From contig VBFO01000088.1 of NCBI GenBank assembly GCA_005881025.1, positions 1 through 40,833 of the forward strand: DNA of 40,833 nt, in the 5' to 3' direction. The notes under the pieces were generated by a model. It was not told the DNA's origin. It did no database searches and saw only the letters and a program-made list of their open reading frames with translations. This document shows, in pieces, positions 1 through 40,833 of the stretch. This DNA is from Chloroflexota bacterium. GTDB taxonomy: Bacteria; Chloroflexota; Dormibacteria; Dormibacterales; Dormibacteraceae. A program made the translations under genes and the position numbers. Positions within the stretch are counted from its first letter, which is position 1, and each line of letters begins with the position of its first letter.

Positions 1-2
1 TC

Positions 3-620
3 GTCGGTCAGTTGCTCATGCTCACCGGTCCATTGGCGCTCTACGTTCTTCGCGGCCGTTACCGCGAGCCTCTCGACGGCCTGACCTTCGGTGCGGCCTC
101 TGCGCTCGGCTTCTCGCTCGCGACGGAACTGACCACTCTCTGGCCGCTCCTCGGCGGTCCTCTCGTCGCGACCGGCGATTCTGTCGACTGGGGCTTGAGG
201 CTGCTGCGACTCGGCGTCCTGGTCGCGCTTGTAAACGCCAGCACCACCGGGCTGATCACAGCCGCCCTGTGGCTTCAGCGCTACGACCGCAGGCGGTCCG
301 AGCGGGCGTGGGAAGCGGGCGTGCCGGCGACGGCGCTGGTGGCAGCCGGCGCGCAGGTGTTGCTGGCGATCGTCACCGTCGTGCTGCCGGAGCTGGGGAT
401 CCAGGTGCTCGTCTGGGTGTTGGCGGCGCTCGCGTTGACGCTCTACGTGCGTCAGGTCATCCACCAGGCGCTCCTGGCCGAGGGGTCGGTTCGTGAGATC
501 GGTCCCTCTGCGCCGTGTCCTGAGTGCCACCACGTGGTCCCAACCATGCGGTTCTGTCCCAACTGCGGTGCAGCTCGCGCCGCTGCCCCGCGCTCGTCGC
601 GGATCGGAACTGTCGCCTGA
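3..620 (+). CDS. PrsW-like membrane protein with C-terminal zinc ribbon (5' partial)
   Basis: The frame is open to the left edge, so the N-terminus is missing. The visible part begins in a hydrophobic region and carries EPLDGLTFGAASALGFS followed by ATEL. This resembles the second conserved block of PrsW-type intramembrane metalloproteases (EP-D-G..., Gly-rich, then Glu). The first PrsW block, which holds the catalytic Glu pair, would lie outside the window. Three or four more hydrophobic segments follow. The C-terminus ends in a cytosolic-type zinc ribbon with two CxxC pairs (CPECHH and CPNCG). The stop overlaps the next start as TGATG, and the next protein also carries a zinc ribbon, so the two are probably co-translated partners. 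The PrsW assignment rests on one motif block; an unrelated polytopic protein is possible. Confidence 0.5.
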   Translation, partial: VGQLLMLTGPLALYVLRGRYREPLDGLTFGAASALGFSLATELTTLWPLLGGPLVATGDSVDWGLRLLRLGVLVALVNASTTGLITAALWLQRYDRRRSERAWEAGVPATALVAAGAQVLLAIVTVVLPELGIQVLVWVLAALALTLYVRQVIHQALLAEGSVREIGPSAPCPECHHVVPTMRFCPNCGAARAAAPRSSRIGTVA

Positions 621-1411
621 TGGCTGTGCAGGTTGGGTACTGCGGACGCTGTGGCGCCGCGCTGACGCCGGGAGCGCCGTTCTGCGGGACATGCGGGACG
701 CCGGTGGGCCCTGTCGTCCCGATGGCGGCAGCGGCTTCGGCGACCCCCGCCGCCTATCAGGCTTACGCCTACCCCCGCGCGGTCGCCGCCCCACGATCCC
801 AGATCGGTCCGCAGGTCGCGATCTCGGCTGCGCTGATCGGAATCATCCTGATCGTCACCATCGCGGTCACGGCGTTCGCGATCCGCCAGTCTGTCGGTTC
901 GCATCAGAACTGCACCGCGAACTGCAGCCCCAGGGTCGTGACGCCGCTGCCCGCGTCTGCCACCTACAAGAGCCTTCAGTACAGGTACGAGCTGGACTAC
1001 AGCGAGCGGTGGACGGTCAGGAGCCAGGACACCGCCGGCATCGAGCTTGGCACCGACATCGGCCTGGTCAGGGTGGCAGGCACCAGCTCGAGCCAGCCCC
1101 TCGATCAGGTCATCCAGGGCCTGGTGTCGGGTTTGCCGACCGCCACCTACCAGAACGTCACCCGCGTTGACGACCTCAAGGGGGCGCATATAGGCGATCA
1201 GAACGGTCTCGGTGCCATCTACGCGGCCAACCTCATAGGAGCGAACTCGAAGGCGACGAAGATCCGATTCGCGGCCATCGCCGCCACGCGAGGCGGTGTC
1301 ACGGTGACTGTCTTCGCGCTCGATCCAGCCGATACCACCCGTTTCGCCAACGGCATGCCCGAGGGCTACGTCTTCGACTACATGTGCTCCCAGTTCCGCT
1401 GGGGTAGCTGA
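620..1411 (+). CDS. zinc-ribbon, single-pass membrane protein of unknown function
   Basis: This 263-aa protein starts at an ATG sharing one base with the upstream stop. An N-terminal zinc ribbon has Cys8/Cys11 and Cys22/Cys25. It is followed by an Ala/Pro/Tyr-rich linker and one transmembrane helix at about residues 66-88 (LIGIILIVTIAVTAF). The rest, about 92-263, should be outside the membrane and begins with two close cysteines (NCTANC). This architecture, with a cytoplasmic zinc ribbon, one helix and an exported domain, is common in high-GC Gram-positive-like bacteria, where the exported part is often uncharacterised. I do not recognise the exported domain. Overlap with the PrsW-like gene suggests a shared membrane function. 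Confidence 0.75.
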   Translation: MAVQVGYCGRCGAALTPGAPFCGTCGTPVGPVVPMAAAASATPAAYQAYAYPRAVAAPRSQIGPQVAISAALIGIILIVTIAVTAFAIRQSVGSHQNCTANCSPRVVTPLPASATYKSLQYRYELDYSERWTVRSQDTAGIELGTDIGLVRVAGTSSSQPLDQVIQGLVSGLPTATYQNVTRVDDLKGAHIGDQNGLGAIYAANLIGANSKATKIRFAAIAATRGGVTVTVFALDPADTTRFANGMPEGYVFDYMCSQFRWGS

Positions 1412-1421
1412 AAGTCTCCAG

Positions 1422-2045
1422 ATGGACACCGAGCTGATCGCGTTCGCCGGGGTGTCGCTGCTCCTGTCCGTGACACCTGGCCCAGACATGGCGGTCGTGA
1501 CTCGCAACGCACTGGCACACGGCCGGCGCGGCGTGGTGCTGACGACGACAGGCATCGCGCTCGCACTCTCGTTCTGGATCAGCGCGACTGCATTCGGCGT
1601 CTCCGCGCTGCTGCGCTCATCAGCTGACCTGTTTTTCGGGCTGAAGCTGATCGGCGCGGCCTATCTGGCGTACCTCGGCCTGCGGACGCTGGTCGACTCC
1701 AGGCACCAACCTGCCGATCTGCTCGCCACCGCGCCGCCGCCTGCACCGGCCCATGCGATCTTTCGGCAGGGCTTTCTTTCCGCCCTGACCAACCCCAAGC
1801 TCGGTGTGTTCTTCGTCACGTTCCTACCCCAGTTCGTGGTGCCGGGGCAGGCGGTGCTGCCACGGCTGTTGGAGCTTGGGCTGGTATTCGCGCTGATCGG
1901 ATGGACGTGGATGATCGCGTACGGGCTGATGGTCACGCGCATTCGAGCCTTCATCACCGCACCGCGCGTCCGGCAGTGGATGGAGAGGGTGACCGGTGTG
2001 GTGCTGCTCGGCTTTGGTGCCAGGCTGGCGGCCGAGAGGCTCTAG
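1422..2045 (+). CDS. LysE/RhtB-family amino-acid or metabolite exporter
   Basis: This 207-aa polytopic protein is of normal length for the LysE/RhtB family of small efflux carriers. Diagnostic features are the N-terminal TPGPDM motif at about residue 19, followed by a basic loop (AHGRRGVV), and the mid-protein ALTNPKLGVFF segment preceding FLPQFV. Six hydrophobic helices can be traced. Family members export amino acids such as lysine, threonine or homoserine lactone; the substrate cannot be told from sequence. The gene begins 10 nt after the zinc-ribbon gene and ends in a CTAG shared with the stop of the opposing GNAT gene. Confidence 0.9.
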   Translation: MDTELIAFAGVSLLLSVTPGPDMAVVTRNALAHGRRGVVLTTTGIALALSFWISATAFGVSALLRSSADLFFGLKLIGAAYLAYLGLRTLVDSRHQPADLLATAPPPAPAHAIFRQGFLSALTNPKLGVFFVTFLPQFVVPGQAVLPRLLELGLVFALIGWTWMIAYGLMVTRIRAFITAPRVRQWMERVTGVVLLGFGARLAAERL

Positions 2046-2578
2046 GTCTCGTCCGGCAGGTCGAAGGTGATTTCGTAAACGCCGCCCACAAGCTTCGCCT
2101 GGTGGATCCATCCCATCTTGCGCAGCAGGCCGAGCATCTGCTGGTTCTCCGGCAGCACGATCAGCGAGAAGGTCTTGATTCCGTGCGCCCGGGCGACCTT
2201 GGCGAGGACCGCGAGCAGCGTGCGGCCGAGGCCACGACGCTGGAACTCGTCCACCACCGCGACCGCCGTCTCGGCCACGTCGGTTCCCACGACCCGGTCG
2301 TAACGGGCCACCCCGAGGATCCGCTCTTTCCCTGTCGGACGGTGCGAGGTGGCGACGATCGCGAAGCGGTCGTTGTAGTCGACCACCGCCAGGCGGTGGG
2401 CCATAGCATCGGGGAGCCGTTTGAGTGGCGAGAAGAACCGGAAGTAAACGGTCCGCTCCGACATCGCGGCCACCGCCTCGTGAAGGAGAGGCTCGTCCTC
2501 GGGGACGATGGGCCGGATATGGACCTTGGTCCCTTCCCTCAGCTCGATCGTTCGCGGTTCGAATCCCGCTATGGCCAC
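2042..2578 (-). CDS. GNAT-family acetyltransferase, Pat-like
   Basis: This 178-aa GNAT N-acetyltransferase transfers an acyl group from acyl-CoA to an amine or protein lysine. The N-terminus has the HIRPIVPEDE block and YFRFFSP typical of Pat/YfiQ-type GNAT domains. Acetyl-CoA-binding motif A is QRRGLGRTLL at about residues 118-127, and a C-terminal NQQMLGLLRKMGW matches motif B. It is visibly homologous to the GNAT domain of the 900-aa protein at 17856. The GTG start at 2578 has no Shine-Dalgarno but has TACCTT 8 nt upstream, which suggests leaderless translation. The substrate is unknown; protein lysine acetylation is the best guess from the family. Confidence 0.85.
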   Translation of the reverse strand: MAIAGFEPRTIELREGTKVHIRPIVPEDEPLLHEAVAAMSERTVYFRFFSPLKRLPDAMAHRLAVVDYNDRFAIVATSHRPTGKERILGVARYDRVVGTDVAETAVAVVDEFQRRGLGRTLLAVLAKVARAHGIKTFSLIVLPENQQMLGLLRKMGWIHQAKLVGGVYEITFDLPDET

Positions 2579-2586
2579 GGCCGGTA

Positions 2587-2592
2587 AAGGTA
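2587..2592 (-). promoter_or_regulatory. putative leaderless -10 element for the GNAT gene
   Basis: TACCTT on the minus strand lies 8 nt before the GTG start at 2578, with no Shine-Dalgarno between them. It is back to back with the element at 2601-2606 in a 34-bp divergent gap. No good -35 hexamer is visible. Confidence 0.4.
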
Positions 2593-2600
2593 CGCCCTAC

Positions 2601-2606
2601 TAGGAT
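2601..2606 (+). promoter_or_regulatory. putative leaderless -10 element for the GT87-like gene
   Basis: TAGGAT ends 6 nt before the GTG at 2613. The TAnnnT plus 6-7 nt layout matches the leaderless promoters described for Actinobacteria and Deinococcus. The G-run before GTG could alternatively be read as a weak ribosome site. Confidence 0.45.
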
Positions 2607-2612
2607 TCGGGG

Positions 2613-3809
2613 GTGCCGGCAGCGGCCCGACGAAATCTCACCATCGCAGCAGCCGCAGCCGCAACTGCAGTCGCTGCGGTCTACGACCTGTGGCTGTGGC
2701 TGACCAACTACGCCGCCGATAACTTTCACAACGACTTCACCTTCTATTACGCCGCGGCCCGACTTGGGCTGCAGCACGGATGGGCGCGGCTCTACGACCT
2801 GGGGCTGCAGCAGCAGCAGCTCGACGCAATCGAATCGCACATCACAGTCGCGCAGCTGGCGCGCTACGTCAGCCCGCCGCCGCTGGCCTGGCTGATGATC
2901 CCGCTCACGCCGCTTCCCTATCAGATCGCCTACTGGGCCTGGAGCGCGGTGCTCGCCGGCGCGCTCGTGCTGGCGTGGCGGCTCACGGCGCCGGATCAGG
3001 GCCGCGCCAGCCTGATCTTTCTCGTCGCTGCGGTGGGATGGTTGCCGGTCATCTACGGCCTGCAGCTTGGGCAGCCGGCGCTGCTTGTGGCCGCCGCGGT
3101 CGCGTGCTGCAGCTGGCTGCTCAGGCACGACCGGCCCCTTGCCGCGGGCGCGGTGCTGGGCTTTCTGGTGCTCAAGCCACAGCTTGCACTGCTGGTCCCG
3201 CCCGCCCTGCTGGTCATGGGTCGCTGGCGCGCATTTGCAGGCGCGGCAGTCGCGATCGGGCTCCTGGTGGTGGCCTCTTTGATCGCCCTGGGCCCGCAGG
3301 GGACAGAGACCTATCTGGCACGCCTGGCTTTTGCCTCCGGCGTGCCCGAGAACCGATCACAAACGCTAGCCGCATGGATCCCAAATCTGGAGCTGACGCG
3401 GGCGGTCCAGGCGGTGATCGCCGCCTGGACGCTGGCGCTCCTGTACCGGCTGCGCCGCGGCGATGCCCGCATGCCGCTCTCGGTGGCGCTCGTCGGAGGC
3501 CTGGCCGCCAGCCCCTACGCCCACTACGACGACCTCACCATGCTGGGTCTGGCGGCACTCCTGTATCTCGGCGCGCCGCACCCACGCTGGACCTGGACGT
3601 ACTTGCTGGGAGTCGTCATCGCGGCCGAAGGCTTTCCCATTTGGGGCGCAGGGCCGGTGCTGGCTGGAGAGCTCGGTGCTTTGGCCCTGCTCTCAGTCGC
3701 GGCGCTGAAACATGACGACGGCGATGCCGAGCAGCACCACGCCGAAGGCCAACATCACACCGACCTCGAGCGGGATCGGCAGCACGTGGCCATTGATGGT
3801 GAGTCCTAG
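2613..3809 (+). CDS. GT87-like (DUF2029) polyprenyl-sugar mannosyltransferase, membrane
   Basis: This 398-aa polytopic protein has the family's first extracytoplasmic loop pattern, DFTFYYAAARLGLQHG then LYD, in which the first Asp is the presumed catalytic residue of GT-C glycosyltransferases. About ten hydrophobic helices follow. Family members use polyprenyl-phosphate mannose to build envelope glycans; the acceptor here is unknown. The start is the GTG placed 6 nt after a TAGGAT element. The last ~39 residues, from about KHDDGD on, are hydrophilic and lie entirely antisense to the ABC permease at 3693. That tail is probably not conserved and may reflect a frameshift near 3705, since a TGA lies in another frame at 3708. 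Confidence 0.8.
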   Translation: MPAAARRNLTIAAAAAATAVAAVYDLWLWLTNYAADNFHNDFTFYYAAARLGLQHGWARLYDLGLQQQQLDAIESHITVAQLARYVSPPPLAWLMIPLTPLPYQIAYWAWSAVLAGALVLAWRLTAPDQGRASLIFLVAAVGWLPVIYGLQLGQPALLVAAAVACCSWLLRHDRPLAAGAVLGFLVLKPQLALLVPPALLVMGRWRAFAGAAVAIGLLVVASLIALGPQGTETYLARLAFASGVPENRSQTLAAWIPNLELTRAVQAVIAAWTLALLYRLRRGDARMPLSVALVGGLAASPYAHYDDLTMLGLAALLYLGAPHPRWTWTYLLGVVIAAEGFPIWGAGPVLAGELGALALLSVAALKHDDGDAEQHHAEGQHHTDLERDRQHVAIDGES

Positions 3810-4574
3810 CCGGTCCACCACTGCGCTCGACAGTCCTGAATCGGAGAGCACCACCCGCCGCAGTGGATCGATGCCGTATGAAGCCGGATCGAGGCGCGTG
3901 AGGACCGTCATCCACCCGGGAAGGCCAGTGAGCGGGAAGAGCGCGCCCGACAGGAAGAACATCGGCATCATCAGGAAGTTCATCACCACCTGGAATCCCT
4001 GCAGCGACTTCATCATCGAGGCCAGCATCACCCCGAACGATGCGAGGCCGAAAGCCAGCACCGCCGCAAGCGGAATGATCGCCAGCACGGTCAGCACGCT
4101 CAGCTTCACACCGACGAAGGGCGCGAGCACGAGCAGGATCAAGCCCTGGATCATCGCCTGAGTCGTGCCGCCCAACGCCTTGCCAACTGCGACCGCCCAC
4201 CGATCGATCGGCGCCACCAGCACCTCTTTGAGGAACCCGAACTCGCGATCCCACACTATCGACATCGCGCCGAATATGGCCGTGAACAGGATCGACATGC
4301 CGATGATGCCGGGATACATGAACTGGATGTAGGAAAGGCCGCCGCGGGCTCCGAACAGCGTTCCGCTGCCCAATGACGAGCTGAGGCCTGACCCGAACAC
4401 GATCAGGAAGAGGAGCGGCTGCGCGAGTGAGGCCACCAGCCGCCAGCGATCGCGCCAGTACCGAAGGATGTCGCGGTACCAGATGATGTAAATCGCGCGC
4501 AGGCTCGCTGCGCGGGTGTCGACAGGAATCGTCAGGTCTGCTGCCATCGGCTTGGTCGCGGTCTCGACGCTCAA
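3693..4574 (-). CDS. ABC-2 type transporter permease (DrrB-like)
   Basis: This 293-aa membrane subunit of an ABC exporter has six helices. The family-typical C-terminal part FLSGALFPLTGLP precedes the last membrane spans, and an N-terminal amphipathic segment (WYRDILRYWRDRWR) precedes helix 1. The start ATG overlaps the stop of the ATPase gene by 4 nt (ATGA), so the two are translationally coupled and form one transporter. DrrAB-type exporters move lipids, antibiotics or other hydrophobic compounds; the cargo cannot be inferred here. The 3' end overlaps the convergent GT87-like gene by 117 nt. Confidence 0.93.
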   Translation of the reverse strand: MSVETATKPMAADLTIPVDTRAASLRAIYIIWYRDILRYWRDRWRLVASLAQPLLFLIVFGSGLSSSLGSGTLFGARGGLSYIQFMYPGIIGMSILFTAIFGAMSIVWDREFGFLKEVLVAPIDRWAVAVGKALGGTTQAMIQGLILLVLAPFVGVKLSVLTVLAIIPLAAVLAFGLASFGVMLASMMKSLQGFQVVMNFLMMPMFFLSGALFPLTGLPGWMTVLTRLDPASYGIDPLRRVVLSDSGLSSAVVDRLGLTINGHVLPIPLEVGVMLAFGVVLLGIAVVMFQRRD

Positions 4575-5557
4575 CGACGCCTCCCCATCCAGCGGCTGGC
4601 CATCTGGCGCATCCGGTCACGGTCGCCCGCCTCTTCGTCCCGGATCGCGCGCCCGGTGAGCTTCAAGAAGACATCGTCCAGGCTCGGCCGGCGCAGCGAG
4701 ATCGTGTCTACCGGCACCGTCAGCTCGCGCACCAGCCTGGGCACGAACTTCTTGCCGTCCGGCACCTCCATTCGAAGAGTTCCGTCGACGCGCGTCGGCG
4801 TCACCCTGAATGACTTCTCGATCTCTTCCGCTGCTGCGTCGAGCTGCGTCGAGGTCATCGTCACCACGTCACCTCCGACCATTGCCTTCAGCTGGTCCGG
4901 GGTGCCCAGAGCCACGATCTGACCGCGATCGATGATGGCGATCCTGTCGCAGTACTCGGCCTCATCCATGTAGTGCGTCGTCATGAAGATCGTGATCCCG
5001 GTCCGCGAGCGAAGGTCATTGAGGTGCGTCCAGATGTTGCGGCGCGTCTGCGGGTCGAGGCCGAGCGTGGGCTCGTCGAGGAACAGGATCTGCGGCTCGT
5101 GCAGCATGCCGCGCGCGATCTCCAGGCGGCGCTTCATTCCGCCTGAGTAAGTCCGGACCTGCGAGGAGGCGCGGTCGGTCAGCTGCAGCAGCTCGAGCAT
5201 CTGGTCGATCCGCGCGCGCCTGACTTCAGCGGGAACGCTGTAGATGAACGCGTGGAACTCGAGGTTCTCGCGACCCGTCAGCTGATCATCGAGGGACGGG
5301 TCCTGGAAGACGAGCCCAATCTTTTGCCGGACGCGTGCAGGATCGTGCACGACATCGATGCCCGCCACCCGCGCGGTGCCGGCCGTCGGGCTGAGCAGCG
5401 TGCAGAGCATTGAGATCGTCGTCGACTTGCCCGCACCGTTGGGCCCGAGGAATCCGAAGATCTCCCCAGGCGCAACCTGCAGGTCGATGCCGCGCACCGC
5501 CTCCAGCTCGCCGTACTTCTTGACCAGGCCCTTCGCCTCGATCACCGCTTCCGCCAC
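4571..5557 (-). CDS. ABC transporter ATP-binding protein, DrrA family
   Basis: This 328-aa ATPase has Walker A GPNGAGKST at about residues 38-46, signature YSGGMKRRLEIARG, Walker B ILFLDEPTLGLDP and switch histidine in TTHYMDEAE. The C-terminal ~100 residues correspond to the regulatory extension of the daunorubicin-resistance (DrrA) subfamily, ending in SLDDVFLKLTG, which is diagnostic. The GTG start at 5557 is preceded by a GAGGAG ribosome site about 10 nt upstream. It is 18 nt downstream of the crotonase gene and overlaps its permease, so pruA, crotonase, ATPase and permease look like one transcription unit. Confidence 0.95.
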   Translation of the reverse strand: MAEAVIEAKGLVKKYGELEAVRGIDLQVAPGEIFGFLGPNGAGKSTTISMLCTLLSPTAGTARVAGIDVVHDPARVRQKIGLVFQDPSLDDQLTGRENLEFHAFIYSVPAEVRRARIDQMLELLQLTDRASSQVRTYSGGMKRRLEIARGMLHEPQILFLDEPTLGLDPQTRRNIWTHLNDLRSRTGITIFMTTHYMDEAEYCDRIAIIDRGQIVALGTPDQLKAMVGGDVVTMTSTQLDAAAEEIEKSFRVTPTRVDGTLRMEVPDGKKFVPRLVRELTVPVDTISLRRPSLDDVFLKLTGRAIRDEEAGDRDRMRQMASRWMGRRR

Positions 5558-5575
5558 GTCTTCAGTCTCCTCGGT

Positions 5576-6355
5576 TCAGCTCTCTCCGTGCCGGCCTTTG
5601 CCGGAGGCGAACTTGCGCGCACCCTCCTGCGATTCGCCTGATGCGATCACGCGCACCCCTCCCCTGTACTCGGTGTTGATCGCCTCGCTCAGGCCCAGCG
5701 ACCACTGCCCGAAGGCGCTTTTCCGATCGGCCCGCATGGCCCGCTGCGGAAACTCCGTCAGCGATCGAGCCAGGCCCTGGGCTTCAGCGAGCGCCTCTCC
5801 CGCCGGCACCAGCCTTTCGACCAGCCCGATCTGAAAGGCTTCCACGGCCGGCACCGGCCGGCCGGTCAGGATCAGATCGAGAGCCCGTCCCTGACCGACC
5901 AGGCGCGGCAGCCGGATCGTGCCACCGTCGATCAAGGGCACGCCGAACCGCCGGTTGAAGACCCCGAACGTGGCAGTCCGCCCTGCCACTCGAAGGTCGC
6001 ACCACAGCGCCAGCTCGAGCCCTCCCGCGACGGCGTAGCCCTCGATCGCGGCGATCACAGGCTTGCTCAGCTGCATCCGCGTGGGCCCCATCGGCCCGTC
6101 TCCCCGCCTGGAGCTGGGCGCAGAGATCAGGCGCCGCCGGTTGCGCCCCGCAGCTATCTCCTTTAGGTCATAGCCGGCGCAGAAGTTGCCGCCGGCTCCG
6201 GTGAGGATCGCCACCGACAGCTCCTTGTCCTTGTCGAACCGCTTGAAGCAGACGGCGAGGTCGGCGGCGGTTGCCGAGTCGACTGCATTTCGGGCTGCAG
6301 GCCGATCGATCGTGACGGTGACGACCGCCCTATCGACGTCGTAGTGCACGGTCAC
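5576..6355 (-). CDS. crotonase-fold protein (enoyl-CoA hydratase/isomerase family), active-site variant
   Basis: This 259-aa protein is of normal length for a crotonase monomer. The two oxyanion-hole segments are present: GAGGNFCAGYDL at about residues 54-65 and EGYAVAGGLELAL at about 110-122. The CoA-binding fold therefore looks intact. Aligned from memory with rat mitochondrial enoyl-CoA hydratase, the two catalytic glutamates (Glu144, Glu164) correspond to Asn (in FGVFNRRFG) and Asp (in RALDLILTG). A classical hydratase reaction is therefore doubtful; isomerase, hydrolase or another crotonase chemistry is possible. The GTG start follows pruA by 16 nt. Confidence 0.88.
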   Translation of the reverse strand: MTVHYDVDRAVVTVTIDRPAARNAVDSATAADLAVCFKRFDKDKELSVAILTGAGGNFCAGYDLKEIAAGRNRRRLISAPSSRRGDGPMGPTRMQLSKPVIAAIEGYAVAGGLELALWCDLRVAGRTATFGVFNRRFGVPLIDGGTIRLPRLVGQGRALDLILTGRPVPAVEAFQIGLVERLVPAGEALAEAQGLARSLTEFPQRAMRADRKSAFGQWSLGLSEAINTEYRGGVRVIASGESQEGARKFASGKGRHGES

Positions 6356-6371
6356 CGGAGGCTCGTGTCGG

Positions 6372-8021
6372 TTACGGCCCGTCCGTCGGCTCAGCGTCCA
6401 TGTACGGGTAGCGATGGTCGGTGGGCGGCGCGTAGGTCTCCTTGATCGTGCGGGGGCTCGTCCAGCGGATGAGGTTCAGAAACGACCCTGCTTTGTCGTT
6501 GGTACCTGATGCGCGGGCGCCGCCGAACGGCTGCATGCCTACAACCGCTCCGGTGGGCTTGTCGTTGATGTAGAAGTTGCCCGCAGCGTTGACCAGAGTT
6601 TCGGACGCGGTGCGAATCGCTTTGCGGTCCCGGGCAAAGATCGCGCCCGTCAATCCGTAAGGGCTGGTCCGGTCGCACAGCTGCAGCGTCTCCTCGAACT
6701 TGCCGTCCGGATACGGGTAGACGGTGAGGATCGGGCCGAACAGCTCTTCCTTGAGGAGGCGGAAGTCGGGGTCGGTGGTCTCGATCACCGTCGGACGCAC
6801 GAACCAACCGACCGAATCGTCGCCCTTGCCGCCGGCGACCACCGTGGCGGCACCGTTCGTGCGCGCGTACTCGATGGCCGACATGTGTTTTGCGTAAGCC
6901 TTGCCGTCGATCACCGCCCCCATGAAGTTCTTGAAGTCGGCCACATCACCCTGCGGAATCTCGTCCACCTGGGTGGCCATGTCAGAGCGCAGCTGCTTCC
7001 ACATCGACTGCGGGATGTAGGCGCGCGAGGCAGCCGAGCATTTCTGACCCTGGTACTCGAAAGCCCCGCGGACGAGCGCCGTGCGCAGAGCCTGCACGTC
7101 GGCCGACTCGTGCGCGACCACGAAGTCCTTACCTCCGGTCTCGCCGACGAGGCGCGGATAGGTGCGGTACTTGTCGATGTTCGCGCCAACCGTCTTCCAC
7201 ATCATCTGGAATACGTCGGTCGAGCCGGTGAAGTGAATGCCCGCGAGCTCCGGGTGATTGAGTACGCGCTCGGAGATCTCCGAGGCGCTGCCGCTCACCA
7301 TGTTGATGACGCCAGGAGGCAAGCCGGCCTCGGTCAGCAGCTCCATCAGGAAGTGCGATGCCAGCACGGTTTGCGTAGCCGGCTTGAAGACGACAGTGTT
7401 GCCCATGAGCATCGGCGCTGTTGGAAGGTTGGCCCCGATCGACGTGAAGTTGAAAGGACTGACCGCGAAGATGAAACCTTCCAGTGGCCGGAACTCGAAA
7501 CGGTTCCAGGCGCTTGCGTCATTCAAGGGCTGCTGCCTCAGCAGCTGGTCCCCGAAGTAAGCGTTGTAGCGCCAGAAGTCGATCGATTCGCAGGCGGCGT
7601 CGATCTCGGCCTGGTGCACCGTTTTCGACTGGCCGAGCATGGTGGCGGCATTGATGGTGTCGCGCCATGGACCGGCCAGCAGTGCGGCGGCGCGCAGCAG
7701 CACGGCGGCGCGCTCGTGATAAGAGGTGGCGGCCCACATCTTGCGCGCGCTCAGAGCGCTGCTGATGGCGTCGTCGAAGTCTTTGACCGACCCCACCGCG
7801 TACTGGGCGATGCTGAGCTCCTTCCGGTGGGGCGATCTCAGGTCGCCTTTTGAAGCCCCCCCGCGCCGCTCGCCGTTGATCATCATCGGAACCTCGGTGC
7901 GCGCGTCGGTCAGATCGGCCAGGCGAGCTTTCAAGGTCTTGCGGTGAGAATCGCTGGGCGCGTACTGGCGCACCGGCTCGTTGATTGGCAGCGGGACCTG
8001 GAAATGTCCGTCGGCGGTCAT
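6372..8021 (-). CDS. pruA: L-glutamate gamma-semialdehyde (1-pyrroline-5-carboxylate) dehydrogenase
   Basis: This 549-aa NAD-dependent aldehyde dehydrogenase oxidises glutamate semialdehyde/P5C to glutamate in proline breakdown. The general-base Glu lies in VGETGGKD (about residue 294) and the nucleophile Cys in GQKCSAASRA (about residue 328); both are typical of the P5CDH group, as are the ~540-residue length and the C-terminal QPFGGARASGTNDKAG. The ATG at 8021 is preceded by GAAGGAG, 5-6 nt upstream. It heads a minus-strand run with the crotonase and the ABC exporter. No proline dehydrogenase (PutA/PRODH) is present in the window. Confidence 0.95.
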   Translation of the reverse strand: MTADGHFQVPLPINEPVRQYAPSDSHRKTLKARLADLTDARTEVPMMINGERRGGASKGDLRSPHRKELSIAQYAVGSVKDFDDAISSALSARKMWAATSYHERAAVLLRAAALLAGPWRDTINAATMLGQSKTVHQAEIDAACESIDFWRYNAYFGDQLLRQQPLNDASAWNRFEFRPLEGFIFAVSPFNFTSIGANLPTAPMLMGNTVVFKPATQTVLASHFLMELLTEAGLPPGVINMVSGSASEISERVLNHPELAGIHFTGSTDVFQMMWKTVGANIDKYRTYPRLVGETGGKDFVVAHESADVQALRTALVRGAFEYQGQKCSAASRAYIPQSMWKQLRSDMATQVDEIPQGDVADFKNFMGAVIDGKAYAKHMSAIEYARTNGAATVVAGGKGDDSVGWFVRPTVIETTDPDFRLLKEELFGPILTVYPYPDGKFEETLQLCDRTSPYGLTGAIFARDRKAIRTASETLVNAAGNFYINDKPTGAVVGMQPFGGARASGTNDKAGSFLNLIRWTSPRTIKETYAPPTDHRYPYMDAEPTDGP

Positions 8022-8107
8022 GTTTTCTCCTTCAGGAGTGGAGGGTTCGCATGCGTTCTATCAGGGTAACCCCAGCCCGTATCCACCCGTGAGCCGCCCG
8101 AACGGTT

Positions 8108-8113
8108 GGAGGT
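8108..8113 (+). promoter_or_regulatory. strong Shine-Dalgarno GGAGGT in front of an in-frame CTG
   Basis: GGAGGT ends 6 nt before CTG at 8120, which is in frame with the nucleotidyltransferase. The next conventional start, GTG 8177, has no ribosome site. This decides the start in favour of CTG. Confidence 0.55.
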
Positions 8114-8119
8114 GCTCTA

Positions 8120-9034
8120 CTGCTCGACTTCTCCCCACCTCAGGACCTCACCGCGCCAGATCGGATCAGGCGATCGGTGGCGCTGCTGCGCCGGCGAGGC
8201 TACGCGCTTACGCCTGACGTGCTGGGCGCGTTGTGCGTAGGCGGCTCGATGCGGGAGGACGATGTGCGCTGGGCTGTCGCATCCGCGGGCGACCTCACAC
8301 TCGTCCACGACCTGGTCGTAGCTCGCGAAGGGATTCCGCGACTGGACGAGATACGGGCTCGTGCAGCCGGACACGAGTCGGCGGCCTCCGCCTACATCGG
8401 GATGACGCAGAGTTTCGTGCGCACGCTCGTCGCCTGCGCGCCATTCATCCGCAGCGTCTGGATAGCAGGCTCGCTGGCGTCCGGTGGGTTCCGAGACACC
8501 GATGACGTTGACCTCAACCTGGTCGTGGACGACGGTCATCGCCACCTTGCCTACGTCGCGGTGAACACGCTGGGCATGCTGCACGCACTCCAGCACCGCA
8601 GCAAACCAGTGGACGATCTGACCCGCAGGCCGATCGCCCCGCGCCTGATGACCGCGAACCTGATCCTCGAACGCCGGCAGACTCGACCTCTCGATCGCGT
8701 GGATGCAGGCATGGCATTCGAGCTGATGGTCTCCGAGCCTGTATACGGTCTGGATGTTTACCGCGAGATAGTGGAAGCCAACCCGGCGCTGCTCGAGCAC
8801 TTCCCGCAGCTGTCGCGTCGTCCGGCGCCTTTTCTGATTGAACCAGCGCCCCGGGCTCGCTTGCCCCGATGGCTGTTTCCGGCCTGGGCCGACGGCGCGG
8901 CTCGCGCGCTCGGTGGCGCGGCGTGGAGGTACATGCAGTGGACGCGACGCCACCGGCCCGAGGCGCTCGCGCGTGTGGCCTTCGTTCGCGAGACGATGCG
9001 GCCATACACCCTCTTCGACACGGCGGGTGATTAG
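8120..9034 (+). CDS. nucleotidyltransferase-fold protein (Pol-beta superfamily)
   Basis: This is about 304 aa from CTG 8120, or 285 aa from GTG 8177. The CTG is preferred because of the perfectly spaced GGAGGT and because the extra residues (PQDLTAPDRIRRS) read naturally into the body. The core motif is AGSLASGGFRDTDDVDLNLV at about residues 115-135. It matches the GSxAxG...DxD pattern of the Pol-beta/MNT nucleotidyltransferases, with the two metal-binding Asp residues. The rest is helical and Arg-rich and ends in hydrophobic stretches. The substrate is unknown; antitoxin-like MNT, sugar or lipid nucleotidyltransferase are all possible. Its stop shares one base with the next start (TAGTG), so it belongs to the glycosyltransferase operon. 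Confidence 0.75.
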   Translation: MLDFSPPQDLTAPDRIRRSVALLRRRGYALTPDVLGALCVGGSMREDDVRWAVASAGDLTLVHDLVVAREGIPRLDEIRARAAGHESAASAYIGMTQSFVRTLVACAPFIRSVWIAGSLASGGFRDTDDVDLNLVVDDGHRHLAYVAVNTLGMLHALQHRSKPVDDLTRRPIAPRLMTANLILERRQTRPLDRVDAGMAFELMVSEPVYGLDVYREIVEANPALLEHFPQLSRRPAPFLIEPAPRARLPRWLFPAWADGAARALGGAAWRYMQWTRRHRPEALARVAFVRETMRPYTLFDTAGD

Positions 9035-12000
9035 TGGAGTTCACCACCGGGATCGTCGCCCTGCTCGCTGCGACCAGCGTCCTGCTCCTCGGCTTCGGCG
9101 CCAACCTTCTTTACCTGACCTGGCACGCCGCCCGCCTGAAGAGCCCGCGGCAGCCACCTGCGGGCCATGGGGACGAGCCGCTGGTCTGCGTGCAGATACC
9201 CGTCTACAACGAGCGCTACGTGGCGCGCCGTGTCATCGACGCGGTATGCGGCCTCGAGTGGCCGCGCGATCGCTTCGAGGTGCAGGTACTCGACGACTCG
9301 GACGATGACACTGTCGCGATAGTCGCCGGCCGCGCTGCCCGCTGGTCGAGGCGGGGCGTTTCGATCTCCCATGTGCGCCGAGGCAGCCGCGCCGGGTTCA
9401 AGGCCGGGGCCCTCGCGCATGGCCTGAAGGCCACGGCGGCGCCCTTCATCGCGATCTTCGACGCCGATTTCGTACCGCCTACCGACTTTCTTCGCCGGAC
9501 CATCGGTGCGTTCGGTGATCCGGAGGTCGGATTCGTGCAGGCGCGCTGGGGCCACCTGGATGAGGGCTACTCGTGGTTCACGAGGCTGCAGGCTCTCGCC
9601 ATCGACTTCCACTTCCTGGTCGAGCAGGCGGTCCGTTCCGCGCGCGGCTACTTCACCAACTTCACCGGCACGGCCGGCGTCTGGCGCCGCGCCGCGATCG
9701 AGGACTCGGGCGGGTGGAGCGCGAGGACGCTGACCGAGGACCTCGACCTGAGCTACCGCGCACAGCTGCGCGGCTGGCGCGCGGTCTACCTGGAGGACCT
9801 GGTCGTGCCGGAAGAGCTGCCGGTGTCGATCGACGCTTACCGGCGTCAGCAGTCGCGATGGGCCACCGGTAGCTTCCAGGCTGCGTTCAGCCTGCTGATG
9901 CCGGTGATGCGCAGCGGCCACCGGCCGGCGGTCAAGTTTCAGGCGGCTGTGCACCTGCTCGCGTATGCCGTTGGCCCCTTGATGCTCGTCCAGCTCGGCT
10001 GCTACCCGGTGCTGCTCCTGAGCGAGGCGCATCACTCGTTTCCGTGGGCGGTGCCGGCCGCTGCTGTCTGGATCAACCTGGTGAGCGCATCGCCGTGGAT
10101 AGGGTTCGCGGTCGCCCAGACGCGACGCGGTAGGCCATGGTGGTGGGGGGCGCCGGCGCTTCTCTGCCAGGTGGTTGGCGCCGGCATGAGCTTCACGGTG
10201 ATGGTCGCGGCCGCGCGCGCGACCCGTGCCGGCGGGCAGTTCGTGCGCACGCCCAAGTATCAGATCGTGCACCGGGGCCAGGAATGGCGGGATCAGGCCT
10301 ACGTTCGCGCCGGCGACCCACGCGCTTTTGGCGAGGCCCTGCTTGGAGTGGCTGCGTTCATCACCCTGGGGATCGCGATCACTGGCCGTGAGGCGTTGAT
10401 CGCCGTGTACTCCGGGGTCTTCGCCCTTGGCTTCCTCATCCTGGCCTCGATGACCGCTATCGAGTTCCTGGAGGTGATGACGCTGCGCAGCCTCGGGCTG
10501 CGCGCGCTGCGCACCATACGAGCGGTCGCGCCGGTGGCCGGCTTTCTGGCGGCGTGCGGCGCCCTGCTGCTGGCCGCAGCCCAGATGCCACAGCCGTTCG
10601 AGGACGGGTTCGCGCACTGGTTGGTGGCGGCCAACCTGGCCGCGACCGGGCACCTTCACGATCCGCTTTTCGGCATGGAGGACACGTGGCTTCCGGGTTA
10701 CCACCTGGTCGGAGCGGGCGTGCTGAGGCTGTTCGGACCGGGCAACATCGACGCGCTGCGCGTCGCGGGCGTCCTGCTGGGCGTCATCACGCTGGGGATC
10801 GTCTACAGGCTCGCCCCCACTGCCAGGCAGGGCAGGCTCGCGGTCGCGCTCCTGGCCCTCAACCCGGTCTTCCTCTTCACCGCGAGCGCCACCGTGGCGG
10901 AACCGCTCATGACCGCCCTGCTGAGCGCCGCAGCGCTGGCCGCCATCCGCGCCCGCACAAGGCTGGCGGCAGCACTGGCGCTGCTTGCGTGCCTGACCGC
11001 CACCAAAGCATGGCTCTGGGTGGGAGCGGCGATCGCATTTGCACTTGCCGCGCAGCTGGCCGCGATGGGACGCAAGGCGAGGTTGGGCGTCGCACCGCGA
11101 TGGAGCTTGCGCACCAGTGGGGTTTTTGCAGTGCCGGCGATTGCTGTGCTGCTCTTCCTGCAGCTTGGCTTCGTACCGGTCTCACACTCGCTCGCGCGCG
11201 GTTCGCTCGAGGTGATGTCCGCGACCGCGCGAGGCAGCCTCCCCGGTACCGCCCTCTCGCGTGTGTTCGAGCTTGGCTCGATGTTCGGCCTGGCGGCTCT
11301 GCCGCTGGTCGTCTTTGGAGTCGTCGGTCTCGTGCTCGCGCTGCGATCACCACGATTGGCCGGCGGGACTGCCGCCCTCCGCTTCCTGCACCTCCCCGCC
11401 GCAGCCTACCTGGCGGCGGTCTTCCTCCTGGTGGCTGTCGGGGCGTATTCCGGCAGCCACAGATATCTCTACCCGGTCCTTCCATCGCTCGCGCTGCTGG
11501 CGGCGGCGACGCTGGACCGCAATCCAGCCGCGACGCGGCTGATCGCAGTCGGTGCCTCCGCGATCCTGTCGGTGGCCTACCTGCCGGTCTTCGCAAGCTT
11601 CGCCCTGGACAACCAGGGATTGATCGCCGCCGGCCGCGCGGCGAGCGGCACCCGCGGCGTCCTCCTGACCGACTCACCGGTGGTCGCTTTCTACAGCGGT
11701 AAGTCGCCGGCCGACATCACCGGATCGCAGAGCCTTCCCCTCGACCCGGATCAGGCTGTGGCCTGGATCCGCCAGCGAGGCGTCACCGAGGTCGTGGTCG
11801 AGGACATCAGCTACTACCGTGCAACTGCCGTCTTCCCCGGCCTGGCGGCCGGCCAGGCCACTCCCCCATTCGAGCCGTTGGGTGACCAGAGCTACTACAC
11901 GGTGCCGGGCGGCAAGACCGTTCATGCGTACCGGCTGGGTGCCGCTCTCGACCAGCAGTCGCTTTACCCAGGTGTCGACGCCGCAGTGCTGCCGAGCCCG

Positions 12001-12633
12001 CACCAGGGCAAGACCGCGCCGCTGGCGAAAGGCGTCACGCTCACGTTGGCCGGCGTGACCGCCGCAGGCGAAGGCATGGGCTTCGGGGTCCCCATCGTGA
12101 GGTACCCGGATGGTTGGATCTTCCCCAGCACCTCCGAGACAGTAGATCTGTCCTCCGGTGGTGTGGCCAGATGGCGGCGCATCTACGTGCTGGACGAGGT
12201 TGGAGGCAACGCAGTGCCCGGCGGCGGGGGGTTCGATTTCGCGCCAACGGCCGCTCGCGGAAGAGTCGAGGTCACCTATGCGGTCGCCGGTGACTCGATC
12301 GACATCACGGTGCGTCCGCTCGAGCTGCAGCCAGGTTATGAGCAGGTGGCGATCCTCAACGAGGAGTCGGGCGCTTTCAACGATTTCGCTGACACGTCGC
12401 GGACGCTGATCGGTAGCCGTTTCGGCAGCTGGGTGCCGGTCGCCGGCGACTGGGCCCGGCTTCGGGCCGGCAGCCTCGGGGTCGAGTGGTCGCTGCCGGC
12501 AATTCCGGGCGCACAGCTCTATGCCGGCCGCGAGGTTTCGAGCCCCAGCTTTGACTGGGCCGGACTCGACTATGTGTTCGACGGTCGGTTCTCGGGCGCG
12601 AGCTATCGGATTCAGGTGCAACCGGCGAGGTGA
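9034..12633 (+). CDS. bifunctional membrane glycosyltransferase: GT2 domain fused to GT39/ArnT-like domain
   Basis: This very large 1199-aa protein has three parts. Residues ~1-330 are a processive-type GT2 (cellulose-synthase-like) domain: VQIPVYNER, DDSDDD near 85, DAD at about 143-145, TEDLDL at about 233 and QQSRW at about 271-275. Membrane helices flank it. Residues ~490-900 form a second polytopic module with an acidic first loop (FEDGFAHW at about 521) and LPGYHLVGAG, as in GT-C enzymes such as PMT/ArnT that use lipid-linked sugars. The C-terminal ~270 residues are beta-rich and probably extracytoplasmic. It could make a lipid-linked sugar and transfer it outside the membrane. It starts at GTG within TAGTG. 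Confidence 0.88.
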   Translation: MEFTTGIVALLAATSVLLLGFGANLLYLTWHAARLKSPRQPPAGHGDEPLVCVQIPVYNERYVARRVIDAVCGLEWPRDRFEVQVLDDSDDDTVAIVAGRAARWSRRGVSISHVRRGSRAGFKAGALAHGLKATAAPFIAIFDADFVPPTDFLRRTIGAFGDPEVGFVQARWGHLDEGYSWFTRLQALAIDFHFLVEQAVRSARGYFTNFTGTAGVWRRAAIEDSGGWSARTLTEDLDLSYRAQLRGWRAVYLEDLVVPEELPVSIDAYRRQQSRWATGSFQAAFSLLMPVMRSGHRPAVKFQAAVHLLAYAVGPLMLVQLGCYPVLLLSEAHHSFPWAVPAAAVWINLVSASPWIGFAVAQTRRGRPWWWGAPALLCQVVGAGMSFTVMVAAARATRAGGQFVRTPKYQIVHRGQEWRDQAYVRAGDPRAFGEALLGVAAFITLGIAITGREALIAVYSGVFALGFLILASMTAIEFLEVMTLRSLGLRALRTIRAVAPVAGFLAACGALLLAAAQMPQPFEDGFAHWLVAANLAATGHLHDPLFGMEDTWLPGYHLVGAGVLRLFGPGNIDALRVAGVLLGVITLGIVYRLAPTARQGRLAVALLALNPVFLFTASATVAEPLMTALLSAAALAAIRARTRLAAALALLACLTATKAWLWVGAAIAFALAAQLAAMGRKARLGVAPRWSLRTSGVFAVPAIAVLLFLQLGFVPVSHSLARGSLEVMSATARGSLPGTALSRVFELGSMFGLAALPLVVFGVVGLVLALRSPRLAGGTAALRFLHLPAAAYLAAVFLLVAVGAYSGSHRYLYPVLPSLALLAAATLDRNPAATRLIAVGASAILSVAYLPVFASFALDNQGLIAAGRAASGTRGVLLTDSPVVAFYSGKSPADITGSQSLPLDPDQAVAWIRQRGVTEVVVEDISYYRATAVFPGLAAGQATPPFEPLGDQSYYTVPGGKTVHAYRLGAALDQQSLYPGVDAAVLPSPHQGKTAPLAKGVTLTLAGVTAAGEGMGFGVPIVRYPDGWIFPSTSETVDLSSGGVARWRRIYVLDEVGGNAVPGGGGFDFAPTAARGRVEVTYAVAGDSIDITVRPLELQPGYEQVAILNEESGAFNDFADTSRTLIGSRFGSWVPVAGDWARLRAGSLGVEWSLPAIPGAQLYAGREVSSPSFDWAGLDYVFDGRFSGASYRIQVQPAR

Positions 12634-12638
12634 TGAAC

Positions 12639-13967
12639 ATGTCGAAGACCGATGTCGTGCTCGTCTATCCGCAGCGAGCGCCGGTGCATGGGCGGCACTG
12701 GATCATGCCCTCCCTTGGGCTCATGTACCTGAGCGCTTCTCTCCGGCAGGCGGGATACACGGTGAGGCACATCGACCACACGTTCCTCGAGCGCAGCGAC
12801 GTGCTCGAGCAGATCGACATGCTCAAGCCTTCGGTGATCGGCATCTACTGCATGATCACGATGCAGGACGAGGCGCTGTCGCTGGCGGCGCAAGTTCGCG
12901 ACAAAGCGCTGACAGTGGTGGGCGGACCCTACCCGTCCGGCGAGCCCGAGACCTTCGTGGACGACTTCGACCTGGTCGCGGTCGGAGAGGGCGAGGAGAC
13001 GATAGTCCAGATCATGCGGCACCTCGACGATCGCGCCTTCGACGACATCCCAGGCCTGGTGTTCAAGCGCGACGGATACGTCGTCAAGACCGAGGGCCTT
13101 CATCGCAGCAAAGACATGTCGCACCTCCCGCTGCCCTACCGGGGGGACATCCCCAACCACGAGTACATCGCGTACTGGCGCAAGCACTGGAAGGACGCCA
13201 CCACGCCTCTTATGTCCACTCGCGGCTGTCCTTTCCGCTGTGATTTCTGCCACAAGTCGGTATTCGGTGACCTGTTCAGCGCGCGGCCCGTCGAATCGGT
13301 GGTGGCCGAGATGCGCGAGATCGCGGAGCTGGGTTACGACCACGTCTGGATGTCGGACGACCTTTTCACGCTCAACTACCGGCGGACGTTCGAGCTGGCG
13401 CAGGCCATCGAAGAAGCCCACCTCCCACTGACGTGGGAGTGCCTCAGCCGGGTGACCCACGTCGACAAGCCGCTGTTCGACCAGATGCGTCGCGCCGGGT
13501 GCAAGCGCATCTTCTTCGGTATCGAGTCAGGCGACGAGGCAGTGCTCAAGGAGATGAAGAAAGGCATCACGCCCGACCAGGCGCGGGCCGCCGTCGAGGC
13601 CTGCGTCGCCGCGGGCATCAAGGCAGCTGGTTTCTTCATGGTCGGTTATCTGGGAGAGACGACCGACTCGCTGATCCGCAGCATCAACTTCTCCAGCAGC
13701 CTGCCGCTGGATTACGTGAGCTACACGATCGCTTATCCGCTGCCGGGCACCGGCTTCTACGAACGCGTGCGTGAGCGCCGGCAGCTCGGCGAATGGCACA
13801 AGGTCCGCCACAACCGGCTCCTGTTCAACACCGATTTCTCAGAGCACAAGCTGCGAGCCGCGATCCTGAAGGGAGCCATCCAGCACCGTCTCAACAAGCT
13901 GCACATGAAGCCTGCCGCCAGAGCCTTCGAGCTCGCCACCGACCCGGTGCTACGCGCACTGCGTTAG
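12639..13967 (+). CDS. B12-binding-domain radical SAM protein
   Basis: This 442-aa protein starts at ATG 12639, chosen because GAGGTG lies 7 nt upstream; GTG 12630 and ATG 12633 overlap the previous stop and are alternatives. The N-terminal ~150 residues form the Rossmann-like cobalamin-binding domain of class B radical SAM enzymes (PSLGLMYLSASLRQAGY, VVGGPYPS, VGEGEET). The radical SAM core follows with the cluster motif Cys197-x3-Cys201-x2-Cys204 (CPFRCDFC). Later motifs are GIESGDE and GFFMVGYLGET. Such enzymes methylate or rearrange unreactive carbons, often in lipids, sugars or natural products. Being inside a glycosyltransferase operon, it may modify an envelope lipid or glycan; the substrate is unknown. 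Confidence 0.93.
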   Translation: MSKTDVVLVYPQRAPVHGRHWIMPSLGLMYLSASLRQAGYTVRHIDHTFLERSDVLEQIDMLKPSVIGIYCMITMQDEALSLAAQVRDKALTVVGGPYPSGEPETFVDDFDLVAVGEGEETIVQIMRHLDDRAFDDIPGLVFKRDGYVVKTEGLHRSKDMSHLPLPYRGDIPNHEYIAYWRKHWKDATTPLMSTRGCPFRCDFCHKSVFGDLFSARPVESVVAEMREIAELGYDHVWMSDDLFTLNYRRTFELAQAIEEAHLPLTWECLSRVTHVDKPLFDQMRRAGCKRIFFGIESGDEAVLKEMKKGITPDQARAAVEACVAAGIKAAGFFMVGYLGETTDSLIRSINFSSSLPLDYVSYTIAYPLPGTGFYERVRERRQLGEWHKVRHNRLLFNTDFSEHKLRAAILKGAIQHRLNKLHMKPAARAFELATDPVLRALR

Positions 13968-14878
13968 CGGCCGCTGCCCTTCTGGTCCTGGCCGGGTGCG
14001 GCAACGCCACGGCGCCCGCGCCTCACACGAGCGCCACCCAGACTGGCGTCATCCTGCTGTCGCTCCATGACGGCGCCCAGCTAGGCGCGGCCACGCTTGG
14101 AGCGGACCCGGTGGCGGTCATCGTCTCCGCTGACGGTCGAGCCGCCTACGTCGCCGACAGCTCACCGGGTGACGTGTACGCGGTCAGCGTCCCCGCACTG
14201 ACCGTGATGTGGAGGCAGCACGTCGGCGGCTCGCCGTTTGGACTGCTTCTGCATTCAGGTCATCTGTTCGTCAGCCTGTTCGCCGCCGAGGCGGTGCTCG
14301 AGCTGGAACCTTCGAGTGGAGCTCGGATTGCCACTCACCGTGTTCCTGCCGCCCCGGCCGTGCTCGGCGTCGATGACATGAATCGCGTGATCGTGGCCGG
14401 CCGGCAAGGCAGCCTCGCCTCCCTCGACGGAGCCTCACGACCGGCTGGGAAGGGCTTTTCGGTGGCGATCTCCGGCCACGATGTCTGGACGGAGGACTAC
14501 GACCGGTCGTTCTTGCAGCGCGTGGGCGATGGACATCGCGTGAACCTACCGCTGGCGGTGCACCCGTTCTGGATCGCACCTGGTGGGCCCGGAAAGCTGC
14601 TCGTGTCTGCGGAAGGAGCCGACGAGGACGCCGACCCGGGAGCGGTGTTCCAGTTCGACGTCATGTCCGAGGCCTTCACCACTCTGACGAGCCCACGAGA
14701 TCCGGACCAGGTGCTTCAATCCGGGTCGCAGGTGCTGATAGCGGCCCACGGCGACAGGGAGGTCCTCGCGATCGAAGGCACCCAGACGAGGGTCTGGGCA
14801 CGCGGCGCGCCCGCGGTCGCGCTGGCGGTCGTGCCGGGAATGGACGCAGCGCTGGTGGTGGTCAACGACCATGAGTGA
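13952..14878 (+). CDS. secreted lipoprotein, beta-propeller-like; start codon unresolved
   Basis: The body is about 308 aa. A good lipoprotein signal, RTALAAAALLVLAGC, begins right at the end of the radical SAM gene. No ATG, GTG or TTG occurs in frame close to it. The codon exactly where a start is expected is ACG at 13952, followed by CGC ACT GCG. The first in-frame ATG is 13793, which would add a 53-residue hydrophilic tail antagonistic to a signal peptide. The mature part has repeated units such as SADGRAAYVADSSPGDVYAVS, similar to YVTN-type propeller blades. It lies between the radical SAM and DoxX genes. The binding partner is unknown. The true start may be a rare ACG or a mutated or misread ATG. 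Confidence 0.65.
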   Translation, partial: TRTALAAAALLVLAGCGNATAPAPHTSATQTGVILLSLHDGAQLGAATLGADPVAVIVSADGRAAYVADSSPGDVYAVSVPALTVMWRQHVGGSPFGLLLHSGHLFVSLFAAEAVLELEPSSGARIATHRVPAAPAVLGVDDMNRVIVAGRQGSLASLDGASRPAGKGFSVAISGHDVWTEDYDRSFLQRVGDGHRVNLPLAVHPFWIAPGGPGKLLVSAEGADEDADPGAVFQFDVMSEAFTTLTSPRDPDQVLQSGSQVLIAAHGDREVLAIEGTQTRVWARGAPAVALAVVPGMDAALVVVNDHE

Positions 14879-15359
14879 GATCCCCACCAAATCCGAGGCT
14901 GCGCCGAGTTCGCGAGGGGCCCTGGAATCGGCCTGGCCGAGCCTCCTCAGGCTCACGGCAGGCCTGTTCTGGCTCTACTTTGCGATGCAGAAGTGGCAGG
15001 GGATCGACTGGATGAGATCGGTGATCAAGTCGACCGCTGACGCCAACCCCATTCCCGGCCTGCACCAGCTCCTGACCGATGTCGTGGTGCCCAACTGGCA
15101 GCTGTTTGCCCTCGGCCAGGCAGCGGGGGAAACGCTGGCTGCCTTCCTTCTCATCCTGGGCCTCGCCACTCGGTGGGCCGGCATCCTTGGCTTGCTCCTG
15201 GCGGCGAACCTCGCCCTCACCGTCGCCTTCGCCATCAGCGACGACGGCTTCCGATGGCTCTACTGGCTCGCCGTGGTGGTGAACGCACAGGTGATCGTTT
15301 CAGGGCCGGGACCCATTGCGTTGTCTCGGTTCGGGTGGGTGCCCGCGATCCTGCGCTGA
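14871..15359 (+). CDS. DoxX-family membrane protein
   Basis: This 162-aa protein has four hydrophobic segments in the DoxX arrangement: RLTAGLFWLYFAMQKWQG as helix 1, then LGQAAGETLAAFLLILGLATRWAG and two more. DoxX proteins are small quinone-associated or thiol-redox membrane proteins; some are thiosulfate:quinone oxidoreductase subunits and many have no known role. The start ATG overlaps the lipoprotein's stop by 8 nt (ATGAGTGA), making it the last gene of the operon that begins at 8120. Confidence 0.85.
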   Translation: MSEIPTKSEAAPSSRGALESAWPSLLRLTAGLFWLYFAMQKWQGIDWMRSVIKSTADANPIPGLHQLLTDVVVPNWQLFALGQAAGETLAAFLLILGLATRWAGILGLLLAANLALTVAFAISDDGFRWLYWLAVVVNAQVIVSGPGPIALSRFGWVPAILR

Positions 15360-15379
15360 CCCGCGCCTGGGTCACCCAC

Positions 15380-15385
15380 TACGCT
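15380..15385 (+). promoter_or_regulatory. putative leaderless -10 element
   Basis: TACGCT is followed by exactly 7 nt and then the GTG at 15393, with no Shine-Dalgarno. It marks a new transcription unit after the DoxX operon. Confidence 0.5.
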
Positions 15386-15392
15386 TGACGCC

Positions 15393-15827
15393 GTGGGACT
15401 TGACGCAGAGGGTTACGGATTTCCTGAGCACGAGCGCACCCTGGCGAGGCTGATGTCAGACGTACGCGTCATGGGCCCTGCCGGAGTCGAACGCGCGGCA
15501 GAGGGGTGGGACAGGTACGCCGGCAAGGCGGGGCTGGCTTCGTTTCATGAGGCGGAGCGTGCCGCCACTCACGCCGTCGAACAGCACGAGCGGGGCGCAG
15601 CCTGGGACACGTTTCGCAGCTCTCTGTTCGGCCTGACCGAGTCCGGGGAGGCGCTCGTCTCCTGGAAGGCGGAGCACGGCGACATCGGGCACAAGGCAGA
15701 GGATGCTGCGTTTGGGGCGGCGCTGGCGCTGGTGGCGGGAAACCTGATCAAGCCCGAGCAGTTCGCCACTCTCGTGAGGCCGATGGCGGAGGCACTGCCC
15801 TGGCTGCTGCCTGACGAAGGGCCCTAG
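15393..15827 (+). CDS. conserved-looking small soluble protein of unknown function
   Basis: This 144-aa protein is acidic, Ala/Glu-rich and mostly helical by composition, with no membrane segment, signal peptide or cysteine. I do not recognise a family. The GTG start is supported by the TACGCT element 7 nt upstream, and codon usage (G/C in third positions) supports a real gene. Weak blocks include HEAERAATHAVEQHERGAAW and a C-terminal IKPEQFATLVRPM. It is separated from the upstream operon by 33 nt and from the lactate permease by 98 nt. Confidence 0.65.
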   Translation: MGLDAEGYGFPEHERTLARLMSDVRVMGPAGVERAAEGWDRYAGKAGLASFHEAERAATHAVEQHERGAAWDTFRSSLFGLTESGEALVSWKAEHGDIGHKAEDAAFGAALALVAGNLIKPEQFATLVRPMAEALPWLLPDEGP

Positions 15828-15852
15828 CTCCCTCCGCAAGCTCCGGCCCAAG

Positions 15853-15881
15853 TTGCAAAACAACGCGCTCTAGCGTTGAAT
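15853..15881 (+). promoter_or_regulatory. possible promoter of the lactate permease
   Basis: TTGCAA, 17 nt, then TTGAAT gives a weak -35/-10 pair about 45 nt before the permease ATG. A short inverted repeat (TTGAC, 8 nt, GTCAA) follows in 15883-15899 and could be an operator. Both are weak. Confidence 0.22.
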
Positions 15882-15925
15882 TTGACTTGGCTGCGTCAAC
15901 CCGTCATTAGCGGGGGTTGTGGGTA

Positions 15926-17836
15926 ATGGGAATCGTGCTTGCTTTTCAGCAGGCTTATCAGCCTGTGGCCGGAAGCATCCTGCTGTCGGCCATCGTCGCG
16001 GGGGTTCCCCTCTACGTCCTGTTCGTGATGCTTGCGGTGCTGCGCCTTCCGGCGTGGATCTGCGCCATCACATCGATGCTGACCGCCGCGGCCCTTGGCT
16101 GGTTGGTCTGGGGCATGCCCATCGGCATCACCGCGGGCGCTGCCACCGAGGGCATGGCCTTCGGCCTGTGGCCGATCAGCTGGATCGTCCTCAACGCCGT
16201 CTTCTTCCATAACCTCACCGTCGCCAGTGGCGACTTCGACGTGATCCGTCGCTCGCTGACCCGTCTGACCGAGGACCGCCGGCTGCAGACGCTGCTGGTT
16301 GCCTTCAGCTTCGGTGCGCTGCTCGAGGGCATCGCCGGTTTCGGCGCTCCCGTCGCGATCACCGCCTCGATCCTGGCCAGCATGGGGTTCGAGCCTGTGA
16401 CAGCCGCCGTGCTGGCCCTGCTGGCGAACACGGCCCCCGTCGCTTTCGGGTCAATCGGAATCCCGATCACGACCCTGGGCGGACTGGTGGCACCCATCCT
16501 TGGTCACACCGACCCGGCAAGCACGACCCGCGCGCTGTCCGCCATGGTCGGCCGGCAGCTCCCTTTGTTCTCCATCCTCATCCCCGCCTACCTGATAGTG
16601 GTGCTCGCCGGCTGGCGCCGGATGCGTGAGGTTCTTCCGGCCGTCCTGCTCACCGGCGTGTCGTTCGCAGTGGTCCAGTTCCTGGTCTCGAACTTTGTCG
16701 GGCCCGAGCTGACCGACATCATCGCCGCGCTGGTTTCGATGGCCTGCCTCGCGGCCTTGCTCCGCGTCTGGCGGCCGGCTCAGGTCTACCGCTTCGAGCA
16801 CGAGAGTGGCACCCATCCGGGAGAACCCGTGCCGGCTCCCCGACGCGTCATGGGTGCGTCATCGGACCTGCCGGGAGAGGCGGTTGCGAAGGGCGGCAGG
16901 ATGGACGACGACCGCTCAGCCGACCGGACCGGCCGCGTGTGGGCCGCTTATGCCATGTATGTCGTGCTCGTGGTCGTGATCCTGGTCGGCCAGATGGGCA
17001 ACCTTCCCGGCCTGACCAAGCTGGCCGCACCGGCCAACATCACCGCCGACCTGAAGTGCGGCACGCCGCAGTTCAAGCTCTGTGCCCTCCCCTGGATCGG
17101 GGCAGACCCGGCTAAGGATCGCCAATCGTTCAAGTTCCCTGACTGGAACTTCTACTGGCCGGGGACGTACGAGACCAACGCCAAGGGCGCTCCCGTCTCG
17201 CTCGTGTTCCGCGAAAAGCCGATCGTGAGCAAGGAGACCGCCTATCAGGTTCCCTTCGACTGGAACTTCCTGGCCGCCGCCGGTTCGCTGGTCTTCTACG
17301 CGTGCATCGCAGCCTGGCTTTTCATGAGGGCGCGTGGCGCGCGCGTCAACTTCATAGCCGTGTACGGCCGCACCATCCGCCAGCTGGCGCTGCCCATCGT
17401 GACGATCGCGTTCATCCTGAGCATTGCGTACCTGATGAACTTCTCAGGCATGACCTCCAGCCTCGCCATCGCCTTCGCCAGCACTGGAGCAGTCTTCCCG
17501 TTCGTGGCTGCGTTCCTTGGCTGGCTGGGTGTGTTCCTGACCGGCAGCGACACCTCGTCCAACACGCTTTTCGGTCCTCTTCAGGCCCAGACCGCCCAGC
17601 AGCTGGGCAACGTCAGCCCGATCCTCACCGCCGGCACCAACTCGTCCGGTGGCGTCATGGGCAAGATGATCAGCCCGCAGAACCTGTCAGTCGGAGCCGC
17701 CGGTGTGAACAAGGTGGGTGCCGAGGGGGCGATCTTCGCGCGGGTGATCCGCTACAGCCTGATCCTGACGGCTCTCGTCGGCACCGTGGCGATGATCGAG
17801 GCCTACGTTATCCCGTCAATAATCCCGTCTCCGTGA
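15926..17836 (+). CDS. lctP: L-lactate permease
   Basis: This 636-aa polytopic transporter of the LctP/GlcA family imports lactate (or glycolate) with protons. Diagnostic blocks are FGALLEGIAGFGAPVAIT at about residues 129-146, LANTAPVAFGSIGIPI soon after, and near the C-terminus LGVFLTGSDTSSNTLFGPLQ and SSGGVMGKMISPQNLS. About a dozen helices are visible, plus a hydrophilic insert at about 290-330 and an extracytoplasmic loop at about 360-440 containing two Cys, both longer than in E. coli LldP as I recall it. Length is slightly above the usual ~550. The ATG at 15926 is preferred; TTG 15917 is an in-frame alternative. No lactate dehydrogenase is visible nearby. Confidence 0.95.
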   Translation: MGIVLAFQQAYQPVAGSILLSAIVAGVPLYVLFVMLAVLRLPAWICAITSMLTAAALGWLVWGMPIGITAGAATEGMAFGLWPISWIVLNAVFFHNLTVASGDFDVIRRSLTRLTEDRRLQTLLVAFSFGALLEGIAGFGAPVAITASILASMGFEPVTAAVLALLANTAPVAFGSIGIPITTLGGLVAPILGHTDPASTTRALSAMVGRQLPLFSILIPAYLIVVLAGWRRMREVLPAVLLTGVSFAVVQFLVSNFVGPELTDIIAALVSMACLAALLRVWRPAQVYRFEHESGTHPGEPVPAPRRVMGASSDLPGEAVAKGGRMDDDRSADRTGRVWAAYAMYVVLVVVILVGQMGNLPGLTKLAAPANITADLKCGTPQFKLCALPWIGADPAKDRQSFKFPDWNFYWPGTYETNAKGAPVSLVFREKPIVSKETAYQVPFDWNFLAAAGSLVFYACIAAWLFMRARGARVNFIAVYGRTIRQLALPIVTIAFILSIAYLMNFSGMTSSLAIAFASTGAVFPFVAAFLGWLGVFLTGSDTSSNTLFGPLQAQTAQQLGNVSPILTAGTNSSGGVMGKMISPQNLSVGAAGVNKVGAEGAIFARVIRYSLILTALVGTVAMIEAYVIPSIIPSP

Positions 17837-17855
17837 GCTAGCCTGCGCGCTGCCC

Positions 17856-20558
17856 GTGAGCAGCGCCCCGCCCACACCGGAAGCCACGGTCGTCCTGAAG
17901 GACGGATCGACTGTGGCCGTGCGCCCGATCCGGCCCGACGACGAGTCGGCGCTGGCCGACTTCTACACGAGGCTTTCGCCGGAGTCACAGTCCTATCGGT
18001 TTTTCGCCGCACCTGCTGACGTGCGCGAGATCGCCAAGCGCATGGTCATCGCCGGGTACGAATCACAGTTCGGGCTGGTTGCAACCTCGGCCACAGAGGT
18101 GGTCGGCCACGCCGTCTACATCGTCACGGGCGGCCGGCGTGCGGAGATGGGCCTCGCCATCGCCGATGGGTTCCAGGGTCGCGGCCTTGGGCTCTTGCTG
18201 TTCGCCCAGCTTGCGGACGCGGCCGCGCACGCAGGCATCGAGGTGTTCGAGGCCGTCGTCAAGGCCGACAACACGAGAATGCTCGAGCTGCTGCGGGAGA
18301 GCGGATTCCCGCTGCGCCTCCGCTCCGAGCCGGGTGAGGTGCACGCGGAGCTCGCGACTGCGCCGAGCGACGAAGCCGGGATCCACTTCGAGCGCCGCAA
18401 CGCGCTCTCGGCCCAAGCAGCGGTCCAGCGTTTCCTTGCCCCACGCTCGATTGTGCTGATCGGATCGGCGTTTGACCCTGACACCACCGATGGGACGCTG
18501 ATGCGCCACATGCTCGAGGGCGGATTCGCCGGACGCTTGCTCCTTGTCAACGGCACCGGAGCCCACGTTCAAGGCCTCACCGCGTTCACGTCGGTGCGTG
18601 ACATCCCCGGCGATGTCGACCTGGCCGTGATCACGTTGCCTGCGGCCCAGGTGGTGGCCGCCGCAGAGGAATGCGCCGCCAAGGGTGTGCACGCGCTGGT
18701 CGTGATCTCTCCCGGATTCGCGGAGTCAGGCGGCGAAGGGATCGTGCATCAGCAGCAGCTGCTCGAGATCTGCCGTCGCACCGGAATGCGCCTGGTTGGA
18801 CCCAACTGCTCGGGCGTGATCAACACCGCTCCAGCCGTGCGCCTCAACGCGAGCGTCATCGCAGGGCTGCCCCCTCAAGGCCGGATCGGCTTCATGTCGC
18901 AGAGTGGAAGCCTCGGCACAGCCATCATCGAGCTGGCCCGCGTGCAGGGAACCGGATTCTCGTCGTTCGTGTCAGTCGGAAACAACGCCGACATCTCGGC
19001 CATCGACCTGCTGCAGTACTGGGAGGCCGACGCCGATACCAACCTGGTGATGCTGTACCTCGAATCATTCGGTGACCCGCGCCACTTCTCGCGCATCGCA
19101 CGGCGCGTGGGGCGCGAGATGCCCATCCTCGCCGTCAAAGGTGGCCGCTCCGCCTCCGGCGCAAGGGCGGCCACGACCTCGCACTCGGGCACCCTGACCA
19201 GACCTTCGACCATCAGGATCGCCACCTCGGGCGTGGGTGAGGACGCCCTGTTCCAGCAAGCCGGGATCATCCGCACGGCGACCCTCGCCGAGCTCTTCGG
19301 CACCGCACAGCTGCTGAGCGATCAGCCGCTGCCGGCCGGTGATCGGGTCGGGATAATCACCAACGCCGGCGGCCCGGGCGTCCTCTGCGCAGACTCCTGC
19401 GAGTTCCGCGGACTCCGCGTCCCTGATCTTGCCGATGAGGTCAAGGTCTCGTTTGCAGGCCTCGTCCCCTCTACGAGCACGCTCCAGAACCCGGTGGTGC
19501 TCCTGGCGCAGGCGGGCACGGCGGAGTACCAGAGAGCGATCACGATCATGGCTGCATCACCTGCAATCGATGCCCTGATCGTGATCTTCACACCGCAGGT
19601 CGGGACCCATGCCGCTGAGGCAGCGGAGGGGATCAGGCGCGCGGCGACCGCACTGCCCCGCGCGGTTCCGATTCTCGCGGTCTTCATGTCGAGCCCCGAG
19701 AGCGCAGCCTTGATCCGAGACGGTGGCGGCCGAGTCCCCGTCTATCCGTTCCCGGAGGATGCTGCCCGTGCGCTCGGCCACGCGCATCGCTACGTGTCCT
19801 GGCGCAAGACTCCATTTGAGTCAGCACCGGAGCTGGGCGGAATCGACTCGCATCGCGCCGCCGCGGTGATCTCGGCCACTCTCGCGCAGGGCCCCGGCTG
19901 GCTTCCTCCGGCGGCCGTCAACGCTCTCCTCGCCTGCTACGGACTCTCGCCCGCCGAATCGGTGCTGGCCGCCAGCCCCCACGACGCGGGAGAGGCAGCG
20001 CGGAAGCTCGGCGGCAAAGTCGCGCTCAAGGGGATGGTCGCAGGGCTGGTGCGCAAGTCAGACGCGGGCGCCGTTCGCCTGGACCTCGAAGGACCGCACG
20101 ACGTGGAGACCGCGGCCAAAGACATCACGCAGAAGCTCGGTGCCCTGGGCCAGAAGGTGCAGGCCTTCATGGTCCAGCGAATGTCGCCCCCGGGAGTCGA
20201 GATGCTGGTGGGCGTCGTACAGGATCGCTACTTCGGTCCGGTGGTGGCCCTGGGCGCGGCGGGTCGCGCGGTCGAGCTGATGAAGGACGCTCAGGTCAGG
20301 CTGACGCCGCTGGGGCGTACCGACGCGGCATCTATGGTCCGCTCGCTCGCCACCTATCCGCTTCTGGATGGATACCGGGGGGCGACACCCGTGGATGTCG
20401 GAGCGTTGGAAGACGTCCTGGTCCGTGTGGCGGCAATGGCGGATGCGCACTCGGAGATCGCGGACGTCGATTTCAACCCCGTCGTCGTTCACCCCACCGG
20501 GACGGTCATCGTCGACGCCCGGATTCGCGTCGAGGCTCCGGCGCAGAGAGACGTTTAG
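17856..20558 (+). CDS. GNAT/NDP-forming acyl-CoA synthetase fusion (Pat-like protein acetyltransferase)
   Basis: This 900-aa protein has an N-terminal GNAT domain (about residues 12-165; VRPIRPDDES, QGRGLGLLLF), then the ADP-forming acetyl-CoA synthetase architecture. CoA-binding comes at about 195-290 (SIVLIGSAFDPD), ligase domains follow (FMSQSGSLGTAI; GVINTAP), and a C-terminal ATP-grasp lies at about 670-895 (VQRMSPPGVEMLVG, DVDFNPVVV). Bacterial Pat proteins combine the same domains and acetylate acetyl-CoA synthetase; E. coli/Salmonella Pat has GNAT last, whereas GNAT first is known from actinobacteria. The segment TTSHSGTL retains a histidine (about residue 443) where active synthetases carry their phosphorylated His, so synthetase activity may persist. 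It lies 20 nt after the permease and starts at GTG. Confidence 0.92.
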   Translation: MSSAPPTPEATVVLKDGSTVAVRPIRPDDESALADFYTRLSPESQSYRFFAAPADVREIAKRMVIAGYESQFGLVATSATEVVGHAVYIVTGGRRAEMGLAIADGFQGRGLGLLLFAQLADAAAHAGIEVFEAVVKADNTRMLELLRESGFPLRLRSEPGEVHAELATAPSDEAGIHFERRNALSAQAAVQRFLAPRSIVLIGSAFDPDTTDGTLMRHMLEGGFAGRLLLVNGTGAHVQGLTAFTSVRDIPGDVDLAVITLPAAQVVAAAEECAAKGVHALVVISPGFAESGGEGIVHQQQLLEICRRTGMRLVGPNCSGVINTAPAVRLNASVIAGLPPQGRIGFMSQSGSLGTAIIELARVQGTGFSSFVSVGNNADISAIDLLQYWEADADTNLVMLYLESFGDPRHFSRIARRVGREMPILAVKGGRSASGARAATTSHSGTLTRPSTIRIATSGVGEDALFQQAGIIRTATLAELFGTAQLLSDQPLPAGDRVGIITNAGGPGVLCADSCEFRGLRVPDLADEVKVSFAGLVPSTSTLQNPVVLLAQAGTAEYQRAITIMAASPAIDALIVIFTPQVGTHAAEAAEGIRRAATALPRAVPILAVFMSSPESAALIRDGGGRVPVYPFPEDAARALGHAHRYVSWRKTPFESAPELGGIDSHRAAAVISATLAQGPGWLPPAAVNALLACYGLSPAESVLAASPHDAGEAARKLGGKVALKGMVAGLVRKSDAGAVRLDLEGPHDVETAAKDITQKLGALGQKVQAFMVQRMSPPGVEMLVGVVQDRYFGPVVALGAAGRAVELMKDAQVRLTPLGRTDAASMVRSLATYPLLDGYRGATPVDVGALEDVLVRVAAMADAHSEIADVDFNPVVVHPTGTVIVDARIRVEAPAQRDV

Positions 20559-21778
20559 CCGGCGGCTTCCAGCCGCTGGAGGTCGACGCTCAGGTCCGCC
20601 AGCGTCCGCTCATCGACCTCGCGTTGGGACTCGATCAAGCCAGCGCCTGCTGCGCCCGTCTCCTTGTCGTTCATCGACAGGACCGCGTGGACGCGGCCAC
20701 CGCGCAGGTAGAAGACCGAGAACCTGCGTCCGCTTCGATCTCCCCGCCAGACCATATGGTCCTCGCCCGACGCGTGGCCCCGGTACTCGAGGCTGACGTC
20801 GTACTGGTCGGACCAGAAGTAGGGGATTTTCGTGTACGGGGCAGGCCGATCCGCGATCGAGGATGCGATCCCGCGTCCCTGTCCCTTCGCGACCTCCCAG
20901 TGCTCGACGCGGATCGGACCGTGAACCGGGTGGTCGTGAAGGGCGATGTCGCCGGCGACATACACGTCTTCTGAGGCGCGCAGGCTGCCATCGGCGCGAA
21001 CGCCGCCGCCATCGATCGGAAGGCCCATGGCCGTAGGCAGCTCGAGGTTGGGAGTGATTCCAACGGCGATCAGCACCACGTCAACCTCTTCGCGCCTTCC
21101 GTCGGATAGCGTCACACCGATCACCTGGTCACCTGCGGAGTGCCACTCCTTGATCTGGGTGCGGGCGCGTAGGTCGACCCCATGGTCGCGATGGATCTCG
21201 GCGTAGATCTCGCCGACATCTTTGCCGAGCGCCCGCTCAAGCGGGACAGGAGCTGCCTCCACGATCAGCACTTCCTTACCCAGCTTGCGTGCGGAGGCCG
21301 CGACCTCGGCGCCTATGAACCCTGCGCCGACGAGCAGCATTCGCGACCCGCTCGTGATCGACCGCCGGAGGTTCGAGCTGTCACGCAGCGAGCGGAGCGT
21401 GTGCACGTTCGCCGCCGCCGGGATGCCGGGCAGCTGGCGTGGCGTTCCTCCAAGGGACAGCACTAAAGTGTCGAAACTGAGCTGCCTGCCGCGATCGGTC
21501 GTCACCGAGCGCTCCTCCAAAGAAGCTGCCGTGACTCGGGTGCCCAGCTCCAGCTCGATGGCCTGCTTCGTGTACTCGGATTCATCGTGCAGGTAGACCT
21601 TGGGCAGCTCCACTTCGCCGCGCAGGTACTCCTTGGACAGGTATGGGCGGTCGTAAGGCCGGTCCCCATCTGCGCTCAGGATCACGACCTCGCCGTCGAA
21701 GCCCTTCTTGCGCAGGCCAAAGGCCGCGGCGTCGCCGCCGCTGCCACCCCCGACAATGACCACTCGCTTTTTCGCCAC
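20555..21778 (-). CDS. FAD-dependent NAD(P)H:ferredoxin/rubredoxin reductase-type oxidoreductase
   Basis: This 407-aa pyridine nucleotide-disulfide oxidoreductase fold has the FAD motif IVGGGSGGDAAAFGL at about residues 8-22, the NAD-binding motif LLVGAGFIGAEVAA at about 148-161, and VYVAGDIALHDHP for the second FAD contact at about 270. The C-terminal region PYFWSDQYD is typical of the BenD/putidaredoxin reductase group (reductase C-terminal domain). There is no CxxC redox disulfide. It would reduce a small ferredoxin for an oxygenase or similar partner; no such partner gene is next to it. Its stop overlaps the opposing Pat-like gene by 4 nt, and GTG 21778 has GGAGG 10 nt upstream. Confidence 0.92.
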   Translation of the reverse strand: MAKKRVVIVGGGSGGDAAAFGLRKKGFDGEVVILSADGDRPYDRPYLSKEYLRGEVELPKVYLHDESEYTKQAIELELGTRVTAASLEERSVTTDRGRQLSFDTLVLSLGGTPRQLPGIPAAANVHTLRSLRDSSNLRRSITSGSRMLLVGAGFIGAEVAASARKLGKEVLIVEAAPVPLERALGKDVGEIYAEIHRDHGVDLRARTQIKEWHSAGDQVIGVTLSDGRREEVDVVLIAVGITPNLELPTAMGLPIDGGGVRADGSLRASEDVYVAGDIALHDHPVHGPIRVEHWEVAKGQGRGIASSIADRPAPYTKIPYFWSDQYDVSLEYRGHASGEDHMVWRGDRSGRRFSVFYLRGGRVHAVLSMNDKETGAAGAGLIESQREVDERTLADLSVDLQRLEAAG

Positions 21779-21804
21779 TTTGCTTCAACCTCCAGTCAAG
21801 GCGA

Positions 21805-21810
21805 TACCTT
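21805..21810 (+). promoter_or_regulatory. putative -10 element for the small gene at 21816/21854
   Basis: TACCTT lies 5 nt before GTG 21816 and about 43 nt before ATG 21854. It would support either leaderless initiation at the GTG or a short leader carrying the AGGAGGAAGG ribosome site at 21844-21853. Confidence 0.35.
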
Positions 21811-21815
21811 GGAGA

Positions 21816-22262
21816 GTGACACAACCGGTCGCAGTGGAGCTCGAGGAGGAAGGATGGCAACGACGAAGGCAAACCAAAGACAAGCCCTGGGTGTTGAAGA
21901 CGCCTAGCGGAACGTCTGAGTACACGATGTACCGAGACGCGGACGCGGATCCGCCTGCCCTCGTGTGCCAGCTGGGCTCCACGCAGCTGCGCTATCACCT
22001 GCGCGCGATCGAGGACCTCCACGCGATGATGAAGAAGCATGGCGACTGGATGCCGCTCGGCAGCGCCGACGAGCAGAAGCCGGCGGCGGATGGGACCGTG
22101 GAGGCATGGGGCCGCTCGTCGATGAATCCGGTCGGAGGCTGGTACGGCCTCAAGAAGGGCCTGCGCGGGCGGTTCGGCATGTACATGCCGCCGCTGCTCG
22201 AGGCGCTCGGCATGGCCGAGGTCGAGCACAACCCGAAGAACAACCGGATGCGGGCTATCTAG
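21816..22262 (+). CDS. small conserved-looking protein of unknown function; start disrupted by an apparent frameshift
   Basis: The clearly coding body starts around KDKPWVLKTPSG (21876 onward) and runs to the stop at 22262, rich in Met, Trp and basic residues (KKHGDWMPLG, YGLKKGLRGRFGMYM). The best start signal is AGGAGGAAGG directly before ATG 21854, but that frame (MATTKANQ...) stops at 21907. The body is in another frame, whose only nearby start is GTG 21816, giving 148 aa. Removing one base between 21857 and 21880 would join MATTKAN to KDKPW. So either a one-base insertion (sequence error or real) or use of the weaker GTG is involved. Function unknown; I see no known catalytic motif. Confidence 0.65.
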   Translation: MTQPVAVELEEEGWQRRRQTKDKPWVLKTPSGTSEYTMYRDADADPPALVCQLGSTQLRYHLRAIEDLHAMMKKHGDWMPLGSADEQKPAADGTVEAWGRSSMNPVGGWYGLKKGLRGRFGMYMPPLLEALGMAEVEHNPKNNRMRAI

Positions 22263-23376
22263 ATCCAGCAGCCCGGATCGGGTGCAGCCACCCGCGCGGG
22301 TCGGGCGCCGAGCCGCGCTGGATGTCGACCAGCGCCTGCCGCAGCCGCATGCTGACTGGACCGGCCTGGCCGTCCGCGATCTTCCAGGCACCGTGCGCGG
22401 ACTTCGCCTCCGCGACCGGCGTGATCACCGCGGCCGTGCCGCACGCGAACACCTCCGTGATGGAGCCGTCGGCGCAGCCGCTCCTCCATTCGCTCACGCT
22501 CACCCGCCGCTCTTCGACGCCATAGCCAAGATCAGCAGCGAGCAGGAGAAGGGAATCCCTGGTGACGCCCGGCAACAACGTCCCGGTCAACGCGGGAGTC
22601 ACCAGCCTGGCCGTGGACCCGGCGCCGAAGATGAAACAGAGGTTCATACCGCCCATCTCCTCGACCCACTCGTGCTCGGCCGCGTCCAGCCACACCACGG
22701 AATCGCAGCCTTCGCGCACGGCCTGCGCCTGGGCCAGCAGGCTGCCCGCGTAGTTGCCTCCGAATTTGGCCTCGCCGGTACCGCCAGGTGCCGCGCGTGT
22801 GTAGTCCTCCGACAGCCACACCGAAACCGGTTTGACGCCGCGCGGGAAGTAGGAGCCGGATGGCGATGCGATCAACAGAAATGTCACGTCGTCGGCCGGA
22901 TGCACGGCCAGAGTCACATCGCTCGCGTACATGAACGGCCGCAGGTAGAGGCTGTGCTCGGGCGCTGATGGTGCCCATGCATGATCGTGCTGAAGCAGCA
23001 GGTCGATGGCCTCGACAAACGTCTCCTCCGGCAGCTCCGGAAGCGCCAGTCTCCGCGAGGAGCGGCGAAAGCGAGCGGCGTGCGCGTCTGGCCTGAACAC
23101 GGCCACGCCTCCGTCCGCCTGACGGAATGCCTTCAGTCCCTCGAACACTCCCTGTGCGTAGTGAAGGAACGCGGTACCGGGATCGAGCTGGAGGGGCGCG
23201 TAAGCCTTCAGCTCGGCGTCGTGCCACCCATCCTTGGCGTCCCACCGCATCGAGATCATGTGCTCGGTGAAGATCCGGCCGAACCCCGGATTCGCGAGCA
23301 GGAGGTCGCGCTGTTCAGGCGGCACTCTGGCCGCCACCGGGGAAACCCTGAAGCGGATGCTCGCAGTCGTGCTCAT
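22255..23376 (-). CDS. ilvE: branched-chain amino acid aminotransferase
   Basis: This 373-aa class IV PLP aminotransferase interconverts Leu/Ile/Val and their 2-oxo acids with glutamate. The features match the longer (~360 aa) eukaryote/actinobacterial-type BCAT: HYAQGVFEGLKAFR at about residues 70-83, RPDAHAARF, LYLRPFMYAS, the PLP lysine in GEAKFGGNYA, and the C-terminal EVFACGTAAVITPV loop that binds the cofactor phosphate. ATG 23376 is chosen; the frame extends further upstream but without family similarity. A CATAAT hexamer 10 nt before the ATG is a candidate -10. The 3' end overlaps the small gene at 21816 by 8 nt. Confidence 0.95.
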   Translation of the reverse strand: MSTTASIRFRVSPVAARVPPEQRDLLLANPGFGRIFTEHMISMRWDAKDGWHDAELKAYAPLQLDPGTAFLHYAQGVFEGLKAFRQADGGVAVFRPDAHAARFRRSSRRLALPELPEETFVEAIDLLLQHDHAWAPSAPEHSLYLRPFMYASDVTLAVHPADDVTFLLIASPSGSYFPRGVKPVSVWLSEDYTRAAPGGTGEAKFGGNYAGSLLAQAQAVREGCDSVVWLDAAEHEWVEEMGGMNLCFIFGAGSTARLVTPALTGTLLPGVTRDSLLLLAADLGYGVEERRVSVSEWRSGCADGSITEVFACGTAAVITPVAEAKSAHGAWKIADGQAGPVSMRLRQALVDIQRGSAPDPRGWLHPIRAAGSR

Positions 23377-23569
23377 TCTGGAACCAATTATGAGATGGGC
23401 TGAGACTGACCCTGATACGCGAACGAGCTGACGGTTGCCCGCATGCAAGGCACCTGGCTCCCTTTCGACTTCGACTGCGAGTGCCGGCTGGGAGGTGGTC
23501 TCTGAGGTGAGCTCCTGACCGCCTGACCAGCCGACTTTCGCCGGATTACTCCACAAGGAGCGCCAATCA
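23377..23569. other. divergent intergenic region between ilvE and a secreted-protein gene
   Basis: This 193-bp region holds the ilvE promoter side (CATAAT on the minus strand near 23386-23391) and a plus-strand leader. An inverted repeat, GGCTGG around 23489 with CCAGCC around 23527, could form a long-loop hairpin before the ribosome site. I see no riboswitch or T-box signature. Confidence 0.4.
23555..23560 (+). promoter_or_regulatory. ribosome binding site AAGGAG
   Basis: AAGGAG lies 9 nt before ATG 23570. It fixes the start of the small secreted protein and shows that not all genes here are leaderless. Confidence 0.7.
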
Positions 23570-24040
23570 ATGCTCAAGAACGTTTTGCGTCTGTTCGCGT
23601 TTGCCGGCTTTGCACTCGCTGCCGCCATTCCAATGACGGCTTCGGCGGCGGGTGGTGGTGGCGGCGGTGGCCTCACCGGCATCACCGTCTCGATCGGATC
23701 GCCTATCAACCTGCAGAACAAGCTCCTGGTCAGCGTGCCTGTGACCGTCACATGCACCGGCCAGCTTCCAAATGCTTTCGGATTTGGTGAGGTCGATGTG
23801 GTCATCGAGCAAGCCAACGGCAAGTCGGTCGCGACCGGCGTGGGTGGCTTTCTCCTGGCCGATTGCCCGACCTCGCCACAGACCGTCATCGTCCTGGTGA
23901 CCCCGATCTCCTACGGCTACGCGCCTGCGGTGCCTTTCCATGGTGGGAAGGCGATCGCGTTCGCCGGGGCTTCAGCGTGCGATGCGATCGAGTACTACTG
24001 CATCGGTGGCTCCGTTGGGCCACAGCCGGTTCATATCTGA
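23570..24040 (+). CDS. small secreted protein with Gly-rich linker
   Basis: This 156-aa protein has a clear signal peptide: basic start MLKNVLRLF, hydrophobic core to about residue 22, and predicted cleavage after ASAA at about 27. The mature protein opens with a run of seven glycines and is then beta-rich and Val-rich (VSVPVTVTCTG). It has four cysteines (one in CTGQ, one in DCPTS, and ACDAIEYYC), so two disulfides are possible in the exported form. No family is recognised. It is monocistronic, flanked by a divergent promoter region and a strong palindrome at 24054, which suggests a separately regulated, possibly abundant surface protein. Confidence 0.8.
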   Translation: MLKNVLRLFAFAGFALAAAIPMTASAAGGGGGGGLTGITVSIGSPINLQNKLLVSVPVTVTCTGQLPNAFGFGEVDVVIEQANGKSVATGVGGFLLADCPTSPQTVIVLVTPISYGYAPAVPFHGGKAIAFAGASACDAIEYYCIGGSVGPQPVHI

Positions 24041-24053
24041 CCCGGTACCTGGG

Positions 24054-24075
24054 GAGGCCCGGCATGCCGGGCCTC
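24054..24075 (+). terminator. perfect 22-nt palindrome, probable terminator hairpin
   Basis: GAGGCCCGGC followed by its exact complement forms a perfect 22-nt palindrome (24054-24075) 13 nt after the stop at 24040. It can be extended by a GU and two GC pairs. There is no following T-run, so it resembles the U-less hairpin terminators reported for high-GC bacteria. Confidence 0.6.
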
Positions 24076-24166
24076 TCCCTCATTCGGAGGCGGCCCAAGC
24101 CGTCGAAACTCATTTTGAGACGGATTGAGACTGTGCCTGAGATGAAGTTCGCCAGAAGCTGGCCCC

Positions 24167-25153
24167 ATGGTCGAGCGATTGCTGCTCCTGGTCAACCGAA
24201 GCGCCGGCACCGGATACGGTCCCGAGCTCGTCGGGCCGCTCTTGCGCGAGCTGCGGGATGGGGCCGGCTGGCCGGAGGAGCTCGAAACCGCAGTGGTGGA
24301 GAGCCACCCTGCCGCGAGGACCGCAGCCAGGCGCTTCCTGGCTGAGTCACACAGGCCCGCGGTGATCATCGCCGGCGGCGGTGGCGGCACGTTGAGGGCG
24401 GTCGTAGAGGGCGCGTGCGACGGCGCCGACCAGCTGCCTCAGCCACGGCAGGTGCAGATCGGTGCCCTGCGCATGGGCTCAGGCAATGTGGTGGCGAGAC
24501 GCTTCGGAGTTCCAGCTGAACCGATGGCTGCGATGCGAGACCTCGCGACGTCGCTGCGGGACGGTCGCACCGCCTCCTGTGGAGTCATTCGCTGCCGGTT
24601 CGGCACGGCGACCGGGGGCCAGGACGTGCGGCATGCGGTGACAATGTGCGGCCTCGGTCAGTTCGGGAGGACTTCCGGCGACCTGGTCAGGTGGCACCGC
24701 CGCATCGCGGCGCGACGGAGGGCGATGACCTCGCGGCTCGGGATCGAGCGGGTGAACAACCTGGAGTACATGCTGTCCGCCGCTTACCGCCTCGGAGCGG
24801 CAACTCTCCTGCCCCGCCGTTGCGAGCTGGTCGAGGTGGCCCTGGGAGGGCGGGTTGAGAGCTATCGCCTGCTCGCGGGCGCTGTCATGAACCTCGGCGT
24901 GGCCGGCATCCCTTTCGACCCTCACGTCACGATCTCCGATGCCGCAGCCGGCATCCTGCTCCTGCCGCGGGGCGGCCGCCTGCGCTCGAGGCGCCTCCTG
25001 CCCGGCGAGCAGCTCCGCCTTCGGCTGCTCGACCGCCCCTCGGTCGAGTTCTTCCTGGACGAAGACCCTGAGGTAGCTCATGGATGGCTCAGCATCGAGG
25101 CCGCAGGAACCCTGGCGTTCGTACCTGGTTCGGCCTACCGGGAGGCAGCATGA
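24167..25153 (+). CDS. diacylglycerol/sphingosine-kinase-fold protein with altered GGDGT motif
   Basis: This 328-aa protein is of typical DagK/YegS-like lipid kinase length. The N-terminus LLLVNRSAGTG matches the family's 'NP.sG' block and GALRMGSGNVVARRFG matches the 'lG.GNd.ar' block. The catalytic/nucleotide motif GGDGT is replaced by an all-glycine run (AGGGGGTLR, about residues 69-76), so the Asp normally present is missing. A C-terminal beta-sandwich with LDRPSVEFFLDEDPE follows; in active kinases this part has 'DGE'. It may therefore bind lipid or nucleotide without normal kinase activity. It is coupled to the next gene by an ATGA overlap, which suggests a shared lipid-related pathway. 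Confidence 0.75.
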   Translation: MVERLLLLVNRSAGTGYGPELVGPLLRELRDGAGWPEELETAVVESHPAARTAARRFLAESHRPAVIIAGGGGGTLRAVVEGACDGADQLPQPRQVQIGALRMGSGNVVARRFGVPAEPMAAMRDLATSLRDGRTASCGVIRCRFGTATGGQDVRHAVTMCGLGQFGRTSGDLVRWHRRIAARRRAMTSRLGIERVNNLEYMLSAAYRLGAATLLPRRCELVEVALGGRVESYRLLAGAVMNLGVAGIPFDPHVTISDAAAGILLLPRGGRLRSRRLLPGEQLRLRLLDRPSVEFFLDEDPEVAHGWLSIEAAGTLAFVPGSAYREAA

Positions 25154-26874
25154 CGCTGCGGGTGGCTGTACTCGGCATCGATGGCAGCGGGAAGAGCACA
25201 CTCGCGCGCACCCTGCCGATGGTCCTCGCGGCGGAGTTGAACCTGGTGGCAGGCGCTGCCGGCGACGAGTTCCTGGTGTTCGGCACAGAGCAGGATCACC
25301 TTGCGCCGGGCTTTCACCCCGAGGGGTTCCCGCTGGCAGCGAGATTGGCTCACGTTTTTCGGAGCCTCGCCAAGCGCTTTCGCGATGGCGCCGCTTACCC
25401 CTACTTGAAGCTCGCCCATCTCATGTTCCAGGACGACGCTGCGGTCTCGATCGGCAGCAGGTACGGGTGCGACGTGGTCGTGAGCGACTGCAACCTGATC
25501 CTCTCCGCGATGGGCCGTGCCGGCAACTACCGGCGAGGCGCGACCCATGGGGGTGCACCGCGCGCCCGCTCGTCGGTCGATGACCTGCGCGCGGTGTTCG
25601 CCTTTCTGATCGAGGGCGAAGCCCTTCCCGAAGAGAGCGCGCGCAGGCTGCCATCGATGTCGGCCGCCGGGGCCGTCAGCGGCGCCGCTCGGATGCTCGG
25701 GTTCGATGGCGTCTGGATCCCAGACGTGGTGCTGTTCCTGGACGTCGACCCCGAGATCGCCCTCAGCCGGATCAGAGGTCGCGGCGCGAGGGTGGACCCC
25801 CACGAGAACCTTGCTGACATGCAGCGCGCGCGGGAGACGTACCTCAAAGCGCTGCGTGCCCTCCAGACATATCAAGGCGCGACCTGCAGTCATGTCATCG
25901 ATGCCACCGACGCCACGCCGGCCGAGGTCCTGGCAAAGTCGGTGGCGGCGCTGCGGCCGCACGTCGAAGCGCAGCGCACCAGCGCATCCGGTTCGGTGCT
26001 GGGAACCGCCGAGGGCGGCCGCCGCAGCTTTCTCAACTCGCGGTACCTGGTGCGGTACCTCGCAGGTCGCTGGTTCCAGGGCGCGTGGAGGGAGCCTCTG
26101 TTCTTGCTTGGCCAGATGGGCAGGCAGCTGCTTCGGGAGGGCTATTCCGCCGGCGTCATGCGCACGATCTATGACCAGGGTGAATCGGCCCACAGCCTGG
26201 CCGATCGCGTCTTTCTGGACTATCCACTGCACCGAGCTGTGTACGACCGGCTTCACATCCTGCAGAACGTGATCGAGACCGAGCTCGAGTCGCGGCTCGC
26301 GCGCGGCTCGAGGGTTCGCATCTTCACCGCGCCCAGCGGTTTCGCCTATGACCTCTTCGGCCCGCTCGAAGCGATCGCGGCACACAAGCCGGAGCTCATG
26401 CGCAACGTCGAGCTGGTCGCTGCGGATCTCGATCCGCATAGCCTCCTGGCCGGCGAGGTGGAAAGCCGCGCCAAACGACTGCGACTTGGGCTTTTCCGGT
26501 TCGTGGTCGGCGACATCACTGCACGGGACTTGCAGCAGGAGCTGGCCGCGGGTGGTCCGTACGACATCGCCCTGTTCGTCGGCCTGTCGAGCTGGCTGCC
26601 GAAGCCGCACTCGTTGCGGCATCTGCGCTGGCTGCGCGCCAACCTCACACCGGATGGCGTGCTGTTCTCGGACTGCTTCTCGGCCGCGACTTACTCGCTC
26701 GGCGGTCGCTACGCCGGTTACCGGGCCCAGTACTACTCGCCCGCGCTGTATCGGTGCCTGCTCGATTACGCAGGCTTCGACGGCGGATCGGCGTGCACCA
26801 GCTCAGGGCGTGATCGCCTCAACCATGTGCTGGTCACTCGCCGAAAGGCCGGCGGAATACCGGTCGGGGCCTAG
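25150..26874 (+). CDS. fusion: thymidylate-kinase-like P-loop domain plus SAM methyltransferase domain
   Basis: This 574-aa protein starts at ATG within ATGA, overlapping the upstream stop. Residues 1-~285 resemble thymidylate kinase-type nucleoside monophosphate kinases: P-loop GIDGSGKST at 9-17, the lid-adjacent VLFLDVDPEIALSRIRGRG at about 192-210, and YLKALRALQTY. The usual 'DR' after strand 3 appears as VVSDCN. Residues ~330-574 form a class I methyltransferase-like domain: VRIFTAPSGFAYDLF at about 388, VAADLDPHSL as the acidic end of strand 2, IALFVGLSSWLPKP, and LTPDGVLFSDCF. I do not know this fusion. With a DAG-kinase-like protein encoded just upstream, phosphorylation plus methylation of a lipid or isoprenoid is one possibility; it is only an inference. 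Confidence 0.78.
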   Translation: MTLRVAVLGIDGSGKSTLARTLPMVLAAELNLVAGAAGDEFLVFGTEQDHLAPGFHPEGFPLAARLAHVFRSLAKRFRDGAAYPYLKLAHLMFQDDAAVSIGSRYGCDVVVSDCNLILSAMGRAGNYRRGATHGGAPRARSSVDDLRAVFAFLIEGEALPEESARRLPSMSAAGAVSGAARMLGFDGVWIPDVVLFLDVDPEIALSRIRGRGARVDPHENLADMQRARETYLKALRALQTYQGATCSHVIDATDATPAEVLAKSVAALRPHVEAQRTSASGSVLGTAEGGRRSFLNSRYLVRYLAGRWFQGAWREPLFLLGQMGRQLLREGYSAGVMRTIYDQGESAHSLADRVFLDYPLHRAVYDRLHILQNVIETELESRLARGSRVRIFTAPSGFAYDLFGPLEAIAAHKPELMRNVELVAADLDPHSLLAGEVESRAKRLRLGLFRFVVGDITARDLQQELAAGGPYDIALFVGLSSWLPKPHSLRHLRWLRANLTPDGVLFSDCFSAATYSLGGRYAGYRAQYYSPALYRCLLDYAGFDGGSACTSSGRDRLNHVLVTRRKAGGIPVGA

Positions 26875-27191
26875 CCCTCCGGCTCTTGCGAGCCGCCGGC
26901 TGCAGGCAGCGGCGCCGAGCAGTTGCCGTCCTTCCCCAGCTTGCTCTTGGCGACGTCCCCAAGGCCGGCTCCGCCGGGGTGCGAGTGAGCAGCCCTAGAT
27001 ACGTAGTAACCGTGGTTGCACGGGTGCTGCTTTGTCGAGCCTGGCCCGCCACCGTTGGCCTGTGGCGAGCTTGTGCTCGGATGCGTTGACGTGAGTCTCA
27101 CCGTGACGATGGCCGCGTCGGCAAGCACCAGGAAGACGATCACGGCCACCAGGACAGCAAACGACGCCACCAGTCTCAGCCGGGCGCTCAT
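26871..27191 (-). CDS. small single-pass membrane or secreted protein, unknown
   Basis: This 106-aa protein has a hydrophobic helix at about residues 7-30 (VASFAVLVAVIVFLVLADA), followed by a Ser/Thr/Pro-rich and Gly/His-rich exported part. That part has two cysteines (HPCNHG and GNCSAP) likely to pair. AGAGG lies 9 nt before the ATG. The stop overlaps the opposing fusion gene by the 4-nt CTAG. It lies downstream of the DUF2079 gene with a 64-nt gap. Function unknown. Confidence 0.7.
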   Translation of the reverse strand: MSARLRLVASFAVLVAVIVFLVLADAAIVTVRLTSTHPSTSSPQANGGGPGSTKQHPCNHGYYVSRAAHSHPGGAGLGDVAKSKLGKDGNCSAPLPAAGGSQEPEG

Positions 27192-27255
27192 CGCTTCATA
27201 CCTCTAACGCGTTCCAACGCCGGCCGGATCGCTGTCTTGCTGCGGCTTCATGCGC

Positions 27256-28845
27256 TCAGCGGTCTTGCAGGCAGGCCCTTCCAGTGCATGCGCCTGACAG
27301 CCACTGCTGCATCTGGTCGGAGAGCTGGCCCAAAGGTGCTCCGCGGGCGAGCACCACCGTATACCCCTTGGAGCACGCGACCCCGTATCCCCCGGCGAGC
27401 GAGTCCTGGACGACACGGCGGAGCGAGTCATCGGGTGAGTTGACACCGCCTGCTGTGGAGACGTCGATCGCGATGTAGTCGGTCTTGCTGTAGGTCGTGA
27501 CCTCGTAGATCTTCGCGCGGCTGGTGAGGTGCGGCACCAACGGATCGGTGGCCGCGACGCTCGCGCCGGCGGGAATCACATCAAGACACTCCTGTATCTG
27601 CTGCGCAGTGCTGTCGGACACGTAGGTCGTGAGCTCGCCAAGCGAGTTGACCACTCCGAAGCTCAGGATCCCACTGGTGGCGAGTGCCGCCGCCGGCAGA
27701 AAGATGGTCGTGACGGAGACAAAGCGCCCGCGGCTCCACGCCTTGAGACGAGCGGCTCCGTCGATCGCTGCGAAGGCAAGGATTGGAGCCGGCAGCATCG
27801 AGTACTGGAAGTGGAATGACCACAGGTTGCTGGACGACGACCAGAACCGCTCGAGGAAGCTCGGGATCGCGATCAGCAGGAGCGGCGAGAGCAGTGGAAG
27901 CAGGAGCCAGTTCGCGAGCGTACCCGCCCCAACGCGCAGCTTCTGCATCGGGGTGGCGAGCAGCTCGAGGCTCTTGATCGGGTGCTCGAGCAGGTACAGG
28001 ACCGCGCTTGAAGGTCCGTTACCCAGTCCCTCGTAAGTCCAGTGCAGGTAGCTGGATCCGCTGAACGCAGGCATCACGTAATCGAGCAGCAAGATGAACC
28101 AAGCACCGTTGAGGATCATCAGCGCGGCTCCGAGCAACGCTCTTCGCTGAACGACCGCGATGTAGAAGCCGAGGGCAATGATCGTCAGCGCGACGTCCTC
28201 GCGGGTCAACATCGCCGCCGCGACTGCTGCCCAGAGGAGCCGTCGCTGGCTATTGACTGCCGCGTACAGAGCGGTCGAGATGGCCGGCACGGCGAAGACG
28301 ACGTGGTGGAAGTCGAAAACCGCACCGGCAAGCACGCCCCAGAAGAGGAGGTACGCGCCCTGGAAGGCGAGCCCTGCGATGCTGCCGAGGCGCTGTGCGC
28401 CCCAGAGGTAGATGGGAATTCCGGCGACGGCCAGCAGGATGCCCTGCGCCACCAGCAGCACTCCTGCGGAGTCCCAGAAGAACCGGAACGGCCCGAGCAC
28501 CATGAGGATCGGGTGAAAGTGATCGCCCAGCAGGTTGGGGATTCCCAGCACCGTGTTGGGGATGATCTGGAGCCGGCTGTAGCCCCAGACCGTCTGATCC
28601 TGGATGCCGAGGTCGAAGCCGTTGGCTGCGAAGTGGTTGTAGCGGAAAAGCGAGATCGTGGAGAACCCGGCCGCCGCGGAGATCGTCATTGCGGCAGCCG
28701 CAGCCTGGGCCCAGGTCAGGCGCCATGGAAGCGCGATTCGCAGCGCAGGCGCGCGCCCGGGCAGTACGGCGATGCCTGGGGAGGCAACCACCTCCGGTTC
28801 GGCGACGGCGACCGGCGGATCCTGAACGGTCACGGACTGCGCCAC
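27256..28845 (-). CDS. DUF2079 polytopic membrane protein
   Basis: This 529-aa protein has about 12-13 hydrophobic helices. DUF2079 hallmarks are visible: FDLGIQDQTVWGYS at about residue 78, GDHFHPILMVLGPF at about 107, VFDFHHVVFAVP, and MLTREDVALTI. Members are GT-C-like membrane proteins, suspected glycosyltransferases using lipid-linked sugars; no enzyme activity is firmly known to me. The C-terminal soluble part (about 420-529) has two paired cysteines near the end. The N-terminal 30 residues are a Pro/Val-rich cytosolic tail. The GTG start at 28845 has neither a clear ribosome site nor a TAnnnT element. Confidence 0.88.
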   Translation of the reverse strand: MAQSVTVQDPPVAVAEPEVVASPGIAVLPGRAPALRIALPWRLTWAQAAAAAMTISAAAGFSTISLFRYNHFAANGFDLGIQDQTVWGYSRLQIIPNTVLGIPNLLGDHFHPILMVLGPFRFFWDSAGVLLVAQGILLAVAGIPIYLWGAQRLGSIAGLAFQGAYLLFWGVLAGAVFDFHHVVFAVPAISTALYAAVNSQRRLLWAAVAAAMLTREDVALTIIALGFYIAVVQRRALLGAALMILNGAWFILLLDYVMPAFSGSSYLHWTYEGLGNGPSSAVLYLLEHPIKSLELLATPMQKLRVGAGTLANWLLLPLLSPLLLIAIPSFLERFWSSSSNLWSFHFQYSMLPAPILAFAAIDGAARLKAWSRGRFVSVTTIFLPAAALATSGILSFGVVNSLGELTTYVSDSTAQQIQECLDVIPAGASVAATDPLVPHLTSRAKIYEVTTYSKTDYIAIDVSTAGGVNSPDDSLRRVVQDSLAGGYGVACSKGYTVVLARGAPLGQLSDQMQQWLSGACTGRACLQDR

Positions 28846-28913
28846 CCGGCGCAGGGGTAAGGGTTCAAAGTCAGGGGCAGATCATAGTCGCTGGCCGGGG
28901 CCGCTCCGGCCGC

Positions 28914-29651
28914 TCAGGCCTGGGCGACCACGACCATGCGGCGGCTGGTAAGCGTGAAAGGCTCGCCGTCGTTGCCGTAGGCGGTGACCGAGGTGAAGCC
29001 CGCTGCGAGGAGCCACTCACGAAGCTCGGTGAGGGCAAATGTCCGCACACTGAAGTGGTACCGCTTTAGCTGTCCGTCCCGAACGGTGATCCTCTCAGTG
29101 TTCGACCGGGCGGTCGCGACGTCAAACGTTGTGCGGTCGATCATCAGATCGTCTCCGCGCTCGGTCAGGATGGTTGCCTCGCCGCCGGCGGCCGCGAGCA
29201 CCGCCAGCAGTCGCTGGGGGTTCTGGTGGTCGATGATGAGCTTGCCCCCCGCCTTGAGCGCGCGCCGCCAGCCGGCGAGGATCGCCCTGTCGGTCGCGTC
29301 GTCGAAGTACCCGAATGACGTAAACCAGTTGACGACTGCGTCGAACTCGGCGTTCGCTGAGAACTCTCGCATGTCGGCCTGGACGTACTTCACCGGCTCC
29401 GGATGCCCCATTGCCACTTCGAGAAAGCGCGGGTTGTTGTCGACCCCAACCACACGACAGCCGGCACGGGCGAGGCGCCGAGCGATCCGGCCGTGCCCGC
29501 AGGGGATGTCGAGCACCCGATCCCCCTTACCCAGGTGGAGCAAGCGCATGACCAGCTCCGCCTCCTGGTCTGTCCGCTCATCGGTGAGCAGGACATCGTA
29601 GAAGTGGAGATAGTCATCGCCGAAGACCTCGTCAAAGTCAAAGCGGCTCAT
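28914..29651 (-). CDS. class I SAM-dependent methyltransferase
   Basis: This is 245 aa from ATG 29651; upstream codons in frame are not methyltransferase-like. SAM-binding motif I is VLDIPCGHGRIARRLA at about residues 46-61, the acidic residue after strand 2 is in VVGVDNNPRF, and motif IV is FDAVVNWFTSFGYF at about 108-121, followed by LKAGGKLIIDHQNP. This is a Methyltransf_25/11-like fold acting on small molecules; the substrate is unknown. It lies 28 nt downstream of the GH3 lipoprotein gene on the same strand, so it is probably co-transcribed. Confidence 0.88.
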   Translation of the reverse strand: MSRFDFDEVFGDDYLHFYDVLLTDERTDQEAELVMRLLHLGKGDRVLDIPCGHGRIARRLARAGCRVVGVDNNPRFLEVAMGHPEPVKYVQADMREFSANAEFDAVVNWFTSFGYFDDATDRAILAGWRRALKAGGKLIIDHQNPQRLLAVLAAAGGEATILTERGDDLMIDRTTFDVATARSNTERITVRDGQLKRYHFSVRTFALTELREWLLAAGFTSVTAYGNDGEPFTLTSRRMVVVAQA

Positions 29652-29679
29652 CGCCTCATCACTGTATGGCGCCCCGCGC

Positions 29680-30771
29680 TCAGGCCTGTGTGGCCGAAAG
29701 CTCCTGGAGCGTGGCGACCGCCTGGTCAAGGCGGGCGCGGGGCAACCGGCCCGTCGCGACAGCGTGCTTGACGGCGTCGAAGGTCGCGTCTGCGACCGCC
29801 AGGTGGTGCGCGATCATCACCATGTCGCCGCCCGCGATGAGGAACTCGACCGCCGCCTCGGGCGCGGGAGTGCTCTTGGTGATGGCTCCCATCTCCATGT
29901 CGTCGGAGACGATCGCGCCTTTGAATCCGAGCTCATCGCGCAGCTTCTGGAACGTCACCGGGGACAGATCTGCCGACCGATGCGGGTCGAGGGCGGGATA
30001 CCAGAGGTGACCCAGCAGGACGAAGTCCACGCCGTGTGAGATCGCGGCCGCGAAGGGCGGCCACTCGCGCGACTGGAGCGTGGCCAGGCTTTCGTCGATG
30101 CGTGGAAGCGCTGTCTCGGAGCTCACCGACGTGTCGCCGTGACCAGGAAAATGCTTGGCCGCCGAAAGCATGTGCGCGGCATGGATTCCATCCACCACGG
30201 GGCCCACGGCACCTGCGACCGCACCGGGGCTCGTGCCATAGCACCTGCCCCACATGATGGAGCTCGAACTGATGCATACGTCAGACAGGGGACCAAGGTC
30301 GAGGTCGAAGCCGAGCCCATGCAGCGCGCCGGCCATGCGCGTGGTGTCAGCCTTACCGACTGGCATCGGCGCACAAGGAACCGAGCTCACCGCCAGGCAC
30401 ACATAACCTCCCTCCTGGTCGGTGGCCGCGATCAAGCGATGCCCTGAGACGCCGCGAACCGAGCGGATGAGCGCGCTCATTGAGGTCGCGGAGGATGCGT
30501 TGTGGTTCAGATTGATCAGCAGCAGACCACCGAACTGATGCTGCTTCCAATCGGCCAGCACCGAGCCGGTCGCCGGTCCCTGAAAGCCCACCATCATGAC
30601 CGCGCCGATCTCTTGATCGAGCGTCATGCCACCCGGTCCCAGCTGATCGGTTGGCGACGCGACCGCGGATGGCGATGCCGCAGGCGATTGCGTCGGGGAC
30701 TGGCCCACGGATGACGAAGTGCAGCCGGCGACCAATGCGACCAGGAGCAGCGCGAACCTGCGGACCTTCAA
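29680..30771 (-). CDS. GH3-family beta-N-acetylhexosaminidase-like lipoprotein
   Basis: This 363-aa lipoprotein has a short signal LLLVALVAGC, then a Ser/Pro/Gln-rich linker to about residue 45. The GH3 TIM barrel shows KHFPGHGDT at about residues 206-214, the catalytic His loop of NagZ-type enzymes, and the nucleophile Asp in IVSDDMEMGAI at about 287-297. The usual DQEGGRV substrate-binding motif reads DQEGGYV here (about 117-123), an Arg-to-Tyr change that could alter sugar specificity. It would cleave N-acetylglucosaminyl or related bonds outside the cell, perhaps in wall turnover. The start is a TTG at 30771 with a weak TGAGG just upstream. Confidence 0.88.
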   Translation of the reverse strand: MKVRRFALLLVALVAGCTSSSVGQSPTQSPAASPSAVASPTDQLGPGGMTLDQEIGAVMMVGFQGPATGSVLADWKQHQFGGLLLINLNHNASSATSMSALIRSVRGVSGHRLIAATDQEGGYVCLAVSSVPCAPMPVGKADTTRMAGALHGLGFDLDLGPLSDVCISSSSIMWGRCYGTSPGAVAGAVGPVVDGIHAAHMLSAAKHFPGHGDTSVSSETALPRIDESLATLQSREWPPFAAAISHGVDFVLLGHLWYPALDPHRSADLSPVTFQKLRDELGFKGAIVSDDMEMGAITKSTPAPEAAVEFLIAGGDMVMIAHHLAVADATFDAVKHAVATGRLPRARLDQAVATLQELSATQA

Positions 30772-30805
30772 CCTCAGCAGAAACGGGTTAGCCGGCGGCC
30801 TGGTT

Positions 30806-31228
30806 TCAGATCCGCTCGAGAACCACGACTGGAATCACACGGCTGGTCTTCTTCTGGTAATCGAGAAACGCGGGCCACACGGTCGCCTGTTCTTTGTAAA
30901 GCCGATCTCGCTCGGGGCCGCTCTCGATCACGTGCGCCTCAGCCTTGAAAGTGTCAGTGCCGCCATCCTTTGCCACCTCGACCTCGACCTCGGGATGCGC
31001 GCGGACATTGGCGAGCCATTTCGGATTGTCGGGAGCTCCGCCCTTTGACGCGATGACCACATACCGGTTGCCGTCACGCTTGTAGACAAGCGGCGTGGTG
31101 ATCTCGTCACCGCTCCTGACACCCTTCGCGGTCATGAGCAGCAGGTTGTCATTCCACGGACCGATCCCGCGGCCCTGCTTGGTGTGGAACTCGTCGATGG
31201 TCTTTTGATTCCAGCCGATCGCGGTCAC
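30806..31228 (-). CDS. deazaflavin (F420)-dependent nitroreductase-family protein
   Basis: This is 140 aa from GTG 31228, chosen because TAAATT lies exactly 7 nt upstream and the protein then begins MTAIGWNQKTIDEF, as relatives do. An in-frame GTG at 31255 is less likely. The family is the split-barrel Ddn/DUF385 group: LLLMTAKGVRSGDEITTPLVY, VVIASKGGAPDNPKWLAN and HPEVEVEV are all characteristic. Members use reduced F420 to reduce quinones, nitro compounds or other acceptors. It is divergently arranged with a second member at 31283. No F420 biosynthesis gene is in the window, so cofactor use is inferred from the family. Confidence 0.9.
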   Translation of the reverse strand: MTAIGWNQKTIDEFHTKQGRGIGPWNDNLLLMTAKGVRSGDEITTPLVYKRDGNRYVVIASKGGAPDNPKWLANVRAHPEVEVEVAKDGGTDTFKAEAHVIESGPERDRLYKEQATVWPAFLDYQKKTSRVIPVVVLERI

Positions 31229-31235
31229 GTAGGTG

Positions 31236-31241
31236 AATTTA
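31236..31241 (-). promoter_or_regulatory. putative leaderless -10 element for the F420-type gene
   Basis: TAAATT on the minus strand has a 7-nt spacer to GTG 31228 and no ribosome site. It supports the shorter start. Confidence 0.5.
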
Positions 31242-31282
31242 CGAGGCCGGAACACCTCGCTGCTGGGTCAGGTTCACGTGGC

Positions 31283-31672
31283 ATGACCAGGGAGGACCTG
31301 GACTTCTGCTACCTGACGACGGTCGGCCGCAAGTCAGGTCTCGCCCGAACGATCGAGATCTGGTTCGGCATGGAACGCGACACCGTCTACTTGCTGTCGG
31401 GCGGCGGAGAGGAAGCACACTGGGTGCAGAACCTGCAAGCCGACCATCGGGTCAGCGTCAAGCTCGGACGAAACACCTATCTCGGCACCGGCCGGCTGAT
31501 CAGCGACAAACAAGAGGACGCGAAGGCTCGACGGCTGCTGGCGGCCAAGTACGAGGAGTGGGTGCCCGGGCGGCGGCTGAGCTCATGGGCTCGCAATTCG
31601 CTCCCTATTGCAGTCGACCTCGAGAGGGCGGCCGTCAGGCCGCGAACACGATCAGCACGCCGAGGAGGCTGA
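31283..31672 (+). CDS. second deazaflavin-dependent nitroreductase/quinone reductase family protein
   Basis: This is 129 aa from ATG 31283. Family blocks are YLTTVGRKSGLARTIEIWF at about residues 9-27, VYLLSGGGEEAHWVQNL at about 34-50 and VSVKLG. It belongs to the same broad split-barrel fold (PF04075-like) as its divergent neighbour but to a distinct subgroup, recognised by the SGGG-WV-NL pattern. It probably binds F420 or another flavin-like cofactor. No good ribosome site precedes the ATG. The last 38 nt overlap the 3' end of cobS on the other strand, giving a basic, probably unconserved tail (RPRTRSARRGG). Confidence 0.85.
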   Translation: MTREDLDFCYLTTVGRKSGLARTIEIWFGMERDTVYLLSGGGEEAHWVQNLQADHRVSVKLGRNTYLGTGRLISDKQEDAKARRLLAAKYEEWVPGRRLSSWARNSLPIAVDLERAAVRPRTRSARRGG

Positions 31673-32360
31673 GCTCGGCAACTGCCCCATAGACGTCGCC
31701 AGTCGCACCGCCGATCCGGCGCCTGGCCAGGACCACGACGCAGACCGTGATCAGCGCCGCCACCAGGGTGCTTACCGCGGCTCGGCCGGGATCGAGGAGG
31801 CCGGCGACCGCCGTCAGCGCCGCTCCGAGGGCCAGATCGAACCTCGCGTGGCCGCCCGTTGCTGCTACGCCCAGCCCTGACTGCCTGCTGTAGGGCGCCA
31901 GTGCCACGACGCTCAGGATGGCCAACCTCGACAGGGCGCCCGCGATCACAAGGGCGATCAGCGCTTTAGCGGGCGACATTGCGGCGAGTGCTGCGATGTC
32001 ACCCGCCAGCACGATCACGAGCGCCATCGCTCCGAATGAGCCGACGCGTGGGTCGCGCATCACCTCGAGTCGCCGTTCCAGCGATCCGGCGCCGAACAGG
32101 CCGTCGGCAGCATCGGCCAGGCCGTCGAGGTGGAGACCGCCAGTGAGGGCCGCCAGCACTGCGACCGCTGTCACCGCCCCGACCAGACCGCCGGCGACGG
32201 AGGTCATGGCGATCGATGCAATGCCGGCGATCAGGCCGACCAGCGCTCCCACCGCGGGAAAGTACGCGCGGCCAAGGCGCTCGCCGGGGCTGCCGTCGCG
32301 ATCGGCCGCCGGGATCACGGTCAGAAACGCGACCGCCGATCGCAGCGACCGGATGCTCAA
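31635..32360 (-). CDS. cobS: adenosylcobinamide-GDP ribazoletransferase (cobalamin synthase)
   Basis: This 241-aa membrane enzyme joins adenosylcobinamide-GDP with alpha-ribazole(-phosphate), the last assembly step of B12. The family signature GGLHLDGLADAADGL at about residues 74-88 supplies the metal-binding acidic cluster; RDPRVGSFGAMALV follows. Six to seven helices are visible. The TTG start at 32360 overlaps the cobU stop (TTGA). It is the last gene of the riboswitch-controlled cobalamin operon. Confidence 0.96.
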   Translation of the reverse strand: MSIRSLRSAVAFLTVIPAADRDGSPGERLGRAYFPAVGALVGLIAGIASIAMTSVAGGLVGAVTAVAVLAALTGGLHLDGLADAADGLFGAGSLERRLEVMRDPRVGSFGAMALVIVLAGDIAALAAMSPAKALIALVIAGALSRLAILSVVALAPYSRQSGLGVAATGGHARFDLALGAALTAVAGLLDPGRAAVSTLVAALITVCVVVLARRRIGGATGDVYGAVAELSLLGVLIVFAA

Positions 32361-32887
32361 GAGCGCCTCAGCACCGTCTCGACAGACGTGAGGTCGAGAG
32401 CCCTCCCCGCCACCATCAGCACGGCGCGCTGCGCGGATTCCGCGAACGTGGCGTTGACGCGGCCGAGGACATCCTCGAAACGTCGCGCCAGCTCACTCGC
32501 CGGGATGACGCCCAGGCCCACCTCGTTGGTCACGACCACTGCGTGCCGCGCCACAAGCAGGCCGGCGACATGCCGGCCGGCATCCAGGATGGCGTCCTCG
32601 CTCGTCCCTCGTTCCATCAGATTCGAAACCCAGAGCGTCAGGCAGTCGATCAGAAGGAAGTCATCGTCCGGCGCGGCGGAGACCGCCGCCGCCAGGTCGA
32701 CAGGCGATTCAACGGTGCGCCAGGCGGTGGGTCGATCCCGCCGGTGCCGGCGAATGCGCTCCTTCATCTCTTCGTCCCTCGGCTCGGCTGTCGCGATCAC
32801 GGTCACGTGCAGGCCCGACTGCTCCGCAAGGCGCTGAGCCAGCGCCGACTTGCCGCTGCGCGCGCCGCCGATCAGGAGCGTGAACAC
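32357..32887 (-). CDS. cobU: adenosylcobinamide kinase / adenosylcobinamide-phosphate guanylyltransferase
   Basis: This 176-aa bifunctional enzyme phosphorylates adenosylcobinamide and attaches GMP. P-loop GGARSGKSALAQRLAE is at residues 8-23, and ATAEPRDEEMKERI followed by HRRDRPTAW holds the histidine that takes the GMP in this family. LLIDCLTLWVSNLM and VTNEVGLGVIP complete the signature. The GTG start shares one base with the cobO stop (TAGTG). Length matches the family (~180 aa). Confidence 0.96.
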   Translation of the reverse strand: MFTLLIGGARSGKSALAQRLAEQSGLHVTVIATAEPRDEEMKERIRRHRRDRPTAWRTVESPVDLAAAVSAAPDDDFLLIDCLTLWVSNLMERGTSEDAILDAGRHVAGLLVARHAVVVTNEVGLGVIPASELARRFEDVLGRVNATFAESAQRAVLMVAGRALDLTSVETVLRRS

Positions 32888-33453
32888 TAAAAGTCGATGC
32901 CGCGGATCGCGCGGACCCCGCGGTCGAAGGCGTGTTTTCGGTTTCGCATCTCAGTGACCGTGTCGGCGACCTCGATCAGCGCAGCCGGCGCATCACGGCC
33001 CGTGGCGATGATGTTCAACGTGGGCGGCCGGTTGCGTATCGCCTCGACCACCTCGGCGACTGGTATCCAACCCCAGTTGATGGGATAGGTGATCTCGTCC
33101 AGCACGATCAGCCCGTAAGCCCCGGAGGCGATCTTCTCCTTGCTTACCTTCCAGCCTTCCCGCGCGACGGCCTCCGAGCGCTCCATGTCCTTTGAATCCC
33201 AGGTGAAGCCGTCGCCGATTGTCCACCACTCCACTCCAAGCGCAGTCGCGGACTGCTGCTCGCCCACCTTCCACTTGCCCGACTTGATGAACTGAATCAC
33301 GCACACCTTCCAGCCGCGCGCGACTGCCCTCAGCACGGTCCCGAATGCTGCAGTTGACTTCCCCTTTCCGTCGCCCGTGTTGACGAGCACGACCGACGGT
33401 GCTCGCTTCTCGGCACGCCGTGGCGCCCTCATCGGAACCTCGGTTTGCTTCAC
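32887..33453 (-). CDS. cobO: cob(I)alamin adenosyltransferase (CobA/BtuR type)
   Basis: This 188-aa ATP:corrinoid adenosyltransferase adds the upper adenosyl ligand to corrinoids. Its P-loop is NTGDGKGKSTAAFG at about residues 25-38. IQFIKSGKWKVGE, the acidic Walker-B-like LIVLDEITYPINWGW and the C-terminal KHAFDRGVRAIRGIDF are typical of CobA/CobO. The GTG start 33453 overlaps the btuD stop (GTGA), with GGAGGAG 9 nt upstream inside btuD. The N-terminal ~20 residues are basic. Confidence 0.96.
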   Translation of the reverse strand: MKQTEVPMRAPRRAEKRAPSVVLVNTGDGKGKSTAAFGTVLRAVARGWKVCVIQFIKSGKWKVGEQQSATALGVEWWTIGDGFTWDSKDMERSEAVAREGWKVSKEKIASGAYGLIVLDEITYPINWGWIPVAEVVEAIRNRPPTLNIIATGRDAPAALIEVADTVTEMRNRKHAFDRGVRAIRGIDF

Positions 33454-34235
33454 GCGCGTGATCTCCTCCGAATCGGCACGACCGCGCGGCTGTCCCCGTC
33501 GTGCTCGATGATGCGAACCTGCGCGCCGTACTGGGCGGAGATCGTGGCCTCCGTCAGCACTTCCCGTGGCGGCCCGGCCATCACGACCTCGCCCTCCACC
33601 AGCAGGGCCAGGCGATCTGCATACTGGCCCGCCAGGGTCAGGTCGTGCATGGCCGCGACCACTGTGAGCCCACGCGCCTGCCTGATCTCGTCGATCAACT
33701 CGAGCACGTCCTGCTGGCGGGCGACGTCGAGCGAGCTCGTGGGCTCGTCGACCAGCAGGACCGGCGCCTCCTGAGCCAGGGCGCGGCCGATCGCCGCTCG
33801 CTGGCGCTCACCTCCGCTCAGCTGGTCGAGCGTGCGCCCGGCAAAAGCCTGGAGGGCGAGGCGGTCGAGGATCGCCGCCACGACGGTCATATCGCGCCGC
33901 CCCTCCCGGCCGAGGTAGCCGAGATGCGGCCCCCGACCGAGCATCACGTAGTGCGAGACGGCCATGCCCACAGGCATGTGCGGTGCCTGCGGCACCATCG
34001 CCACGCGCCGAGCCAGCTCCACGCCGCGCAGAGCGCCGACGTGGTCGCCACCGATGGTGATATCGCCCGTGAACTGGGTCAGGCGCGCGATGGCGCGCAG
34101 GACGCTGCTCTTCCCGGCGCCGTTTGGCCCGACCAGGGTCAGCCACTCGCCCGCCGCCACATCGAGGTCAATCTGCTTTACCGCATTGAGGCGCCCATAC
34201 GCGATCGAGAGGTTGCGCAGGCTGATCGCACTCAC
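33450..34235 (-). CDS. btuD: cobalamin ABC transporter ATP-binding protein
   Basis: This is 261 aa from GTG 34235, which overlaps the btuC stop as GTGA. Walker A GPNGAGKSS is at about residues 37-45, signature LSGGERQRAAIGRAL, Walker B PVLLVDEPTSSLD and switch His in VVAAMHDLTLAGQY. It is a FepC/BtuD-type ATPase partner of FecCD permeases, and its place between btuC and cobO and behind a B12 riboswitch identifies corrinoid as the substrate. Siderophore transport would be the alternative from sequence alone. Confidence 0.93.
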   Translation of the reverse strand: MSAISLRNLSIAYGRLNAVKQIDLDVAAGEWLTLVGPNGAGKSSVLRAIARLTQFTGDITIGGDHVGALRGVELARRVAMVPQAPHMPVGMAVSHYVMLGRGPHLGYLGREGRRDMTVVAAILDRLALQAFAGRTLDQLSGGERQRAAIGRALAQEAPVLLVDEPTSSLDVARQQDVLELIDEIRQARGLTVVAAMHDLTLAGQYADRLALLVEGEVVMAGPPREVLTEATISAQYGAQVRIIEHDGDSRAVVPIRRRSRA

Positions 34236-35281
34236 AGCTCTGCAGCCCTCGTCGAGCGCATGACGGCGATGAAGAACGGTGCGCCGATGAAGGCAGTGAG
34301 CACGCCGATGGACAGCTCTGCCGGGGCGACCACCGTGCGGGCGGCGGTATCGGCGAGGACGAGGAATGCCCCTCCGAAAAATATGCTGAGAGGGATCACG
34401 ACCCTGTAGCTGCGTCCAGTCAGGAGGCGGACTGTGTGCGGAACGATGATCCCGACGAAGGCGATGGTCCCCGCGATGGCAACCGCAGCGGCGGTGCCGA
34501 GAGTGGCGGCGATCACGACCACGAGCCTGATCCTGCGCGCGGAGATGCCCAGGCTTGTCGCTTCGTCGTCCCCGACGCTGAGGACGTCCAGCAGGCGGCG
34601 GTGCAGCACGATGACCACGAGGCTGATCGCGATATAAGGAAGGACGAGGAACACTCCATCCCAACCGGCCGTAACGAGCCGGCCGAGGATCCAGGTGTAG
34701 ACCTGCCGGATGGTGTCAGTCTGCGACTGCTGCACGAAGGTCTGCACAGCATTGAAAAAGGTCGCGACCGCGACTCCGGCCAGGATCAGGGCGGTGGTGC
34801 TGCGAAGGCCCGTGACCGTGCGGCCGAGGACGTAGGCGGCCCCCACAGCGCTTGCCGCGCCCGCGAACGCTGCTATCGGCACGATGTTCACGCCGATTCC
34901 AGACGCGCCCGGGCCGTACGCAATCGCAAGCGTGGCGCCGAGGTTCGCGCCGGCAGCAGCACCGAGCAGGTAAGGGTCCGCGAGAGGATTCCGGAACACG
35001 CCCTGGTAAGCGGCGCCTGCAGTCGCCAGCATTCCACCAACCAGAGCGCCCAGCACGACCCGTGGCAGTCGAAGCTGCCAGAGGATCGTGGCCTGGCCGG
35101 GATCGATGCTGGAGCCTGTCAGCGCCTGCAGCACGGCAGCGGGGCTGATGTGGGCTGGTCCGACCAGCACCCCAAGCAGCGCGGCGGCGAGCAGCGCCAC
35201 GACGCCGGCGGCAGTCCAGAGCCAGCGCAGGCGTGGCAGGCCGGGGATTCGCACCTGCGCGGCTACAGCCTGCACCGTCAT
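34232..35281 (-). CDS. btuC: cobalamin ABC transporter permease (FecCD family)
   Basis: This 349-aa protein has about ten helices. Family blocks are LRLPRVVLGALVGGMLATAGAAYQ at about residues 70-93, NPLADPYLLGAAAGANLGA, and the cytoplasmic L-loop coupling region before GIIVPHTVRLLTG at about 284-296. The ATG overlaps the btuF stop (ATGA). The substrate is inferred from operon context and the riboswitch. Confidence 0.94.
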   Translation of the reverse strand: MTVQAVAAQVRIPGLPRLRWLWTAAGVVALLAAALLGVLVGPAHISPAAVLQALTGSSIDPGQATILWQLRLPRVVLGALVGGMLATAGAAYQGVFRNPLADPYLLGAAAGANLGATLAIAYGPGASGIGVNIVPIAAFAGAASAVGAAYVLGRTVTGLRSTTALILAGVAVATFFNAVQTFVQQSQTDTIRQVYTWILGRLVTAGWDGVFLVLPYIAISLVVIVLHRRLLDVLSVGDDEATSLGISARRIRLVVVIAATLGTAAAVAIAGTIAFVGIIVPHTVRLLTGRSYRVVIPLSIFFGGAFLVLADTAARTVVAPAELSIGVLTAFIGAPFFIAVMRSTRAAEL

Positions 35282-36237
35282 GCGTTGATTGCCTCGAGCT
35301 GCCTTACGTGTGTCGCCACGGCAACCAGGAAATCGACCACCCGGGGTCCCCAGCGCGACGCGACATCGTCATCGACGCCGATGACCTGCCCCGACCTCAC
35401 CGCCGCGATCGAGCCCCAGCCCGGCCGCGCGGCCACGGTGCTCGCGCTCTGATGGCAGCATTTTGTGTCCGCAAGGACTATCAGGTCGGGACTGGATGAC
35501 ACGATGTACTCCGACGAAAGCTGGGGATAGTCGCTCGCGGCTCCGGTGGCCACGTCGGCGATGTTGGCGAGCCCGAGCAGCGCGTAGACCTGGCCGATGA
35601 AGGTCTTCGAGGTCGCCGAGTAGTAGGTGTCATCGAGCTCGTGATAAACCTTCAGCCGGCGCGACGGTTTGGTGATGGTTGCGACCGCGGCGGTGATCTG
35701 CGAGCGCATCTGCTTCACGAGTCCCTGCGCCTCTGATTGCCGGCTGGTCGCCTCGCCGAGCTGTTCGACCTGCGCGTACGAGTCGTCCAGGTTCCTGGCC
35801 GCCGGCTCGATGAGCGTCGGGATGCCCAGCACGCTGAGGGCATGGACGAGGCCGCCCGTGTCGTCGGCCGCCACCACCAGGTCCGGACGGTACGCCGCGA
35901 TCGCCTCGACGTTCGGCGTAAATCCGGATAGCTTCGTCACCGGCGCGGTGGACGGGTAGTTGGACTGCTCATCGACCGCGATCACCTGTGGACCCGCGTT
36001 GATCGCGAACAGCATCTCCGTGGCGCTCGGCGACAGCGAGACGATGCGGACGGGCCTCTGTGCGATGGTCACGGTCGAGCCGTTCGACTCCTGGATCGTG
36101 AGCGGGTAGCGGGTGGATGGAGGCGACGAGCTCTGGCCGGTCGAGCTGCTCTGGCAAGCGGCGATCAGCATCGCCAGCGCCAAGGTGATGATTCGGGCAG
36201 CCGGTCTCGCGCCGGCCGCGCTCAGATGCTTCTGCAT
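35278..36237 (-). CDS. btuF: cobalamin-binding lipoprotein (periplasmic-type binding protein)
   Basis: This is 319 aa from ATG 36237, which has GGGAGG 8 nt upstream. A signal with lipobox-like LIAAC is followed by a Ser/Gln-rich linker. The BtuF/TroA fold then begins with RPVRIVSLSPSATEMLFAI at about residues 62-80. NVEAIAAYRPDLVVAAD and the C-terminal RPGWGSIAAVRSGQVIGVDDDVASRWGP are typical. The unusual pair DTKCCHQSA at about 260 may contact corrinoid or metal. It is the first gene after the riboswitch. It captures corrinoids for BtuCD. Confidence 0.94.
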   Translation of the reverse strand: MQKHLSAAGARPAARIITLALAMLIAACQSSSTGQSSSPPSTRYPLTIQESNGSTVTIAQRPVRIVSLSPSATEMLFAINAGPQVIAVDEQSNYPSTAPVTKLSGFTPNVEAIAAYRPDLVVAADDTGGLVHALSVLGIPTLIEPAARNLDDSYAQVEQLGEATSRQSEAQGLVKQMRSQITAAVATITKPSRRLKVYHELDDTYYSATSKTFIGQVYALLGLANIADVATGAASDYPQLSSEYIVSSSPDLIVLADTKCCHQSASTVAARPGWGSIAAVRSGQVIGVDDDVASRWGPRVVDFLVAVATHVRQLEAINA

Positions 36238-36245
36238 CCGGCGTT

Positions 36246-36251
36246 CCTCCC
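36246..36251 (-). promoter_or_regulatory. btuF ribosome binding site next to riboswitch 3' end
   Basis: GGGAGG on the minus strand, 8 nt before ATG 36237, lies only a few bases after the conserved GCCACTG of the riboswitch. This spacing would allow the switch to hide the site when B12 is bound. Confidence 0.65.
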
Positions 36252-36253
36252 GC

Positions 36254-36470
36254 GGCAGTGGCCCACCCGGCCGGGGAGACCTCGCCGCAAGAGGCATCCC
36301 CTTGTTCGGCGCAAGGTGGAGCGTTCCGCCCATGGGTCCGGTCTCCTGGCTTGTGGATCTCTGCTCCCGGCTGCCTTCCCGAACCGACTCGGTGGCCGCT
36401 AGCCGTTCGCTCCCCACTCACAGTTGCGCGACAACGCCGGATTCGCACCGGCTTCCCGACAACCTATGGG
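36254..36470 (-). ncRNA. cobalamin (AdoCbl-type) riboswitch controlling btuFCD-cobOUS
   Basis: Reading the minus strand, the conserved core appears in order. GGGAAgccGGTGcgAAtcc lies near 36457-36439, then the GCAACTGT segment near 36428-36420, then the B12 box AGCCAGGAGACCgg near 36351-36338, and finally GCCACTG at 36262-36256 just before the btuF ribosome site. This is the standard cobalamin riboswitch layout, which represses expression when adenosylcobalamin or a related corrinoid binds. Proximity to the ribosome site suggests translational control; no T-run terminator is evident. The 5' boundary abuts the cobT stop codon. Confidence 0.96.
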
Positions 36471-37544
36471 CTATTCAGTTGTTGACTCGATTATGAGACC
36501 TTCCCGCTGCGAGACTCCGGCCTGGTCGAAGGTGGCCATCTGATTGAGAACGGCCACCGCGGCGTCCAGCAGAAAGAGCGAAAGCACCGCTCCAGTACCC
36601 TCGCCGAGTCGCAGGCTCAGGTCGAGCAGGGGATCCAGCCCGAGCTCTTTGAGTAGAGCGGTATGGCCCAGCTCCTGCGACCGGTGAGAGGCGATCATGT
36701 AGCCGGTCACATCCGGCGCGATGCGGGCTGAGACCAGCGCGGCCGCACCCGAGATGAAGCCATCGATGACGACCGGCAGCCTGCGACTCGCGCCTTCGAG
36801 GATCACCCCCACCAGGCCCGCGATCTCGAGCCCACCGACCGCGGCCAGCGTTTCCAGCGGACCCTTCGCGATCGATGAGGCGTTGACCTCCAGGGCTCGC
36901 CGCACCGCATCACGCTTGCGCTCGAGGCCGGCATCGTCGACCCCGGTGCCGCGGCCGACGACCTCGGCTGGATCTAGCCCCGTGAGTGCGCATATGACCG
37001 CCGCCGCGGACGTGGTGTTGCCGATGCCCATGTCCCCTGTCAGCACGACGTCAAGACCTCTGCCCACCTCGCCGGCGACCAGTCGCCGGCCATGTTCAAC
37101 TGCCGTTTGGGCTTCGTTCAACGTCATGGCCGGGCCGCGCGTGATGCTGGCGGTGCCGCGGCGCACCTTGAGCGCGCGTAGGTCAGGACGATCGGGCAGA
37201 TCTGCGTCGACACCGAGATCGGCGATCACCACCCGCGCGCCGGCCGCTTTCGCCAGGACATTGATCGCAGCGCCTCCGCGAAGGAAGTTCAGGACCATCT
37301 GCGGTGTCACCTCGGGCGGGTAGGCGCTGACGCCCTCGGCAGCGACCCCGTGATCCGCGGCCAGCGTGAAGACGACACGGTCTTTCAGGCGTGGATCGAG
37401 ACGGCCCGTGATGCCGGCGAGCTTGATCGACAGCTCCTCCAGCCGCCCCAGGCTGCCCGCCGGCTTGGTGAGCTGATCCTGCCTCGCTTTCGCGCGCTCC
37501 ATTGCCGCGCGGTCGAGCGGGGCAATGGTGGTGTGGATGCTCAT
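36471..37544 (-). CDS. cobT: nicotinate-nucleotide--dimethylbenzimidazole phosphoribosyltransferase
   Basis: This 357-aa enzyme makes alpha-ribazole phosphate, the lower-ligand nucleotide of B12. Conserved blocks are LTKPAGSLGRLEELS at about residues 25-39, LAADHGVAAEGVSAYP, GDMGIGNTTSAAA and the C-terminal LRLGEGTGAVLSLFL holding the catalytic Glu. Its 3' end lies directly upstream of the riboswitch, so unlike the other cobalamin genes here it is not behind the switch. It is 13 nt downstream of the DUF4013 gene. ATG 37544 has GGAG only about 5 nt upstream. Confidence 0.96.
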   Translation of the reverse strand: MSIHTTIAPLDRAAMERAKARQDQLTKPAGSLGRLEELSIKLAGITGRLDPRLKDRVVFTLAADHGVAAEGVSAYPPEVTPQMVLNFLRGGAAINVLAKAAGARVVIADLGVDADLPDRPDLRALKVRRGTASITRGPAMTLNEAQTAVEHGRRLVAGEVGRGLDVVLTGDMGIGNTTSAAAVICALTGLDPAEVVGRGTGVDDAGLERKRDAVRRALEVNASSIAKGPLETLAAVGGLEIAGLVGVILEGASRRLPVVIDGFISGAAALVSARIAPDVTGYMIASHRSQELGHTALLKELGLDPLLDLSLRLGEGTGAVLSLFLLDAAVAVLNQMATFDQAGVSQREGLIIESTTE

Positions 37545-37557
37545 CGGACTCCGAATC

Positions 37558-38271
37558 CTAGGTCGGAAGAGCGCCGGGCCTGGCTTTGATCTCGTACCAG
37601 CGCAGGACCCAGGCCATGATCGTCAGCGAATAGGGGATCGTGAACAGCAGTCCGACGTAGCAGAGGTAGCTGCCCAGGCTCGAGATCAGGTAAGCGACGA
37701 GCGAAAGCGCCCCCGCCGCCACCGTCTCGCGGGGGCTGATCCTGATCGCGCGGATGAACCCGACCCAGTCGAAGGCGCCTGAGAATCCCCTGCGGTCGGT
37801 GAACAGGATGACCAGGGGAACGAACAGATAGAGGGCGAGGCTGAGCGCGAGGATGGCTGACATGCCCCCGAACATCCCGATAAAGAAAAGGAAGGGGAAG
37901 GGGGTGACGGTTCCTTGGCCGCTTCCAGAGTGCGGAATGGTGCCGGTGAATCCAAACACCAGCGCGAACATCGTCCCGTAGAAGACAACGGCGAAGACGA
38001 GGATGTAGATCAAGCTGGCGAGAAACAGGTATAGACCTCGGGTTGCATATCGGAAGCCGGCAGGAGGAAGCACCTGGTGTCCCGCTCGCAGGTTGTCGAT
38101 GGTGGTTAGCATCCATCCGAGCAGCTGCAGGGTCCCGACTATGGGGATGATTCCGATCAGGCCCATCAGGACCAGCTTCGATATCCACTCCGGGTCGCGC
38201 ATAGCCCACGCGAACGCGTCGCCGACGGTGGTCTCGGGCGTCCGCTCGGCGCCGCCGGCTGAAAGCTCCAT
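37558..38271 (-). CDS. DUF4013-type polytopic membrane protein
   Basis: This is 237 aa from ATG 38271. That start is chosen because TAGGCT lies exactly 7 nt upstream and because the family begins shortly before a 'dAf.....D..w..Kl' segment, seen here as GDAFAWAMRDPEWISKLV. Five or six helices follow, with WMLTTIDNLRAGHQVLP after the first helices and GYATRG-like RYATRGLYLFLA. DUF4013 proteins have no established function. Only 13 nt separate it from cobT, so they may be co-transcribed. Confidence 0.85.
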   Translation of the reverse strand: MELSAGGAERTPETTVGDAFAWAMRDPEWISKLVLMGLIGIIPIVGTLQLLGWMLTTIDNLRAGHQVLPPAGFRYATRGLYLFLASLIYILVFAVVFYGTMFALVFGFTGTIPHSGSGQGTVTPFPFLFFIGMFGGMSAILALSLALYLFVPLVILFTDRRGFSGAFDWVGFIRAIRISPRETVAAGALSLVAYLISSLGSYLCYVGLLFTIPYSLTIMAWVLRWYEIKARPGALPT

Positions 38272-38278
38272 CAGATAG

Positions 38279-38284
38279 AGCCTA
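38279..38284 (-). promoter_or_regulatory. putative leaderless -10 element for the DUF4013 gene
   Basis: TAGGCT on the minus strand, a 7-nt spacer, then ATG 38271, with no Shine-Dalgarno. It may also drive cobT. Confidence 0.5.
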
Positions 38285-38364
38285 GGCTGCAAAGACGTTG
38301 AGCGTCTCTGCACGCTTGCGGGTGTTGTGGGACGATGACCGCCGGCTTATTCAAGTTCAGATTT

Positions 38365-38369
38365 GGAGG
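38365..38369 (+). promoter_or_regulatory. ribosome binding site GGAGG
   Basis: GGAGG lies 6 nt before ATG 38376 and excludes the longer in-frame starts upstream. Confidence 0.7.
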
Positions 38370-38375
38370 TGGGCT

Positions 38376-38624
38376 ATGCCGGAATTCATGGATGTTCACG
38401 AGGGCATGACCGGGATCACAGCCGAGGCGCTGGCCGAGGCTCACCAGGCGGACCTGGACATTCAGGACGACGAAGGCGTGAACTTCAAGCACGCCTGGGC
38501 AGACCCCAAGACGGGAAAGGTCTTTTGCCTCTCGGAGGCGCCCAACGCTGACGCCGTCAAGCGGATCCACGAACGAGCCGGGCACCCGACGGACCAGGTG
38601 TTCGAGGTGCCAGTACAGGCCTAG
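38376..38624 (+). CDS. DUF4242 small protein (SCO4226-like)
   Basis: This 82-aa protein is of normal size for DUF4242, a small ferredoxin-like-fold family. The S. coelicolor member SCO4226 binds nickel. Visible blocks are MPEFMDVHEGMTGITAE at the N-terminus, AHQADLDIQ, VNFKHAWADPKTGKVFCLSEAP at about residues 39-60 and HERAGHPTDQVFEV at the end. His, Cys and Asp residues are available for metal. Its stop codon abuts the stop of the opposing MFS gene with no base between. Confidence 0.85.
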   Translation: MPEFMDVHEGMTGITAEALAEAHQADLDIQDDEGVNFKHAWADPKTGKVFCLSEAPNADAVKRIHERAGHPTDQVFEVPVQA

Positions 38625-39848
38625 TCAGGCTTCGTCGACGGCTGCAGCTGCGGGCTGCAATGCAGGTGCAGGTGCGGACGGGAGCGCGGCCGCGGCGTTT
38701 CGAGTCGGGACCGCGATCAGGACGACCACTCCGGCGACGAGCATGAGCGCCGTAGAGGTCAGGAACATGGCGCGCGGGCCGGCGGCGCTGTACAGGAAGC
38801 CGCCGGCAAGAGCGCCGAATATCGGTGCCAGGCCGAACGTGACCGACTTCATGAGCGCCTGGCTCGTGGCGCGCAGATGCGGAGGCGAAAGCTCCTCTGT
38901 GATCACGACCGCCGCCACATAGGTGAGCGCAAACGCGACCCCGACCACCAGCTTGAGGAGCGCTGCCACAAGCGCGTTGGTGGTGAAGGCCCACGCGATG
39001 AAGATCACGACGTAAATCGCGCATCCGATCGCGAACAGGACCTTCTGGCTTGCGAACCTGCTCAGCACGTGGGTGTAACCCATGGTCGGGATCTCTGTCA
39101 GGGCCTGGAACGCGGAGGCAGCACCGATGAGGAACGCCCCGCCGCCGAGGATGTCGATCTGCACGGTAAGGAAGTTCTGGGTCGCCGACAGGGCGGCGCC
39201 AAGCAAGAACAGGCTGAGCAGAAAGCTCACCATGGCAAGCGGAAGCCGGGCGTTCATCGGAGCGGGGTGGGCGATCGCATCGCCGGCCACCGGTGTCACT
39301 TCGACGGGCTTGATGAAGCGCCACACCCAGAGTCCGACGATTGCGGCGAGCGGCGCGTAGACGAATGGGAGGAGGCGAAGGCTGAGGGCCTGGAAGGCTC
39401 CCCCTGACAGGACCACCGAGCCCGCCCAGCCGGCGCTCATCCGCAGCCGGATGCGAGCGTAGTCGGTGCGCCGGGCGGTCCGCAGCCGGCGCAGCGCGAT
39501 CGGGTCGAGCAGCATGAGCGGTGACCTCGCCACGTACAGCGCCACCACCACCAGCGCCAGGGCGACCCCGCCACCGGTGAGCGCGAGCATGAGCGCCACG
39601 ATGACGGCGCAGGCGCTGGCGATGACGAGCATTCCCTCGGCGCGGAGACCGCGGTCGACCAGGTAGCCCCAGACCAGGCCCGCGACCAGAGACACGCCCG
39701 CCGCGGCTGCAAGTACGACGCCGATCTGGGCCGCGGTGAGCCCGCGCTCGAATAGGAGCAGCGGTATGAAGGTCAGCAGCGATCCGTCCGCGATCCCGAC
39801 CAGGACGTAGGTCCAGTTGAGATGGGAGATGGGGTTGGAGCGGACCAC
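38625..39848 (-). CDS. MFS transporter (MFS_1-like/LacY-like)
   Basis: This 407-aa protein has about 12 helices in two halves separated by a central loop near residues 195-215 (PVEVTPVAGDA). The N-terminal block LVGIADGSLLTFIPLLLFERG and the loop GYLVDRGLRAEG resemble the MFS_1-like group. Ala-rich at the C-terminus. The substrate is unknown. GTG 39848 has no clear ribosome site. It lies 30 nt downstream of the YjbR gene on the same strand. Confidence 0.88.
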   Translation of the reverse strand: MVRSNPISHLNWTYVLVGIADGSLLTFIPLLLFERGLTAAQIGVVLAAAAGVSLVAGLVWGYLVDRGLRAEGMLVIASACAVIVALMLALTGGGVALALVVVALYVARSPLMLLDPIALRRLRTARRTDYARIRLRMSAGWAGSVVLSGGAFQALSLRLLPFVYAPLAAIVGLWVWRFIKPVEVTPVAGDAIAHPAPMNARLPLAMVSFLLSLFLLGAALSATQNFLTVQIDILGGGAFLIGAASAFQALTEIPTMGYTHVLSRFASQKVLFAIGCAIYVVIFIAWAFTTNALVAALLKLVVGVAFALTYVAAVVITEELSPPHLRATSQALMKSVTFGLAPIFGALAGGFLYSAAGPRAMFLTSTALMLVAGVVVLIAVPTRNAAAALPSAPAPALQPAAAAVDEA

Positions 39849-39878
39849 GGGCAGATAGGTTGGCAGATCGCCGCTTGG

Positions 39879-40223
39879 TCAGAACCCTGGATCCCACTCG
39901 GTGGCGAGCTTTTTTGGAACCACCATCCGCCAGGCGTCGACGACCAGCTCGCGCATCTCCTTGCGGTCGAGCGCCGCCATCTTCGCGAGCACCCAGTGGT
40001 AGCGCATGTCGGACGCCGAAGGGAGCATGAACTTCTCGGGCGAGCCACCGATCAGCCAGTCCCGCTCCTCCTTCGGAAATGCAAAACCCATCACGGTTTC
40101 GTCACGCGAGAAGGAGATGTAGACGATGCGGCCGACGCGAAACTTGACCCTCCCGCCAACGAGCGCCTCGGTCGTTCGCGGCAGGGTGATTGCGAGGGCG
40201 CGCACGTCCTGGACGGTCACCAT
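39879..40223 (-). CDS. MmcQ/YjbR-family small protein
   Basis: This 114-aa protein is of typical length. It has TVQDVRALAITLPRTTEA at the N-terminus, VKFRVGRIVYISFSRDE, GFAFPKEERDWL and a C-terminal WVLAKMAALDRKEMRELV ending in a Lys/Trp-rich helix. YjbR proteins have a cyanase/DNA-binding-like CyaY fold with no settled function. It starts 7 nt after the stop of the ABM-domain gene, so the two are probably co-translated. Confidence 0.85.
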   Translation of the reverse strand: MVTVQDVRALAITLPRTTEALVGGRVKFRVGRIVYISFSRDETVMGFAFPKEERDWLIGGSPEKFMLPSASDMRYHWVLAKMAALDRKEMRELVVDAWRMVVPKKLATEWDPGF

Positions 40224-40230
40224 CGTTCGC

Positions 40231-40761
40231 CTACGGGTAGAGCCACCTTCTCAGGAGCATGGTCAGCCTCGGCATGACGACATACGTGGCGGTCGTGACG
40301 ACGATCAACGCAAAGACCATGACCCTGATCAGGAGGGGCACGTTGGACACGAGAGGCACCACCAGCCACTGCAGCAGAAGCAGCAGTGGGAACACCCCGA
40401 TCCAGGTGGCCACCACCATCTTCCAGCGCGGGGGTGCCGGCCGCCCTGGCTGGTTCGGGAGCTCAAACCAGGTCTCCAGCCCGGTGAGATGCCTGTCGGT
40501 CGCGAGCGCTGCAAACGGCTCCAGCCTCCGCAGGAACTCGGCCCGCGTGGTCGAATCGTGCCAGTCGTGGAAGAGCGCGTCATTCTCAAATCTGTAAACG
40601 ACCTGGTAGCTCCCTTTCGAGCCCAGCCAGCTCGCGCCCATGTGCCCAGGGAACTGGGCCGCCGCCGCTGTGATGTCATGCGCCCAGTGCTCGAAGTCTG
40701 CGTCCCGACCCGGCTTGACGCGGAAGGTGGCGACGATGGTCACGGCATCTCCGGTGGCCAT
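40231..40761 (-). CDS. ABM-domain (antibiotic biosynthesis monooxygenase-like) protein with C-terminal membrane anchor
   Basis: This 176-aa protein has residues ~5-100 as a ferredoxin-like ABM domain (VTIVATFRVKPGRDADFEHW, HMGASWLGSKGSYQVVYRF). ABM proteins include cofactor-free monooxygenases and haem-degrading enzymes. Two helices follow at about residues 117-137 and 144-163, with a basic C-terminus, so the domain is held on the membrane. The ATG is supported by TAGACT 6 nt upstream. Confidence 0.87.
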   Translation of the reverse strand: MATGDAVTIVATFRVKPGRDADFEHWAHDITAAAAQFPGHMGASWLGSKGSYQVVYRFENDALFHDWHDSTTRAEFLRRLEPFAALATDRHLTGLETWFELPNQPGRPAPPRWKMVVATWIGVFPLLLLLQWLVVPLVSNVPLLIRVMVFALIVVTTATYVVMPRLTMLLRRWLYP

Positions 40762-40767
40762 GGCGGC

Positions 40768-40773
40768 AGTCTA
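40768..40773 (-). promoter_or_regulatory. putative leaderless -10 element for the ABM-domain gene
   Basis: TAGACT on the minus strand lies 6 nt before ATG 40761, with no ribosome site. It is divergent to the element at 40812. Confidence 0.5.
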
Positions 40774-40811
40774 TGTGCCTCGACCGTGGTGCGTTCGGGC
40801 CCTCCAGCCGC

Positions 40812-40817
40812 TAAGGT
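40812..40817 (+). promoter_or_regulatory. putative leaderless -10 element at the right edge
   Basis: TAAGGT, a 6-nt spacer, then ATG 40824. It has the same geometry as the other leaderless elements in the window. Confidence 0.4.
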
Positions 40818-40823
40818 GCACCA

Positions 40824-40833
40824 ATGGCCGCAC
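40824..40833 (+). CDS. first codons of a gene leaving the window
   Basis: ATG GCC GCA at the right edge, called only because of the TAAGGT element 6 nt upstream and the divergent position relative to the ABM-domain gene. Product unknown. Confidence 0.3.

Follow-up and report, generated by a model that had tools for sequence, protein, structure and literature searches.

The stretch of DNA analysed here (the window, 40,833 nucleotides) is contig C99 of a 2.6 Mb metagenome-assembled genome (MAG), 87% complete, of a soil bacterium of the Dormibacterota. It exhibits five ORFs on one strand, each overlapping its neighbours by 1 to about 16 nt:

8120 to 9034, + strand: NT, a Pol-beta-type nucleotidyltransferase-like protein by its motif and predicted fold; start likely at CTG 8120, from the start codons of relatives
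9034 to 12633, + strand: GT, a 1199-aa membrane protein, GT2::GT-C fusion (Pfam, profile, fold)
12630 to 13967, + strand: rSAM, a radical SAM protein with a B12-binding domain and a CxxxCxxC motif (PF04055, PF02310)
13952 to 14878, + strand: PROP, an optional lipoprotein with the lipobox LAGC, perhaps a beta-propeller (aligned with 9 homologues)
14871 to 15359, + strand: DoxX, a small membrane protein, last gene of the operon (PF07681)

NT and GT share 1 nt in the junction TAGTG. GT and rSAM share 1 or 4 nt in the junction GTGATG, the rSAM gene starting at GTG 12630 or ATG 12633. PROP overlaps rSAM by about 16 nt if it starts at ACG 13952, and overlaps DoxX by 8 nt. The tight packing of five genes described in an earlier, sequence-only reading of this DNA is thus borne out. 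The operon is flanked by a delta-1-pyrroline-5-carboxylate dehydrogenase gene on the opposite strand and by a lactate permease gene, both housekeeping by appearance. A sigma-70 promoter scan of the locus, uninformative here, returned no match, terminator-like sites were close to the level of shuffled sequence, and comparison with PHROGs gave nothing useful.

The GT protein comprises three domains. The first (about aa 40-420) is a cellulose-synthase-like GT2 domain with DAD, TED and QQSRW motifs, matching PF13641 (1.3e-27) and other GT2 models of Pfam, as well as BcsA by sequence profile (8e-26). It is followed by a polytopic, GT-C-like domain (about aa 430-960) with an FED motif and an EDTWLP loop, and by a C-terminal beta domain (about aa 961-1199). 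A model of the full-length protein (pLDDT 77, pTM 0.50) matched, in Foldseek, BcsA and the GT-C enzymes STT3, ALG12 and AftD, the latter three with E-values of 1e-5 to 1e-3. The GT2/GT39-like fusion proposed earlier is accordingly retained in part: the GT2 domain is found by Pfam and the predicted fold of the second half is GT-C-like, but this half matches none of the GT39/PMT models of Pfam. GT has the DAD, TED, QQSRW core, in sequence and fold, in common with BcsA and related GT2 enzymes. Unlike BcsA, it is fused to a GT-C-like half, and its score against the cellulose synthase (CelA) model of NCBIfam is far under the cut-off (119.7 against 699.1 bits).

The rSAM sequence exhibits both domains of the B12-binding radical SAM protein predicted earlier, each above cut-off: PF04055 (92.7 bits, 3.7e-26) and, at the N-terminus, the B12-binding domain PF02310 (60.2 bits against a cut-off of 32.1, 2.2e-16). 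The three cysteines of its cluster motif CPFRCDFC (C200, C204, C207) are invariant in 16 sequences, and identities inside the family range from 74 to 90%. Named relatives of the gene are nearly all from Dormibacterota or soil 'Chloroflexi' MAGs. Among the NCBIfam equivalogs of B12-type radical SAM enzymes (MgmA, HpnJ, PhpK, BchE, AprD4) the best score is 148.9 against a cut-off of 360, and every curated cut-off is missed. C-methylation is the commonest reaction of the B12-dependent radical SAM class, and for this reason we favour it, with moderate confidence, as the probable reaction of rSAM. The reaction may be a different one, as the window's family forms a long branch in the rSAM tree, outside the two main types seen elsewhere.

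The best sequence match of the rSAM profile in the PDB is MgmA (9ccb, E-value 1.8e-29), a B12-dependent methyltransferase that methylates a glutamine in a protein, methyl-coenzyme M reductase (PMC11796369). It is the nearest solved member of the class B B12-dependent radical SAM methyltransferases, which have the B12-binding and radical SAM domains and the CxxxCxxC motif in common with rSAM. The two differ in that rSAM, a predicted cobalamin binder, lies in a glycan-type context, and the protein substrate of MgmA, which is not a sugar, counts against a glycan reading. The second-best match, AprD4 of apramycin biosynthesis (6fd2, 3.4e-25 over the SAM domain), acts in an aminoglycoside, i.e. sugar-type, pathway. 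In contrast to AprD4, rSAM reaches 98 bits against the NCBIfam AprD4 cut-off of 500.

NT exhibits the motif GSLASGGFRDTDDVDL, with D110/D112 invariant in the family, and its distant homologues retain DxD, the Ser of the GS motif being lost in some. Comparison with Pfam and NCBIfam yielded no family at a meaningful score. Foldseek matches of the AlphaFold model (pLDDT 81) are 2rff, MNT antitoxins and AadA, with probabilities of 0.9-1.0 but all with E-values above 0.001; further, weak matches are DrrA and AMPylating MNT proteins. From the motif and these weak fold matches, NT looks like a Pol-beta-type nucleotidyltransferase, so that the general class named earlier is kept as a putative one, though under no Pfam/NCBIfam family. 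A GS/DxD motif and the weak fold matches link NT with the Pol-beta enzymes AadA, MNT antitoxins and 2rff. NT differs from these three in its N-terminal helical region, in matching no family and in having no fold match below an E-value of 0.001; unlike that of AadA and MNT, its context is neither toxin-antitoxin nor resistance. The acceptor of the nucleotidyl group in Pol-beta-type enzymes is a hydroxyl or a protein; NDP-sugars are not their usual product. Since NT resembles these enzymes rather than the usual makers of NDP-sugars, and since no domain of a sugar-nucleotidyltransferase (NDP-sugar pyrophosphorylase) family was found in it with Pfam or NCBIfam, we have dropped the role of sugar activation formerly assigned to it. 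The first standard start codon of NT is GTG 8177. Homology with the relatives extends upstream of this position, and in several of them a GTG coincides with the window's CTG 8120 or lies one codon away, which makes a start at 8120 plausible.

These matches bear on an alternative in which the target is a surface or membrane protein, methylated by rSAM, AMPylated by NT and perhaps also glycosylated by GT. It is suggested by MgmA, by the resemblance of NT to DrrA and AMPylating MNT proteins, and by the presence of STT3, a protein glycosylator, among the GT-C matches. We consider it quite improbable: a non-systematic look between the core genes noticed no conserved small precursor peptide, the lipoprotein is optional, and the distant loci described below contain polysaccharide export genes.

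Near its lipobox, PROP lacks an in-register start codon of any standard kind; if it began at ATG 13793, the first start in the ORF list, it would share 175 nt with the rSAM gene. The ACG codon at 13952 is followed by an arginine, a hydrophobic stretch and a cysteine; most relatives exhibit the same pattern, their signal reading M-R-hydrophobic-C from the ACG. In the rSAM frame this ACG demands CTA, which is rare among leucine codons (28 of 1251 in these genes). Ten of the 11 loci with PROP use CTA at this rSAM position, against 2 of the 21 without it (Fisher p about 1e-5, computed on 20 and ignoring relatedness). On this good indirect evidence PROP likely starts at the conserved ACG inside the 3' end of rSAM. 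One of the two CTA loci lacking PROP is L063; a recent loss of PROP is possible there, since its close relatives L062 and L065 carry the gene. PROP has no meaningful match among the families of Pfam or NCBIfam, and its sequence is perhaps that of a beta-propeller. As it occurs, between rSAM and DoxX, in just 11 of 35 loci, the lipoprotein can no longer be taken as a necessary step of the pathway, as had been suggested. The DoxX assignment stands (PF07681, 34.4 bits against a cut-off of 23.6, 3.4e-08), and in relatives the gene lies downstream of rSAM or of PROP.

The order NT-GT-rSAM-(PROP)-DoxX is kept in all complete related loci examined, so the proposal that these genes form a unit found the conserved neighbourhood that it predicts. 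The GT fusion is present in 38 of the 42 genomes of the window's family; a search of 37 of these for NT and rSAM found them in 33, partly as fragments at contig ends. Four genomes (G004, G011, G015, G016) lack NT, the GT fusion and this rSAM together, exhibiting distant GT2s only; the absence in G015 is weak evidence because this genome is just 71% complete. Apparent in-frame fusions of GT with rSAM and of rSAM with DoxX, in L074 and L091, were rejected. The true C-terminus of the L074 GT is encoded in a different frame, where the junction is the usual GTGATG; the apparent fusion of L091 also reads through a shifted frame.

Close NT homologues are confined to the family, with three weak matches elsewhere in the phylum. 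Two of these three loci also hold a B12-type radical SAM gene, 30-32% identical to that of the window, and two more loci, found through rSAM, hold an NT homologue. We ran the NT and rSAM profiles (A5, A6) on the same 301 genomes of the phylum; MAG incompleteness limits such counts, and neighbour tables were built from our own gene calls. The NT profile matches 33 genomes. The rSAM scores are bimodal, with 34 genomes above 500 bits (group A) and the next dropping to 330. All 33 NT genomes carry a group-A rSAM, and a single genome (G173) has the rSAM without NT (Fisher p 3e-43 for all genomes, phylogeny ignored). The profile seeds partly overlap the test set, 19 of the 33 NT genomes being seeds or members of the window's family; the 14 non-seed genomes exhibit the same pattern (p 9e-23, phylogeny again ignored). 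In 11 of these 14 the two matches lie within 300 bp of each other on one strand, and in the remaining three they are 1.1 kb apart, 4.7 kb apart and on different contigs, respectively. The association occurs in several gene orders across the phylum. Judged from these homologues, the NT-rSAM pairing is older than the window's family. The NT profile found no NT in the Acidobacterial loci, and an Acidobacterial neighbour gene (L097, 15584-17092) considered as a second nucleotidyltransferase was rejected as a TPR protein.

Being conserved throughout the family and, to some extent, in the phylum, the arrangement is not due to chance. The five genes might still share a promoter while serving separate pathways, as the optional PROP and a DoxX homologue of G004, located outside the operon and adjoining a lactate-permease homologue, would allow. 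The family-wide order, the joint absence of the genes and the phylum-wide association of NT and rSAM in several gene orders make this very improbable.

The distant loci place the pair among glycan genes. In one family (f8), five loci (L166-L170) exhibit the order O-antigen ligase, GT2, NT, rSAM; in one of them a SPASM gene separates NT from rSAM. Their GT2 is 41-44% identical to the GT2 half of the window's protein over 413-484 residues. Flippase (Wzx) and methyltransferase genes lie close to the f8 loci. Around the pair in L166, Pfam identifies a Wzy_C protein, a flippase (Polysacc_synt), one methyltransferase, two GT4 enzymes and a protein resembling nucleoside phosphorylases. In other distant loci the neighbours are Wzy_C, a flippase, and a priming sugar transferase or a weak match to PMT_2; L123 has a bacterial sugar transferase (Pfam). 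Nucleoside-phosphorylase-like and deaminase-like genes are also seen among the distant neighbours, which may speak against the glycan reading. By its gene families, this setting is one of surface polysaccharide or glycolipid assembly, and homologous pairs in loci with Wzx, O-antigen ligase and GT4 fit a role in envelope glycans or glycolipids. The distant pairs resemble Wzx/Wzy-type polysaccharide loci in adjoining Polysacc_synt, Wzy_C and GT4. The Dormibacterota operon differs in having none of these genes locally, exhibiting instead the GT2::GT-C fusion, DoxX and the lipoprotein. Our search of open-licence papers for a radical SAM gene with a flippase, O-antigen ligase, DoxX or Dormibacterota found, provisionally, no such locus.

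The same distant loci help to weigh an alternative in which the substrate of rSAM is a membrane lipid, hopanoid-like or other, as it is for HpnJ, HpnR and the ladderane-associated radical SAM protein, and GT glycosylates this lipid. The rSAMs match these three weakly in NCBIfam, the GT2s likewise match HpnI/HpnB, and a phosphorylase-like neighbour in a distant family scores weakly to HpnG. All of these hopanoid and ladderane scores are far under the curated cut-offs, and the flippase (Wzx) and O-antigen ligase of the distant loci act on glycans. A hopanoid pathway was itself rejected, no squalene-hopene cyclase being matched in the 87%-complete MAG. Lipid tailoring thus appears unlikely.

The conserved set of NT, rSAM and sugar-transfer genes points instead to an undescribed chemical modification, its target being a sugar or glycolipid of the cell surface. 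We prefer, with a probability of roughly 0.55, to read it as a conserved glycan-tailoring module that this family has condensed into a single operon, its product being a surface glycan or glycolipid modified by radical chemistry. The analysis shows the gene content, its conservation, the domain types, the association of NT with rSAM and the glycan-locus setting of the distant homologues; the substrate, reaction type, sidedness, role of NT and product are inferred. As read here, the old core of the module is the Pol-beta-type NT and the B12-domain rSAM, often near a cellulose-synthase-like GT2, a GT-C-type membrane transferase or ligase, and export genes. The rSAM would modify, most likely C-methylate, a cytoplasmic sugar or glycolipid precursor, to which, or to a partner protein, NT would add a nucleotidyl group. 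The GT2 domain of the fusion would transfer a nucleotide-activated sugar at the inner face of the membrane, and the GT-C and beta domains would perform a transfer at the outer face. DoxX and, in some species, the lipoprotein may be membrane accessories. The GT-C-like half may replace a separate ligase in Dormibacterota. Since neither a flippase nor a ligase nor a priming transferase was found adjoining the window's operon, the fusion might also make an unrelated glycan; Wzy_C genes are present elsewhere in the genome, in all 42 of the family genomes. In a related proposal, which we hold to be possible if rather doubtful, NT and rSAM are an obligate pair that equips a sugar or glycolipid, ahead of its export, with a carbon-bound group (C-methyl or rearranged), and the single GT2::GT-C protein of Dormibacterota replaces a whole ligase/flippase locus.

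Elsewhere, radical B12-type chemistry is familiar mainly from antibiotics, from lipids and from the modification of proteins. If the glycan-tailoring reading is true, the assembly of surface glycans in Chloroflexota and their soil relatives would regularly involve such chemistry, and there would be a first way into the envelope chemistry of Dormibacterota, a poorly known group. The strict NT-rSAM pairing would provide a sequence marker for such loci and a two-gene system testable in vitro.

The window also contains B12 salvage genes (CobS, CobU, BtuR, an ABC ATPase, FecCD, a periplasmic binding protein and a CobT-like phosphoribosyltransferase), which, it had been suggested, could feed the radical enzyme. 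CobU scores above cut-off in 18 of the family's 42 genomes, while 38 of these have the operon, and operon carriers lacking CobU include genomes 93-99% complete (e.g. G020, G018, G010, G006). A dedicated supply of rSAM by these genes was rejected, as their distribution does not track the operon. Because CobU is absent in many carriers and other B12-domain proteins exist in the same genome, the proximity of the salvage genes is no evidence for such a supply. The carriers without CobU may import cobalamin.

At the 3' end of the B12-binding radical SAM gene (13947-13967), a rare leucine codon, CTA, provides an ACG in register for the lipoprotein. This CTA is retained mainly in loci carrying a lipoprotein gene downstream. 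The in-register ACG inside the end of the radical SAM gene appears to be a non-canonical start codon of the lipoprotein, and a conserved one.

Other genes of the window, and a DoxX homologue from G004, a genome of the same family lacking the operon, are as follows:

2613-3809: GT87-family glycosyltransferase, a further one of the membrane type, some 4.3 kb away from the operon
15393-15827: uncharacterised protein of 144 aa, starting 33 nt past DoxX
17856-20558: ADP-forming acyl-CoA ligase with an N-terminally fused GNAT acetyltransferase domain
27256-28845: DUF2079 membrane protein, adjoining a methyltransferase and a GH3-domain protein
31635-37544, minus strand: B12 salvage and uptake locus (CobS, CobU, BtuR, ABC ATPase, FecCD, binding protein, CobT-like)
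L134:11292-11726 (G004): DoxX homologue, 50% identical

The G004 DoxX lies immediately 3' of a lactate-permease homologue. The 144-aa protein exhibits about 70% identity among close relatives, was not detected among the more divergent family members, and had no match in a Pfam search. CobU distribution across the family is patchy.

In the Acidobacteriota loci L096-L100, which lack the nucleotidyltransferase, multiple B12-radical SAM genes occur, mostly in tandem. These loci also encode methyltransferases and a SPASM protein and carry an HPr-kinase-like gene. Nucleoside-phosphorylase-like and deaminase-like genes are also present in the distant nucleotidyltransferase-radical SAM loci (L166-L172; L167:15638-16873), where their products perhaps recycle 5'-deoxyadenosine formed by the radical reaction.

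Follow-up and report, generated by a model that had tools for sequence, protein, structure and literature searches.

A gene for a DAGK/SphK-fold protein and an overlapping gene in which a TMPK/dNK-like P-loop kinase is fused to a class I methyltransferase (MT) recur together in two bacterial phyla. We propose, with a probability of roughly 40%, that both genes belong to a single lipid-tailoring unit, in which the DAGK-like protein would bind the acceptor, the P-loop domain would transfer phosphate, and the MT domain would carry out O-methylation. The folds are known, and they occur here in an undescribed, conserved arrangement. The pair lies in the window (the whole 40,833-nucleotide stretch of DNA that was analyzed), which is contig C99 of a 2.6 Mb genome assembly of 172 contigs and 87% completeness. 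Its features are listed in Table 1.

Table 1. Positions of the gene pair and its sequence features in the window.
Feature	Position	Strand	Remark
DAGK/SphK-fold protein, 328 aa, first gene of the pair	24167..25153	+	
GGGGT, in place of the GGDGT catalytic loop of DAGK/SphK/NADK	24377..24391	+	
GGGAGG, candidate ribosome-binding site of the fusion, within the DAGK-like gene	25140..25145	+	from sequence
ATGA start/stop overlap (translational coupling)	25150..25153	+	ATG of fusion, TGA of DAGK-like gene
Kinase-methyltransferase fusion	25150..26874	+	574 aa, one open chain
TMPK/dNK-like P-loop kinase domain, residues 1-275	25150..25974	+	PF02223, Foldseek, hhalign
P-loop GIDGSGKST	25174..25200	+	G9, D11, and G14-K15-S16 kept in examined copies
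Altered DR motif D113-C114-N115	25486..25494	+	D-G-N/S in most homologs
LID region: R207, R211-G212, HEN (H218-E219-N220)	25768..25809	+	
Variable linker, residues 276-296	25975..26037	+	23% cross-phylum identity
Class I methyltransferase with helical N-extension, PhcB-like, residues 297-566	26038..26847	+	
APSGFAYDL, degenerate SAM motif I	26329..26355	+	only conservative changes in aligned copies

The fusion and its DAGK-fold partner

A preliminary description of this DNA had placed a P-loop kinase and a class I MT in one chain, and both halves of the 574-aa open reading frame indeed match these folds (PF02223 and Foldseek, respectively). The ATGA overlap with the DAGK-like gene that it had pointed out is present in the sequence (25150-25153), and the altered DR motif proved both real and conserved, with the Asp kept and the Arg lost. 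The same -4 nt overlap between the two genes was also found in G215, G320, G315, G328, and G330. In G315, the DAGK-like gene (L014, about 645-745) is open well upstream of the first ATG, GTG, or TTG after the stop, which points to a non-standard start codon or else to an error in the assembly.

The kinase half belongs to the TMPK/dNK superfamily, scoring 36.8 bits against PF02223 (Thymidylate_kin; E 4.1e-9, gathering score 27), and its 33.3 bits against TIGR00041 (dTMP kinase) lie below the NCBIfam cut-off of 83.25 bits. In Foldseek, the N-terminal half of the AlphaFold model of the fusion matches Giardia deoxyadenosine kinase (8puu) at E 8e-6; the AF2 models were built on 6-8 sequences, with a pLDDT of 73 for the fusion. 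The P-loop, the LID arginines, and the fold are common to the fusion kinase and the TMPK/dNK family (PF02223, PF01712), from which the fusion kinase differs in its lost DR Arg, its longer domain, its fusion to an MT or a PlsC-type acyltransferase, and its coexistence with a canonical tmk. Where the canonical tmk paralogs keep DRY or DRF, the fusion kinase lacks the DR(Y/F/H) motif of dTMP kinases: residues 112-115 read S-D-C-N in the window copy, and most copies carry Gly for the Arg while retaining D113. The Cys at position 114 (window 25489-25491) stands where the other copies compared carry Gly (D-G). Because a separate canonical tmk is present in 11 of the 13 carrier genomes tested, a role for the fusion as the housekeeping dTMP kinase was rejected; tmk is missing only from two 1.9 Mb assemblies, which are possibly incomplete.

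Pfam matches to the MT half are weak (Methyltransf_12, 6.5e-4 on the isolated half). Its AlphaFold model, in contrast to these profiles, matches many solved class I O-methyltransferases in Foldseek (E ~1e-6), consistent with the Rossmann-like SAM-binding fold of the class; the matched proteins are small-molecule O-methyltransferases, several of them from antibiotic pathways. SAM binding and methyl transfer are putative activities of a domain whose motif I is degenerate but conserved. PhcB-like MTs, the 3-hydroxy fatty acid methyl ester synthase family, share the helical N-extension of the MT half, and their profiles align with that half at hhalign 90-92%, although these profiles are shallow; another class I MT encoded in the window and unrelated to these, taken as a control, gave 6%. 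The alignment covers the GYxG...IYD / RAV..R..L helical N-extension and the SAM core. We treat this distant, possibly PhcB-like relationship as a lead, the link being weak and the profiles shallow. Unlike PhcB-like MTs, the MT half is fused to a kinase, has a degenerate motif I (APSGFAYD), and has no recognizable phcSRQ-like genes nearby. Membership of the YnbC methyltransferase family (PF12147) was considered and rejected: there was no Pfam match, and direct comparison with Escherichia coli YnbC was negative (hhalign 1.8%). PhcB-like MTs themselves align with the C-terminus of YnbC at hhalign 88.5%.

The upstream protein matches the whole fold and the N-terminal domain of the DAGK/SphK/YegS lipid kinase family (PF00781, DAGK_cat; 2.8e-13, 50 bits, gathering score 23.6) and falls below every NCBIfam lipid kinase cut-off. 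Its AF2 model (pLDDT 85) matches SphK1 and DgkB in Foldseek with E-values of 1e-15 to 1e-12; the top PDB sequence match of the DAGK alignment, a pentatricopeptide repeat protein, was discarded as a repeat artefact. Within the fusion architecture, both phyla conserve a 12-residue GGGGTLRAVVEG block and the FFLDEDP motif. A catalytic role has been proposed for GGDG in DAGKs and 6-phosphofructokinase (PMC8553519). In the window protein, GGGGT aligns directly with the GGDGT of DgkB (2qv7), so that the catalytic Asp of PF00781 is missing, a substitution absent from the preliminary description. The position of this Asp is occupied by Gly (n=11) or Ser (n=5) in 16/16 aligned partner proteins. In the canonical DAGK paralogs of these genomes, the motif could be located in 16 proteins, and all of them keep GGDG. 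This loss of the motif's Asp sets the partner apart from the DAGK/SphK/YegS family and speaks against reading the upstream gene as a working lipid kinase. The mitochondrial acylglycerol kinase AGK of TIM22 (PMC8708263) sets a precedent for a DAGK fold that has a structural function besides phosphorylating lipids, although AGK is a lipid kinase and belongs to another complex with another partner.

Distribution and linkage of the pair

The strongest evidence that the genes are linked is their co-presence: in a screen of the family of the source organism, the same 6 of 42 genomes (Chloroflexi MAGs) carry both the fusion and the DAGK-like gene, and none of the 42 carries only one of them. Across the whole class, the pair is present in 6/110 genomes. 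A scan of species genomes' contigs with one sequence found nothing, while a five-sequence alignment run against 84,980 species genomes picked up nine loci and added Verrucomicrobiales MAGs (45-49% identity over the full length). A search of 245 Verrucomicrobiales genomes yielded eight carriers, four of them new. The total stands at 15 genomes in two phyla, nine being Verrucomicrobiales MAGs, with all copies full-length except one cut by a contig end. This distribution is a lower bound, the collection scan having relied on short peptide patterns. In 14 of the 15 genomes, the gene immediately preceding the fusion is the DAGK-like one, and the fifteenth copy sits at a contig edge. The pairing that the preliminary description had wanted to see elsewhere thus recurs, and not by chance. 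For several of the Chloroflexi carriers, depth-labeled MAG names suggest a soil origin.

Between the phyla, identity amounts to 42% in the kinase domain, 54-55% in the MT region, and 23% in the linker. The two genes vary in step, their pairwise identities correlating at 0.97, a value that partly reflects shared ancestry. Both genes are under purifying selection, with dN/dS (Nei-Gojobori) of ~0.06-0.2 for the DAGK-like gene and the fusion, and 0.32 for the MT half of one pair. The neighboring genes differ between Chloroflexi and Verrucomicrobiales, and only the pair is common to both; a conserved wider operon was therefore rejected, and the pair appears to be an autonomous unit, which was probably moved between the two phyla by transfer. 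Searches of plasmids and of viral contigs, the latter pattern-limited, returned no match to the pair, and a mobile or phage element was rejected as an explanation within that scope.

Several further observations concern the surroundings of the pair. Downstream of it in the window, on the opposite strand, lies a gene for a DUF2079 membrane protein (27256-28845; PF09852, 3.5e-61); no such gene was noted next to the pair in the G215 neighborhood. The Verrucomicrobiales fusion has a C-terminal tail of ~60 aa that is absent in Chloroflexi (L021 9729-9869; also L022, L023, L024, and L028). The 3' end of the tail overlaps a convergent downstream gene by ~140 nt, and that gene looks by eye like a 2-phosphosulfolactate phosphatase.

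A sister cassette with an acyltransferase

A search of 388 Verrucomicrobiota genomes uncovered one further relative of the kinase, in G992 (E 1.8e-16). In that genome, the kinase follows a PlsC-type acyltransferase domain (PF01553, 4.7e-21) in one chain. The next gene, which the fused gene overlaps, is DAGK-like with GGSGT in the motif, and the gene before the fused one encodes a membrane homolog of E. coli YnbB (BLASTP E 2e-15). The MT-fused and PlsC-fused kinase domains align at hhalign 99.5% (E 1.5e-22), compared with 53.7% against canonical TMPK, and the DAGK-like proteins of the two architectures align at 97.9%. R207, R211, G212, H218, and E219 are invariant across both kinds of kinase, and the P-loop and D113 are likewise kept. 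Five more genomes with YnbB-like and PlsC-kinase genes bring the number to six, all from the Verrucomicrobiota search sets and none among the fusion carriers. The PlsC active-site motifs NHxxxxD and FPEGTR are kept in 6/6 PlsC-kinases, and an adjacent DAGK-like (GGSGT) gene occurs in five of the six genomes, the exception being at a contig edge. The third activity of this cassette is, as its sequence predicts, that of a lipid acyltransferase (PlsC). Since the same kinase and Asp-less DAGK-like core occurs in both architectures, the core is conserved while the third activity changes.

A search of 400 Chloroflexota genomes revealed no third architecture. Three phylum matches that had looked like related copies were discarded: those in G177 and G114 lie in ordinary tmk-like open reading frames, and that in G233 lies on the strand opposite longer ones.

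The signature of CDP-DAG synthase (CDS) is KDX5PGHGGX2DRXD (PMC7018664). All six YnbB-like proteins deviate from it, reading PGRGR or QGRGR and lacking DRxD, and the sister cassette may therefore not make CDP-lipids. These YnbB/CdsA-like proteins without the CDS signature (L120 3148-6414, L137 6768-10114, L138, L139, L140, and L141) stand in a conserved operon arrangement and are possibly another non-catalytic lipid-enzyme fold. The E. coli ynbABCD operon encodes a CDP-alcohol PT, a CDP-DG synthase, a hydrolase/methyltransferase, and a phosphatase. The sister cassette shares a YnbB homolog with it, but that homolog lacks the CDS signature and no YnbA, YnbC, or YnbD was found; of a complete ynbABCD-type lipid operon, only the YnbB homolog was detected, and only in the sister cassette. 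The PlsC-kinase/DAGK-like/YnbB-like cassette is the best evidence for a lipid pathway.

Proposed function and alternatives

The lipid assignment follows from the PlsC and YnbB-like context and from the DAGK fold. One kinase fold without its catalytic motif beside another with catalytic residues suggests that acceptor binding falls to the DAGK-like protein and phosphotransfer to the P-loop domain. The DAGK-like protein would bind a lipid or lipid-like acceptor without transferring phosphate itself, the P-loop domain of the fusion would act as the phosphotransferase on the bound acceptor, and the MT domain would then O-methylate the same molecule, at an oxygen of a phosphate, hydroxyl, or carboxyl group. 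The kinase and Asp-less DAGK-like core of the sister architecture would hand its product to the PlsC-type acyltransferase. What we infer is that the substrate is a lipid, that the P-loop domain is the catalyst, that the DAGK-like protein binds the acceptor, and that the steps run in this order; judged from sequence, the pair probably makes a modified lipid. The modification of a phospholipid or polyprenyl head group, raised as conceivable in the preliminary description, has gained independent support from the PlsC-kinase/DAGK-like/YnbB-like cassettes insofar as it concerns lipids, whereas no phospholipid or polyprenol acceptor was identified. No described pathway had been known for this trio, and the combination was not found in the open-access full-text literature, subscription journals being outside that search.

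Some points count against the unit model, among them the weakness of the PhcB-like link, the negative YnbC comparison, the CDS signature missing from the sister cassette, and the few sequences behind the AF2 models. Enzymes with TMPK/dNK folds usually have nucleosides or nucleotides as substrates, and another residue could make up for the Asp-to-Gly exchange, the fusion architecture having a conserved FFLDEDP. A wider generalization, to a class of two-component lipid kinases that would combine nucleotide-kinase-fold P-loop chemistry, a dead DAGK/SphK-fold acceptor subunit, and swappable MT or PlsC tailoring in the synthesis of an undescribed bacterial lipid, is doubtful.

Two active kinases might instead work in series, the DAGK-like protein being a lipid kinase that uses another acid (e.g., in FFLDEDP) and the fusion adding a second phosphate and a methyl group. 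Retention of the rest of the DAGK/SphK fold under purifying selection and the conserved DEDP near the C-terminus of the DAGK-like protein favor such a series, as does its GSGN, which we take to match SphK-type second motifs. However, Gly or Ser stands in for the GGDGT Asp in all aligned copies from the two architectures, and the PlsC architecture does not conserve the DEDP cluster; both observations make a series of two kinases unlikely.

Tailoring of a nucleoside or small metabolite is similarly unlikely. The kinase would then phosphorylate a soluble, nucleoside-like acceptor and the MT methylate it, with the DAGK-like protein as a regulatory or ligand-binding subunit; this accords with the kinase fold, whose nearest counterparts are deoxynucleoside kinase and TMPK, and with the small-molecule O-methyltransferases, several of antibiotic pathways, that the MT fold matches. 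The loss of the DR-motif Arg, the lack of a biosynthetic cluster around the pair, and the fusion of the sister kinase to PlsC next to a YnbB-like protein all speak against it.

The signals produced by PhcB of phcBSRQ are 3-hydroxy fatty acid methyl esters (PMC8578825), and by analogy the pair might synthesize a methylated, phosphorylated fatty-acyl signal. The MT half is most similar to PhcB-like MTs, but this relationship is remote. Relatives within the PhcB-like family sit in phcBSRQ-like MT-histidine kinase or MT-histidine kinase-response regulator arrangements, a context that is absent at the fusion locus, where no sensor kinase or regulator was recognized next to the pair; signal synthesis is thus improbable. 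Separately, clusters of an alpha/beta hydrolase, a PhcB-like MT, and a sensor histidine kinase were noticed in Verrucomicrobiota (L040 1-3537, L048 1-3501), and these resemble the phcBSRQ quorum-sensing operons of Ralstonia. A fortuitous fusion and neighborhood of functionally unrelated genes, for which the rarity of the pair in its class speaks and nothing further, is scarcely credible, being already contradicted by the pair's recurrence in two phyla, the joint occurrence of its genes in the family screen, purifying selection, and a second architecture with the same core.

The presence of a DAGK_cat domain in such genes should not lead to their annotation as lipid kinases. If the unit model is right, the pair would represent an unrecognized lipid-modifying system common to Chloroflexi and Verrucomicrobiales, and its lipid kinase fold would have lost all but a substrate-binding role alongside a nucleotide-kinase-fold enzyme. 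With only two genes, the pair offers a small and concrete target for the discovery of a new bacterial lipid.
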